From the NCBI GenBank assembly GCA_949130485.1, contig OX422184.1, forward strand, positions 5,622,655 to 5,686,654: 64,000 bases of DNA, read 5' to 3'. Under the pieces are notes generated by a model. The model had not been told where the DNA came from and searched no databases. It worked only from the letters and a program-made list of their open reading frames with translations. The translations under genes and the position numbers were made by a program. Of the stretch, positions 1 to 64,000 are shown in pieces. This stretch comes from Agelas oroides. Its lineage: Eukaryota > Porifera > Demospongiae > Agelasida > Agelasidae. Within the stretch, counting starts at the first letter, position 1, and every line of letters begins with the position of its first letter.

Positions 1-313
1 CCACAACACACCCCAGCAAATGTGCAGGAGAATCAGAACGTTGGTAGCAAATGCTGAAAGAGGAGAGAGGGGCAACAATAGCTATACATGTACATGGAAG
101 GATGGATGGTACACCGAAAAATTTGGTCCGAGGACGAAAATTGCCCCCCCCAAATCATAATCTCCTAAAAAGTTCCCCACACCTATCAATTGCCTCTAAA
201 CTACATGTACGTGCAGGCATGGTACCAATGGTGTCCACCTTACATAGGTGTGGGTTCCCAAATGATAATTTCCTAAAAAGTTCCCCTGTACTGTATGTAC
301 AAATGTACCATAC

Positions 314-3300
314 CTGAGGTAAGCACAAAGAACTGTGAGCCTCCATTGACTCCCACAATTCCAGGACCTCCACCCTCCTTCAGCACATTGGAGAAGGCCA
401 CAACCCCAGCAATCACTCCAAAACCCATGCCACCCACTGCATGAGAGGAGAAAAGGAGCATCACATAACACTGAGCAGAAAACAAGCTTAAATCACATCG
501 GGTTAATTACATTCATAGTACAATATCAGAGTAACCGAGAGTTCATAATACAGTATACCATACATTGGTGTGTGAATAAATGTATTTACTCCCTGCTATG
601 GTTCCAGAGGAGGCTCTTAATGAACATTAACTATGATAATACTGTAGCTAGTATAGTTACAATATAAAATGCGTATATAAAAGGTAGTATTATTTTGAAA
701 TACTACACTTATTGACCAATCAGATTAGTATTACACTTTTTTTAACAGTAAAGTATGAAAAACGTGTAATACCAATCTGATTGGTCAATGCGAAGAGACG
801 CATACGTGGTTGCTACAGGAACGCTGCGGGGACGCAGCCGTTCATTTTTCAAATTTGGGTGGAGTAAAAGGCGGAGCTCTCTTTTTCGGACTACAATGCG
901 AATAGCTGCATGCTGTAACAGCGCTTTACTGTTAGCAGAAAAGTAGAATTATCGAGCGAAAGTGTTTCAGAAGTCGTGTCGACGTTGAAGAGTATAGGCA
1001 GTAGCGAAAACGGCCCTGACGAGTATGTTTGCAAAACTACAGAAGCTCGGCACGGGTTGGCAAGCGCTGTATGGTTGCTGCGTTCGGCTTGTACTTGCGT
1101 GTTTAGCCCCATATTCAGGTTTTATCGCCACAGCGTTTGCTGCTAGCGGTACCACGAAGGTTATTAGGTGCTACAGACGGCAAACACTAGCGTGAGAAAG
1201 CTTGGTTACGAGGCTAATAACTTTCGAGTGTCTTGTCACGGAAGCTCAGTAGCAGTGCATGGCTTCTAGGGACCGTTTTGATGGCAGCTGAATGTGGATT
1301 ATAAAGCTATAGTATTAATATGTGATAGCATGGTTTGCTGTGGTATTTAGGATTAATAGCACTCGTAATGCAGTAAATTGTACTCGGCTACGCCTCGTAC
1401 AATTATTTCTGCATTACTCGTGCTATTAATCCCAAATACCACAGCAAACCATGCTATTACATATACATATGGCCAAGATCACAATGGGTTCGGGGAGTTT
1501 TGTGGGCTGCTCAAGGTATCTCGCTAGTCAAACGAAAGATAAAGTTTTGTGACTTTCAAACAGCACTTACATGGCTGTTGAGAGCTAGATGAATGATGGT
1601 AATCAAAAGTCTGACTACAACATTTCTGTAAATACATGTATAATCTCCTTGTCATTGGGTGACGAACTGCAAAAATTCTTATATCATACTCTCATGAAAG
1701 GGCACCCACTCCCAATGTTAAGCTCAATTCGGGTATAAATAAATGCCAAGCTACATATAGTCTCATGTGGCTACAACAGCATACTCATGGGGTTTTGAGA
1801 AGTGCAATGCACATTTGAAGGCTTTTATCAAGTGGATCACAAGGTGGCTTCGTGTAGGCAGATGTAGCTAATTTGGCTCTAGCTACACAACGGTGGCATG
1901 CTGTATTTCAGAGTGTTGAATGCTGCCTTCAGCTTCAAAAGCTGGTGACCCTGTTGTTTGTTCAATACTGTACACCTGCTGTCAGCTTGAGGAGGGTGGT
2001 GGATTTGAGGACATCTTGCTATTAACAAACATGCACAAGTGCTCTTTTGCTGGTAAATACAGAAACAATTGAAAGTGCCCTCTCTACGGTAAAATGCACC
2101 ACCCATGGAGGATTAGTCTCGTCCCAGCATGATGGACAGGGTAACGCCTTGCGCTGGGGTTAGTTTTGGGTCTAGGACCGAGACTAATGGGCGTTTTTTC
2201 ATGTGTGCACACTTCTCGTGTCCATAGCTAACTTGTGTTTGTAGCTGGAGATAAATGCTGGTGAAATATAACATATGTACATTTAGTATCGACATCAGAG
2301 ACGCAGACATGACGTGAGGATTGAGGTAACCTTGATTTAGTGGGCTTGAACCTGATAAAAAAAAAACATTTGAAAAGCAGCGGAAGGGCATGAGTGCAAT
2401 AAATGTCAACTAAATTTGAAGAGAAGGTTATCTGTTACCAACCTTAGCTCGGAAAATAACTTTTCAAAATAAATTTTTGCCACTTGAAATGAGGCAACCA
2501 TAAATTCAACCTGTGATGTAAATAATTTGTGGTAGTCGATCGTGATTGAGATGGTGAAAATTTACTCCAGACAAAAATATACCATTTACGATAGATACTC
2601 GGATGTATAAACACATTTTCATGCTATTGTTACACACCATGTACACATCATTAGCATCGTGGTTCTCATGACACTACTTAGCACCCACCTAGGCAAGGCA
2701 GTTAAGCTCATGGGGTGCTCTATCCTGGCAAGCAACACATGAACAATGCAGATTGGAACGGTCTAGGAGCTATAACACTTACCATAAGCAAGCTTGTGTT
2801 TCCTCAGTGGTGTCTTATCATCACTCACAATCTCCAACATTTTATCTGCCCTCCTGTAGTGGATGAAAATGCAAACATTGTGATACCATATATCCTCAAT
2901 CAGACACCACCCTTGAATAGTTGCTGCCCTGCAATAGTTGCCACACAATCGGAAGCTTGAGTGAAATAAATGCTGCCCTCAAATAGTAGCCACAGCTACC
3001 ATATGAGGCACACAAACACATGTACATGTATAAACAACTGCTGATGACGGTCACTGAGGTATATCGCTAAGGCTGTTCATGCTCTACGACTCATTTCTGC
3101 GGCTGACAGCAAGACTGAGAGGCCGCTGCCAGCATTTATCAGTTGTCACATTGTGGTTGGCTGCAGAAAGTAGAGTGTCTATCCAGTGATGTAGACGGCC
3201 CCTAGCCCAATGCCAAGCTGTATCGCCCATACATACTTAATCATTGGTACCGTAGATCGGGAAAATCTCGCTTTTAAAGTAATTTTGCGAATACAAAACT

Positions 3301-6300
3301 TTACGTGGCAATGATCAATGAATAAGCATGTGTGCACATCCACACCTCCCGAGATAAGTGTCCGATCGATGACTACTCCTTACAGCCACAGCATTACAGC
3401 CAATGATACCTGGCTCCCCGATACCTGGTAGTAGACTAAATGCTAGGACTGCTCCAGGCACTCGTCCATATTGCAACCGTCAACCGCTAAAAAAAGTTCG
3501 CAGATCGAATGAAACTGTGAAAATTTAACACCACGAAACTTTCTTACGCGAATTATTTTTAATGTGAAATTTTCCGATCTACGGTACCTTCAGGCTTTCC
3601 AAAGGAATGCACACCACCCTTGAATAGCGAGCACACCAAAACAAACAAGTAGCCGCAGCGTCTGATCGAGGAAATATGGTATCAAGAAAATGGTACATGT
3701 ATGTAAGTCTATATAAAACCATGATCTAGCCTGGTGTTCTTCAACAACACAGAGCTTTACTCGTGATGACTTTCAATTGAAGAGAAGAAACATACAGCAG
3801 AAAGTGGGTGTGGTTTGGTAGCCTGACTAAGACCTGGTCTAGTCTCGTCCCCAGACCCCACCCTCTCACGAGGAGAAACGGTTTGGTGAACCAAGTCGAA
3901 ATTCTTGGGCTAGTGCACACTTTTGCGACAATGTAACCTAGCAACGATCAAAATATTTTGCGGCCAACCCACTCAAAAAAGGTACGGATACTCGAATGGA
4001 GATGAACAAATTTTACTATTGTAAGGGAAGTGCTACGTAATAATTACCGATCTCGCAATCTCATTGCTCATTACCACTTTTGGGTAACAAGCACAAGAAA
4101 TTCGACTTTGTTCACCAGACCGTTTCTTGCTGGGAGGCGCGCGCGGGCAGGGCACGTGACTAGACCTGGTCTTCCAGTTCATATGTGCGATAGCCTCACC
4201 ACTGCAAGCAACAGAAAGCTGGGCTACATTAGGGAGTACCAGTATTGTACTGGCAGATCTAGTAATGTTTATTGCCGAGCGCCTTAGCGCGAGGCTACTA
4301 ATCGTGCAGCGTAGTCAGCTCGCGTTTGTATGTATGTATATATATATATATGTATATCCGTCACACTTTGATTACGTGGGCGCGGTTTCTGTGGTCTCGT
4401 CCCCAGACTACTAGCCATGTGGTACTGGTCCGACCAGGAGGCGATCGAAAGATCGTGCGCGTGCGAGAGCCGAAACGGAGCAGGGGCCACATGGTACTGG
4501 TGGGAGCAGGAGGCGATCGACATGTGAAAAAGATTGTCCAAGAGCCGAAATGGAGCAGAAGCAGTCAAAGCGTGATCGTGCTAGAGAGCGAAGACGGAAA
4601 CAAAGGGACACTGCATCAGAAGAGAGTAAGGCAAAGGAGAAAGAGTCTGACAGATACTCACATGACACTACGCTCACTTCCTGAAACTCTTCAGACGACC
4701 GCTTTGCCATCTTCATCGCTCTATCTCGTCTCCAGCACCTAGCACCTACACGCTACACGTGGTTACAACGGATATCTACTTGCATATTTCCGGATATTCT
4801 TCTGCACGAGGCATACTCTGCGCATGCGTATTCCTAGTACTATAATTGAATTTCAGGTTGAAAACCTTTCACAGTCAAGCTATAGAATGACAGTACTGAA
4901 TCTGGAAGTAGATTTTTGTGTCATCATTTTAACTTGTACTCACTTTAGTAACAGGTAGTAGAGCCAGCGGAATAGCTCTTGCAATATCACGGAGAAGGGG
5001 AGGGTAAAAGCTGGCACTTCTCTCAGTGGCGGTACAGCGATCCACACCAGAGAGGAGAGGAACAGGGAGAGGAGCCAGAAGAAGGCTCTGTGTGTGTGTG
5101 TGTGTGTGTGCGTGTGTGTGTGTGTGCGTGCATGCGTGTGTGTGTGTATGTGCATGCACATGTGGAAAAGGGGGGGGTACAACAACAGTTTAGTTTAGTG
5201 CACTACATTTGAAAGACTGTTTCTGATCTGAGGATGTCTGCAGATGTGAATCTAACATACAACATCTTCGATGTCACTCCCATCATTCTCCACTACCCAC
5301 CCATTTTACTTTGCATCCCCTTGCATTGTCAGGGGAACAGAACAGGGCGTGGGCGTAAGTCCACCTTGTGATGATCTGCATGTGACAATTTTTACAATAC
5401 CATTTCTCCAATAGTGTAAGCAGCAACAGCTGTAGCTGTTAGGTGGGTACAATGCTTCGTCATAGCCACATGTAACAGTGATTATGAAGGTGACCACATG
5501 TTAGCAGATGATCTTACATACTACAAGTCTTTGTCACTTTATGCGAAAAACATTTACATAAACATGGCTTCCACCATAGGCACATAGAGCAGAAGTCTAG
5601 CCTCGTTCCCAGGCTCTCCCCTCGTCCCAACAAAAATAAAAATGGAGGGGGAGAGCCTGGGACCGATTCGCACGTGATATCGCGGCACGTAGACGTCACA
5701 GCAATAATTACAAAAGTCGTGACGCAATTATGCAGCCACGTGATTGGGTGACTCGAACAGCTACGATATACTACTGAAACAAGTGAGCTGTGACTGCGTC
5801 GGTGAGACCTCGGCATGGGTCAAACAGCAGCGACGGCGGAGAAGTACCCAGTACATAGGAAAAACTTTGCCTATGTACAATGTACTGTTACCATGTTCCG
5901 CTTTAAAAAAAATTGCTACGAGGCTATGAAGAAAGACTTTAGTTGGCTAGCGCCACACTCTGGTGTACAAAATAAACTCACAACCACATTTTAAAGCTCC
6001 AACATAGCTACACAGCAATAAACGAGTTGTAGTAACAAACTCCTGAGCTGAGAGTACTTCGCGGCTCCTTCGCGGTCTTCACGTGAGTGACTTTTCAGGT
6101 TATTTAATGGTTAGTGCAAAGTCGTCGTGCCGCGATATCACGTGCGAATCGGTTCCAGGCTCTCCCCCTCCGTTTTTATTTTTCGTCGGGGCGAGGGGAG
6201 AGTCTGGGAACGAGGCTAGCAGAAGTCTTCTCCATTACAAACACTTACTGTCTGTTGAACCCCAAGAGCTATGGGTGATTTGGACAGAGGGGGGCTGGGA

Positions 6301-7452
6301 ACAGTTCTAGCACAAAACTACTCCTGTTCTCTATCTTGAATTGCCACAATACATGCTAGAAAGCAAAAACAACTTTCGGTAACCAGTAATTTCAGATCTG
6401 GAAGTCCGAGGGGAGGCAAGCATTCGCTCAGAGACACATGAATGTAGTACATGTACAGATCCATCACTTAGAACGTAGAACATAGTACATGCACACATGT
6501 ATATGAGCTAAACCGTCTCTAACCTTTTCTGGAGGATGAGAGATGGTCTAGCTTGATTGATTAAGTGGAGCCATTCAAGCAACTTCTCTGTGGAAGTACC
6601 CAGTCATGATTTTTCTACGAGCACCCATGGAAGGATAGTGTTGGTACTTAACACTTAGTACAGTAACAATTAACTTGTGACCACCAAAGTTTAGCTGTCA
6701 CTTTGGGACCACACTGCTACAGACCTCTCAACTCTCACGGTGCCACCGTGAGACTCACTGTCTCACGGTGGAGGCCTCATTTCTCACGGTCTACTGTCCA
6801 TGAGCACGACAGACTGACCTAGTCACATGACAGAAGGCTTTAATCCATTCTGAGAACACTGAAATGTCACGATTTGGCGTCGAAAGTGAAGAATGAAGGC
6901 CCGAGAATGCCGAATTGCACCGCCTCTCACAGAAAAAAGTCGTTCCACGGTGGGGCGGGGACTAAAATTTTGTGATTTTCGGGCAGAAAATAATGCCGCA
7001 TTGCACGCGTGGAGGATAGACCTGCCTCCAAGGTGGAGATGCTACTGACCACACAGCAGACTTCTTTTGTAACTTGAGAGGTCTGCTGCTACACCGCTGA
7101 TGACTGTGTGACTTGGGTAAAAAAATCCACCATTTTATGACCTCTGTCAGTAGTCGATTTGGATAATGCCATGCAGTGCACGGCATCACCAAGCCAACTG
7201 CTTAAAATACTAAGACTCTAGGACAGTAAGCTTCCGTTAAACTGCTAGCAAGGGTTGGTCACTCCCAAAATAAGATTATACGGTTACTAAAAAACTAGTA
7301 AACAACAAAACAACAAAAGATTATGTCCAAGCCACTCACCCTGCCATCATTATAATCACTTCATGTGGATGCCTTGCTACTGTAGCACAGAACAGCGCCC
7401 CCACCGGCCCAAAAGCTATGAGACCATAACTAAAAGTCGCCAAAACTGTCAT
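314..7452 (-). CDS. APH1: APH-1, gamma-secretase subunit (5' four exons; 3' part off window)
   Basis: Multi-pass membrane scaffold of gamma-secretase, the complex that cleaves Notch and other type I membrane proteins. Four exons join in phase: 7452-7340, 5087-4944, 2853-2783, 436-314, with GT donors and AG acceptors; codons split by introns complete correctly. The start ATG at 7452 opens a hydrophobic N-terminus ending MMAG|AFFWL, like human APH1A VAGAFFWL. Next come VILQELFRWLYYLLLK (human VLLQEVFRFAYYKLLK), a short loop exon (RADKMLEIVSDDKTPLRKHK), and TM4, which keeps the family GxxxGxxxG motif (GMGFGVIAG) and GPGIVGVNG. About 150 codons are visible of roughly 250-260; the TM5/TM6 histidines lie beyond position 314. 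Introns carry transposons: 713-797, 1321-1458 and 2114-2186 in intron 3; 2881-4650 in intron 2; 5598-7084 in intron 1. Shares a short upstream region with the plus-strand gene at 7680. Family assignment is firm by remembered alignment; exon edges rest on splice consensus and phase. Confidence 0.93.
713..797. repeat. Inverted repeat, about 24-bp arms
   Basis: The left arm around TGACCAATCAGATTAGTATT is matched in inverse by AATACCAATCTGATTGGTCA near 770-797, with a short spacer. It lies in APH1 intron 3 and looks like a small fold-back element end. No target duplication was identified. Confidence 0.6.
1321..1458. repeat. Near-perfect palindrome, about 65-bp arms
   Basis: The left arm (ATAGCATGGTTTGCTGTGG...) and right arm (...CCACAGCAAACCATGCTAT) pair almost fully around a short centre (CGGCTACGCC). 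Fold-back or MITE-like sequence in APH1 intron 3. Confidence 0.75.
1800..2106. repeat. Diverged copy of the repeat also found at 49.7-50.0 kb
   Basis: Blocks such as GTAGCTAAT, CATTCAGAGTGTTG-like text and the spacing between them recur between 49780 and 50000. This suggests an old copy of the TA-flanked element annotated at 49626-50113. Termini are not preserved here. Assignment is by eye only. Confidence 0.35.
2114..2186. mobile_element. 73-bp miniature element, TAGTCTCG termini
   Basis: Starts TAGTCTCGTCCCAG and ends GACCGAGACTA. The flanking 9-mers (ATGGAGGAT left, ATGGGCGTT right) match at 6 of 9 positions, which fits a decayed duplication. Related to the TAGCCTCG family seen at 5598, 21507, 40659, 43311, 47344 and 48085. 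Confidence 0.45.
2881..3684. mobile_element. TIR DNA transposon derivative, CCATATWTCCTC termini, with a nested MITE
   Basis: The left end GATACCATATATCCTCAATC is inverted at the right end as a GATTGAGGAAATATGG-like sequence, giving termini of about 25 bp; TA next to CCATAT suggests a TA target site. Internal motifs (CACCCTTGAATAGT, CAAATAGTAGCC) recur at 15842-15895 and 50525-50600, so the family has several copies here. A second element (3250-3584) is inserted inside. The left end sits about 28 bp from the APH1 exon 3 acceptor. Confidence 0.65.
3250..3584. mobile_element. TA-flanked MITE, CCGTAGATCGGG termini
   Basis: Ends CCGTAGATCGGGAAAAT and ATTTTCCGATCTACGG are inverted copies bounded by TA on each side, the duplication pattern of Tc1/mariner-like elements. 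A 102-bp relative is at 12061-12162. It is nested inside the 2881-3684 element, so it inserted later. Confidence 0.75.
3830..4172. mobile_element. Inverted-repeat element, AGACCTGGTCTAGTC termini
   Basis: AGACCTGGTCTAGTCTCG on the left is mirrored by GTGACTAGACCTGGTCT on the right. A second inner pair (GAAACGGTTTGGTGAACC / GTTCACCAGACCGTTTC) extends the inverted arms to roughly 85 bp. Intron 2 of APH1. No clear target duplication. Confidence 0.6.
4279..4650 (+). repeat. Dispersed repeat R1, copy 1, with basic coding remnant
   Basis: Begins GCGCCTTAGCGCGAGGCTAC. It then contains a TATA microsatellite, CATCCGTCACACTTTGAT, and a reading frame near 4560-4665 giving RDRARERRRKQRDTASEES followed by more basic residues. 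The same order of blocks occurs at 22107-22440 and 23762-23985, with conserved amino acids ([12 protein letters not shown]). The frame looks like the N-terminal fragment of a transposon protein; the family is not identified. Confidence 0.55.
5090..5160. repeat. (TG)n / (CA)n microsatellite at a splice acceptor
   Basis: TG repeats with a few C interruptions. On the minus strand this is (CA)n ending in CAG directly in front of APH1 exon 2 (5087), so the repeat takes the place of the usual pyrimidine tract. Confidence 0.9.
5598..6218. mobile_element. 621-bp TAGCCTCG-family element with perfect 9-bp target duplication
   Basis: Starts TAGCCTCGTTCCCAGG, ends CTGGGAACGAGGCTA, and is bounded by GCAGAAGTC on both sides (5589-5597 and 6219-6227). 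Each terminal arm of about 110 bp is itself a hairpin (CTCTCCCC... paired with GGGGGAGAG...), so the ends are nested inverted repeats. No transposase frame; it must move by another element's enzyme. A 9-bp duplication suggests MULE-type integration. APH1 intron 1. Confidence 0.85.
6721..7084. mobile_element. hAT-like MITE, AGACCTCTCAA termini
   Basis: Left AGACCTCTCAACTCTCACGG and right TTGAGAGGTCT are inverted. The flanking 8-mers ACTGCTAC and GCTGCTAC differ at one base, the 8-bp duplication expected of hAT elements. Inside are repeated CTCACGGT motifs. APH1 intron 1. Confidence 0.65.
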
Positions 7453-7679
7453 AGTTCCTGTCTCTTCGTAGCCTTCACAATGGTGTTTCAAAATTACGCT
7501 GTCCGTTAAATTAGAATACAATTGGTATCCGGTACGGTATCGTGATTGCATGCAGCCCCACCCCCCTACAGCCTGCAAGTGCCGTAGATAGTGGAGTGTA
7601 ACTACAGTAGAGCGCAAGAAGCAAAGAAAGAATCGCTATTTTACGCAACAGAAAACGCCTAAACAGTTAGTGTTTCTAC
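7453..7679. promoter_or_regulatory. Shared 227-bp region between divergent start codons
   Basis: The APH1 ATG (7452, minus) and the ATG of the plus-strand gene (7680) face away from each other with 227 bp between them. This must hold both 5' UTRs and presumably a bidirectional promoter. No TATA box was obvious. Inference from layout. Confidence 0.5.
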
Positions 7680-10600
7680 ATGGAAAGCAAGGCTGCTGAA
7701 AGCTATAGGGCATTTGAATCCCTGAGAAACAGGTTTGGAGAAGCAAAGAGCTCCCGCGAATACAATGTCCTGCCGAGCAGACTGACACCAAAGAGGAGAA
7801 CAGATCCTCGCTCCAATGCTCCGCCTCTCGTACCGCTAGTCGAAGAAGGCGACCAGGTCCAAACAGCAGTTTTTCACGAGCGTCGGGAAGCGCAATTGGT
7901 GAGTTTACAACTATACCCGTACGGGCAACTAATACGTAACCAATAAGCTCAGTGTGAACCATAGGACTGCAATCAGCATGCACGAATGTTCCCAATTCTG
8001 GTATCCATAGATGGTCTCCAAAGTGTGTACTCAACTCTGATTATGCATCTATTTGAAGAGGTGCTGAAGAGAATGTCCTGCAGCACACGTTAGCCTCTTG
8101 CTTCTAGAAGAGTGATTAGTCCACGGTTCCACTTTATGAACACCATGCAAAACTAGCTAGCTACACTAGAAACGAGGGGGGCCACCTGGTCATGGTTTTG
8201 CAGTAAAGTGGCCACAACAGCATTGTATTATGTTTCTACTGTGTTTTGGCTTGCTAATAATTACATGTATAGTAGCTTGTTTTTTTTTTTTCACTCTTTC
8301 TACAGACATCATCTCCAGTCAAAGGAAAGTGGAAGAACAGCCACTGCAGGTAAGTACTTTTGTTTTGGTTCATGGAGAGTAATGGCAAGTTGTCATTCAT
8401 GCCACTAGCTGCAATTGCCAGACTTATTTGATATTCAGCTATATAGACAAATTACAGCATAACTGCACATTGTCATTCATTGTTAGATCGATCTCCCCAA
8501 AGCTATTAAATAACTGCATTGCTTGTCTGCCATAATGCCTTTCATGACTGGTTGCTATAAACATCTGCTACTTGTGGTATTTACAAGTTGATGATGCATG
8601 TGTTGTTGGTACGTAGGAGTACAGTCTTATGATCAGATTCCTCAGACCCAAGTACCTACAACTTGAAGATTGCATGCAGGGATGCGCGATGAATCTCATG
8701 GAATGAGTAAACACATATAGGCAGCAATCATGCAAGATAAACTTCAGGCAAAAAGTGAACTGTTCGTGCAACTAGTCTGTGATATCTCATTCAAGGACCA
8801 TACTTTGTGTACAGCTCCTCATACAACTTCAGAATGCCCGTACTTGGAGCCAAAATTTCATTAGTATAATCATGTATCAGTAGATTGACTACAGCTACAG
8901 CTCATTCTGAACTGCAGTGATACTTTAGCAGAAAACAATTATGACTTGTGCAGACTCATTTTATGTAGCTCATCGTGATGCTAGTGGGGACATCCCATTG
9001 CAGTTTGGGTTTGTTAATCCTGTCCATGCATGATCAGACATTTTCTTGCTCAATGATTACAACCATATCTTGCCTGATGGCACTCCCTCACATCATGAAT
9101 GTTATAATACATGCCTGAATAATGAACTACTCCTCCCCCACATAGTACATCTGTCATTCTCTGGTTGTCCACTGCATGAATAACATAACAATAGCTACCA
9201 TGACTCTTTTGCATAATTGTAAATAGATAAACCCATATCTACGTAGGCCTTCAACCCAGATTTTCTTGCTCTTAACATGTATACAATAACTACAAGCAAC
9301 AAATGCTGAATTGAAGCGATAGATGAGAAGCTAATCTTCCTTCACTAATAGTACTCCAACATTTACGTATTGTTCAATGCATGAGCTGGATATTTACAGC
9401 TATCGTTCTCTGCAGATCCAATCATCTCAATGGGCCAGATTTCGATTCCTTGGAAACGTCGTCTGTAGCCAGTTGCAGTTCAGCCTACTCTTCCAAAGAG
9501 GACTCCCTAAGTCCCACTTACGGCTCAATCACAGAGCTGTCAGATGTAGGCTCCATGGATTCCTTCCTTGAATATGACTTCAAAAGAAACCAGGTAGCTA
9601 AGATTTCAGCATAATACTAGCTTGCCAATATCCTGTCCCCTTGTTTATTGAGGTCAAAAGGTTAGGTAGCAAAGGTGAGGGAAGCCTGCTGAATGTGACT
9701 GGATGTTTATCATAATCACAGTTGCAGGATGCATCCTGTGTGTTAATAAATCACATTTAGTATTCATGATACATAGAGGAGCATGTCATACAGACAAAAT
9801 AAACAACAGTGAATAACAAAATTTGTCTGGCAGCAGACTCAGATCCCAGTATGGTTGGTATATGCTATCAACATAAACAGACTAATATTCCATGCACACA
9901 CTGAATCCAAATACGTACAGACATCTCAAACTGCTACCCTGAAGGCCAAATTCGAAACATGGAGCCCTACTAAGTCCAGAGAAATCTCAGATGAATTTGT
10001 ACAACACCATACTAAAGCCTGGAACAGGGTGATTGGAGAGTGGATCTTTGAAGGTATCCCAGCAAGCTATTCTCCAAGAGCAGAGATACCTGGTATGCGC
10101 CGACCTTCCAATGAGATTCGTGTCCCCACCCCACTTTCAACACCTCAGTTTGGAAGCACAGAGAACTTGATAGACAGTGAATCACTGCTCAGCTGCGATG
10201 GTGAAAATGAAGACACACCACTCAAAAGAGAACCAAAGTATAAGCTTGGTGAATTTGTTCATTCCTCCAGAAGCCAACTGATGGACAGTACTAGTAAACC
10301 AGCTGGCAAAGAACAAAGTAAAATGAATCAACCAAAAGGCACTTCTACACCAAGTCATCAATCATCTGAGAGTCATGAAGAGCAAAACAGATCACAAGAG
10401 AAGCCTGTTAAGACCAACAAATGGGTGGAAGCTGTGCAAAAGTACAGAGCACACGCACACAAGGAAGCTGAGCTCAACACAACTGATAACACAGACAAAT
10501 TACAAACAACTTCCTCTGCTAAAACAAGCCAATGGGTCAAAGCCTACGAAACGTACAAACAAATGAAAGAGAAACAAGTTGATGCTGATGTGCCACAATC

Positions 10601-10778
10601 TCCAGAAACACCACAGTATACAGCAGAAGAGCCTGCCTTCTCCTCCGTTGTACAGACAGCCAAGCTCTTCGGAGGGACAAAGCGAGGTCTACGGCGAACA
10701 CAAAGTTTGCATGCAAGTTCACACAGACCCGAGAGGATTGCCCGTTTCAGAAGGGAACTTTCAATAAACCTTGACTGA
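7680..10778 (+). CDS. Unrecognised four-exon gene, about 430-460 aa, polar protein with paired W-V-x-A motifs
   Basis: Exons 7680-7898, 8306-8349, 9416-9593 and a last exon ending at the TGA at 10778; all joins have GT-AG sites and matching phase. The last exon's start is ambiguous: acceptors before 9837 or 9921 both keep frame. The protein is hydrophilic, Ser/Thr/Gln/Lys rich, without signal peptide or membrane segment. A serine-rich stretch (SSVASCSSAYSSKEDSLSP) lies near residue 90. The most ordered-looking part is KFETWSPTKSREISDEFVQ through WNRVIGEWIFEGIP. Two imperfect repeats, TNKWVEAVQKYRAHAHKEAE and TSQWVKAYETYKQMKEKQ, are about 40 residues apart. It ends in a basic segment (GTKRGLRRTQSL). 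I do not recognise the family; likely cytoplasmic or scaffold-like, by composition only. Transcribed divergently from APH1. Confidence 0.75.
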
Positions 10779-12727
10779 TGCAACAATTCATACTCATGTA
10801 ATTTCAGCTCGTTATATAATTGTTTAATTTGTAAACTTACAATTGCAAGCAACCTCATGCTTAGATATTTTATTAATGTAGTTATTCAGTATAGCTCAGG
10901 TAAATACAACTCCAGTCATAATTATCAAGTGAACAAATAACGTTTGTTATGTACACATTGTGTTCAATAACCCTAACATTGTGCGTATGTACACATTATA
11001 TATCTCCATTGGAATTGAGTACTTGTTGCTGTCATGCAGTCTTTTCATAATACCATACTGATTGCTTGTCAATGTGTACTGATAATAATGTTAGCACATG
11101 TAGCTACTGGTCTAGCTACTTACATTATCCATGGTCAAACAGTTGTAACAAAATACATGCTAATAGTTTATCAAGTAGCAAAGCTTGCATGTGAATTGAG
11201 AGGATCGTTCACTTCAGAGAAGAGCTTTCAGTCACCTCCACCTGACATAACAATCCATGCTCGAGTAAGATTTCAGTTATGTTCCATTTGGAAACGTGCA
11301 GTTGCTGTTGTATTTGGTAAATATCTTAGTTATTCGGTAGTTCAGGTAACCAGTCATAATCATAAGTGAACAAATGTTGTGTACACATTTAAGCGTTGAA
11401 TAACCCTGCTATTGTAGATATGTACATACCATTGAAATTAAATGCAGACCCTTTATAATGATTGCTTGCCAAGGTGCTATATATACTGATAAAACAATAG
11501 AAGATTGTGTTGTATGAAAGGCATGAATAGTATCTTGGCTTGTGAGTGTAATGAGAGCTTAACAAAGATTGCTAAGTAGAGGAAGCTGATGAAGAGGTCA
11601 TCTCAGCATCTGGACCACAAATGTTTCATCTACGGACAACTTGCCACACATCAATACATGCATGTATCCTATGGACACAACAGTGTATAAAGTTGCCTAC
11701 TTATATGGGGAACATTTTCCTCCATGAATTGGTACTGTGTAACTTGGAAAGAAATAACAGTATCAATACAAATATAGTGTTCAGCAGCAGATAAGCAAGC
11801 TGTAAATGACATGGCCACAAAGTGAAGTAATGAAGAAGCCTGATATATAGTTCATATAGTTATTTTCTGACAGTAGAACAGTCTCACTGTATCACAGACA
11901 CAGAAAAAGTCAGCAGCAAAAGTTGATCAAGGTTGGCCAGGTATTATCTTTGTTCACTGTAGCTGTCAGTCAAGGGATTTGAGGCAGTTCTCACCGCTCC
12001 AGGTTCAGGGCTAGCATCAGTTTTTCTGTATAAAATGAAAGGAACACTTGCACTGGTATACTGTAGATCGGGAAATTTTCACGTTAAAAATAATTCGTGT
12101 TAAATTTTCACGGTTCGTTCGATCCGCGAAATTTTTAACAGCGAAAATTTCCCGATCTACGGTACATGCAAAATTACTGTATAGTGAGAAATTTTGGAAC
12201 GTTTGTGATTTTTGCAATCAAATGCCAGCTCTTTATTCAATTTGTTCTACATAAACAACGAAGTACAACCAATAGACTATAAACGTGATTCATTGGCTAA
12301 CTAGCTCATTATGTCGATACTTGTACCATACATTGACATTGACATCACTCAATAGACTACAAACGTGATTCATTGGCTAACTAGCTTACTATACTTCTAT
12401 ACCATACATTAACAGCTGAACACATTTTCATGCACCGTACAAGGTCTCTAAGATTCTAGGCTAGAGACCTTGTGTACCAGTGCACTTGAGTCTAGCGAAC
12501 AAGCAAAGATTACTTTGCTACATGGCAATGCACCAGCTGTTCACTGATTCTCGAATAAGAGTTTTCGGTTGCTATTTCATGCCATATGAATCGTAGAGGG
12601 TGTGGTCTGGTTATTTGCCATGAAAATTAAATAATCTTTTGGTATGTGTTTTGGAGATCCGCAAATGTATTTGTGCCTACAAAACTTTCCCGCTATACAA
12701 TAAATGGTATGTACTGATGCCATAGTA
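10779..12727. other. Intergenic DNA between converging genes, with a 200-bp direct duplication
   Basis: No coding region supported. A block at about 10868-11090 (GTAGTTATTCAGTATAGCTC, AGTCATAATTATCAAGTGAA, GATTGCTTGTCAATG) recurs diverged at 11316-11505. A shorter tandem duplication of about 80 bp (AAACGTGATTCATTGGCTAA twice) is at 12270-12412. A TA-flanked MITE is at 12061-12162. Confidence 0.6.
12061..12162. mobile_element. 102-bp TA-flanked MITE, related to 3250-3584
   Basis: CTGTAGATCGGGAAATTTTC on the left is inverted on the right as GAAAATTTCCCGATCTACGG, with TA flanks. It is almost a full hairpin. Confidence 0.7.
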
Positions 12728-15700
12728 CTACCTCTTTTTTCTTCGATGGTAATCGTCACTTTCACTTTCTCCGTCAGAACACTCAGAGGAGCTAGAACTG
12801 CTACTGGAGTCAGAAGAGCTGCTTGAAGGCAACCCTGTTTCTGTTGTGAGATCTACGCTGTCAGCCAGGTCTGCTAACTCAGGTCTATGTTCCTGAAAAC
12901 AACACAAAGCAAGAATTTTCATGCTGTTAATCTATCAACTGATATGGAATAATCTTCATGCACTAGTTTATGGCAATGATCATTATTCACAAAGAGAAAG
13001 CATCAGTTTCATATGAAGGAGAAGAATCCCCTATCCAAGAATCACAGATAAAGGTTACACCAAAACGTCTCTCCATATGGTGCACTACTGTGCCATAACT
13101 AGTCATCAACTAGAAGCAACTGACGGCAGAAAATGTGTGGAATGCATTCCATGATTGAAAGAAGACTCCTCCCCAGCAATGTCAAGTCCACTGTAAAACA
13201 CTGAGTAGTTTTGCAAAGTGACAAATATCATGCATTGAATGAAGGAGGCTGACTTACCCTGAGGGCTTTGTACCATTTCTTGGAGAGTTTGGGCCGCCCT
13301 CTGACGGTTTTGTGCCAGACTACAGGAAAGTTGGTGACACTAGCAAAGTTTTGTGTGACAGCTATACTGTTGTCAAGGTTGATCACCACATGCCACCATC
13401 CCCCTGGCACAAACACGGTCTCTCCTGGACACTGAATAATCTCCACCTATACAAGTAGACACAGAGACCAGGCATTAGTAAACCAGAGAAACTCATGTAA
13501 CAGAGTATAAAAACAGCCTGACAACTATACCAGAGAATTTTAGCGCAATCTTTTTGATAGAGCACAGCTCCATGATTTAATCCTCCGCCATTTATGACAA
13601 CTGTGTAGATATACTTATCTTCATAAAAGACAAAAATTGTTGCTATTTTCACCATCAGATCTCAGACAGGGAATCCTGTTACTTGCAAATGTTTTTGTCC
13701 TGTCAGTAATCTCTCCAGCAATACCAGTACCGTTAGGTTCGATACCTATTCCTGTGACCACACTGCCACATAGATATGGTAGCCTCTGATGCAGCTATGT
13801 ACTCATTAACAACATAATTGGTTGGGCCCAAACAACTAGAGGACGTTCAGAAATGACTAAATGGTTGCTAAAAGTTGACGAATTGGTTATCAGCACATCT
13901 TCATCATTCATTGAAATTCTCATAGAGCCTGGCCTTCGTCTGTGATGCTTATAATTAACCATGGCTGGCAATTATAGTGCCACTAACAAAACAAGTGCAT
14001 GGTGATGACATTTACTTAGTACCAACTAGTCATGTGGAAAAATTGCAGTCAACAACCTTAGCTACAATTAATTGACTTATTGACTAATAATTGTTATAGC
14101 CCAATATTCACACATAGATTCTAAATCTCCAATTTGATTGAATGAGTGCTCTAAATGACTTTTTGAACCAAAGAAGAATTCGGCTTCACGCAGGGATTCA
14201 TTCAACTTCATTCAGTACGCCTAAGATATTCCCACAAACAGAAACAGAATCTTGCATGAAAGACAAAGAAATTACAGATTTAAACTCCTGTGGCCATGAG
14301 GGCAACTGTGTTTTGGGATAGATATGATGGAACCACATTATGGCTTCATCCTTCTGACTCTCTCCAATACTAGGTGGAACCTTTAGAATCTCCTTGGGAG
14401 TGTGTGGTGGAAAGAGGGCCCATCTGTGGCAAACAAAATTAGAAAGACGTAAAGTAAATGGACCAGCCTGTAGTACTAACTGTATGTAATACATAATTAC
14501 TGTAAGTATGGCCTGGTACTTATGTGTGTGCATGTGTGTGTGTAATATGTATTTTAGTGCATATGCGAATGCATGCAAAAGGGCTCCACAGGAAGTCAAT
14601 TAATACATGCCAAGCTGAAACTGACAACTTCTCAACCACTTCAAATTTGGTAATTGCTATATGATGCCAAAAAAACGTTAAGTGAACGCAGCTCATAAGG
14701 AGTGGAGTATACCAGTTCTAGTTGCTCAGACACTCTTTGCCTCAAGTCCACTAGGGTCTACTGTTTGACTCTGGTGAAGATTATTCTCTTGCTGCTGATT
14801 CAACCTTCCTATGTCTGCAACCTCTTGTCACAGCTCTATTCAAGAATTGTCCACTACTTGACAAAGTTATGCATTGTTTTGCTCTATGTTAATCTCCACT
14901 AGAAAGTCCATTCTAACTTAACACACTACAGTCTCTGCATATGCACCACAGAGCACATGTGAAATGTATGTTAGACAAGACTACAATCCACTGCATGCAA
15001 CAAAATTACTTGCTAACTAATTGCCACAAACATTTTCAGCTATAGGGCACCTTGATTTCTGCTCGGCAACTACAGATACCGGTGCTATACATATATTTGC
15101 TGCCAATGAAATGTGTAGTAGAGTCTACCTATATAAGCTAAGCAAAGATTGAAGAAGAGTCAATTGTTTTCAGCTTATTCATATCAAAGATAAAAACAAT
15201 CTGAAAAATACTTGAGTGATTGATGGAAGAAAATCTGTTGGTATACCAACAAATTTACATTTTGTTACCTTTTATGTCCACTGACAACAGCATTCCATGC
15301 ACTAGTTCCCAGTGGGTCTACATGGATTCCTGTTCCAGAGCGAGCTGGGCCCATCACAAACCATCTGTATGGTGGCCGCTTAGCTTCTCCTGCGTACTTG
15401 AATAGATCATCACGAAAATATTTTGGTACCACATAGTCTTCCAGTAGTTTTGACTTCTTTGGATGCTGATGGAAATTGATAAAATGTAGACAAATCATTC
15501 TAGCTTGTGAGCTATGAACTATAAGCAGCTCTTCCTTATTTCACATCTTCTAGTGGTCTATTCTGTACTGTCATGCTGCGGCTCTGATTTACAGGATAAA
15601 TGGCCTAGTCATATAAAAATTCATCATCACTGTTATTATCACTGTCGTTAAATCTTATTATTACTATTTTTTTGGTAACACATTAATACAAGAGCCATGT

Positions 15701-18700
15701 CAAGGTCACAGCATTTACGTATGCTACAGTACAAATGCTACATAAACTAGTAACTAGCTAGATACGTAGTCCTAATAGGTCTAGTAAGACTCTAGTTGTA
15801 TTGCCTGTATGTACTTTAGGGAACTAAGGGAATAAAAGTCATCCTTGAATAGTAGCTGCCCTCAAATAGTAGCCGCACCTCAAATAGTAGCCACAAAAAG
15901 ATGAATAACAGATAGTTGGAAGTATGACAGAGGCTGTGAACCAAGCACAAGAATACACACAACCGTAAGCCATTTGCTAGGTTTCCTACGCATTCGGTAT
16001 CAAGGTGGTCTTACCTTTGTCTCCAGCCGCCATACGAGTAGAACAAGCCCTGAAGCACTTGATATTGATCAGTTAACTCTTTACCCCCGACGCGCATGCG
16101 CAGAAATCAATCTCGTAGCCACGAGATAAGATATTGAAAAATGGCGATTTTGTATCATAATGATTCATAGCGTTATATCTTGTAAACTAACCGAGTTCAC
16201 GGGTTGATAGCTAGGCTTAGTTTAATCAAAAACAAACCTGCTTTACTCAGGAAGTAGTCATACGAGTTGATAGTGAAGTTCGACTAAGCCAGAACGGGTG
16301 AAGAGCGGGTACTCGGTATCCATTGGAAATGACGGGAAATCCGTGGCCAAACTCCCAACGAAGGTACGTTTTCATTGTTATTTAGATGATTAGCTAGAAA
16401 CAATTCTGTAGAACCAGTTGTGCGTAGGATACAAGTTGTTCTGTGACAATGCTAGGTCCAACATGGTCGGCAGCCAAACTTCGAACGCGATTTCCGGGGA
16501 AAGTCCCTATGGGACACCCCGGCTAATTATGCTTCGATCGACTTCCTGTGGCTTATAATAACTATGTACTAACTCAAAAACGTGCAGCTGTGACGATAAA
16601 TAGCCGGAAGCTAACTTGGGCGCATACGGGCGCTATCGGGTTTAAAGATTGTCAAAATTCCGGGCGCATACGGGCGCTATCGGGGGTAAAGGGTTAAAGT
16701 TGGCTTTTGGTCAGCAATAGGAGCTCGAAATAGTGGGTGTGGCTTTGCTGGACGTGTTTGGATATCTGAAGTTTGGATAAGTGACTTTTTACTGTAGTAA
16801 CAGCACCGTCTGATCCACCAAATATGGTATGTGTACCCTTTTAAATAATGATGTATGTTTGGCACTATAGTCAACTCACATCTCCAAATGATCCGTCGAA
16901 GATGTACATGGGACTATCATCCTGGTTGAGCTCCATGTACTGTGTGTAATACTTCATCTTCATCTTGACTGAGTAACCATCATTGTCTTCACCACATTTG
17001 AACTTTTGGTTACGGAACTTTCGAGTTAGTCTCTGGGGGATAAAAACAAAGAAATGATAAATTAATACTTAGGATGCGAAGTGCCAATATATTGGCGTGG
17101 GAGAGTTTGTATTGTAAGTAGTGTAGCCAAGCGAGATTTCAGGGTAAATCCCTGCCCGTTGAGTAGTAATAAGTGTGTGCCACACCTTTCCACTTACATC
17201 AATCTTGGGAAAGTCAGGAAGAAATTGGGCCCAGTTTGTCTAATCCTGTTTCGTCTAATACTCATATCCTCTACTCCCATTTCGTCTAATCTTGTTTTGT
17301 CTAGTAATGTACCCCAAAACAAAGCATTGGTACTGCTAATCAAGATGAGCCAAGTGGAGGTTTATCCTTACTAAACGAGTCTGGTGCATGATGGATTCAA
17401 GTATACGCTCAATATGAGAGGACGTGAAGGGCAATGCTATTGGAGATGTGCTGATCATATGTGCCTTGGGCGAGCAATTACTAGTGAGAAAGATGAGCTA
17501 CTGTCCACTTTGGATCCTCCCGAAGTCAAGACAGACTTTGAGCTAGCCTTGGTGCAATCCATTCGCATATCATTCCAAAGTACATCTTTCAGAGGTTACT
17601 ACTATCATTTCTCACAAGCCAAAGTACAAAGCATTGGGCTACAACAGGAGTTGATGGCTGGAGGAGCATTAAGGAGTGTTCCACCCAAACAAAGAACCAA
17701 AGAAAGAAGAATTAAGAAGATTCAAGAGAAATTTGATAATGGAGACTACACACTAGCAAATTATCTTGGTGCTTTTGGGTAGGATTTTTTCCAACACTAA
17801 CATATTTTTGAATGCTGTGACACTATAATAGATAATTTCAAATTGTCAATCAATGTTAACCTCCATAATTCGCATGGTAGACGAAACAAGATTAGACGAA
17901 ATGGGAGTAGACGAAATGAGTATTAGACGAAATGGGATTAGACAAACCATGTCAGGAAGAGGTGGTACTAGTTCATGATCAGAAATTTTGATAAGGATTG
18001 TCCAATGCTTTTTCCTAACACAGGGAGCAAATAGCTTCCAGATTTCACATAAGGTACCGTATAGCGAGAAATTTAAATTTTCACAAACTACCAACAAACA
18101 TGCCAGGAAAAAAATTAATTTTGTGACAAGGTCACGATCTCTAACCACACCCCCTACAATTTCACACATGGAAATAGCAACCCTGCTAGGGAACTCAGCA
18201 TGTACTTCAATGTCGAAACGATAGTAAGAGGCTACCGCAAGCTTATCAAAGTGTGTGGGTTGCTGTCAGCGAAGAACTACCATGCCAAAGGGAATGAGCC
18301 AACTCCAAGGATCCATTTGCAGTTGCGGTGACGAAGGTGAGTTGATCGTAGGTCTCAAAAAATTTCTGCAGGTTGCTCGATGTTTCTACAACAAAGTGGG
18401 TCAATTTTCTGTTGCGTTACTGGATCCACAGCTCGACAACAATGTGCTTGGCATCCTCAACTCGTTGCCAGCAAGAAAGCTGATAAGCTACAATGTATAC
18501 CTACAAAGGCTAGCTTGAAACAAGTGAATCACTTATCTAGCAGTGATCAGCAACTAAACTATAGTCCAGCCTAGTTTCATGCTAACCAGGCCACTAGCAA
18601 GGCCCAAGGTTTGCTAAGCAACACTTTCCATTTTGACCTCAGACTGGTAACTTTAATTTCCACGTTAATATATGGTAACATGTAAATAATTTCCGTGTGC

Positions 18701-21202
18701 TAAGTATGTGTTCATTTAGTTGCTAATCTTCACAGCCTCTTCAATGTCATCTACCGCCGTTCCAAATCTCTCCTCTTTGCTGCCACCCAGTGTCCTTGTT
18801 ATAGTTGTACCATGGCTTCTTAATGGGTATGGCGATTGTACCATCCTCGGGTTAATGATGTCCTTCCGAGGGCTTCGCCCTCGGAAGGACATCATTAACC
18901 CGAGGATGGTACAACCCATACCCATTAAGAAGCCATGGTACAGCTGGCTTGTATCATAATTGATCTGATTAGTCTGGGCGTGCCTTGGCGTTGCATGGCA
19001 ATAGCGAATCAGTTTTCAGATTCTTCAGGATTGCCTTATTTGGCAAAGGCTTATGCTCGCTGAGTTCTGTGCAGTGGATCTAAGCAGCGTAGCATATAGC
19101 TAGTATTTTGGTGGTCAGTGATGGCGATTTCTGAGTCACTTTTGAAGCGAGTTGAAGAAGGCTTGCAGAACGCTAATCCTAGTATTTTCAGGAAAGACAG
19201 TCCTTTCTCTCTCGGTATGGAAGAGTGGTTTAGTGATTCAGATGATGTCTTTCAGGCTCCCAAGTCTAAAAAACGGTGTAAGTCTTTGTCTCTGGAAAAG
19301 AAGCCAAAGGAGAATCGGTTTGAGCTGGTCACTGAAAAAGATGCTGAGAAGTCTGCCAAGGGTGTTGTACCCAGAAATACAGAGAAAAACGACCGCTGGG
19401 ATCTCAACACGTTTAAGGCGTGGATAAGCGAGCGAAATGATCGTTGCAAGGAGCTGTCACTCAATGAGCTGTGTCCTGAGGATGTATTGGATAGGGGTAA
19501 TGCTGAGCTGCTGAACAAATGGTTGTCATTGTTCGTGTTAGAAGTGCGTAAAGTTGATGGTTCCCGTTATCCTCCTTCGTCGATTCATTTGATCTTGTGT
19601 GGCCTATAATGCTACATGCGTTGAAACAACGACTCACCGGTCAATGTGTTCGATAAGCAGGATGTACGTTTTCGAGGTTTGCGTGGAACTATGGAATCTG
19701 TGTACCAAAGTCTGCATAAGGAGGGAGTAGGGGGTGAAATTCGCCATGCATCGATAATAACCGAGGAAGAGGAGGAGCGTCTGTGGAAGCTTGGAATACT
19801 TGGAGACGAATCGCCAAAAGCTCTAGTTCAAAGTGTTTTTTTTCCTAAATGGAAAAAACTTTTGTCTCCGGGGGGGTCAGGAACACAGAAACCTGAAGTT
19901 GTCATAGTTTGTACGTGAGAAAGATCACTGGAAGTATATTGAAACTGGTTCAAAAAACTTTCGCGGAGGTGTTGCTGATCTGTGACGTGAAAACAAAGTA
20001 GTTCGTCAGTACCCTTGTAGTCAACTGTGAAATCGCTGTCATTTTTATCTTTTGGATTTATACATGGCGAAATTACCAGTAGAAGCAAAGGAAAAAGATG
20101 TATTCTATTTGTCTCCTTTGCAAAAGTTTACAAAAGAGAGCAAGTCTTGGTTTTCTCTTGTGCCGTTGGGCAGAAATACACTTGATCGATTTGTGAAAGA
20201 TTTGTGTCATGAAGCAGGAATTGAAGGTAAAAGTAATCACTCACTCCGAGCAACTGGTACAACGCGAATGTACAGAAAGGGAATTCCTGAAAAAGCCATT
20301 CAATCTCGGACAGGACACAAAAGCATTGAAGCACTCCGCACGTACGAGCGTGTTTCCACTGACCAAGAAAGGAGCATGTGCCATGTTCTTGGTGATGTTA
20401 CTAATCAGCAATCACTACAGCCAACAGGCATGCACACGGATCCTGCTGTTTTGCAACTACAGGTTGCCAAGCCACTGAACTATGCTGTTAATATGTCTAC
20501 TGTTCCACAACAACAAATGACTCCTGCCAGGCCTACTTTTAACATGACATCTTGCACTGTAAATATCTATAATGCTCCTGTTAGTTTTCAAGCTTCAGCT
20601 TCACAACTGACCGAAAACTACAAACTGTCTCATGAAGACTTGGAAGATTTTTGTGATTTTTAGTTTCTTTATTTACTACTATTACCTTGTATCACAGATT
20701 GTCCGCTTACCTTCTTTTGAAAACTATGCATGTACTTGCTTGCTTTGACCATCTATGTTTTGACCATGAAGTGAGTTCATCACTGTGGTTTTACAGTAGT
20801 ACGGTTGTGAGGCTTCTGCTACGTGAATGGGCTGGACTGTTGCTTAGCAACCTAGTTGTACCATATGAGACAACTAGGATCACAGGTGCCGCCACGGTGT
20901 ACATGGGATTTGTACCCCGTGGCGGCTTCTTTCAACTTCCCACGCAGTATGATACAACTCTGTTTGTTTGTAGCGTCTTTCATGATTCCTCTCTCTATTG
21001 TTTCTCCTTCTGTGGGTATAATACCATGTTTGGCAGTTGTCACGTCAAGCAGTATTACGTTGTAGATTTCACTTGTGCTGCAGTGATTAGATCTTTATGT
21101 CAATCAGTTGCTCACTCCAATTCTGATACTGAACAGACCATATCTTGTGACTAGTACCTAATTAATGTTATTCACTATGCTACTCCTATTATTGGTGTGT
21201 TG

Positions 21203-21236
<34 letters not shown>

Positions 21237-24200
21237 TGGGGCGAGCCTGAGCGGCTGAGCCCCACATAGACGGTACAACTGAGCAATTTCATATATGTAT
21301 TATTATTATCGTACGACCGTCACCCACGCGCCACGCTTGGTCGCACGAAGTATGTAGGGCTTCCAATATCGCATTCGCGTACATGGCTTCCGTGACCGCA
21401 AGAGAAGCCGACGTCAAGGAGGAAAAGGACGCCATCCGTCAGGTGATCTTTAACAACAAAGAATTCAAGCAATAGCTGTGTGATTTCAGTGAACTGTACC
21501 CAAGTGTAGCCTCGTTCTCAGGCTCTCCCCACTAAGAAGGGGGAGAGCCCTTCTTAGCGGGGAGAGCCTGGGAACGAGGCTACCCAGGTAAGCAACAATG
21601 GGAAGCATTTGCCACAAGTTGAAAACTAGATGTGGGTTGGCCAAGAACTGAAGACTTTCAATTACGAGGTCATTCCTGTGTGAATAATGTACAACACTGC
21701 CTTTGTCATTTATACACTCGGATGAGGCACAGTAAACAAACAGCAACTTTACTTCTTACTAAACGCCACGCCAACTTCGACACCTCGACAAGAAGTGCGA
21801 AAGGGCATGCGTGTATACATAGTCCTTGGCATACTGCTTGCTCAGGCTCGCCCCACAATGCCCTGCATTCATTTAGTAATAATTAAGACAGGTGCTAGCA
21901 TGCATGTTTGGACAAACATCAATAGAAATAATTACATGTGATCAAGGGTAGTACTAATTAAGACAGGTGCTAGCATGCATGTTTGGACAATCATCAATAG
22001 AAATAATTACATGTGATCAAGGGTCCTAAGTTGCTGCAGGTTGTCAACACTGCACTACTGGCTGGGATACACTGATACTGACAACTAAAGTCATTTTGTC
22101 CAAATTGCCAAGCACCTTAGCACAAGGCTGATAATTGTGCAGCACAGTCAGTTCACATTTGTATGTATGTATGTACATCCGTCACACTTTAAATAGCGTG
22201 AGCAGTCTAGTCGCACGTGTGTACAGACATGATGTGCACGTGGTTGCGTTGACACTTACGAATGCAAGCGCTGCGTGAATAGGCCCTGATGGAACCTGAG
22301 CAGTCTCTATGCGACCGTGCTAGAACACGAAAGCAGAAGCAAAGGATGACAGCATCACAAGAGAGCAGGGTAAAGGAAAGGGAAAGTGATAAGAGTGAGA
22401 AAGAAGTGATGCATACAGGGAGAGTCTAGCGGCCACAGGTAAGGTGAAATGTTAGGTCAACCAAGGGTGCATCGCTCGATGCGCCTTTGGCCCACTACCA
22501 GGTACTGACCTCTTTGTAGACTTCAACAAGCGATCGCTCTGCCATCTTCTCGTTTTCTCACCGCACAATAGGCTATAGGCCTACCATGCCTACTACATAC
22601 TGGACACGAGAGCGAGGCAAACACTCTGTGCATGCATACTCCTAGTTGTATGAATAACCCATGAAATGGGCTCAGTGTGATATGGGGTATCCATGACAAT
22701 ACCGTACAGATGCAATTCTAGGGAAATACTATGGTATACTGTGGTATGGTTTCATGACTGGCCTGGTATTATGGAGACACGTACTCACTCAGAACACTGT
22801 GACCGAGAGTTATTGAATGATACGATCTGTGACCACCTCGTGTGGTGAATGGGTGCAATGAGGACTATTAGCGGAGGTCAATTTAACGTATTAGAAACCA
22901 TTTTGTAGCAAAGTTAACATTGAATATTGGACAGCATAGGTTATTAGACAGGTAAGGTAGCTAACATACGTTGCATCATATTGACTGTGTTGGTATTTAG
23001 GACTTCATTTGGTTTAGATGGGTTGGGATTTTCTAAGAGCTTGAGCTTCGCACTCCATATTACACTGATTGTATTCAGATGTTCTGCTGAGTGTGTTCAG
23101 ATGTTCTGCTGAGTGTGTTCAGATGTTCTGCTGAGTGTGTTCAGATGTTCTGCTGAGTGTGTTCAGATGTTCTGCTGAGTGTGTTCAGATGTTCTGCTGA
23201 GTGTGTTCAGATGTTCTGCTGAGTGTGTTCAGATGTTCTGCTGAGTGTGTTCAGATGTTCTGCTGAGTGTGTTCTTTTTGGCTAAATAGCCTAGGTCACT
23301 CACATTGTGCCTGTCACCTGTAAAGTCATCTGTGCTAGTAGAGACAGTGGTTTATCTATACTGACTTGTTTCTACATTAAAGCAGCTCTGCTTGTACCAT
23401 CATTGCCATTCTTCTTCCACTCTTCATTATTACACTCGTGTATACTATCGCACTGTCCGACAACACTGCTCCGGCGAGATCTGTTACACTGGCTTAATCT
23501 GCAGGATTCATTCCTAGAAGCAACCATAGCGGCGCGTGCCAAGCCATAAAAATGAATGAGTTATTGAGGTTAAAAGTGACTAGATTTTTATTGCCTTCTA
23601 CTTGCAGGCCTTAATCACCGCTGCACTGTGCTTCATCTTGTGCCGTGCCGTTTTAGTGAGTTAGCCTGAGTGATTACTCATGCGCTCTCGTGAGAATTTT
23701 GCATCGTGAAACTGGATTGTAAACATCCTTGTGGATGAGCTACAGAGATGAAGTAAAAAGCTGCACGTGTGTACAGACATGATGTGCACGTGGTTGCGTT
23801 GACACTTACGAATGCAAGCGTGAATAGTCCCTGATGGAACCTGAGCAGTCTCTATGCGACCGTGCTAGAACACGAAAGCAGAAGCAAAGGATGACAGCAT
23901 CACAAGAGAGCAGGGTAAAGGAAAGGGAAAGTGATAAGAGTGAGAAAGAAGTGATGCATACAGGGAGAGTCTAGCGGCTACAGTGAGCTATAGTGAGTCA
24001 TAAATGGATGATTATGTATAAACCCTAACCATAAAAGCCTAACACTAATTAGCCCTAACAGCATCCAGGCTGGTGAAGGTAGATACACTTCTGATAGCAA
24101 GTGAGACATCAACCGCATTCTGAAGCCAAACATTCTTCCAGCAGTGCTCAAAACAAAGAGCTTTCTGCAAGTTGCTCTGCATCTATTGGATGGAGAAGCT

Positions 24201-27200
24201 CATTAAGCAGGGCCGTAGCAAGCTATTTCAAGGTGGTGTGGCCAAATGTACATACTGCATGTAGTATCTAGGGGGGGTTGGGGACATGCTTCTCATAAGT
24301 TTGGCAATTCATAGCAAACAGAATTTCAATACTTGCTACACGTACTCTCTGTGAGGTAGTGATCGCAGATTGCGCCTTCCCAGATTAGGCTAAAAATAGT
24401 ATTGAAAAAGGGTGTGGCATACTTATTTCTATGAACTTTGAACTCACATGATTAGTGCAATGGAGTTGTTTCTTCCATCACAGTTTGCAACTAAGTCTTT
24501 CTAAATTCTTAGATGCTGAACACAAATTTTAGTTGGAAAAACGCAGGCAATAATGGAGAGCTTTCTTAGATATCATTCTGCAAGTTTCTAAGAGAGCACA
24601 AGGATGGAATCAGAAGAGCAAATGGTGCAGGTCAGGTGGGAAGGGAACAACTCCCACAAGTGCGATGGTCGTGTCCAGGACATTGCAGTTAAATTTGTGA
24701 AGCAGGAGGACATGGACGGAAGGGTTGTTGGAGCTGTCGTCAGAGTTTGTTCAGGACAGCAGATGCAGATGTCTAGGGCAGTGGTAGTCAGATGAAAACG
24801 ACTTTCTCAATGTAGCATTTGCTTCTCATTACTGTGAAGCTCTGCCAACTAATGACTACAAAACTCATAAGTTAGATGTTCAGTGTTTTGTGCCAAACTT
24901 CAAAAAAAACACTAAAGCTAAGATGAAAAAAAAGTGGCGGGAATTTCGCAATGGGGTGTTCACCTGAGTAGAGTTCTCAAAAAAAGGCTAACTATAGAGT
25001 TTAAGATCAACCACAAATTCACAGATATGATAATAGTACCGTAATGCTATAATGTTTTGCGTGAACTTTACTTTTGCGAATTGCTGATGGGATCGCAAAG
25101 AAAAGATCGCAATAATTAAACTTGTAGGGGTGGCACTTGGTAGGCGTAGTTAACGGACATGTTGATGTCGAACCAATGAACGTTAGCTGGCTGTTCCAGG
25201 AGAAGCAGTGGTAATGGATATTTCCGGCCTTGTGTAGTATAACAACAGTGAATATGGCAGAATAAGTTCCATTGTTCTTCAGAAGCTGTTTTTTTTTCAC
25301 GATGAGTAACCGGTATTCGCCAGTATTTCAGTCCGACCACACGACTTCCCAGCCACAAGGACACTGGGATCGGAGTGGTTGCAACTCGCGAAGCAAACGG
25401 AGGCGTGAAGCGTGTGTTGGAGAAGCAAGTCAGCCAACAGAGCGCTAAGAAGCGGAAACGATATACCAACTTCTCTGACACTGACAGAGCTGAGATGGGC
25501 TGATATCGTGACTATAATTGTTACTACGCGCATGCTTGTAAAAATTGAGGGAGGGGCTAAGATAGGTACTGCTCATTCGCAAAGATAAGATCGCAAATTA
25601 CTTAAATTAGCCTAAAAATGGCAAAATTGCAAAGGTTTCTCATACGCAAAACATAATAGCATTACGGTATATCAACGAAGCCAACCCAGGGTACCTATGG
25701 ACCCTACAGCAGCTTCTTTCCTTCCTTACTGTATGATGGCTTCACTTGACCTTTTTTAAAAGACAAAGACATTTACCAATAAAAACTCTCAGGTGAATTA
25801 AGGATTGGATGCAGTAATGTCATTGGCCTCGGTTGCTTGGACAAATGAAAGTTAGAAAAGTTTGGTTGCACATGCATGACCACTATCCATGCATGTGCTC
25901 AGTCTAGAAAATGCCAATGCAATGGCACTACTGCAATATAGTGCGCTCTGCAAGTAGTCTTGTAAGTGACTCTGATTTGAGCGATGAGTGTACATTATGT
26001 CATGACCTCAGATTTCTCAGAAAAAGAATTATTGACAGAAACACTTGCCAATCAGTACAGTATTATACCATCAGTAAGAAACATTTGTCATACGTTTATC
26101 AAATTTGTAAGATAGGAAGATTAACATCATTTTTGACTGAGAATCATAATTATAATAATCTCAGACCTGGCAACACTGCAGACTAGAACGAGAGGGGTTC
26201 CAGCATCTTTGGATTTCCGAAGCAATGTATTTTCATCCTCATTGCTTAAATTGCTTGAGAAGGGTCGGTTGCATTCCATATGTGGAACAAATAGTTTAGA
26301 GCAAATGTCACCTTCAATGCTGATTTACCTGACAATACCTCTAAGCTTTCTGCCCCAATGACATCTTTGACATGTATGTCATTAGACGTGAACTGTACTT
26401 CCATGTACTTTGTGAGGACAATATTGTCCAAGAACACAAGATGGTGTATTTTCAATTGGAACCTTTTATTTGGAAACAACAAACAAGTGCATGGGATTTA
26501 CAGCTCATTGTGGAAGGAATGCACTATGAGCGATCCAGAAGCAGCAACCCTTCGGATTAAGGCTGGGACGAAGGTTCGAACCTTCGCTGGGCTCGGAAGC
26601 TTACTAACCTTCGAAGGTTAATTTTGAACCTTCGACCTTTGGCCACACCCAGTGCATGCAGCAGTAAATTAATTATGCATCACTTGCGTGTGCACAGTCA
26701 CCCACGCATGCGTCAATTTGGAGATTGCGCAATACTACATGTGTAGCAGTTCATAGGACTCGCAGTTTGGTCAGTCCGTAGAGTAAGTGCAAGTGCTAGC
26801 ATAAGTCCTCCTAGTGCGAAGTCAGACGCGTGGAAGTACTTTGAGAAGTCTGCTGAGTTAAACAAGGCGAAAGTTCACTATGTTCAAAACTATTATCTTA
26901 CCGTGGGGGAACGAGCAATCTTTGGGAGCATTTGCTCACTCAACACCCGTTAAACTATAAGCCCAAAGTTAGTAGTAAGAAGCAAGCAATGCTGTGCACT
27001 GTGTACACAGACATGACAGATAAACCACGAAGGCTCGGTACCTTCGAAGGTATGTAAACGAAGGTTCGAAGGAGAAAATATTACCTTCTGGGGCCTGTTG
27101 ATATTTCTACAACAGTATTTTCCTATTCATGTGCCGTGCAATATCACACGATATTGCACGGGTAGTTATTGCATGGGTAGTTATTGCACGGGCCCTGAGG

Positions 27201-30200
27201 CTATATACGTGCAATATCCTTGCAACCAGGGTGTGGAACCTGTGCGTTCGAACGGCGAGTTACACGGTGCTTTGTGTGAGAAGAGACAAGACGCTGTTGT
27301 GGTAATGGATAATAAATACTTTATTACACTCGTTAGTGTTCGGCTCGTGAAAATACCACGCCCACTCGTGCAATAACTCATGATATATTGCACGCTAACT
27401 CGTGTAATAAGGTATATGTCAAACATATAAAGCCCCCGCATGAATTTCGGAGAACACCCAGGCCTATCACCACATACACTTACTGGAAGGCTTCGGAATT
27501 CCAGCATGGCTACTCTACTACTCAATTCCTGTTCTCAGTGATCTCATGCCCTCTGACTATGTGTACCAGCTCTGCAAATAAGGGGATTAACTCTACAATT
27601 TGGACTGCAATCTTTGGTAAGTGTATGCAATCACTACTTGAGGCTGCCATGCACCTACTGCTCATGAGCTTCTTTACCTGTTCTACACCCTTACACCCAA
27701 GCTTTACCACCTCACAATGTGCTCAGCTAATATGCATACTTTCGTGCACATGTGCAAGTTTGTGGGTGCATGGGACTCTCTGTGGTGCTACTCAACACTT
27801 GGGTTTGAAAACCTGAATGGACATCTCAGAAGGCACTGCCATGGGACACGCAATGTCCTGCCTCAGCTTGTCCACACAAAACAGGCTAATGGAATCTGAG
27901 AAACCAGCAACAGTCGCATACCTCAAGACTATGCTAGCACTAAGGAGACAGAAACGTGGCGACGCCTCCAGTTGTAGGGCAAGCAAGAAGAAGCTTCTGA
28001 ATGAATGAACCCAGAAGGCTCTAGTAGATGCTGGGCTTGCAGAAGTGTCAGTTCTGTTGCTGCCTGCTTTCACTCATCTATACCACAACTCTGTGCAGTA
28101 TAGTGAAAGCAGAAGCTGCATGAAACAATGGAGTCTGTGCATATGAACACAACTCCGGGTTTCAGTTTGGGTCAGCCATTACATTCTGCAGTGCACATGC
28201 AAGAATAGTCTTTTGATGTTTTTGAACAAATATGTGAAGGCTGGTGTAATAAACGACATTACATAGACATTAGATACTATACACATATACAAACTTAGTG
28301 GTGCTCAAACATGGTTGGAAACAGTTGCTTGCAGTGACTCTGAGGCTGAAGTAGATCCTGAAGAAGAGCCACCCTCAAAGAGATTTCATTATTATCAAAG
28401 AGAAGAGGAAACAACAAGAAGGCTCAAATCTGAAGACCCCACTATCACCTATTGGGAACGAGGAGATCGTCCGGTACCTGGAAAGCTGCCCAAATGTTAA
28501 TGAGAAGGTTGATCCTGTTGAATTTTGGATTGAGAATGAGAAAACCTACCCGTCTCTGGCTCCTGTGGCTTGTGACCTTCTTATAATTCCTGCCTCTAGT
28601 GCACCAATAGAAAGAGTCTTTTCGACAGCTGGACAAATCACATCTGGAAAACGAAATCGACTAAATGATAGGAACCTAGAGAGAGAGGTGCTACTGAAGA
28701 AAAATAAAGTATACATCTGCCAATGAGTGCATCCAGTGTCATGGAAACTATAACTGTTACCATAACTGTAATTCTCACTGTAACTAGAACCATTTCTTTC
28801 TGAAATTCATGCTGAAAACTATAACTACTAAATACTAAGTCCTCCTTTCATTAATAGTAACTGTAACAATAAGTGGAAGATGTTTACTAAAACAACACTA
28901 TTAAGCACCTTAGTGTGAGGCTACTAACCTCATAGTGTCTGTTCTCAAATGGTGGGGTGACACATGTACAGTGTTCCAAAGCAAGAGAGCAAAACTTCTT
29001 TGAAATTACATAGCTAGAATTTGTCATATTCGAACTATGTATGCATTAGCTGGAAGTTCAATTGAAAAGGCTTCGCGAACAACACCTTGCAAGTTCAACT
29101 ATTGGTTCTTCTCAGAGCCAACTCACAACTTCCTTGATTGCTCCAGCAACCAGGAAGCGAGTCCTCAAGGTCAAACAACACTTTGCTTCGATTGTAAAAA
29201 CAATTATGGCCATTATTTCTTCACAACGTCTCTAAGCAGAAGTACAACACTAACTACAAAGGTACAGTGGCCGATGAGCTATTTAAATATCAAGACAGTT
29301 TTGGAGCTGCACTTTGCTATCAGAGGAGGGAGGACATGATGTCATGTCGTAGGGACGATAAGTGCACTCTGATGACATGGCTTCTGCGAGTTATGCAAGT
29401 GGGCAAATGAGGGCCATTTCTGAACTCTTCGCCTGGACGAAAATAAAACAAAATGGCGACTGAGCAGCTGCAAAATTACAAGTACAAAACGCTGAAATTA
29501 CTACCACAGACAGGCGCAACACATAATGGTTTTCAATTTCACAAATGTAGACAAGCTTGCGAAACACATGAAAATTTAACCAACGACTTATGACTAATGA
29601 TTCTGCAAATAGCCTAACTGCATAAATTGTTCTATTATGCTCTGCATTTTAAGTATTATTTTAAAAATTATGCTCGTATGCTCGAGGCTACTAATTAAAT
29701 TATACTGGCATAATGTATGCCTCCTGTCAATATACCACAGACAGTATAGCCACCAATCCTATCTCAATTACAAGTATCGCTTCTGGTGTATAGCTATAAA
29801 CAGTGGAACCTCTCTATAAAGGTCATCATAGGACCAGCATTTTTGGGCCTTTGTTATGACTAGCTCCTTGTCCAAGTTGTACTAATGCAGTGCAATACTA
29901 AACCATGGCTATACCGTTATGCTGCTCAGGCCAGATGAACTCGGTAGGAAGACAATGGTTCCAAAACTGACACCAGTACCCATCTCTGGCATTGAATAGG
30001 CCAATTACCTTCTACAGCTGTATCTCATCCAGATTTAGGTAATGGCAGAGTATGCAAGGTACAAAAATTGGAGGGAGATGTAGGAAGACTGACCATTGCC
30101 CCTGTGAAGCATATCGATTTTGGTCCTGTTAGAATTGCAGAATCAACAATCAACAATCACAGGCAGGGGAGACACTGCTGCTCTTGACTCTAGTAAATTG

Positions 30201-33200
30201 GAGCAGCTGAAAGACAACATACGAAGTATCTTCCCAGCTGAGTGACACTGAATTTGAGGCAATATGGGGTATGTGATTTACTTTACCTTCATAGCAAGCG
30301 CTCGCAAGAATTTACACTCGTGTTTACCACTTAAGCAATGGATCTGTCTCAGTTACCATCTGCAAGGTGGCATTTCTTAGGATCCTTGGAATTTCTAACG
30401 GTCATTCGGATTGAGCTTGAAAAGCTCAACAAAAATCCAGTGGGTTACCACATGCTGATCAAAGGGGAAAACACGAGCCAGCCAACAAGACAAAGGAAGA
30501 TGTTGACTGCACCATTCTGGGGCAGAATTTAGAACCAGCTGAGTGACACTGAATTTGAGGCAATATGGGATATGTGCATTACTTTACTTTCATAGCAAGC
30601 GCTCGCAAAAACTTAAGAAAGCAAAAAGGTTGCTGGAACCTTGTACCTGTAACTCAACTTTCTTTATGCGCATTGACTGCTTCGAGTCCAACCGAGTCAT
30701 CTTGCTGGGAAATTTAACCGCTATATTGCTCATCAGAGATTGCAAACGGCGAGTAGATGTTATATCAAAGAAGATCAAGGAGCTTGGTGAAATGGGTATA
30801 CCAGCAGCTTTCTGCTATATTGCTGCTTGGAGTGGGGGACTATTCATGGCTGTCTACCTTTGCAGCAACTACATGAAATGATTGTGCAGCTGCCGTACAC
30901 GTCTGTAACCCCCATCAATATCCTTGACATATATGTCATTAGGGGCGAAATGTACTTTCATGTTCTTTGTGAGGACAACATTGTCCAAATTTTACATCAC
31001 AGGATACTTAAAAGCTTAACACCCGATTTGTACCGCAGTTATTTTATTGAAAACATAATTATAGCTTCTGAATTGACACTGATATAGATAATTAGTTTTG
31101 AGTTTCATATAAGTAGCAAGTTGAGTTTTACACAAATAAATTGACTTATCTTTTCACATCTTGCAATAATACAGCCTTACAAAGAAGTACCGCGTCAGCC
31201 TCCTGACATAATTAGATTGATCTTGATCTCATTCCGAATATTCCCGTTCCAGGATTACATCATCTTAATGCGACGTCACATGACGTGCGCAATTTTTTTG
31301 ACAAGTTTGAAAAAACACCTTGGTCGAGCTAAATTTTACTCAAGAGATTGGTGAAGATGGCTTTCTTTCTTTCAAGCAGTAGCAAGTGAGGAGTCTCTGT
31401 GCAGTGAACCCACAGTTCCAGAAAGAACTGTCAGCAAGAGAACCAAGAAGATTCCAGCAAAGCTGAGGGACTACGTCCCTTCTAGTTCGAGAGAAGAAGA
31501 GATGTTGCAGAAAAGTATGTTGCAAGTATCATGTATATATTGCGCAGAAGTTGGATGTACAAGGCAGCTAGCTGTACCTGCATGCAAATTAAGTCAAGGC
31601 AGGCATTAGAGGCAAAGTGTGGCATAGGTGTACTTTGTGGTGCCTGTCATCCTACGCAGTGTAGTGCAAATGAACAGACTGACCAGAGTGCTATTGGTAT
31701 GCCTCTTTGCCACTGTAGAGGAAGTGCTGGTGAAATGCTCACAGACGGGGCGGGGGGCGTAAAATAAAAGCAAAAGTCAGAGACATCTCAAAGAAGGACA
31801 TGTCACAACTGACGCAGGGTGACCTGAAGAAGGGATCAAGCCTGGTGGTGGAGGTGAATGGGAAAGCTTACACTGTCGAATTCATCAAGTTTGCAGGTAT
31901 GTCATAAACTGTTTCTTTTTTCACGTATATAATAGTTCGGTGCATAGGCAGTCAACAGTAACATATTGAAGTCAATGTGGTAGCTTTGTAGTACGTGCAG
32001 CAGATTAAAATCCATATTTTGTATTGTCAAAACTCCTGATATTTTCCAGTAGCAGTTCGTACATCACCGAGATACAATCACCTGACATTGATTCCTGGGA
32101 AATTCTTACTTAAATAGTCCTTGTTGCACTGTTATTTTGCAACTTTTACAAATAGCTACTATACAGGATGGTCATTATTGTCATGCACACAGATAAGGCC
32201 ATTAAAAAACCAGAAGACAAGACTTCAAGCTCCAAAAAGCCTGAACAAAGATTACCACTAAAACTGCTGTTGTATGCGAAAAGTCACACTGAATATTAAC
32301 TTTTGCCTTCTCTATAGGTTGTGTCAACCAAAGATTTCCTGAGTACAACCTCAAGGAACTTGTTCAAAATTTAAATCAAAATTGCCGAGACGCAGGCAAG
32401 GTCCAGGAATCTAGTAGCAGTCAGTAGTTTAGTTAGCTAGCATCTAATTTTTGTACTTTTTATGTCAACCCCTTTGTTTTATCCCTTGCTGCATTTACTT
32501 ACTGTTTTAGCCTATTACTTTTACCATTTACCTTATGGTAGTACGTGACATGCTGGAGTATAGAGAGCATTATGGAAGCAATACAGGGTGTTGCAAGAAA
32601 TTGTACAAGAGTTTGTAAGAACCACGCAAGATTCTTGCAAAAACTTGCAAAAACCACGTAAGAAATGATGCAAGATTCTTGCAAGAACTATGACAAGAAA
32701 TGTTCAAAAATCATGCTAAGAATCTTGCATGATTCTTGATAAGAATTGTTGCAAGATCTTGGAAGACATTTCCAGTATGCAGATGCTCTCTCCCATATGG
32801 ACTAACACGCAACTGTTAGTCACTGGAGAAGGGGGGAGGATCAAGTGTAAGAGATAGGACTTGGTACCTAAGTGGTGAACTATTACTTGTATGTGCTATC
32901 TGTGATACTACTGCTGTTTTCCAGAAGGTTCCTTAATCATAGTGTATATTACACTTATGATTCATATTCATTTGTGTGTGTAATGTCTTTCACCTTTTTC
33001 CTTATTGCCTGGTGTAGAACCTAATCTTTTCTTTGGTGCAATAGGTGCTAAATCCTGTTCTTTCATGATTTATGGTCTATTAGGAACTTGCATCATTCTT
33101 GTATAGCCTTGTTTGCACATTTTTTTTTTCATTTTTGAGTTTTTGTATTTATATAAGTGGACTGAGTTGTGTGTATTGCATTCCATTGAAATCTGGCGAA

Positions 33201-36200
33201 TTATAAGTTTGAGAACGTTAACCTGCTGCGGTCCATTCACGAGTACTGTACTCTCGCGAAAGAGCGCCCATGGGTGGAGCACCTTACAAGTCTGCCAAAG
33301 AGGTACTGTTCAGAGGATCACTAACCACAATACACAAGAGGTAGCAACCTTTTCAATAAACCATGGGGCATTCATGCTGGCACCACGGTTGACGGAAAAT
33401 GCATAGTAAGACAGGGGATGCCACCAGCACATGATGGAGAATTCTTTCTTCATATATAACCTAACCTTGTTTCTCAGTTATTTTTTTTTCTCTTTTTGTC
33501 AGTTTTAGTATATAACAACCTAGTTATCTTGATCTTCAGGGACATGATTTGCATACACTGTACCTATGATACGCATGATTGTGATCTTTCTTGATCTTGT
33601 TGGATCAATCAGAGTATTGGAATTTTGAATTTGAAATTAAGTTGAACAATCTTGTCAGAATGAAATTCGGCAGCCTTGTAACAACATTGTGACAAGGTTG
33701 TACATACTTATTACATGGTTGTCTAGGTCTGTTTACAGTTTCACGTACTGGCAAGGTTGTGACATGTTTGTGACATGGCTGTGACAAGCATCTTCACAAC
33801 CTTGTTGACAAGGTCGTAGCAACCTTGTACAAGCTTGGTATTTCTGCATGGGGAGGACAAGGTGGAGGAGGACCAACTTATGTTTCCAACACAGTATCGA
33901 GCAACCGTGGTACATGTAGCACATGCTATACCAACGTCAGGTCATATACGAAAGACCAAGAGTATATCTGTCAGTGCTTCTACTGGCCAACCCTGTGCTG
34001 ATATGTAGCTGAATACTGCTGGTCCAGGACATGGTGGAGTGTCAGATTGCTAAGCCAGGAAAGAAATGGCACACAGCCCTCACACCAGTGCTCATTATGA
34101 ATGAACCAAGGCCATGGACGTTGTGGGGCCATTGCCTAGAAGCAGGAGTGGGTACCAGTATGTATTCGTTATCTGTGACTATGATACTTGGCATCCTGAA
34201 GTTCTTCCCCTTTGATGCATTGATGCCGAGCATGTAGCTGATGAGCTGATGAAGGTGTTAGCCAGGGTGGGTGACCCTTGAGAAATCTTAACAAGCCAAC
34301 TTCACCTCCCGGTTGTTGGGAGGTGCCCCAGACCTCGACATTTTTTGAGCTGTTACATGATTGACAGTCCTCTATAGCCAAGCCCACTAGTCACCATATG
34401 CTTACACATGCCTACCTCACTACAATTTTCACACATCAACTACGGAGATCTGACAGCTTTCCTTGCACAAACTATAATCCATGTTTATTTGCTACCATAG
34501 TCTTGAGAAAGAGTGCCCATGGGTGGAGCACCTAACAAGCCTGCCAAAGAGCTTGCTACGGCCACACACACAGACACAATAGACGTTGAAAGAACTTTCA
34601 AAAGCAGACCCTGCAGATCTTGAAGTGATTTTGCATATGAACTTACGTATCTGCATGCACCTACCGCAGGCAGCACATGCTTTGTCGCAGTAAGGAATGG
34701 CCATCGAGTAAACCGAAATGGCTGAAAATCCTAACGTTTCCTTTTTGTCAGTGAAAAATTTGCACGATGATGGGGCAGCCGTTTTCTGAGACGGCTCGGC
34801 TTACTAGTTCTTATATGTACGTACGTACGACTTCACGTTTATTCAAAGTGCGCATGTGCTGTTTAGTCTGCGAAAAAGTGGTCGTGCCAAAACTGCTTCA
34901 ATCATCCCAAGAGGCTGAGTAAGTTCATTTGATCTGTCATCCGCTGTGTATATACTTTTACAATAATAGTATTAAAACTGCAAAGTACATCTGTTATGAT
35001 GATGGGTGTCATCTTCGCAAATATGCGCAAAACCCCATTCGTCGAGATCAGACACCAACAACGCAGTTGTTATCCAGAATGGAGATCGTCGTTGATAAGC
35101 TGCATATGGTTGGGCATGTTGACAAGTGATGCAAACACACGTGTGATCCACGAGCATTTGCAGAATTAGCTGAGGTTTGTCGTGTCAGTTCTTGATGTCT
35201 GTAGTACACTGTATTTGCTGCTTAACACTGTTATAAGCCCTTATAAATTGGACATGTAGAACCGTTGTGCAAATTGCGGCTAAATTCATAGCAAATAGGT
35301 TATGTAAAAAAAATGAATGTTTGATTTTTGTGAACAACTTTATTTTTTTCTTTTTGCTCATTTCACAGGTTGATACAGAAGTTTGCGAGCAAACTTCCTC
35401 ATGGTTGTCATGCTATGGTAAAATGACTCGCAGGATGAATCTTTCCACATACTTGTTCTTCCTTCTCTACATATGCAATCTACACAATATAAGGGAGACT
35501 GAAACTTACGAGACTAACTATACTGCTTCTAATAATTATTATATAATTATCACCATAGTACAAAGCTATACTGGAAAATATCACGAGTTTGTTGCCGTCT
35601 GTATTGTTATGAGTGCGCAGCATGAGTAACAATGCCAACGGCAACAAACGAGTGATATTTTTTCCGGTATAGCTTGGTACTATGGTGATAATGATTTTAT
35701 CATACGAACCTTCGACTTCATTGCACGTTCAGATGCAGCGCACGTGATTTGTAGTACCTGATACGGATTCTCGCGTGACTTGTAGTACCTGATACGGATT
35801 CTCACGTGACTTGTAGTACTAATACGGATTCTCGCGTGACTTGTAGTAAAAAAATACGGCTTTTATAAACTGCGTGCAGCTGCAAGGCTTCCCCATTGAC
35901 TCCCATACATTAGCGTGAGTTAGACGTATGATAATACATTATCACAGTAAAATGACAATGTCTTCATTCCAATGGCCACATCCATCTCTAAAAATTGGGA
36001 CACATGAGAATACCATTGACAGTCCTGTCCATCCCATGGGACTACGGGATGGATAGGACAAGACACTGGGACTTGGGGGTATACGTAAGGATAGGAATCC
36101 CATGGATAGGCCTGTCCATCCCATGGGATTATGGGACGGCACAGGATACTGGGATTTGGGGGGAATACGTAAGGATAGGACACATGAGAATCCCATGGAC

Positions 36201-39200
36201 AGGCCTGTCCATCCCACGGGACCATAGGACGGGATAAGACACTGGGATTTGGGGGTATACCTCTGGGTGGGACACGTGAGAATCCCATGGACAGTCCCGT
36301 CCATCCCATAGGACTATGGGAATTTGTTTGGGACTTAGGACTCCAGATGGCAGATTTGGACATGGCTCAATAACTTGGTGTACACATGTGCAGAGTAAGC
36401 CTCGTGCACACAAGGCGCTTAAAATAGGTGTGGTCAACGATTGCAGAGGACAGATCTCAAGGCATGTTGAGGCATGAACGAAGGGTGTCAAAGCATGCTT
36501 TTGAGGAGTTTGCAGACATTAGCGACGTGTTGCAGCCTTCACCTAGCGCCAAAATGGCATGGCGTAGTAACTTCACTATCGCTGTCTTTTCACTTCATTC
36601 GGTTTGCCTCTTGCCTTTGCTTCCTTAGTGTGCAAGGCGTTGACTGTGGTCTACTGGCCTCGGACTCCACTTCTTCGAGCTTCTGTTTTCGTTCCACTCT
36701 GTCTAGCTCTCTGCCTTCGTTTTGTTGTCACTGTCATGCGCTGGCTACGCTCTGCTAACCCCAGTATGAAACACTGAAACCGCTAGCGCTGCTGCAGCTC
36801 ACGCTGGGATCAAATTGCGACAATGAGACCACTAGTGCCGCTATAGCGCTGGGAAACATAAGTGTACACAAGTTGTGTAAACAGGACCTTTTAATCGCAT
36901 TCTTAAGTGGGAAGGATGTTTGCACACGAGCTACACCCTGTGAACCAAAAACAGCCTACACTTCAAGATTAGTAGCCTCACGCTAAGGTGCTCGGCAACA
37001 AAGAGGCAATGCAAAGCTGCATACATTCTGTGCATGAGATAGCAGTCCCAATCTCCCGGTCACCCCAGCACAGCTGATGAGGCCTGGTATTGGCCGAAAC
37101 GCGTCCTGCGCAGTGGGTGACTTTGCATGCTGATTGTTCATGTATTTGTGGACGCATGTATGTAGATGACACCATCATGAGCTACTCTGCATAGTCGGCA
37201 CTTTTGGCCTCGTGCGCATGTGACGGGATCACGTTCTGTGTGGTTTCATTCCGCAATCTGATTGGCTCCTCAAAATTTTGAGAGGTAATGGTCGACAGAA
37301 AATATACGGAAACGCTACCAGGCCCCTTTCCCGATTTTTTGGATGGGGTCTGGGAACGAGGCTAGGAAGGATGTTTGCACACGAGCTACACCCTGCCAAC
37401 TGAGAACAGCCTACAGCCTACACTGCAAGATTAGTAGCCTCACGCTAAGGTGCTCAGCAACAAAGAGGCAATGCAAAGCTGCATACATGTATTTGTGGAC
37501 CAGTGAGCAAATGATAGACAAGTAGACATCAAATGGTAGTAAGCAGGTGACACTGGAAAACAAATGACAGAGATCGAAATAAGGTTTATTGATTGTGTGG
37601 TCATTTACAATCTGTCTGGACGTGCTTGTCACAGTCATCCAATTTAATATGTGTATATACTTGTACATTCACTTACAATAACTAACGGGAGTATATATAA
37701 CCTTTAGCCCAACGCGCATGCGCTGAAATCAACCACATGGTTACCACAGAAATTGATTTCCGATTTTGAGTTGGGTTGATTCAATATGTAAAATCTGCTA
37801 AGTGACCCATTGACAGTTACGCTTAGCTTGGTTGAAAATAAACCTACCTTACGCTGGAAATAGTCAGAAGAGAAGCCAGTAAAGTCTGAACAAGATACAA
37901 CGATGGAAAAGCCAGTAGCTACTTGACATTGCATGCCACACTGAGCAGCGTTCATGAAAAGGAGGTATGAAACAACATACTGAGTGTGCGACTGAGCTCG
38001 CGCTGTCACTTACAAAAGGTAACGTAAGGTACGTGTGGAATTTGACCGATGACCACATGTAATTTTGACCTCTGAAATGATGTCATCATAACCAATCTAT
38101 CGATATGTGGGCCATTTGATAGGAAATGGGTCTTTGGGGTGATTTCTGGAAATGTGCATGTTTATGCACCAAATTATACTTTAGTATTTAACACTTTCCT
38201 GGCAAAGAATGCTTGTTGAAATAACTTATCATTGCCAAGTTATATTTCTTAAAACCAACTCATGTACAAAAGACAACTTTGAGAAATAACAGTTTAAAGT
38301 TTGACAAATGTTTGATGCTGGATGTGGACGTGTGTGCATACCATGTTCTGGTTCTCCTAGCTCAGTCATTTGCAATTGAATTGAGTACATTTACTCCTCA
38401 GGAAATTGACTATAACAACTGTTTGAGCAAACATATTCACTTTCTAGCTCTTTTTACGCTAGTTTCCTTGCATTGTCAAAATTAGGCATAAGAACATTTG
38501 GCTGGTCACCCTCATTTAAAACACCTCTAGCAATCACAGTGCCAAGATCCAATTAATCTTCACTCCCAATGTCCACATCAGAACTTCTGCCATGACGGTA
38601 AGTGTTCCTGGGACCTCCAAAGTAAACCCATAGAATATTCCTCATCCTATTCAGTGAATGCAGCTAAGAGTGCTTCATCTTCACATGCTAGAATGCTTAT
38701 GTCATCGCCAGTAGTGGCTATAGCTCATAGCAGCTGTATAAAACATGTATAGTGGTGACACTACTAAATGTTCTACAGTTATAGCTAGGCAACTTACCAG
38801 AAATACAGCTGCATTCCACATGCCATATGGATATTTCCCACTTAGTGAGCGCTTTCTAACATGGGAGTATACATATGTTTAACCTCCGGATTGTGGCAAC
38901 TCAAAATTGCAATAATCCCAGTTTTGTCTAAAATTTTGTATTTCACATATTTAGAGCTACTGAATATTCATAAATTTCACCCTAAGGGCCCTTTTCCTAT
39001 AAAACGGCCCATGTCATGATTATAATCTGACTTATATATGCGGTACTGAAGTGTATCATTGCAGCTCTCTAATAATTATTTTCACATGCTCAATAAACAT
39101 TCCTTAACCTCTCATACAGTGCATTACCATGGGAACCAGATAGTGAGAAAGGGGTCTTAACTCCATTTACTGGACTGGACTGTAATGCTAAATTTCAATA

Positions 39201-40527
39201 CCTACCTCCATCGTCCACTTTTTGCTGGCCTGCCACTCCAGTTGGCTATCAGTGATGACTACCGGAATTGCAGGACTCTCGTACCTCTCAATAAACGATT
39301 GCTCATCCACATCCAGGTAGTTGATCCGCTCACAGCTATCTTTTACCATATTTGTGGAGAGTGAGAATGTTCTTGCAAGACCAAATCTTGTCCACCCCAA
39401 CTCTCCTTTGAGTTCTGTGTTACGAAAGATCACATACAAACAAGAAAGAAGATGAACTGTCTTGCACAGACACACAAGGCAGGAAGGGGAGGTCCTAGTT
39501 TGTGATTGATCGTGAATTTTGCCAAGGGCTGTCAAACACAAAGCTTTTTCTTGAACAAAGAGAGCAAACAGCTTCCAGATTTTACATAAAAGTACTTTAA
39601 GGCAGGAGTACTAGTTTCAAATAACTTGGAAATCTGCTGAGTTTGCCCAAACTGTACGTAGTATGTGAGAAAATTCAAATTGCTGGTAAGCTATATAGGA
39701 TGTATAGCTGCAGAGAATGGCTTCAAACTAGTACAAATTGCTTACCTAGCCGAGATCAGAACTTTAGATAAACTAGTCCAGCCTAGTTACACATTACCTA
39801 TGCAATTCAGGCCACTGGCAAGGCCTAGAGCGTGCTAAGCAATGCCTATCATATTGACCTGAGACTGATTTCCGTGTTAATTAACTGTGACCTGGAAATA
39901 ATTTCCATGTGCAAAGTGTTAAAACCGTTATGTCAGACACTGTCTATAGTTGTCGAGCACATTAGTATGACAAGGGGTAGTCACTTACATGTCGCCTGTA
40001 GAAGCGTTTGCGACCGCGATCAAGTTTTTTGATCGCTTGATCGTTCCCTCGGAGGCTCTTGATCTCTTGATTTCGAAGGGTCAAAGGTCAAATTGCAGCC
40101 GCGCATTCTTGATTGTTGATTTTTAGCAGTTTGGAGGTCACCTTGATCCCTTGATCGCCCCCCCCCCCCCCCCCCCCCCCCCAAAAAAAAAGGGCTTTGA
40201 TTGCCTGATTCTATTTTAATCCCGGTCGCAAACGCTTCTACACGAGACATATAAGTGACTACCCCTTGTATGAGGCTCTAAAATTATGAGATCTGCTGTC
40301 TGCAATACTGTCTAATACTGTTGTCTCCAAATGAGGCAAGAACACACAAATTTAACATGCCCAAGTGCACCCACAAGAGAAACTGAAAATGAAAGACGAC
40401 CGTACAATGGCCTCTACATATGTGCCAAGCACAGCACATTACACAAACATTAGCGCCACTTACCTGGTCTTGCTCTTGCCTTGGCTTCGTTTATTCGATC
40501 TCTTTCTCTTTTCTCTAAGGCATCCAT
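12728..40527 (-). CDS. JMJD6: JMJD6, JmjC lysyl hydroxylase / arginine demethylase
   Basis: Nuclear Fe(II)/2-oxoglutarate dioxygenase that hydroxylates lysines of splicing factors. Seven in-phase exons: 40527-40464, 39414-39206, 17032-16880, 15465-15269, 14423-14276, 13446-13258, 12892-12728, giving 374 aa (human 403). Order seen: basic start [21 protein letters not shown] (human has the same SARPELK context); [54 protein letters not shown] with the iron ligands H and D; GHKRWALFPP; distal iron ligand H in [28 protein letters not shown]; a C-terminal polyserine tract and HRRKKR. The stop TAG follows RRKKR directly; that GT could instead be a donor, as human JMJD6 runs further. Intron 2 is 22.2 kb and full of transposons; the other introns are 0.37-1.4 kb. 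One odd donor (GTAATT after exon 5). Confidence 0.95.
16077..16693. mobile_element. 617-bp TTAA-flanked element, CTCTTTACCCCCGA termini
   Basis: TTAA (16073-16076 and 16694-16697) bounds inverted ends CTCTTTACCCCCGA and TCGGGGGTAAAGGG. Near the right end GGGCGCATACGGGCGCTATC occurs twice. TTAA duplication is typical of piggyBac and Kolobok superfamilies; no transposase is present. A diverged partial copy is at 37700-37890. It lies in JMJD6 intron 3, about 190 bp from exon 3. Confidence 0.75.
17223..17950. mobile_element. MULE deletion derivative with long TIRs and 10-bp target duplication
   Basis: The 10-mer GTCAGGAAGA flanks the element (17213-17222 and 17951-17960). Inverted ends of about 75 bp (17234-17310 and 17877-17947) each carry four copies of a TYGTCTAAT-type motif, probably enzyme binding sites. 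Inside is a frame with a FLYWCH zinc finger (17384-17782). Mutator-like elements make 8-11 bp duplications and often carry FLYWCH domains, so size, ends and domain agree. Confidence 0.8.
17384..17782 (+). pseudogene. MULE transposase remnant: FLYWCH finger fused to transposase tail
   Basis: The 132-codon frame starts [20 protein letters not shown]...CLGRA, which matches the FLYWCH pattern (F, YW, C-x-C, then A). After about 60 residues it jumps to [19 protein letters not shown], resembling the C-terminal part of MULE transposases (YFHFSQA-W-kvQ-lGL). The catalytic DDE core between them is missing. Read as an internally deleted copy, open in frame but not functional. Confidence 0.65.
18806..18942. 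repeat. 137-bp near-perfect palindrome, 3-nt loop
   Basis: Arms 18806-18873 and 18877-18942 pair around GGGC-TTC-GCCC; the central 35 bp of each arm is perfect, with a small mismatch zone near GCGATTG. It could form a hairpin in RNA or a cruciform in DNA. It sits about 180 bp before the Crypton frame. No flanking duplication recognised. Confidence 0.85.
19121..20663 (+). pseudogene. Crypton-type tyrosine recombinase DNA transposon, broken
   Basis: Cryptons move with a tyrosine recombinase and no reverse transcriptase. N-terminal part (from ATG 19121): [20 protein letters not shown], then [20 protein letters not shown] and [12 protein letters not shown], the signature shared by Cryptons and host DUF3504 genes. 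C-terminal part (20052-20663): [20 protein letters not shown] with the catalytic Arg, and [20 protein letters not shown] with the catalytic His and Tyr. The frame is broken by two stops near 19607-19627, a frameshift at an eight-T run near 19840, and further stops between 19900 and 20030. It lies antisense to JMJD6 within its large intron. No terminal repeats expected or seen. Confidence 0.85.
20888..20926. repeat. Short GC-rich hairpin
   Basis: GCCGCCACGG pairs with CCCGTGGCGGC, and internal GTAC pairs with GTAC around CATGGGATTT. It lies 225 bp after the Crypton stop and could be part of that element's 3' region. Confidence 0.6.
21209..21235. repeat. (ATA)n microsatellite
   Basis: About nine ATA/AAT units in a row. 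Confidence 0.9.
21507..21582. mobile_element. 76-bp TAGCCTCG-family miniature element
   Basis: TAGCCTCGTTCTCAGG opens and CCTGGGAACGAGGCTA closes a nested hairpin (GGGGAGAGCC... inverted twice). Flanks CCCAAGTG and CCCAGGTA are similar but shifted, so the duplication is decayed or different in length. Confidence 0.65.
21880..22024. repeat. Tandem duplication, about 72-bp unit, two copies
   Basis: TAATTAAGACAGGTGCTAGC through GATCAAGGGT occurs twice in a row with two or three differences, so it is a recent duplication. Confidence 0.9.
22107..22440 (+). repeat. Dispersed repeat R1, copy 2
   Basis: Same block order as 4279-4650: GCACCTTAGCACAAGGCTG, CATCCGTCACACTTTA, then a basic frame ([19 protein letters not shown]). 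A sub-block from GCACGTGTGTACAGACATGA to the end is repeated nearly unchanged at 23762-23985. Confidence 0.6.
23073..23273. repeat. 22-bp minisatellite, about nine copies
   Basis: The unit TGTTCAGATGTTCTGCTGAG plus TG is repeated with almost no variation, so it was recently expanded or is being homogenised. Confidence 0.95.
23762..23985 (+). repeat. Dispersed repeat R1, copy 3 (partial)
   Basis: Nearly identical to 22210-22440 except for a 7-8 bp deletion (GCGTGAATAG versus GCGCTGCGTGAATAG). The two flank the minisatellite region in direct orientation 1.55 kb apart, so the block was duplicated recently. Confidence 0.85.
23986..25038. other. Intronic DNA without a recognised gene
   Basis: Contains a CAGGGCCGTAGCAAGC motif at about 24217 that resembles a hAT MITE end, and a 63-codon frame at 24604-24795 ([20 protein letters not shown]) that I cannot place. 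Nothing else is supported. Confidence 0.4.
25039..25667. mobile_element. 629-bp TA-flanked MITE, CCGTAATGCTATAATG termini
   Basis: Left CCGTAATGCTATAATGTTTT is inverted at the right as AAAACATAATAGCATTACGG, with TA on both sides (25037-25038, 25668-25669). Inner GATCGCAAAGAAAAGATCGC and CGCAAAGATAAGATCGC form a second inverted pair. No transposase. Confidence 0.8.
26356..26560 (+). pseudogene. Conserved coding segment of unknown family, copy A
   Basis: The frame reads [20 protein letters not shown] then [19 protein letters not shown] second copy at 30919-30999 keeps [20 protein letters not shown], with most differences synonymous or conservative. This suggests both descend from a real multi-copy gene, probably of a transposon. 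Family not recognised. Confidence 0.45.
26563..27085. mobile_element. hAT-like non-autonomous element with zf-BED remnant
   Basis: GACGAAGGTTCGAACCTTCG on the left and AACGAAGGTTCGAAGG on the right give inverted ends rich in AACCTTCG palindromes. In between, about 26805-26885 reads [20 protein letters not shown], the start of a BED zinc finger as in hAT transposases. The zinc ligands that should follow are lost. Ends are approximate. Confidence 0.5.
27136..27420. repeat. Inverted repeats built on TTATTGCACG
   Basis: GTAGTTATTGCACGGG-type units on the left are mirrored by CGTGCAATAACTC and TTGCACGCTAACTCGTG on the right. Typical of a small TIR element; exact ends not found. Confidence 0.4.
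27500..27990 (+). pseudogene. CACTA/EnSpm-like transposase fragment (DUF4218-like)
   Basis: The segment near 27717-27890 reads [20 protein letters not shown] then [20 protein letters not shown], matching the H-x-V-x-x-x-G-x-LW-x-S-x-x-FE-x-NG...HGT pattern of DUF4218 at the C-terminal side of TNP2-type transposases. The upstream frame has stops. Flanked by hAT pieces, so the region is a patchwork. Confidence 0.5.
28315..28726 (+). pseudogene. hAT transposase C-terminus with dimerisation domain
   Basis: Frame 28457-28726 reads [32 protein letters not shown], then [20 protein letters not shown] and KRNRL, ending at TGA. This is the hAT family C-terminal dimerisation domain (WW/E..YP.L...A...[16 protein letters not shown]). 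An upstream acidic piece ([17 protein letters not shown]) is in another frame, so there is a shift between about 28420 and 28457. No BED or DDE region attached. Confidence 0.85.
28903..30236. other. Intronic DNA without a recognised gene
   Basis: Begins with a copy of the R1 terminus (GCACCTTAGTGTGAGGCTAC). A 100-codon frame at 29037-29339 has no recognised family. Nothing else could be supported. Confidence 0.4.
30237..30616. repeat. Two direct copies of an 80-bp block, 301 bp apart
   Basis: GCTGAGTGACACTGAATTTG through CATAGCAAGCGCTCGCAA occurs at 30237-30315 and 30538-30616 with a handful of differences. The spacer carries no recognised gene. Confidence 0.85.
30919..30999 (+). pseudogene. 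Conserved coding segment of unknown family, copy B
   Basis: Frame [20 protein letters not shown], paralogous to 26356-26560. It is preceded by a 112-codon frame at 30543-30881 that I cannot place but which may belong to the same element. Confidence 0.4.
31370..32428 (+). CDS. Possible small multi-exon gene or fragment of unknown function
   Basis: Three or four exon-like pieces on the strand opposite to JMJD6: about 31376-31514 ([20 protein letters not shown] then [15 protein letters not shown]); 31787-31897 ([20 protein letters not shown] then [17 protein letters not shown]) before a GTATGT donor; 32193-32258 after CACACAG ([20 protein letters not shown]); and 32319-32428 after CTATAG. The lysine-rich, compositionally protein-like pieces and splice motifs argue for coding origin, but no start codon or family was recognised. 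It could be a captured or transposon-borne gene. Tentative. Confidence 0.25.
32575..32765. repeat. Degenerate array of CAAGATTCTTGCAAG palindromic motifs
   Basis: About ten partly overlapping copies of GCAAGATTCTTGCAAGAAC-like text in both orientations. It is not a simple tandem repeat; spacing varies. Confidence 0.7.
33239..33306. repeat. Solo end of the CTCGCGAAAGAG element family
   Basis: CTCGCGAAAGAGCGCCCATG followed by GGTGGAGCACCTTACAAG matches the right end of the element at 49626-50113. A second solo end in the same orientation is at 34494-34560. Confidence 0.65.
33655..33835. repeat. Degenerate array of ACAAGGTTGTGACATG motifs
   Basis: Eight or more variants of ACAAGGTTGTGACA and its inverse CAACCTTGT with irregular spacing. 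It resembles the 32575-32765 array in design but not in sequence. Confidence 0.65.
33890..34400 (+). mobile_element. Ty3/Gypsy LTR retrotransposon fossil: integrase fragment
   Basis: Pieces of a Gypsy-type integrase are readable: the zinc-binding HHCC region followed by the start of the catalytic core. No LTRs, gag, protease or reverse transcriptase are nearby. The copy is broken in several places, isolated and looks old. It lies in JMJD6 intron 2. Confidence 0.6.
34494..34560. repeat. Solo end of the CTCGCGAAAGAG element family
   Basis: AGAAAGAGTGCCCATGGGTG and GAGCACCTAACAAGCCTGCC match 33239-33306 and the right end of 49626-50113. Likely a truncated copy. Confidence 0.6.
34860..35500 (+). 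pseudogene. KDZ-type transposase C-terminus with an intron
   Basis: Exon-like piece to 35174: [20 protein letters not shown] then [16 protein letters not shown] and [11 protein letters not shown]. Intron 35175-35368 (GT...CACAG). Second piece from 35369: [20 protein letters not shown] then [20 protein letters not shown]. The D-x-x-C-H-L-x-x-Y/F, D-K-x-H-x-x-GH and E-Q-x-x-S-W-L-x-x-Y-x-x-x-x-R-R-M motifs match Kyakuja-Dileera-Zisupton transposases and related cysteine-cluster proteins. One stop falls in the first piece after GHVDK; the N-terminal half is absent. Splice phase is preserved. Confidence 0.7.
35547..35691. repeat. Palindrome, about 65-bp arms
   Basis: TTATCACCATAGTACAAAGC is mirrored by GCTTGGTACTATGGTGATAA; inner AATATCACGAGTTTGTTGCC pairs with GGCAACAAACGAGTGATATT. 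A fold-back element directly downstream of the KDZ fragment. Confidence 0.8.
35739..35855. repeat. Tandem repeat, about 31-bp unit, three to four copies
   Basis: The unit CGTGACTTGTAGTACCTGAT plus ACGGATTCTCG is repeated; the last copy is altered. Confidence 0.9.
35996..36345. repeat. Satellite, about 90-bp unit, four copies
   Basis: CCTGTCCATCCCATGGGACT recurs at about 36024, 36111, 36204 and 36296 (spacings 87, 93 and 92). Each unit holds a small palindrome (CCATGGACAGGCCTGTCCAT). Several frames stay open through it on both strands, most of all on the minus strand ([10 protein letters not shown]-type repeats of about 30 residues), because the unit lacks stops rather than because of a clear gene. 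Confidence 0.85.
36460..36910 (-). repeat. Possible diverged R1 relative, minus orientation
   Basis: The minus strand reads [20 protein letters not shown] and later [13 protein letters not shown], similar in style to the basic frame of R1 copies. It precedes an R1-type terminus (inverse of GCACCTTAGCGTGAGGC) at about 36951. Weak. Confidence 0.3.
36911..37489. repeat. Direct duplication of a 115-bp block flanking the hammerhead
   Basis: GGAAGGATGTTTGCACACGA through GGCAATGCAAAGCTGCATAC occurs at 36911-37025 and 37365-37488. Copy 1 continues through the hammerhead to CATGTATTTGTGGAC; copy 2 reaches the same CATGTATTTGTGGAC at once, so it has lost (or never had) the ribozyme segment. Copy 2 directly abuts a TAGCCTCG-type end (GGGAACGAGGCTA at about 37352-37364). 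Confidence 0.8.
37059..37121 (+). ncRNA. Hammerhead ribozyme, type I, minimal stem III
   Basis: Self-cleaving RNA motif. The conserved core is complete: CTGATGA (37074-37080), stem II GGCC/GGCC (37081-37084 with 37092-37095, loop TGGTATT), GAAA (37096-37099), and cleavage triplet GTC (37103-37105). Stem III is only one or two base pairs (A99-T104, perhaps C100-G103). Stem I: inner pairs 37068-37073 with 37106-37111 (five of six), an internal loop, then seven outer pairs GTCACCC (37059-37065) with GGGTGAC (37115-37121). Very short stem III type I hammerheads are known from Penelope-like retroelements and related animal repeats; no such reverse transcriptase is in the window. Confidence 0.88.
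37700..37890. repeat. Diverged partial copy of the 16077-16693 TTAA element
   Basis: Matching order of blocks: CGCGCATGCGC followed by GAAATCAA, GTTGA...AATAAACCTACCTTAC-like text and GAAATAGTCA. Only the left part is recognisable. Confidence 0.5.
37891..39205. other. JMJD6 intron 2, exon 2-proximal part
   Basis: No coding sequence, structured repeat or transposon end could be recognised in this 1.3-kb stretch. Confidence 0.4.
39971..40267. mobile_element. 297-bp MITE, CAAGGGGTAGTCACTTA termini
   Basis: CAAGGGGTAGTCACTTACAT and ATATAAGTGACTACCCCTTG are inverted, followed inward by GAAGCGTTTGCGACCG / CGGTCGCAAACGCTTC. TATGA flanks both sides. It includes a run of 25 C (40158-40182). JMJD6 intron 1. 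Confidence 0.8.
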
Positions 40528-40658
40528 AGCACCATACTCGTGATATTTCCTGCCTTCTGGCTCCAGCTCTAAAGACCGACGACGACGACGTGATCAAGCT
40601 TGTAGTCCATTATGCACGTGCGCAAACGGGCGGGCGCAAAGTCTAGTCTAGTGGCGCA

Positions 40659-40713
40659 TAGTCTCGTGACCAGCCGGATATACCTACGGAAAGTCCGGCT
40701 GGGCACGAGACTA
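40659..40713. mobile_element. 55-bp miniature element with perfect 9-bp target duplication
   Basis: TAGTCTCGTG...CACGAGACTA ends, with inner CCAGCCGGA / TCCGGCTGG, leave a central loop of about 15 bp. AGTGGCGCA flanks both sides (40650-40658, 40714-40722). It lies 132 bp upstream of the JMJD6 start codon, in its 5' UTR or promoter. Confidence 0.85.
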
Positions 40714-40781
40714 AGTGGCGCAATTTTCAAATGCCAGAGACTGAAGATAATTATCCACATATCCATACCGACTATGACTCA

Positions 40782-41043
40782 GGCAGGGGCTGATCCAGTG
40801 GGGGTGGAAAGGGTACGTGGACCCTTTAAATTTTTTGTTGTGTGCTTGTATTTTGGAATATCCTTGTACTCCCTGTTTCACTCCCATCATGGCTTATTAC
40901 ACATGAACTCTATTTGGACAAGAGCAATACAAATTGTTAAATCATACAAAACAAATTTTTTACTGCTTTACATTCTCCAAACCAATATTGCAAACCTAAC
41001 AGTATCAGCCACCCCCCTCACAAGAATCCTGGATCAGCCTCTA
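40782..41043. mobile_element. hAT-like MITE, CAGGGGCTGATCCAG termini
   Basis: AGGGGCTGATCCAG on the left and CTGGATCAGCCTCT on the right are inverted. The flanking ATGACTCAG / ATGACTGTG pair is a decayed 8-9 bp duplication. Upstream of JMJD6. Confidence 0.55.
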
Positions 41044-41257
41044 TGACTGTGCAGTGACGGTGACTTGAGTGATTCACTGATGAACACAGGTGACTGAAGC
41101 GAAAATGAATGGTATATCAACTGCAGAGCCATTTTATACAACACTGCTGCTAAGACTCTCAGAACCAAGAACATTTTCTAGTCAGATGAGGATGTCATTT
41201 ATTTGCCATAGTGGGAATACTGCACTTCTTATGAACCCACTTTACTAGTAAGTCTGG

Positions 41258-41474
41258 CACACCGTACCCTTCACAAAATGGGGAAGGGTGCGGTCACACT
41301 GCAACCACCACAGCAGAATGTTGCCCTAGCCAATCAGAGACATGCTTTTCATAGATAGCACCCATTTCCATGGACATGGTAGCAAAACAGTTTTAGCCAT
41401 GCAGTACGTGTAATAATTACAACTCATCAGTTGTACCGTGACCAAACTCTTCCTCTTTTTGTGAAGGGTGTGGT
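41258..41474. mobile_element. MITE with about 38-bp inverted ends
   Basis: ACCCTTCACAAAATGGGGAA...GTGCGGTCAC on the left is mirrored by GTGACCAAACTCTTCC...TTTGTGAAGGGTGTGG on the right. Confidence 0.6.
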
Positions 41475-42660
41475 TGCAAGAATATCTACTATATAGTCTG
41501 TTGCATAAATAATTGTACAACTTATTTTAGTTACGATAAGCATTGTGAAAACTGAAAAGCATAGACATAATATTATCCAGATTGTTTACTTGTTTTGTTG
41601 GCATTTTTGGATGCCTCTATACTACATACGCAGAAATTTCACGAGTTGGCAGCCTTAGCTGGTAGCAGGAACGCTGCGCTGTCCGCTGTTGTTTCCGCCT
41701 GCTAGCTTAGGGTTCCAGGGTTTAACTCCACCCACCCATGCATGCACAGTTTGTTAGCAAAGCACATCATGCAGAGACTAAGTTCGAAAAGGGTGCATCA
41801 GATATAGAAATTTGCGCCCTGTACAGTGGGTGACTCACATGTAGACATGTCTTTTAACAAGGAGATGCACATGTGTTACACTGATTGTTTATAGTGGAAT
41901 CATTCTAATTGCATGACAGAACTATTAGGGAACCTCTTGCAATCTGAAAATCATTTAAAGTTTGTGCAAAATGTAGCCTGTTCATGTTTAGCCATGTGGG
42001 CCGAGTGACACCCTTAGAGTCCCCATGTCAGTATTATAAACTGTGTGTGGTATGTAGACTGTTACATCATGAGACAACTAAATAAATATGCAGGTATCTG
42101 TGTCAATTGTGTAAGAAGAGGCATCCAGAATTTCTCTGGGAAATATTAGCTAGAGCTACAAAATCAGTGATGACAGTATGCATAAGGAGTTGTCTCGTTG
42201 TCTAAAGTGGTGATGCATGTTTTCTGACAATTCATAGCAGCTCTGTCTGCAGTGGTGCCCTTAGCAGATTTTCAGGGTAAGTATATGGTGGAGGTGGCTT
42301 CCCATCTGAGGCAGGACTATACATTCAAAACATAATTATAACACAGAAACATGAAAAAGATTATTATTTGAAAAACGCATAATTAGAGCGTCTATAGTAT
42401 TATACAACAGACTAAATTCAATTGTACCAAAGCTCATACTTCTTTAAAGATCAAGAGAGGCTAGCCGTCATAAGCATAAATACAGCATACAGTATCAATT
42501 GTCACCACATGCACATGCAGCTGTGGAATGGAGACACTAAGAACTTGTAAATCATGTATATACATATAGTGGCAGATGCTGGTAGATATTGCTCTGCACA
42601 AATCTTGTGCAGTGATATACTTGTCCGTTTACAAAACATTGAAACTCGATTATTGTACAA
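41475..42660. other. Intergenic DNA between the sarcoglycan 3' end and the JMJD6 5' region
   Basis: No gene recognised. Text near 41645-41720 (CAGGAACGCTGCG) resembles 820-850, hinting at one more repeat family. Confidence 0.4.
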
Positions 42661-45313
42661 TTATACATGCATGTACCTGCCATAGTCAGTGACATCCTGA
42701 AACTCTAGTATTTCTCCTCTGGTACTAGGAACTTCATCCTCCAGACCAGAACTGGCAAGCCTTTGGTGAGGAACTTGTGCCAAATTTCGTATGTACTTCT
42801 GGGCTACCATAGGTCCATACGAGATTTCTTTTGTATGTTTGACAATCTGAGTCTTTCGCACTTGCCTCTTGTGCGACATATACCAGCTGTATACATAGAG
42901 AAATAATGATCAGCTTCAACTGAGCACATACAGATGTTGATATATAGTTAAGGCTACTCTATGAGTTATTTTTGTGATAAAAGCACAAGGCTTCTAGCTA
43001 TAAAAACACAGTACACTTCATGTAGCTATATGATTGATGGAAAGTAGCAATCCTGCCATCCTATATTGTAGCCCTCTCTAGCCTCATTTTATGTTCAGTG
43101 TATGTATTCCAGTAAACGATGTAACCTAACTGTGAAGTTGTGGGTTGCAAGCAATCACAACATGTGCAGTTTCACATGTGTTGGCTTTATGAATTTACAA
43201 TACAATACTAGCTAGTATAAATCAAAATACCATAGCTACACCTATCTTTGAGTAACTATAAAAAGAAAAAAAATTTGACTCACATAATAGTATTTTAGAG
43301 GGTACCAAACTAGCCTCGTACCCAGGCCACATGGCGTGGGTACGAGGCTAGTACCAAACATTCATCAACACTTACACATGTTTCCTTCCCCAAAAGAAGC
43401 AGCAAGCCAGCCCTGTCACTAGTACCACCACCACAACAAAGCAGACCACTACTATCACCACAAGAGGTGCAAAGTTGCCCCTAGACTCTGAATGTAATAC
43501 AGCAGGTACAGTCGGATCAGGATCAGTGGCATTGCGCACTTCACTCTGATTGCCATCTACTCCAAACAACTGAAAAGCAATTGGTAAAATACTTATAAGG
43601 TAGCAATGCCAAAAATACTTTCTATCCATGCACTGAAATAAAGTGTCATCATCTACTCACACATTACAATGAGTTATCAATGAACCACAATTTTTTGAAA
43701 CTTACTTGAAACTGGCACCAATCGATATTAATATTGATTGCAGCAAACAGACTATAGTTTGCAGGTGGATTGGTGTAAACTCTGTCATCACTGCACTGCC
43801 CTTGAACAATTCTTGCCTGTTCATCAGTTGCAAGTGTAACTCTGTGCACATTTGGGCCAGGGGTAACTACCACTATCACCCTGGGTGGAGAAACATTAAC
43901 TTGACAAATCATTCTCTATCATCGTGCAGAGAAATATACCCTGCTACTTCTTGCACAATACACAAGCAAAATTTATACATTCAATGTGCAGCTACCCAAG
44001 CTAAGAACTAACCCATGTTTTGCAGGTGAAGGAGGAACAGAGATTCCACGAAATGATGGTTGGATTACTTGTATGATATGAGCCTTGGGGTGTTGAAAAA
44101 GTGCCACAACAATGTCTTCAAACGTCTCCAGGACAACTGGGCTGAGGAACTCATCAGTGTTGTAGTTGGTAATATAGAATTCTGCCCTCAGGCTTTGTTG
44201 GATATTACCTAAATTAACAAATTGCACAAGTCACTTAGCTACAAGCCTGTATTTGTAAAATGAAGTTCTGCATGTCTTTCCTTACGTAAACATTCAGTAA
44301 TTTACTGTTACAAAGAGAGCTGTTAATGTTGCATAATATTACCTTCAGTGATTGAGATAACCACCTCCCTGGTGACAGTTTCAAATGTGTCCATTCTAAT
44401 AGCAGACACCTGCATAAATGTTTCAGAAACTTGGATAACAGTGCAGGTGTGCAACGACCATGTATGCATACATCATATGTATATATGATAGTTGGAGGCC
44501 ACTCCAATGTTTCTGATCACCACCCACATCATTTTTTGGTGATTTGAACAAAAAACGTAAATATTCTGCACAATTCATGCACATTAGTGTCAATGATGGT
44601 TCCCTAAAATAGGGGTGTAGTCATTTCCAAAACAATCAGCAACTACTGGGGAAGAATAAAACAAGGTACACACCCACATCAAAAGTAAATTTTCAGCTGA
44701 CCAGAAACAAGGATGGCCTAAATCAACTGCCAGTGGCCGGAGCACATATGGCTTAAAAATCAACTTTTGTGAATTTGCAGTGGGTCTCTGAGATACAGAA
44801 TCTTGGAAAGTTTCCTCACCATAATGAGTACAGTACACCTACACAACTCATGCATATGGCATGGAAGACTTTCCAGTGAGCATAATATTCACTGAATGAT
44901 CATAGCGACAGTTGTCACTCACCTCTAATGTAATGTTCCCTATGTCATTTGCTGCTGGGGTACCAAAAATGTACGCTGGTGAGACTCTATTGACTTGTAA
45001 TACTGATAACCAGCTTGGCAGACCAGCATGACCAGCCACAGCTGCTGAAAACTCTACCTCTGAAAAAAACAAAACAATTAATATCAACACTGGGGCTTCG
45101 TAACTTTACCGTTCCCTGAAATCAGCGAGCTCCTCGCCTGATGACTAGCGACTTACCCGTAGCAACACCGACAGCAGAGAAAATATCCTCTCCTCTCAGC
45201 TCACAGCTGAAAAGAAACCCAGGTTGGACTTCTGTACTTGGACATAGCGCAAGCACATCCACTAAAGTGAGACTGAACACCACCACTATCGGAATTCTGC
45301 TACAGACACCCAT
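42661..45313 (-). CDS. SGCE: Alpha/epsilon-sarcoglycan
   Basis: Single-pass membrane glycoprotein; in vertebrates part of the dystrophin-associated complex linking membrane to matrix. Seven in-phase exons: 45313-45157, 45059-44923, 44409-44343, 44208-44013, 43880-43706, 43569-43376, 42886-42661; about 383 aa (human alpha 387, epsilon 437). The ATG at 45313 was chosen over 45370 because it opens a signal peptide (MGVCSRIPIVVVFSLTLVDV). Family landmarks: LPSWLSVLQVNRVSPAYIFG with GTPAANDIGN (human GSPTAENVGK), TFETVTREVVISI, AEFYITNYNTDEFLSPVVLE, and IDWCQFQ (human IDWCKIS). A transmembrane helix around residues 277-304 (LVVIVVVCFVVVVVLVTGLA) is followed by a short basic tail. The last exon could end at TAA 42661 or splice on at GTACAT after 42677. 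The alpha and epsilon forms cannot be told apart at this depth; a single ancestral gene is likely. Confidence 0.9.
43311..43350. mobile_element. 40-bp element made only of two ends, perfect 9-bp target duplication
   Basis: TAGCCTCGTACCCAGGCCAC is followed at once by its near inverse (GTGGGTACGAGGCTA). GTACCAAAC flanks both sides (43302-43310, 43351-43359). It lies in the sarcoglycan intron after exon 6, about 25 nt from the 5' splice site. Confidence 0.9.
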
Positions 45314-45599
45314 CTCCTTGCGGCAAGAAAAAGGGGAGGGTCTCGTCTTCGCCGCACGTGCGCTTAACATGAATTACGTTATTGCAACCATCATTTTCTC
45401 ATGCCCAGGAAGGTATGGATTCAAGAGACCAGGCACTCCTGCACTCGGTATTGCTTGCAGCAAGACCACTTCTGCAGGTGACACATTCTACATAGGGGTC
45501 ATCCTTTATATTTTTAAGATGTGGTTCATTCAGATGCATGATTCCAAAATAACTACAATTCATGTTAATATTATGTATGCTCAACAATTTCAGTTCTGA

Positions 45600-48500
45600 T
45601 TAAATTCTTGAAGAATCTCTCCCAAACACGTGTGCTTTGATCCAGTCTCCCACCACCAGCAGTTTGGTCCTGGCAGAAGCACAATCACTTGCATATGCAG
45701 CTCTCCACAGCCACATTGTCCACCAACCACTCAGGGCACCTGCAGGATCATAACCATGTCAAATAAATGCCAGAAGAATAATATTAAGCAACCTGCAACT
45801 TTGCAGTAGAAGCCTCTGTAAGGTCCTGCACTCCGGGATTTAATGCTCTTATGACATAGCTAGCTGCTGCAAGAAGTCTACAGCTGCTGCAGCTACATGA
45901 TGGTAAAACACACTGGCTACGGCCCATCAGAAATGACTCGAGAAAGTTACAAATTTCAAGGGAGCACAAGGCAGATTTGAAATTATTCAGCTTGAGACTC
46001 CATCTCTTAAACTTATAAATTGGCAAAGCTAGCTGCAGAAGTTTTAAGATGCATAGAAACACGAACTGGCATGTGTATGTGAAAATACCAATAGACTACA
46101 TAATTAGCTTCTCTGTGCATGCACATTTACATCTGTGAATGTTTGATCATCCACAAAATCTTAATCCCACGCACATTCCAGCCATACAGCACGCTTACAA
46201 TGAAAAACCATCACAAGACTAGATTTGCACATTCTTGTTCACATGGTGATAATATAAAGGTCTTGATGGTTGGGGGAGATTGTTAGCTGTACAAAAAAGT
46301 GATGCAGCTGTCAGTAGTCAAATACACACATATGGTAGTTGTTGTCATGCAGTCATCGACTTGGGGTTTGGGTGTGGCTTATATGAATGGGCAGGGCAAA
46401 TCTTTTTGTGGAAGACCACTTACCAATAGAACCCACAAAATGAGAGTGTCCACGAAAATTTCTGGCTATATAATTATAGTAAACTTAACAACTACAGACT
46501 GGGTGGAAAACTTCCACATTAATCTCCAAATCTTGTACCTAGATTTAGTTTCTCTTACTGAGTGAGAGCCTAGGTATTAGAGGTTACCCTTTCCCTGGGG
46601 AGAGTGAATAGTGACTAACCAAAAATGGGAACTTGTAGCACAGCTCTGTTGTCACCCACATAAGCAAAAGATCCCAGGTGGCGATACTTAAATGGAGCAA
46701 GTCCCTTTTTCTCGAGATCCTCTGCAGTCTCTGACAGAATATTTCCATTAGTTCTGCTCAAAAGGTCTCCAAGGTATGATCCCTGTATAGATAGGATGAA
46801 GACAGCATGGTTGTTACTAGCTTCAGAACAAAGCTGACCCATGGCACAAGTCAGGGGCAGATCAAGGATTTCAAAAAGGGGGAGCTGGTACATGGTGACG
46901 GAGCATTCTTAGGTGGTCCAATATTGCACACAGGGGGGACGGGGGGAGGGAAAAGGGTGCATGTCTCCCCTCCCACACAAAGCGCAGAAAGCTCTAAAAA
47001 ACTTCTTTGTTAAGGTTCTGGAAAACACCATTTTTGAGCTTCTACCCTCGTCAAAATGGCACTCGAACGTCAAATGTCAACAAGATCAATATTTCGTCCT
47101 ACCACACAAAGCGAGGTGACTCCAAGTAACACTTTGGAAATGCTGTTTCTGAGTTTGGACACTATATAGTAAAAGCACCAAAGAATGGTACCGAGTCAAA
47201 CGTGAAGGAGTTGCTAGAATCAAAAGCTGGTGTTCGAATGTCGAAGAGATTTCTGAACTTGGACCCTCATTATGAGGCCCAAGAATGGTGCTCGGACATC
47301 CACAAGATGTCACAATTTTTGGCATCATTTGCTACCATTGGCATAGCTTTGTTCCCAGGCACGGAGGAGGGAGAGGAGAAAGAGCGCCTGGTACACACTG
47401 TTTGCGTATGCGCGCAATTATAGCAAAGGCCACGTGGTAGAATTAGGGGCGCGTACTAATATGACGATCAACGGTTCACGTGAATAGCATAAACTGTCAT
47501 AAAAATATTTCAGCTTTAGTTCTTGAGGACGCTATAAACATCGCTGCTACGTGCTCTGCCTGCTTTATACTGTCGGATACAAAGAGAAATGTCTGGTAGG
47601 CAGTGGTAGGAATCGACTTACTGAAAATGGTGGATAACAGCATAAAAGTATGTTTCCTTGGTAAACGCACTCAGTGGAGGCAACCTGTTATTTTCTTGAG
47701 CTTTATCTTGAGGTACCCAGCTACCACAAGGCATAGAACAGCATGATATAAAACTAACTCGAACAGAACACCAACTGGCACACAATGCAGCGATTTTATG
47801 ACATCACCAGTATACGTACGTACAAACACGGTCGCCACAGAATTCTGTGGTGATTAAGCGCATGCGCAAACAGTGTATACCAGGCGCTCTTTCTCCTCCC
47901 CCTCCTCTGAGGGAACGAGGCTATCATTGGCAATATAAAATATGGTCCACACACCTTGGCAAACTCTAAGGAAGGGAGCTGGAGCCCACCCTAGCCCCCC
48001 CCCCCCCCCCCCCCCCCCTTGCAAGTGCACACAACTCCACCCATAAAATGAATACAAAATTACTTTGGAATTACTCTCTATTATTAGCCTTGTTCCCAGG
48101 CCCCGCCCAGCTTTCCGTCGTTTAATAGTACGGTAAAGCGGGAGAGGGCCTGGTATCTTTTCTCACGTGAGTGACGTCAGGATAGAAAGGATGGTAGAAA
48201 GGGTTTAATTGTGCGTGGGTGCACTGGGCCCAGAACAGCGAAAAGAGCCAAGGTACCAGGTAACTTACAACATGTATCTAGCTAGCGGGAGGCGACTGTC
48301 TTACACACCAAGCGTTGAGTGTGTAGTTGGTTTAAAATACGCGAAACGCAGCTTGTTAGTTCTGCAAAATTTCGCCATTTTCCGATTACGTCATGCTCAC
48401 GTGAGAAAAGATACCAGGCTACTCTATTATGCCAAATTGAATTTCCTTCCAATATTCCTGGCTATGCGATATCTCACCTGTTGGGAAGCCACCTGTGCCG

Positions 48501-51500
48501 TGGCTGGGAGGCTCTTTAGTTTGCGATCCATTAGCCTGAGTGCCTCCTTAAATTCTCCAAAGTCTAGTCGCTGGTCTCCACTGGTGTCCATCTGCTCAAA
48601 CAATCTGAGGAAGTGGAGAGAGGAAAAGAGGGTGGGTGTGAGGGGGGGAATTGCATTGCAATTAAAAGAGATCGTGCAGTTGTTAGTGTCTATCAGGCTT
48701 TAGCAGCAATCACTTTGTACTACTAACCTAGCTATTCTATGTAGCTACCTTTTGCAATGATGATGAAATTAATAGACAGAACTATACACAGTCAATTTCT
48801 ATCAGCGTAGGCGTACAAATTTTTGATGGTTTACAGAGAATTCACTAGTAGGCAGTACTACATCTCATGGAAATTGGAACATGCATATTAGAGCTTTCAT
48901 GCCTAAGACACGGATTCAGTTTGACTATACAGGTTTTATGAACGAAAGAGCATGGGAGGGAGGGTGAAAGGAAGACGGGAAGGATGGTGGCAGAAAGGTA
49001 GGATGATAAGAACACGGGAGGATAGAATGGAAGATAAATGAACAGTAGATCCATCCTAGCGGAAGAAATTCAAATCTTGGAATTTTGCTAATTCAATTAT
49101 GCTGGAAGGCTCCTGCACTAATTATTTTTGAGCGAATCCAATTTAGCAGAAGAGTAGATACTAGGAAGCCTTCTTACTGTAGCAAACAAAACCACCAAAG
49201 TTACAGGAAGAAAGAAACCAGAACCAGAGATGGTGTTTTTCTCCAAACACTTGTTAAGGCACTGGTAAACTTCACCCAGATCATGTTCTTGTCAAAACAA
49301 GTCTGGGCAAAAGTGGTGGTAAGACTGAGAGATGATCTGATGTTTGAAGTTCTCTGCACACTATATAGTACTGCAAGCAACAAATGCTGTGGTGAAGAGA
49401 CCTCCTTGTGTTGCTAGTACTTTTCTTGGTAAATATGCTTACGTCTATTACAAGGACAGATCTAATGAAGTGACTCCCTGGAATTTTTCATGAATCTAAT
49501 ATTTAATTTCTACCATCCATCAGAACAATGTCGGTATACTGAAGGTAGGTCCAAAGAAATTGGGAGAAAGATAAAGTCGTTAGCAGAAGGGATATATGAT
49601 GCTGTCATGTTTGTACTTGGATTTACCGTAGTCTCGCGAAAGAGTGCCCACTTATGAAAGAGCGTCCACCCCCTACTTTTCGCCCAATTTCCTGTACAGG
49701 GTCAAAGTTTACTCGAATGAGCCCCCACCCTGGAGTGAGCTTCGCGTGGAGTTTGAGAAGCACAGTATGCGTATCTGAGGTAAGAGACTTTGTGTAATAC
49801 TTCACCGAAAGTTGCTACAAGGCATCTTTGCGTAGACGGACGTAGCTAATGCGGTGTGCACTGCGAGGTACACCATGACATGGTGCCATTCAGAGTGTTG
49901 TGTGCCATCAGGACTCGACTTTGAAGCCGCTGGTGGCTCCATTGTACGTTATTGTTTGTCCAATTATTTGCTTCAAGGGCATCGAGCCGCTGTAAACACG
50001 ACATTGGCGCTCTTTCGTGGTTAAATGCGGAAACACCCGAAAGAGCGCCCACCCCCCTCTTTGGCAGACTTGTAAGGTGCTCCACCCATAGGCCCTTTTT
50101 CGCGAGACTACGCTAATAACATCACCAAAAGTGACACGCGTAATCTTTCACCACGTACCTCTTGCAGTCGTTCTCCACATAGGTAAGTTGCACCTGTACT
50201 TGGGGATACTTGCGCTTTGCTGTCTCCATAAGGGCTAGGAACTCCTCACAACTCAGAGTACCATCCCCATTGATGTCGGCCATCTTGAACAGTTCTTCCG
50301 CTTGTTTGACCATGAGGTCTTGTTCAATGGTGGAGCAGTCGCCAAGGGCAAAAACCCCCTCGGCCCCACGTACACGGAGGAAGTTGTCTGTTAAAATGGC
50401 CTTCCTAGAATAGTAATAGTACAGGCTATAATGAAATTACTGTGGTTATAATATGTGGGTGTATGAAAGAAGGTACAAAATTCCATGTACACCTGATGGC
50501 TTCGTTCATTCCTAGTTGTACCATGCAGTATTCCCTCAATTAGACGCCACCTTCAAATGGTAGCTGCACAATCGGAAGCTCTGAGTGAAATAAATGCGCC
50601 CTTGAATAGTTAGCTGCAGTTAGGCGAGTATATGAACACGTGTACTAACAATTTCCTGCAATAGAGAGTGGCTGGCAATGAAATGGTCAACATAAGTACG
50701 TATTTGCGACCAAAAGGTCTCCACATAATACCCCCTACTTACAGCAAAGGCTGCAAAAGATGATTAACATAAGTACTTGCAACCAAACCAGTGAGGGTGG
50801 TTTACAGGGAGCACAATAAGTAAGAACTAGCCTCAGTAAGATCCACACAAAACAGAAAAAGTATGATGTTGCATGGGAATATACATGCTTGAAACACACT
50901 TCATTGTTCCAAAACACTACTGGAAATGAAGAGGATGGAGAAAAATGTCATGTGTAGCTGACAAACAGACACTTCCACGTATTAAAGGTCTTGCTACATT
51001 AACACAAATTATGTACCCTTTTCTCTGAGCAGGGATGTGTTCCATGATGGTTTTGGTGATGGGGACTGGGGCCACCCCAGTGGACCACACACAGATGCCA
51101 TAGGGCACTCTCTCGGTGACATTTGTGAGCTTGTCCTTGATGCACAGGTCCTTGGCTGTTACCTCTGTCACTCTAGAAAGATAAAAGTTATTCAGCTGAT
51201 AACTGAGCTACACTTTAAGGTGGCGGGATACTGTTCTGTGCGCACGGCACGCGCTAGCAATAAATTAAGATACCGTAATTTCTAATTGAACGTATATATG
51301 CGCATGTGCTATTCACTTTGAACTTTGAACTCAGCCGTTACGGTACTAGTTATCTAACTTTATTGTAACCAAAAATAAAGTCGTGGAGACGGATTTACGA
51401 CTAGTGAAGACGGTGAAACTACGCAAAAATACCGTGCGAAGGGCGACTCGAAGCAGTTTTTGCGATATCGCCTTCCGTTGCAACGTTACGTCCCGTTGTT

Positions 51501-53612
51501 TCAAGGAAATTTGGTAAGACAGTAAGTTTTTCTCATTCAAAACTTTCTATTTCGAGTACCGTTTACCGTAGCGGCAAAAACGTTTCGAGCCGCCCTCGAG
51601 TTTATTAATGCGCATCTCCAACAGCGAGATCAAGTCGCTAGCGTACTTCGTACTGTAGATTTTTGGTTAATAATCTGCGGGGACACTCGTGTGCTTACTG
51701 TGGCTACAAAGTGTGCTATTTCAACGGTTTTTCCTGTACACATTCACTACCCTCCCTGCTTCATATTCAGTAGGTTTTGTTGTGCTGGGATGAATTCTGT
51801 ACGAGAAATTATATGTTGATATATTTCATAAACCAGCCCACCGGGACTATCCTGCCACCTTAAAGAATGTGATCTTCCCTATTGTAACCACATTATTGCA
51901 AGAAAACGTTGTTTTAACTGGGCTACACTAACAGTGTTGGAAGGAATTCAGTGGGAGCTGATACCTACATAAACTTTACCAGCCCACCACTACAGGTGCT
52001 CTTCTGAGATACTGTACCACAGAAGCAGTAGGGGGGGTTAGTTATACAATACATAGGCGTCACACCCGGGGGGTCAGGCCCCTCCCCACTTTTTTAGCCC
52101 TCAAAGTAGGCGTGGTCATGTATTTATTAATAATTAGCTAGCTAGCTAGACGTTGTCAATCGATTGATCGATTATTGTACTGTATTGCAATTTTTGGACG
52201 AAGGATACTTGGCTTGCGTTTTCGCGTGTATGACTGGTTGTACATAGTACTTATGTACCTCACGCTAGCGCACTGTATACGCGCTTTTGAGGGGTGTGGC
52301 AGGGGCGTGACCTCAAATTTTCACACACGCTTACTGAAACAATAGCCCCCCCCCCCCCCCCCCCCCCCCCCTCTCAATTTGCTTCCGACGCCTATGCAAT
52401 AGCAAATAGTTTCCTTGTTTGTTTTTCTGTGCTTATTTTCACATTCTAATAGGCCTTCAATGTAGTATGTATCTGCATTATTAGAAGTGATCAACAAACC
52501 CAAGGCAGAAAAAGGCAACCAGAGCTAGCTTTCCAAGATAGCCACTAGCTCATTGGTTTCTGCTATAAACGTGCCTATTCCCATAGAGTGCAACACATTT
52601 CTATTCCACTGTACCCGCAACATTCATACATGTATGTAAATATCTGCTGTGCAGAAGGTGTACTATACCTGGCATTTGTGATGACATTGATGTTATCAAA
52701 CTTGAACATCTCTTCAGTGTATTGGCTAATCTGTTGATCGTAGTTGTTGAGAACATGATCCTGGCTCTGTACCAATGTGACCTTGATGTCGTCATGGATC
52801 CCTGGATATATTTTGGACACATCCTCTCGGAGAAAATCCCTCACTTCGGCTGCAAATTCCACGCCTGTTGGCCCTCCACCCACCACCACAAAATGTAGCA
52901 ATCTCTTTCGTTCACTCTCAAGTTGGCCTGGGATGGAAGCCGTCTCAACCAAATCAATGACAACATTTCGAATCTTCTGCGCATGTTCAATTTCCTTGAG
53001 AAAGTGGCAGTTCTCCACTACCCCAGGCGTTCTGAAAGTATTTGTTGTTGCTCCCACAGCTACCACAAGGATGTCATAGCTGAGATGAAAGTCGGACACC
53101 TCCCCTACAATCCCTGACTTGTCTTTGCAGTGAACATGTTTATGATCTGGGTCAATATCGACACACTCTGCCTCAAGAAAATGCATGTTGGCGCCACTAT
53201 GGTGTTTTCGCATAAGCTTTCTAAACGGTTCGACAATACTCCTCGACTCGACTGTACCAACAGTCACGCTCGGTAGAAGGGGCGTAAAAAGGAAGTAGTT
53301 TCTGGGAGAGACCACTGTAACATCAAACTGGTCGGGTTCCAGATGGTTAATGACGCTGAGGGCTCCCCACCCTGTCCCCAAAATCACCACCTTCTTCTTT
53401 CCTCCCGCAAACTTGGGCCGGGTGAGCTTCTTGATCGTCTTCCAACCGTAGTAGCTGCCAGCTACCACCGCAACGGTAGCCGTTGTCCACTTGAAGAAGC
53501 GCCATTTCCGACTACCCTTTTTCCCAGTTCGGCTACTTGCCTGTCGGATAAATTTTGCCGGCAAGGCTCGAGCGAGGGACAGAGAACTTGCAACAACACG
53601 TACCAGGGACAT
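45600..53612 (-). CDS. Type II (alternative) NADH dehydrogenase with two EF-hands, mitochondrial
   Basis: Single-subunit flavoprotein that passes electrons from NADH to ubiquinone without pumping protons, as in plant NDB and fungal NDE enzymes. Six in-phase exons: 53612-52669, 51172-51017, 50404-50159, 48604-48478, 46782-46620, 45739-45600; 591 aa. N-terminus MSLVRVVASSLSLARALPAK looks like a mitochondrial presequence, then a hydrophobic segment about residues 43-56. First nucleotide fold VVILGTGWGALSVI (about 75-88), second FVVVGGGPTGVEFAAE (241-256), and FALGDC typical of the FAD-binding C-terminal motif. EF-hand 1 DINGDGTLSCEE (about 410) and EF-hand 2 DTSGDQRLDFGE (about 455) both keep all calcium ligands. 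C-terminal PFKYRHLGSFAYVGDNRAVL and WWTMWLWRAAY are the family membrane anchor. Introns carry elements at 47344, 48085, 49626, 51219 and 52045. The N-terminal transmembrane segment suggests the outer face of the inner membrane. Confidence 0.94.
47344..47923. mobile_element. 580-bp TAGCCTCG-family element, 9-bp target duplication (8 of 9)
   Basis: Starts TAGCTTTGTTCCCAGG and ends GGGAACGAGGCTA; inverted ends of about 65 bp include GAGCGCCTGGTACACACTGT and its inverse. Flanks CCATTGGCA and TCATTGGCA differ at one base. Intron 4 of the NADH dehydrogenase gene. Confidence 0.8.
48085..48421. mobile_element. 337-bp TAGCCTTG-family element with perfect 9-bp target duplication
   Basis: Starts TAGCCTTGTTCCCAGG and ends GATACCAGGCTA; inner CTTTTCTCACGTGAG pairs with CTCACGTGAGAAAAG. 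CTCTATTAT flanks both sides (48076-48084, 48422-48430). A related left end is at about 56516-56640. Intron 4 of the NADH dehydrogenase gene. Confidence 0.85.
49626..50113. mobile_element. 488-bp TA-flanked element, CCGTAGTCTCGCGAAAGAG termini
   Basis: Left CCGTAGTCTCGCGAAAGAG and right TTTTTCGCGAGACTACGC are inverted with TA outside. Several AAAGAGCGCCCACCCC motifs lie within. The nearest end is 45 bp from the NADH dehydrogenase exon 3 donor. Solo ends at 33239 and 34494. Confidence 0.75.
51219..51859. mobile_element. 641-bp TTAA-flanked element, GGTGGCGGGATA termini
   Basis: TTAA at 51215-51218 and 51860-51863 bounds GGTGGCGGGATACTGT and TATCCTGCCACC. No transposase. Intron 1 of the NADH dehydrogenase gene, 43 bp from exon 2. 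Confidence 0.75.
52045..52396. mobile_element. MITE-like element, CATAGGCGTC termini, with 26-C run
   Basis: CATAGGCGTC on the left and GACGCCTATG on the right are inverted; short CAATA-like flanks. It includes (C)26 at 52346-52371. Similar C runs occur at 47995-48018 and 40158-40182. Confidence 0.5.
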
Positions 53613-55009
53613 GATTGTTTATTAGCCACTATTGTAAAGCCAGGAAGTAAACGAGCGCATGGGCTGGGCTATCACGATGAAATTGATATCTGGGTGGGGC
53701 TAAACTAAGTACAGGAGGCCATTATTCTAGTCTCGTAACTCTCGTTCCCAGACTATTTTTTTTTGTAGAAATGGGGGCGAACGAGCTCTTGCTTGCAAGG
53801 TTAGCTTAGTCTCGCGTAGCCTCGTTCACAGGTTCTCGTGCGTGGGCGGAGAGTAGCGAGAAGTCATTTTGCAGACAGGAGCCTGCAAGTTACAAAGTAA
53901 CTAGCCATTTTGTATTTGACTATCGATAGGCTAGTACTATTCTACTAAAACCAGGCAAGACGCAAGACAGTGAAGACAGTAGAACGTGAAGGCGCCAATG
54001 CCGGAGGGAGGGGCTCAGATGGGGATAATCCGCGTGATTTTTCATAATGCGCGCATGCGCAAATCTGTCACATGCAGTACCTCGAGGTTCGCTCAGATGG
54101 TTAGTCATGAAGTGTCTTCCTGGTATGTAGCCCTGGTAAGTATCTGCAGCAATCACACACACCACAGCGTCTCGTAGTTCTCTTAGCAGTGTTTTAATTG
54201 CCATTTGTGATCTTTTTGCAGTTCCTGATCTCATTTTTCACTGATCTGGTTTGGATACTCGAGGTATTCCGTTTTCATTGTTCGTGAAATGAGGAGATTT
54301 GAGCTGGTTACGAGAACAGCGGAGTTTCGAGAAGCGCTACCAATATCCGAGGTAAGAAACTTGTGTGTTATTGTACTTTCCTTTGTCAAAATTATATGAA
54401 CCTTGTGCTAAGCCTATGAGGCCACTATTTGTTGAATATTAGTTTCTCATCAGGAGCTTTCTGTGAAGTTCATGGGGGCAAGCGACCATTACCATTATCT
54501 CATTATTCGTTGACTGCAAATATAGTTTGGGTCATGGACTCAAGAGGCCGCAGCTCTTGTGATATAATCACGAAATATAGCATCTGCGGGGGTGAGTGCT
54601 CCAATGTTTTCGTGAAGTAGATACCTTTTAGCTGGTTTGCAATATGCTGGACAGTAACATCCATGGGAAAAGTTGTCGACTTCCGATGCCTAGGTCTGGC
54701 AGTACCAATCAGGTTGCAAAACAACCACTTTTACACGTGACATTTGTCCACTCAACAAAACTCGAAAATTAATTTATGAGCACGGACTACATCTCAAAAG
54801 TTGGTGAAAAACAGTTTTCGAATGTGCAGAAGGGGCGCAAGTCCGAAGAGTCTAAGATCGAAGTTTAGTATAGTTGGTTGCGGGACCGGCTTACCATACT
54901 TCACAGCTCCAAGTGTACATATAAAAAGTGCATCATGGAACTCAACAGAGCTGTAGATGCATCAAGGACGAAGAGCAAAATTGTAAATAGCTTGCGCTGC
55001 TACCAAGTA
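53613..55009. other. Region upstream of the NADH dehydrogenase gene
   Basis: No gene supported. TAGTCTCG and GTAGCCTCGTTCACAGG ends occur at 53730-53845. A 73-codon minus frame (54503-54724; RKSTTFPMDVTVQHIANQLK) looks protein-like but is unplaced. 54330-54390 resembles 49760-49800 and is probably repeat. Confidence 0.4.
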
Positions 55010-55271
55010 CCGTATAGCAGGAAACTTTCGAGGGAGAAAAACTCTCGCGAATTTCAAGGTTTTGTGGCTATTCGTGAAAGTTTTCTCTGTGAAATTTGGG
55101 GGCGTATCATCTTTGGCGGCACCAGCGAGCAATCTGGGAAAGTTTTCTCCGCGAAAATCTTATTTTCCACCAATCTGCGAAAGTTTTCTCCGTGAAAATC
55201 TTATTTTCCCCCAATTCGCGAAAGTTTTCTCCCGCGGAAGTTTTCTCCCACGAAAGTTTCTCGCTATACGG
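55010..55271. mobile_element. 262-bp TA-flanked MITE with internal repeats
   Basis: CCGTATAGCAGGAAACTTTC and CGAAAGTTTCTCGCTATACGG are inverted ends with TA flanks. GCGAAAGTTTTCTCC-type units repeat inside. A solo end (CCGTATAGCGAGAAATTT) is at about 18055. Confidence 0.75.
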
Positions 55272-55392
55272 TATAGTACTGATATTGCATGGCAGCTTAT
55301 TAAATCACATGACAATTATTACTAAAGTGGGAGTGTCCTACGTTGATCACATGAATGATGACATGCTGGAAGTCGACAGCTTTCCCTGCGGT

Positions 55393-55446
55393 TGTTCCCA
55401 GGCTCTCTCCTCCCCCTGTTTTTGAGGAGGGTGCCTGGGAACAAAG
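55393..55446. repeat. Hairpin related to TAGCCTCG-family ends
   Basis: GTTGTTCCCAGGCTCTC pairs with its inverse ending GCCTGGGAACAAAG around CCTCCCCCTG. No target duplication recognised. Confidence 0.55.
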
Positions 55447-55785
55447 TTATGTTTCAGGTAAACGCCTGGCATGGCCACTCGTACACAGCAGGGATTCCAC
55501 TGCTAGCTCATAGTTTCAGTGTGAAACTTTGCCCATGCCTGTGTAGCCGTAGTAGTCTGACTGGACGAATAGCTGCATTGTCAGCATGTGTGGTCAGCAT
55601 GTGTGGTCACCTACATGTGGCCATGATTTTAAGTGAAGCTTGCTACTCGCTCAGGCTTTCCCCAGGATGATGCAGCATCTTTCTAGTATTTCTGTCGTCA
55701 GTGAACAACCTGCCCTGTCTGTCATGGTCTGTAGACAGAACGAAGTTGCTATGCATGTTTCAACTTGAGTCGTCCTTGCTCCGGG

Positions 55786-56234
55786 CCAGAGGAGGTTGGA
55801 AGCTATTAATTAGTGATACGCGAAGTAGCAATCAGTCCTATGTGAATGACGTAATCATACAGGCTGCCATAGAGGCCTATAGTGAAAGGTGAAATCGATT
55901 TACCCAAACAGCTTTCGTTTGTTTGGGACGAAACTCACTCAGTAGATGCTGCCAGGTGAGCTTTAGATCGACCGCTACCACTCTACCTTATAGGCAAAGC
56001 ATTTGAGTGTTTCCTTGGGAATCCCCATGGAAAATTTTGTGTGTCATAAAATGCCATAGCGGTCGATCTAGAGCTCACCTGACAGTATCCACTGAGCGAG
56101 TTTTGTTCCAAACAAACAAGAGCTGTTTGTGTAAATCTCTATGGCAGCCCGTATGATTACGTCATCACGTAGCACTAATTGCTACCTTGCACGATCACGC
56201 ACGTCACTAATTACTAGCTTCCAACCTCCTCTGG
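55786..56234. mobile_element. Fold-back element with inverted arms of about 180-190 bp
   Basis: Left arm 55786-55978 (from CCAGAGGAGGTTGGAAGCTA) and right arm 56056-56234 (to TAGCTTCCAACCTCCTCTGG) are inverted along nearly their full length with scattered differences and one short gap. The spacer is about 77 bp. No protein; flanking duplication not found. Confidence 0.8.
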
Positions 56235-56515
56235 CTCCAGGCTTCTTTCACACTGACGTGCTGCACTCTGGCAGTAGCCCTTCACTGTTGCTTTACTTTA
56301 CTAGTCCTAATGCACAAATCCTATACCCTATTCTTCTCTGACCTCAACAGATATTCAACCTTCTGCCATAGCAATGACTCCTGAATCCCAGAAATCAACT
56401 ACGTCAACTCAGAACTACACCCCCCCCTCCCCCCCCCCTCCAAAATCATACTACCACTGCAAGACTGCCATGCCTTCCTGCTACACAGTATCTGTGTGAG
56501 TCTGTGTATAAGTGT

Positions 56516-56640
56516 GCACTTATTCTCGTTCCCAGACTCTCCCCACATGGCCCTTTGCCGTGAGGGGGAGAGCCTGGTACATTTTATCATACAAGTGACG
56601 TCAAGGGTAGATACAAGGTAATTGCGTGTGGGCACACACA
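56516..56640. repeat. Partial TAGCCTTG-family left end
   Basis: CTCGTTCCCAGACTCTCCCC, GGGGGAGAGCCTGGTACATT and AAGTGACGTCAAGGGTAGA parallel the left end of 48085-48421. The right end was not found. Confidence 0.55.
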
Positions 56641-56889
56641 AAAGTTCGCCCATGTAGTTGGGAGCTTGTGATTGAGTACACGCATAGCTATGATGACACG
56701 AAAAACCCTGGCTACAGCAGTCGTAAATCGCAAGGTAGACTGGTATAGTATATTTTCAGTTTGTCAGACATGGCACCTGGCATGTTAAGTGGCAAGAAGT
56801 TTTGTGATTTGTAGTGTGTTGTAAGCTAGCAAAGACTGTGGTAGTCTTGAAAACGTTTGTGCTTGAATGTATTTGGACACCCGGCTTAA

Positions 56890-57535
56890 CCGATTATATG
56901 CGATAGACGCGTATACGCGTCACCATGGAACAATGCATTATGCGCGGTAGACGCGTTATGCGTCACAGCTGCAGTTGAGTTTTATCACAGCCGTGGGCTA
57001 TTAGCAACAGCTTTGATATCCGGTCTGTGGTTAGGTTGGGGCCTCCCCTAGTAATATGTGGGGTTTGGTCTAGAAGCCCTCAAGGGGCGGAGCGTAGTGA
57101 ATGTCAGAAGCCATGACGGTCGTCGATCGGCTCGATCGCGAAAGTCGGTTATTAGCCACGTTTTCTTCTCAACGCCTGTAAGCAGAGACACAGCGCTACC
57201 TACGAAGGTGCAGCATGCCTTAGGCTTTCTACAGATCAAAGCAGCTCTGGGATTGCGCCTCGCTGTCAACGAGAAAAGCCAAAGACGCTACTCACAACTA
57301 TCAACAAGTAAGCGTTCCCCGTAAAGCGGTACTGTATGCTTCATAACAACTTACCTATGTAAAAATTAACCGCGTAGAACCTTTCTCCATCTGTATTCCT
57401 CCGTCTGTAGAGTTTTGTTTCAGATCTCAGATGCTTAAAATTTTAGATATGTTTTTATAATGTTGACCTCACGTGACACCAAAATTACCCGTGTTTGAGG
57501 TTAACTGCATTCCAATGAACCTAGCGTATAATCGG
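56890..57535. mobile_element. 646-bp TTAA-flanked element, CCGATTATATGCG termini
   Basis: TTAA at 56886-56889 and 57536-57539 bounds CCGATTATATGCG and CGTATAATCGG. It includes paired GACGCG...CGCGTC motifs near the left end. No transposase; an 88-codon frame at 57058-57324 is unplaced. Confidence 0.7.
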
Positions 57536-57851
57536 TTAATCCATCCCTGTGTGATTAGGTTGTGTCTATCCTTGATATCACGCACATGATAAATATACCA
57601 GATTCTCCCCATCTTAGCAGAGAGAGCCTGGGAACGAGTACAGTGAGATTCCATATTTTGTCTGCCTGTAGTAGGTGCCAATGCTTGTTTTAAGTGTAGT
57701 TTTACAGTGTGTTTCTATTTAGAAATCCTTCATACTTTGTGTCACAGAAGGGTAAAAATCTTTTATTTCTGGCAAAATGTGTACTAAAGGCAATGTTTTC
57801 CATGCATAAATTGTCCCTGTGTAAGCTATTTCTGTTGAGCTTGCTGTCCCT

Positions 57852-58816
<965 letters not shown>

Positions 58817-60050
58817 TGTACGTTCGAACTGGCTACCCTGAGCTGACTGGTGGCTGCCTTGTTCCTCTGCTGATCACGTGTAGGATCTCTGATATCTGCC
58901 GCAATCTTGAGAAGTGGGCCACTGGCCTGATGAGTCTGCTCCGGCCAAGAGGTTGGCTGCCTGGACTATGTCCAAGCCTGCTCCTAGGAGCAGTTCTAAA
59001 GCCTCCACGGAGGAGGATGGCTGCAGTTGAAACTCGGCTTAGGAATCCATCGGCAATTGAAGGTTCTTTCGCTGACTCTGTCGGAGAAAAAATTTTCCGC
59101 TTCAGGCGAGCTAGAAAAAAGGCTGGAGTGGCAGGAGTGGCTTGAGTTTTTAAAGCAGTGACTCAGATGCTGCCACAGGAGGTCATAAAGGTGTTGATGA
59201 CAGTTTTTGATGTCACTAGGAAGTGATGATAACATCAAAGGAAAATGTAATTTGCTACCAAGAAGCTGTTAGAGCTAGATAATTGAGGCCAATACCACAG
59301 TTGATATGTGAGACTGAGCCTTCTGAAATATAATTTCTGCTGTCTATGCCTATAGGGTTTAAAGGATTTTGACTCTTTACCGACCAATGACGCCGTACAG
59401 TGTCATGAGATTAATGTTCCCGTATGACCAATGACGCCGAACAGCGTCAAGAATACTTACCTGCCTTTGCATGTTTCCCCCGGAAGATAACGGTTTAATA
59501 CACACCGTACAAGCGTGTAACAGTATTTATGACACCCACCGGAAGCTAATCATGCACATTTTAATTGAAACTAGTACTTTGATGAGGCGGAGGTTGAACG
59601 TAGCGTAGCATGTCGTGCTACCGCAAGTGACTGGGCTGTGTTTGTCGCGACCGATCTCGAGAAGTATACAAGCTACGAAGAAGCGATTATATAGCTAAAT
59701 GAAAGCTCTAAGTTTGTTACAGATTTCAAAGGAAGCAGAACTGTAACATCCAAGTTACAGGCACCAGAACAGACCGAAGGTAGCAACTTCCGGTTAACTC
59801 ACCACACTACTCACAAGCTGCATTTGCTATCTACGTATGTTGGCCCAACGTCCGGGCGTGATGCGACGTGGAGGTGCTTGAGGGGAATTAACTTACCAGG
59901 GCGGAGCCTTCAAACCAGGCTCCACCCCCACCCAAGGAAGAGAGGGGGGTTGTCAGCAACAGCACACCTCTTCTTCCCCCCAAGCACCTCCCTACTTGCT
60001 CAATGCCCCGCAGAGATTTATTAATAAGTTAGAGAATGCGCATGATATGT
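58817..60050. other. Flank between two DIRS-type remains
   Basis: No gene recognised. Two ACCRATGACGCCG-type repeats with a TTTACC context at 59370-59445 resemble the ends of the CTCTTTACC element family. GGAGGTGCTTG (59870) and CAAGCACCTCC (59980) form an inverted pair just downstream of the DIRS recombinase and may belong to that element's terminal structure. Confidence 0.4.
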
Positions 60051-63000
60051 TCAACAATGAATCAGTGCAATATCACGAGAAAAACGAGCTAACTGGTTCC
60101 TCGGCGTCCTGATATACGTCAAAAAGGCATCGCTGCTCCATCTACCTAGGGCCTGGATTGTAGAATCCTGGATGCCGGCACGAGCCGCCGCCGTCGCGGC
60201 ACCTATTCGGAAGCTATGACCCGAATAATTCTGGTAAGGGATTCCAACCTCCCGCAGGACGCTCCTTATCCGGGTCACAAACTGGGTCTTTGTCAGTGGT
60301 GTTCCATTTTCAAAGCGGAAGAAAGGCCCAGAGGTGTCGCCTCTCCTCGTCACATATGCAATAACCGCCGTCACTGGACACAAAGCGTCTGCCGTCCTAC
60401 CCAAGAATACGGCCACACCTCTGCCAAACTGGTCACATTTCGACCGCTTCAGGTGTACCCGGATGGATGAGGGGTGCTGTAAGGAGTCGCAGGCCACGTC
60501 GCCCCATGCCAGGTGGACAGACGGATCAAAGGCAGCTGCCGAAGGTACAGTAATCTCTCCCGCCCGAAAAAAACCGAAGAAGCAAGTGACAGCCGCCGCC
60601 CAAAGCATAATAGTGTCAAAACTTGATGCTGACGAAGCCCACTGGGATCCAATTTGGCGAAGAATGTCGGGAGTTATCGGCAATCGCGGACGACTAGGGG
60701 GAAGGTTACCCTCCGCTCTCACGCGGCGTACCCCCATTTGAAGCAGGCGGAGGCGTGGCAGGGATGAATCATGGCGGGGCTCAGGGAGACATCTGGTTAT
60801 CTGCGCGTGTCTTACTGCGGCCAGGTACGTTTTTATGGTTGAGGGGGCTAGTCCCTGGTTAGCTAACGTGGCTACAAAATAACACAATAGAGATTCAGTA
60901 ACTGGAAATGGTGTTGACACATTAAACGACTGGCAAAATGACATGAAACGCTTGACTGCAGCTCTGTAAGTCTTTTGTGTGGAGTTCGCTAATGCTTTCT
61001 CACAGTATCGCAGAACGATTGGGTCCAGGCTGGAGATGTCCAATCCTGGCTGGTGTCCAGCAGAAGATCTGGTAGGTGGAGGGGCATCGGAGCTGGTAGT
61101 GGGTCCGCTGATGGCACCTTAGAACGAAAAGAGAGAAGCCGATTACGCGACAAATCATCGGCCAGAGAATTGTAAATGCCAGGAAGATATGCTGCTACAA
61201 CCTCCAACTGGAAATGGGCTTCGAGGAAGAACAGGCATCGCAGCAGGTGCATCATGCTCGGGTCCCGGCAAGATCGAGAGGCGATGGCTTGGACGGCTGC
61301 CTGGTTATCGCATCTGCAACTGACTTGCGACCCATACCAGTCTCCACCCCAAATGGTGCACGCCATAACAACTGCCAGGAGCTCCTTGAAGGCAATGTGG
61401 TGGTGTTCGGCACCTGTGGGCCACTGAAACTGAAACCAGCTCGACTGAAACCACGCACCGCACCCCCACCAGCCGGAGGCGTCAGACGTCACTTGAAATT
61501 TGGCTGGTGTTGTTGGTGGAAACAGCGCCACTCCATTCCAATGCGATGCGAAGGTGAGCCACCACCTGAGGTCAGCGCGAAACTGTCGGTTCAGTCGGAG
61601 CCGATGATGTTGACGCCTGGGAATGCGGAGCAGGTCGATCATTCGCCGCAGGAACGATCGCCCAGGACGAATGACACGACATGCATGGTGAAGAAGACCC
61701 ACCAGAGACTCAAGTTCACGCCTTGTACACGCCTTCCGTCCGACCCATGACTGCAGTGCTTGGTGGAGGCGAGCCAGCTTCTCTTCTGGTAAGCGCATCG
61801 ATCCGGAAGTGGTATCGATCTCTATGCCTAGAAATATAAGACGTGTAGTCGGGCCCTCCAATTTTTCCATTGCTAGAGGTACTCCCAGCTCCTCGCAGGC
61901 CTGGAAAATAACGTCCAGGTTACGCCCACACACTTGTGAACCCGAAGGTCCCATGGTAATAAAATCGTCCAAATAATGGTCAATCTCTTCTACGCCCTGC
62001 TGCTGGAAAATCCACTCTAGGGCATCTGCAACAGCGGTAAAGATTATGGGGGCCGAGCGGAGGCCGAACGGCAGCATGCCATCGATGTAGAGCGCCCCGC
62101 GCCATTGAAAACCCGGTCGTCTGGGTGAACCGGAACCAGTCTGTAGGCCGCTCGCACATCGAGCTTTGCCATTAAGGTTCCTGCCCCCAGGCTTTGAGCT
62201 GCCTTTGCTATTTTATCCACTGACGTATACTGGATGGAGCAGAAACGTGAGTCGATGCCGTCGTTGACGCTGGCCCCTTCCGGGAACGAGAGGTCGGTTA
62301 TCAAACGCCACTTCCCGGAGGTGTGTCCCTTAGGGACCACACCCAGCCGATTAATCTGCCCTATAAGGATTGATCCTGGGGAGAAGGGGCCTAGGATGCG
62401 GCCAGCTGTCAGTTCCGCTTCCAGATACCGGTCAATGACTTCCGGGTGCTGTTCCGCTGATGGCATGTTCCGGTGGGCCGGTCGTAGCCGTCCAGAGTGG
62501 TCAAATCCAACCCGGAATCCGTGCTGTAAGCCATCCATCACAACAGTTGCAAAATCCTTGTCAGGATGGGATGATAAGTTAGCTTGCCAAGCTGGCAAGT
62601 GAGCACTTAACGGTGATTTGATAACGCTCAGATTTTTGGGTGCTTGCGCCCCTTTGGTGGCCCTGCAGCCTGCAAGGCATGGAGACTGGCCAAGTACCGG
62701 TAGCAACCTGAGAGGCAAATGCATATAGAATAAAATAGCTGATTACAGCCACCAAATGGTGGGTTATCACGCCCAAAGGCGGAGAGTATGGGTCTGCACT
62801 AGAACATGTACTGCACAGGATATAATATAGCTGTAAGAACCTGGTACTGGCCAAATATTATCAATGCAATGATGGTATAGGCTGGTCAATGACTGTAATC
62901 CTGAGGGCTAAGAGAGGATTAGCACGTGGGTCACTACAGCCTAGATATAACTAGGGTCCCTAAACTATGGTAGTTCAAATGAGCAGGAAGTGTCTCTGCT

Positions 63001-64000
63001 TATGCTCTGTCCCTGGTGGTTGGGGAGGGGGACCTTGGGCCCTGAGTGGGTTGCCTCCGGTCACAGTCCGCTGCTGGGTGGGGGCGACTGCATCTAGCAC
63101 ACAGGTGGGCATAGCGGCAGTATTTGTATCGGCACTGGCTTCCCCCGGGCCTGTTGAACAGCCTGCATATTTGAGCCACAGGGGTTGTAGAGGTGCGATT
63201 CTGGGGGAAGGGGCGGTGCTGCTTAGTGTCGTCTGGGGCATACGAGCAGTCGTGGCTTGCGTGGCTGTCTGATAAACAGTACCTACAGTGAGGGATGGCC
63301 TTGGCTCTACCCGTGAAAGCTTCGTTGTAAAGTACTGGGTCTGTGATCCCCCAATCTAGGGATTGCCGGTTTGCCGCCTGCCTCCTAAAGGCCATGTCAT
63401 ACGTGGCCCAAGCTGGGCCTTCAAAGTTCCGACTGGCACGGACAATGGTGCGCATGTAAGCCATAAACTGTGGCGCTTTGTCTGGGTAGCGGACCGAAAG
63501 GACTGCTGCTAATGTGGCAAAACACTCTATCCAGAGTGAAATGTCTGTAACCAAGCCACGTCTGGGGCGCCGATCATGGCAGCAACTTATTGAGGTCATA
63601 TCGAGGCGCCAAGTCTCAGGGAGCAATTCCCACATGTCGATGTAATCTAATGCCCATATCTTTCGGACCAGCTTCACTGGCACAGCCGAGAACCCAGGGA
63701 TGCTTGGTGTTGGTGGTGGCTGCACTGCAGGTGGTGGGATAACAGGCAGGGTAGGGGACACAGCAGAGGGTGCACCCTGATGTGGTGGGCGTGCCTGCGC
63801 CATGGCTGCTGCCGATGGCAGGGTGTCGAGGTAGCTTGCGGCGTCTGGGAAGGTGGGCATAAATGCCGGGCAGGTAACAGTTGACGGTGTGACTGTGGAC
63901 CCTGCAGAGGGGTAGGACCAGCAATGCATATATCCAGTCTGCAGAGAAAGGAAAATGGACCACTGCATGGCTGCCTGGGTGGGTACTTGCCAGGCATTGG
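60051..64000 (-). mobile_element. DIRS-like tyrosine-recombinase retrotransposon, nearly whole
   Basis: Read on the minus strand, the parts are in order: a gag-like protein with a C-terminal zinc-knuckle region (63968-63000), reverse transcriptase and RNase H (about 62724-60989), and a tyrosine recombinase (61043-60051). The recombinase overlaps the end of the RT/RNase H frame, an arrangement DIRS elements are known to use. All main domains are present and long frames are open; about one break is suspected in the RT region. The 5' terminus lies at or beyond the window edge, and terminal repeats could not be confirmed. It looks young compared with the other retroelement remains here. Confidence 0.85.

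Follow-up and report, generated by a model that had tools for sequence, protein, structure and literature searches.

The hammerhead-like motif in the window (the whole 64,000-nucleotide stretch of DNA analysed here, G000:C2:5622655-5686654) belongs, with a probability of about 0.94, to a degenerate, 5′-truncated copy of the 3′ tail of a Penelope-like element (PLE), and the copy still bears the element's minimal type I hammerhead. The coordinates of the copy and of the features around it are collected in Table 1.

The motif has the invariant core of a type I hammerhead (CUGAUGA, GAAA and NUH) together with stems I and II, with one stem I mismatch in the window copy. The sequence-only reading had found every conserved core position present, and CTGATGA (37074-37080), GAAA (37096-37099) and GTC (37103-37105) are all in place. 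The four perfect G-C pairs that it gave to stem II are there as well (GGCC at 37081-37084 with GGCC at 37092-37095). Its account of stem I, seven outer and five inner pairs, needs a correction in the inner half. Read from the letters, the outer half forms 7 pairs (GTCACCC, 37059-37065, with GGGTGAC, 37115-37121). The inner half (GCACAG, 37068-37073, with CTGCGC, 37106-37111) has its 5 pairs, but these are broken by one A-C mismatch (37070 with 37109) that the parent element does not have. On the sequence evidence, the window motif is a genuine hammerhead sequence.

Table 1. Features of the PLE tail copy, its hammerhead and their surroundings, in positions of the window.
Feature	Positions	Strand	Basis
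5′-truncated PLE tail insertion	37024..37141	+	97-98% identity to three full elements over 37024-37128; 3′ end TGATTGTTCAT; not present in host repeat copy 2
Type I hammerhead ribozyme motif with minimal stem III	37059..37121	+	core, stem II and both stem I halves read in letters; genome counts; Rfam
A for the parent's G, giving the inner stem I A-C mismatch	37070..37070	+	alignment with the parent
ACGCGT, self-complementary stem III; could pair two hammerheads (dimer)	37099..37104	+	sequence; dimer mechanism from the literature
Predicted scissile bond GTC^CTG	37105..37106	+	core layout, by inspection
Junction where ~36 nt of the interior of the PLE tail are missing, in the window copy only	37128..37131	+	alignment; single genomic match
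Host repeat copy 1, left of the insertion	36910..37026	+	repeat comparison
Host repeat copy 1, right of the insertion, GTATTTGTGGAC	37142..37153	+	repeat comparison, alignment
Host repeat copy 2, uninterrupted (empty site)	37365..37500	+	repeat comparison, alignment
Predicted JMJD6 intron, ~22.2 kb; GT donor following the exon that ends in KKWTME, AG acceptor preceding RLTRKF	17033..39205	-	splice sites by eye; protein matches

Taken singly, such a motif is only moderately surprising, since a loose pattern (CTGATGAN{4,30}CGAAAN{2,30}GTC) with one match in the window was also present in 8 of 100 window shuffles. At the gathering level Rfam reported nothing in the window, and at E ≤ 10 it reported no hammerhead in the region 36000-38500. 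The covariance search proposed in the sequence-only reading was borne out in part when run with laxer filters on 181 bases: Hammerhead_1 (RF00163) was the best family, at 37068-37111, but its 20.1 bits (E 0.012) fall below the gathering score of 34. The parent element's copy reached 23.2 bits as Hammerhead_HH9 (E 0.0011), below the gathering score of 52. PLE hammerheads lack most of stem III. The type III model (Hammerhead_3, RF00008) gave nothing in the genome among 68 of 33,874 candidates scored, and 14 control genomes likewise gave nothing.

Both the shuffles and the Rfam scores below gathering level are what a chance match to the hammerhead pattern could produce. We regard such a match as vanishingly improbable in view of the genome-wide counts. 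The pattern CTGATGAN{8,30}CGAAACN{0,8}GTC has 518 genome matches vs. 30 for the reversed pattern, and the window's 32-nt core occurs, at up to 3 mismatches, at 733 places vs. 0 for the reversed control. These counts settle the reality of the hammerhead. Hammerhead_1 moreover tops the Rfam families at exactly this spot, and the motif sits in both pseudo-LTRs of a PLE, as described below. Folding energy does not prove a hammerhead. The best fold of the window copy differs from the hammerhead (z -1.76); the parent version is more stable (z -3.36), with stems I and II formed plus pairs inside the core.

A DNA search with 37027-37145 (40 of 2,061 candidates scored) returned 39 copies outside the window that match 37027-37128 at 98%. 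The stretch 37024-37128 is 97-98% identical to the pseudo-LTRs of three full elements (L063, L064 and L065), each of which consists of a partial unit followed by a full unit (pseudo-LTR, ORF, pseudo-LTR). Same-strand ribozyme pairs lie either side of the ORF, 3,558 nt apart on C2 and C11 and 3,553 nt apart on C1. The parent unit is 3,558 nt (3.56 kb), and the hammerhead cut site is 72 nt upstream of its end. In L064 the two stretches of the repeat are 684-1818 and 4240-5376, with ribozymes that begin at 1715 and 5273. An open frame of 1,012 codons spans 1895-4930, and its first ATG is at 1955. Pfam places a GIY-YIG domain at residues 148-237 of the parent ORF (E 2.9e-5, above the cut-off) and RVT_1 at residues 652-862 (E 2.7e-5, under Pfam's own cut-off). 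The parent therefore has the GIY-YIG endonuclease of PLEs and, by way of the sub-cut-off RVT_1 match (E 2.7e-5), their reverse transcriptase, and its copies show the partial tandem units giving pseudo-LTRs and the 5′ truncation of PLEs. The GIY-YIG domain is N-terminal to the reverse transcriptase (148-237 precedes 652-862), which is the permuted, Chlamys-type order. The parent protein has 1,073 relatives at E ≤ 0.001, and several of the 120 listed carry both RVT_1 and GIY-YIG. Judged by its domains and structure, the parent is a Penelope-like element with its endonuclease before the reverse transcriptase. The minimal stem III had been compared in the sequence-only reading to hammerheads of Penelope-like type, and the pseudo-LTR copies of the parent bear this out.

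A search of the genome with the parent ORF reported 48 matches (45 of 520 candidates scored). None of the 48 falls in the window, where the sequence-only reading had seen no PLE reverse transcriptase either. Seven of them cover at least 1,011 of the 1,012 residues, are free of stops and have 99-100% protein identity; together with the 733 ribozyme copies, these full and open matches make the family look recent. The copies of the element vary in their 5′ starts and have a common 3′ end. We scanned the terminal sequences of 79 loci, 60 of them from the ribozyme-pattern and tail searches (family B loci, described below, and the window's own included) and 19 of them cut-site-tail matches. The unit's 3′ end, TGATTGTTCAT, is exact in 50 of the 79 and is followed by 43 distinct 3′ flanks; among these 43, the first base is G in 35, the second is C in 33 and the third is A in 34.

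The window copy is homologous to the parent over 37024-37128 and then resumes at TGATTGTTCAT, the end used by other copies too; it corresponds to the unit's last ~150 nt less ~36 nt. The net insertion is 115 nt (37027-37141), and its junctions are ambiguous by 3 nt because the CAT at 37024-37026 and 37139-37141 is common to the target. No consistent target-site duplication was seen by eye. The site before insertion can be read from the host repeat. Its copies at 36910-37026 and 37365-37488 are 455-462 bp apart, the insertion splits the first, and the second reads straight through the junction, with GCATACAT followed directly by GTATTTGTGGAC. The host repeat is dispersed in the genome (40 of 257 candidates scored). 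By eye, a short repeat with shared sequence, e.g., GAGGCTACTAATC, is found on both strands at 4271-4345, 22104-22178, 36938-37026 and 37400-37488, and one copy has relatives genome-wide. Just upstream, at 36000-36324, a ~92-nt unit is present in about four tandem copies. Phage records searched with 36900-37520 gave no match.

A type I hammerhead within a short insertion would also suit a non-autonomous ribozyme-bearing repeat, as the sequence-only reading had proposed, i.e., a member of an animal retrozyme family that spreads as small circular RNAs. Animals do have retrozymes of ~170-400 nt with such motifs, according to the account in PMC7229834. We consider this origin very unlikely for the window copy. 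There is no tandem array of the insertion in the window, and the suggested look for tandem or dimeric copies found none at the site, where the flanking direct repeat belongs to another repeat family that the insertion interrupts. The non-LTR retrozymes of PMC7229834 share with the present motif a type I hammerhead in animal repeats, but the short tandem unit of an animal retrozyme (about 150-450 bp, with a type I hammerhead) was not found here. The deleted form of the tail has one match in the genome (259 Mb, at up to 2 mismatches), which is the window itself. The sequence is continuous with the tail of an autonomous PLE that encodes GIY-YIG and a reverse transcriptase in the same genome, and its stem III is minimal, as described for PLEs.

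A truncated PLE tail is the origin we prefer, and it may have come about as follows. The element's protein would have nicked a CATG/CATA-like site in an older repeat within the JMJD6 intron. Reverse transcription would have begun in the tail and run past the hammerhead before an early stop; the resulting copy of ~150 nt would have lost ~36 nt during or after synthesis. Tail copies at two other loci (L038 and L039) have another internal deletion and likewise rejoin at the terminal TTGTTCAT. Template switching may be the source of deletions that end at the unit's end.

The minus strand carries JMJD6, whose pieces are near 40503, 39241, 16966, 15435, 14425 and 13425. Solved JMJD6 chains are matched by the second of these (E 2.7e-13), and the best named relative of the window's JMJD6 is from the sponge Amphimedon queenslandica (75% over the whole query; three other proteins score higher), so a sponge is the probable host. 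The hammerhead was correctly placed by the sequence-only reading in a JMJD6 intron, being within the predicted intron 39205-17033, and both it and the insertion are antisense to JMJD6. This location invites the idea of a domesticated intronic ribozyme acting on JMJD6, and intronic hammerheads are named for the human RECK and CTCL genes in PMC6155905. We give domestication next to no credence. The hammerhead is antisense to JMJD6 and so cannot cut the JMJD6 pre-mRNA, which carries the complement; its stem I is mutated; and it is one among hundreds of dispersed copies. The window copy is without evident function, and it could act only if the plus strand were transcribed, antisense to JMJD6. Other mobile-element-like frames were noted by eye in the window. 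Inside the same intron, at 19100-20663 (plus strand), are frames like the tyrosine recombinase of a Crypton-like element, and at 60051-62742 (minus strand) are adjoining frames like a reverse transcriptase and a tyrosine recombinase, similar to DIRS/Ngaro.

The window's hammerhead family is not the only one in the genome. Family B (core CTGATGACGACTGGAGCATTCAGTCGAAACGTC) occurs at 605 places at up to 3 mismatches, vs. 0 in the control, and has GACTG/CAGTC as stem II and ACGT as stem III. At locus L011 a family B hammerhead stands behind a reverse transcriptase-like frame, and then a GIY-YIG-like frame, as read by eye; for the first frame Pfam found no more than RVT_1 at E 0.022, and for the second nothing. 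Family B is probably carried by a PLE with its endonuclease after the reverse transcriptase, a weak assignment. A third kind, at L031 and L032, has the stems TACAG/CTGTA and GGTC/GACC. At these two loci (G000:C1:13788769 and 13789244) the hammerhead-like motif CTGATGAAGGTCCACGGACCGAAACGTC occurs twice, in opposite orientation, ~450 bp apart. Across families A, B and C the letters of stem II differ and its pairing is kept. Of the 12 family B copies examined, however, 11 have a non-standard pair at the stem II position beside the core. Stem III is self-complementary in all three families (ACGCGT, ACGT and ACGT), which suits cleavage by two paired hammerheads, as far as the letters can tell.

Some peculiarities of single copies are worth recording. 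Several of the listed one-mismatch family B copies carry CpG changes (C to T or G to A), among them GTC turned into GTT at the cut site. Some family B hammerheads face, head to head, an inverted copy a few tens of bases away (L012, L013 and L014; G000:C1:30679829-30679930). L021 (G000:C1:8092139) has a hammerhead-like core in a long inverted repeat whose arms measure ~40 nt each by eye and fail to abut the core properly; this may be chance. Viral contigs gave two matches to the ribozyme pattern (L001 and L002), about as many as expected by chance on a rough estimate made without a control.

The association of PLEs with hammerheads is already known, and the present family is one further well-resolved element. 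Cervera and de la Pena reportedly found hammerheads in the pseudo-LTRs of Penelope-like elements in 2014. Those hammerheads are like the ones here: minimal type I motifs without most of stem III, in tandem pseudo-LTRs, which may cleave as dimers. Only the host and the element sequence may be new, and the window copy is a truncated remnant. A PLE clade with permuted domains was reportedly described by Craig et al. in 2021, and Chlamys elements have their endonuclease first. The parent resembles this clade in having GIY-YIG before the reverse transcriptase, a likeness of domain order as opposed to clade membership drawn from a tree. Chlamys is used as a PLE group name in PMC12477816. In a 2020 review (PMC7761336), PLE hammerheads are described as standing in tandem in pseudo-LTRs, where they may cleave as dimers, and their role is called still a mystery.

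Whether cleavage sets the ends of new copies can be asked of the copies themselves. A pattern for tails that lack C17 ahead of the cut site matched 19 places vs. 0 in the control, and for 10 of the 19 the upstream DNA looks unrelated. One of these, L081, is doubtful because CTGATGAGG is directly upstream, and among the 9 rows left four share flanks (L070, L071, L072 and L084). About 6 independent copies start exactly at the predicted scissile bond. We tried these starts as a cleavage footprint and rejected it, as they are in no clear excess over neighbouring positions in the control. From -15 to 0 (58 of 58 rows) there are 10 starts at the cut site, 11 at -3, 9 at -2, 6 each at -4 and -5 and 4 at -1, and the 10 include 4 from a duplicated locus and 3 with mutated hammerheads. 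When a strict filter was applied to keep clean independent starts, the cut site had 2 and the other positions having rows had 0 to 3; the filter also discards genuine starts and is a rough guide only. From +1 to +16 (among 100 of 104 rows listed) the raw counts, with duplicates and mutated copies kept, were 26 at +13, 14 at +12 and 11 each at +6 and +11. The pattern behind this second set required a non-T at -2, which excludes cut-site starts preceded by CATG, so only the -15 to 0 set compares the cut site with its neighbours equally. CATG immediately before the start of a copy is common by eye, which suggests microhomology. There may be a small excess of starts at the cut site, but we claim no footprint.

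The copies extend through an intact cut junction to a 3′ end 72 nt further on, which means that their RNA template had either not been cleaved at that ribozyme or been religated. A close comparison is Poseidon of Anolis carolinensis (PAc), which, in the account of PMC11167929, also has tandem units, a hammerhead near the unit junction and copies ending downstream of the ribozyme. PAc differs in its C-terminal GIY-YIG and in an ORF that starts at hammerhead stem II, whereas the first ATG here is ~210 nt after the cut site. The same account (PMC11167929) reports that cleavage was not required for insertion in vitro, that the ribozyme cut only with protein present and that reverse transcription had an internal start on the RNA, downstream of the ribozyme. 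By analogy, the copies in this genome, with 3′ ends past an intact cut site, fit the PAc pattern. Nothing in the sequences clearly indicates that the ends of new copies are set by ribozyme cleavage; that cleavage ever happens is not disproved by this. The probable task of the ribozyme in the living element would be to trim tandem transcripts, with two hammerheads most likely paired through their palindromic stem III (ACGCGU).

A motif read from raw sequence has thus been traced to its parent element. On a tentative reading, to which we give somewhat less than even odds, one animal genome, probably that of a sponge, holds at least two PLE lineages, of apparently opposite domain order, that have kept hammerheads with a self-complementary stem III, its copies lack a ribozyme-trimming signature, and the ribozyme acts at a step other than the setting of ends. 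If true, a role beyond end-setting would bear on the open question of PLE hammerhead function. As the family looks recent and has its many ribozyme copies, it would be of use as a natural setting in which to study the in vivo role of PLE hammerheads.
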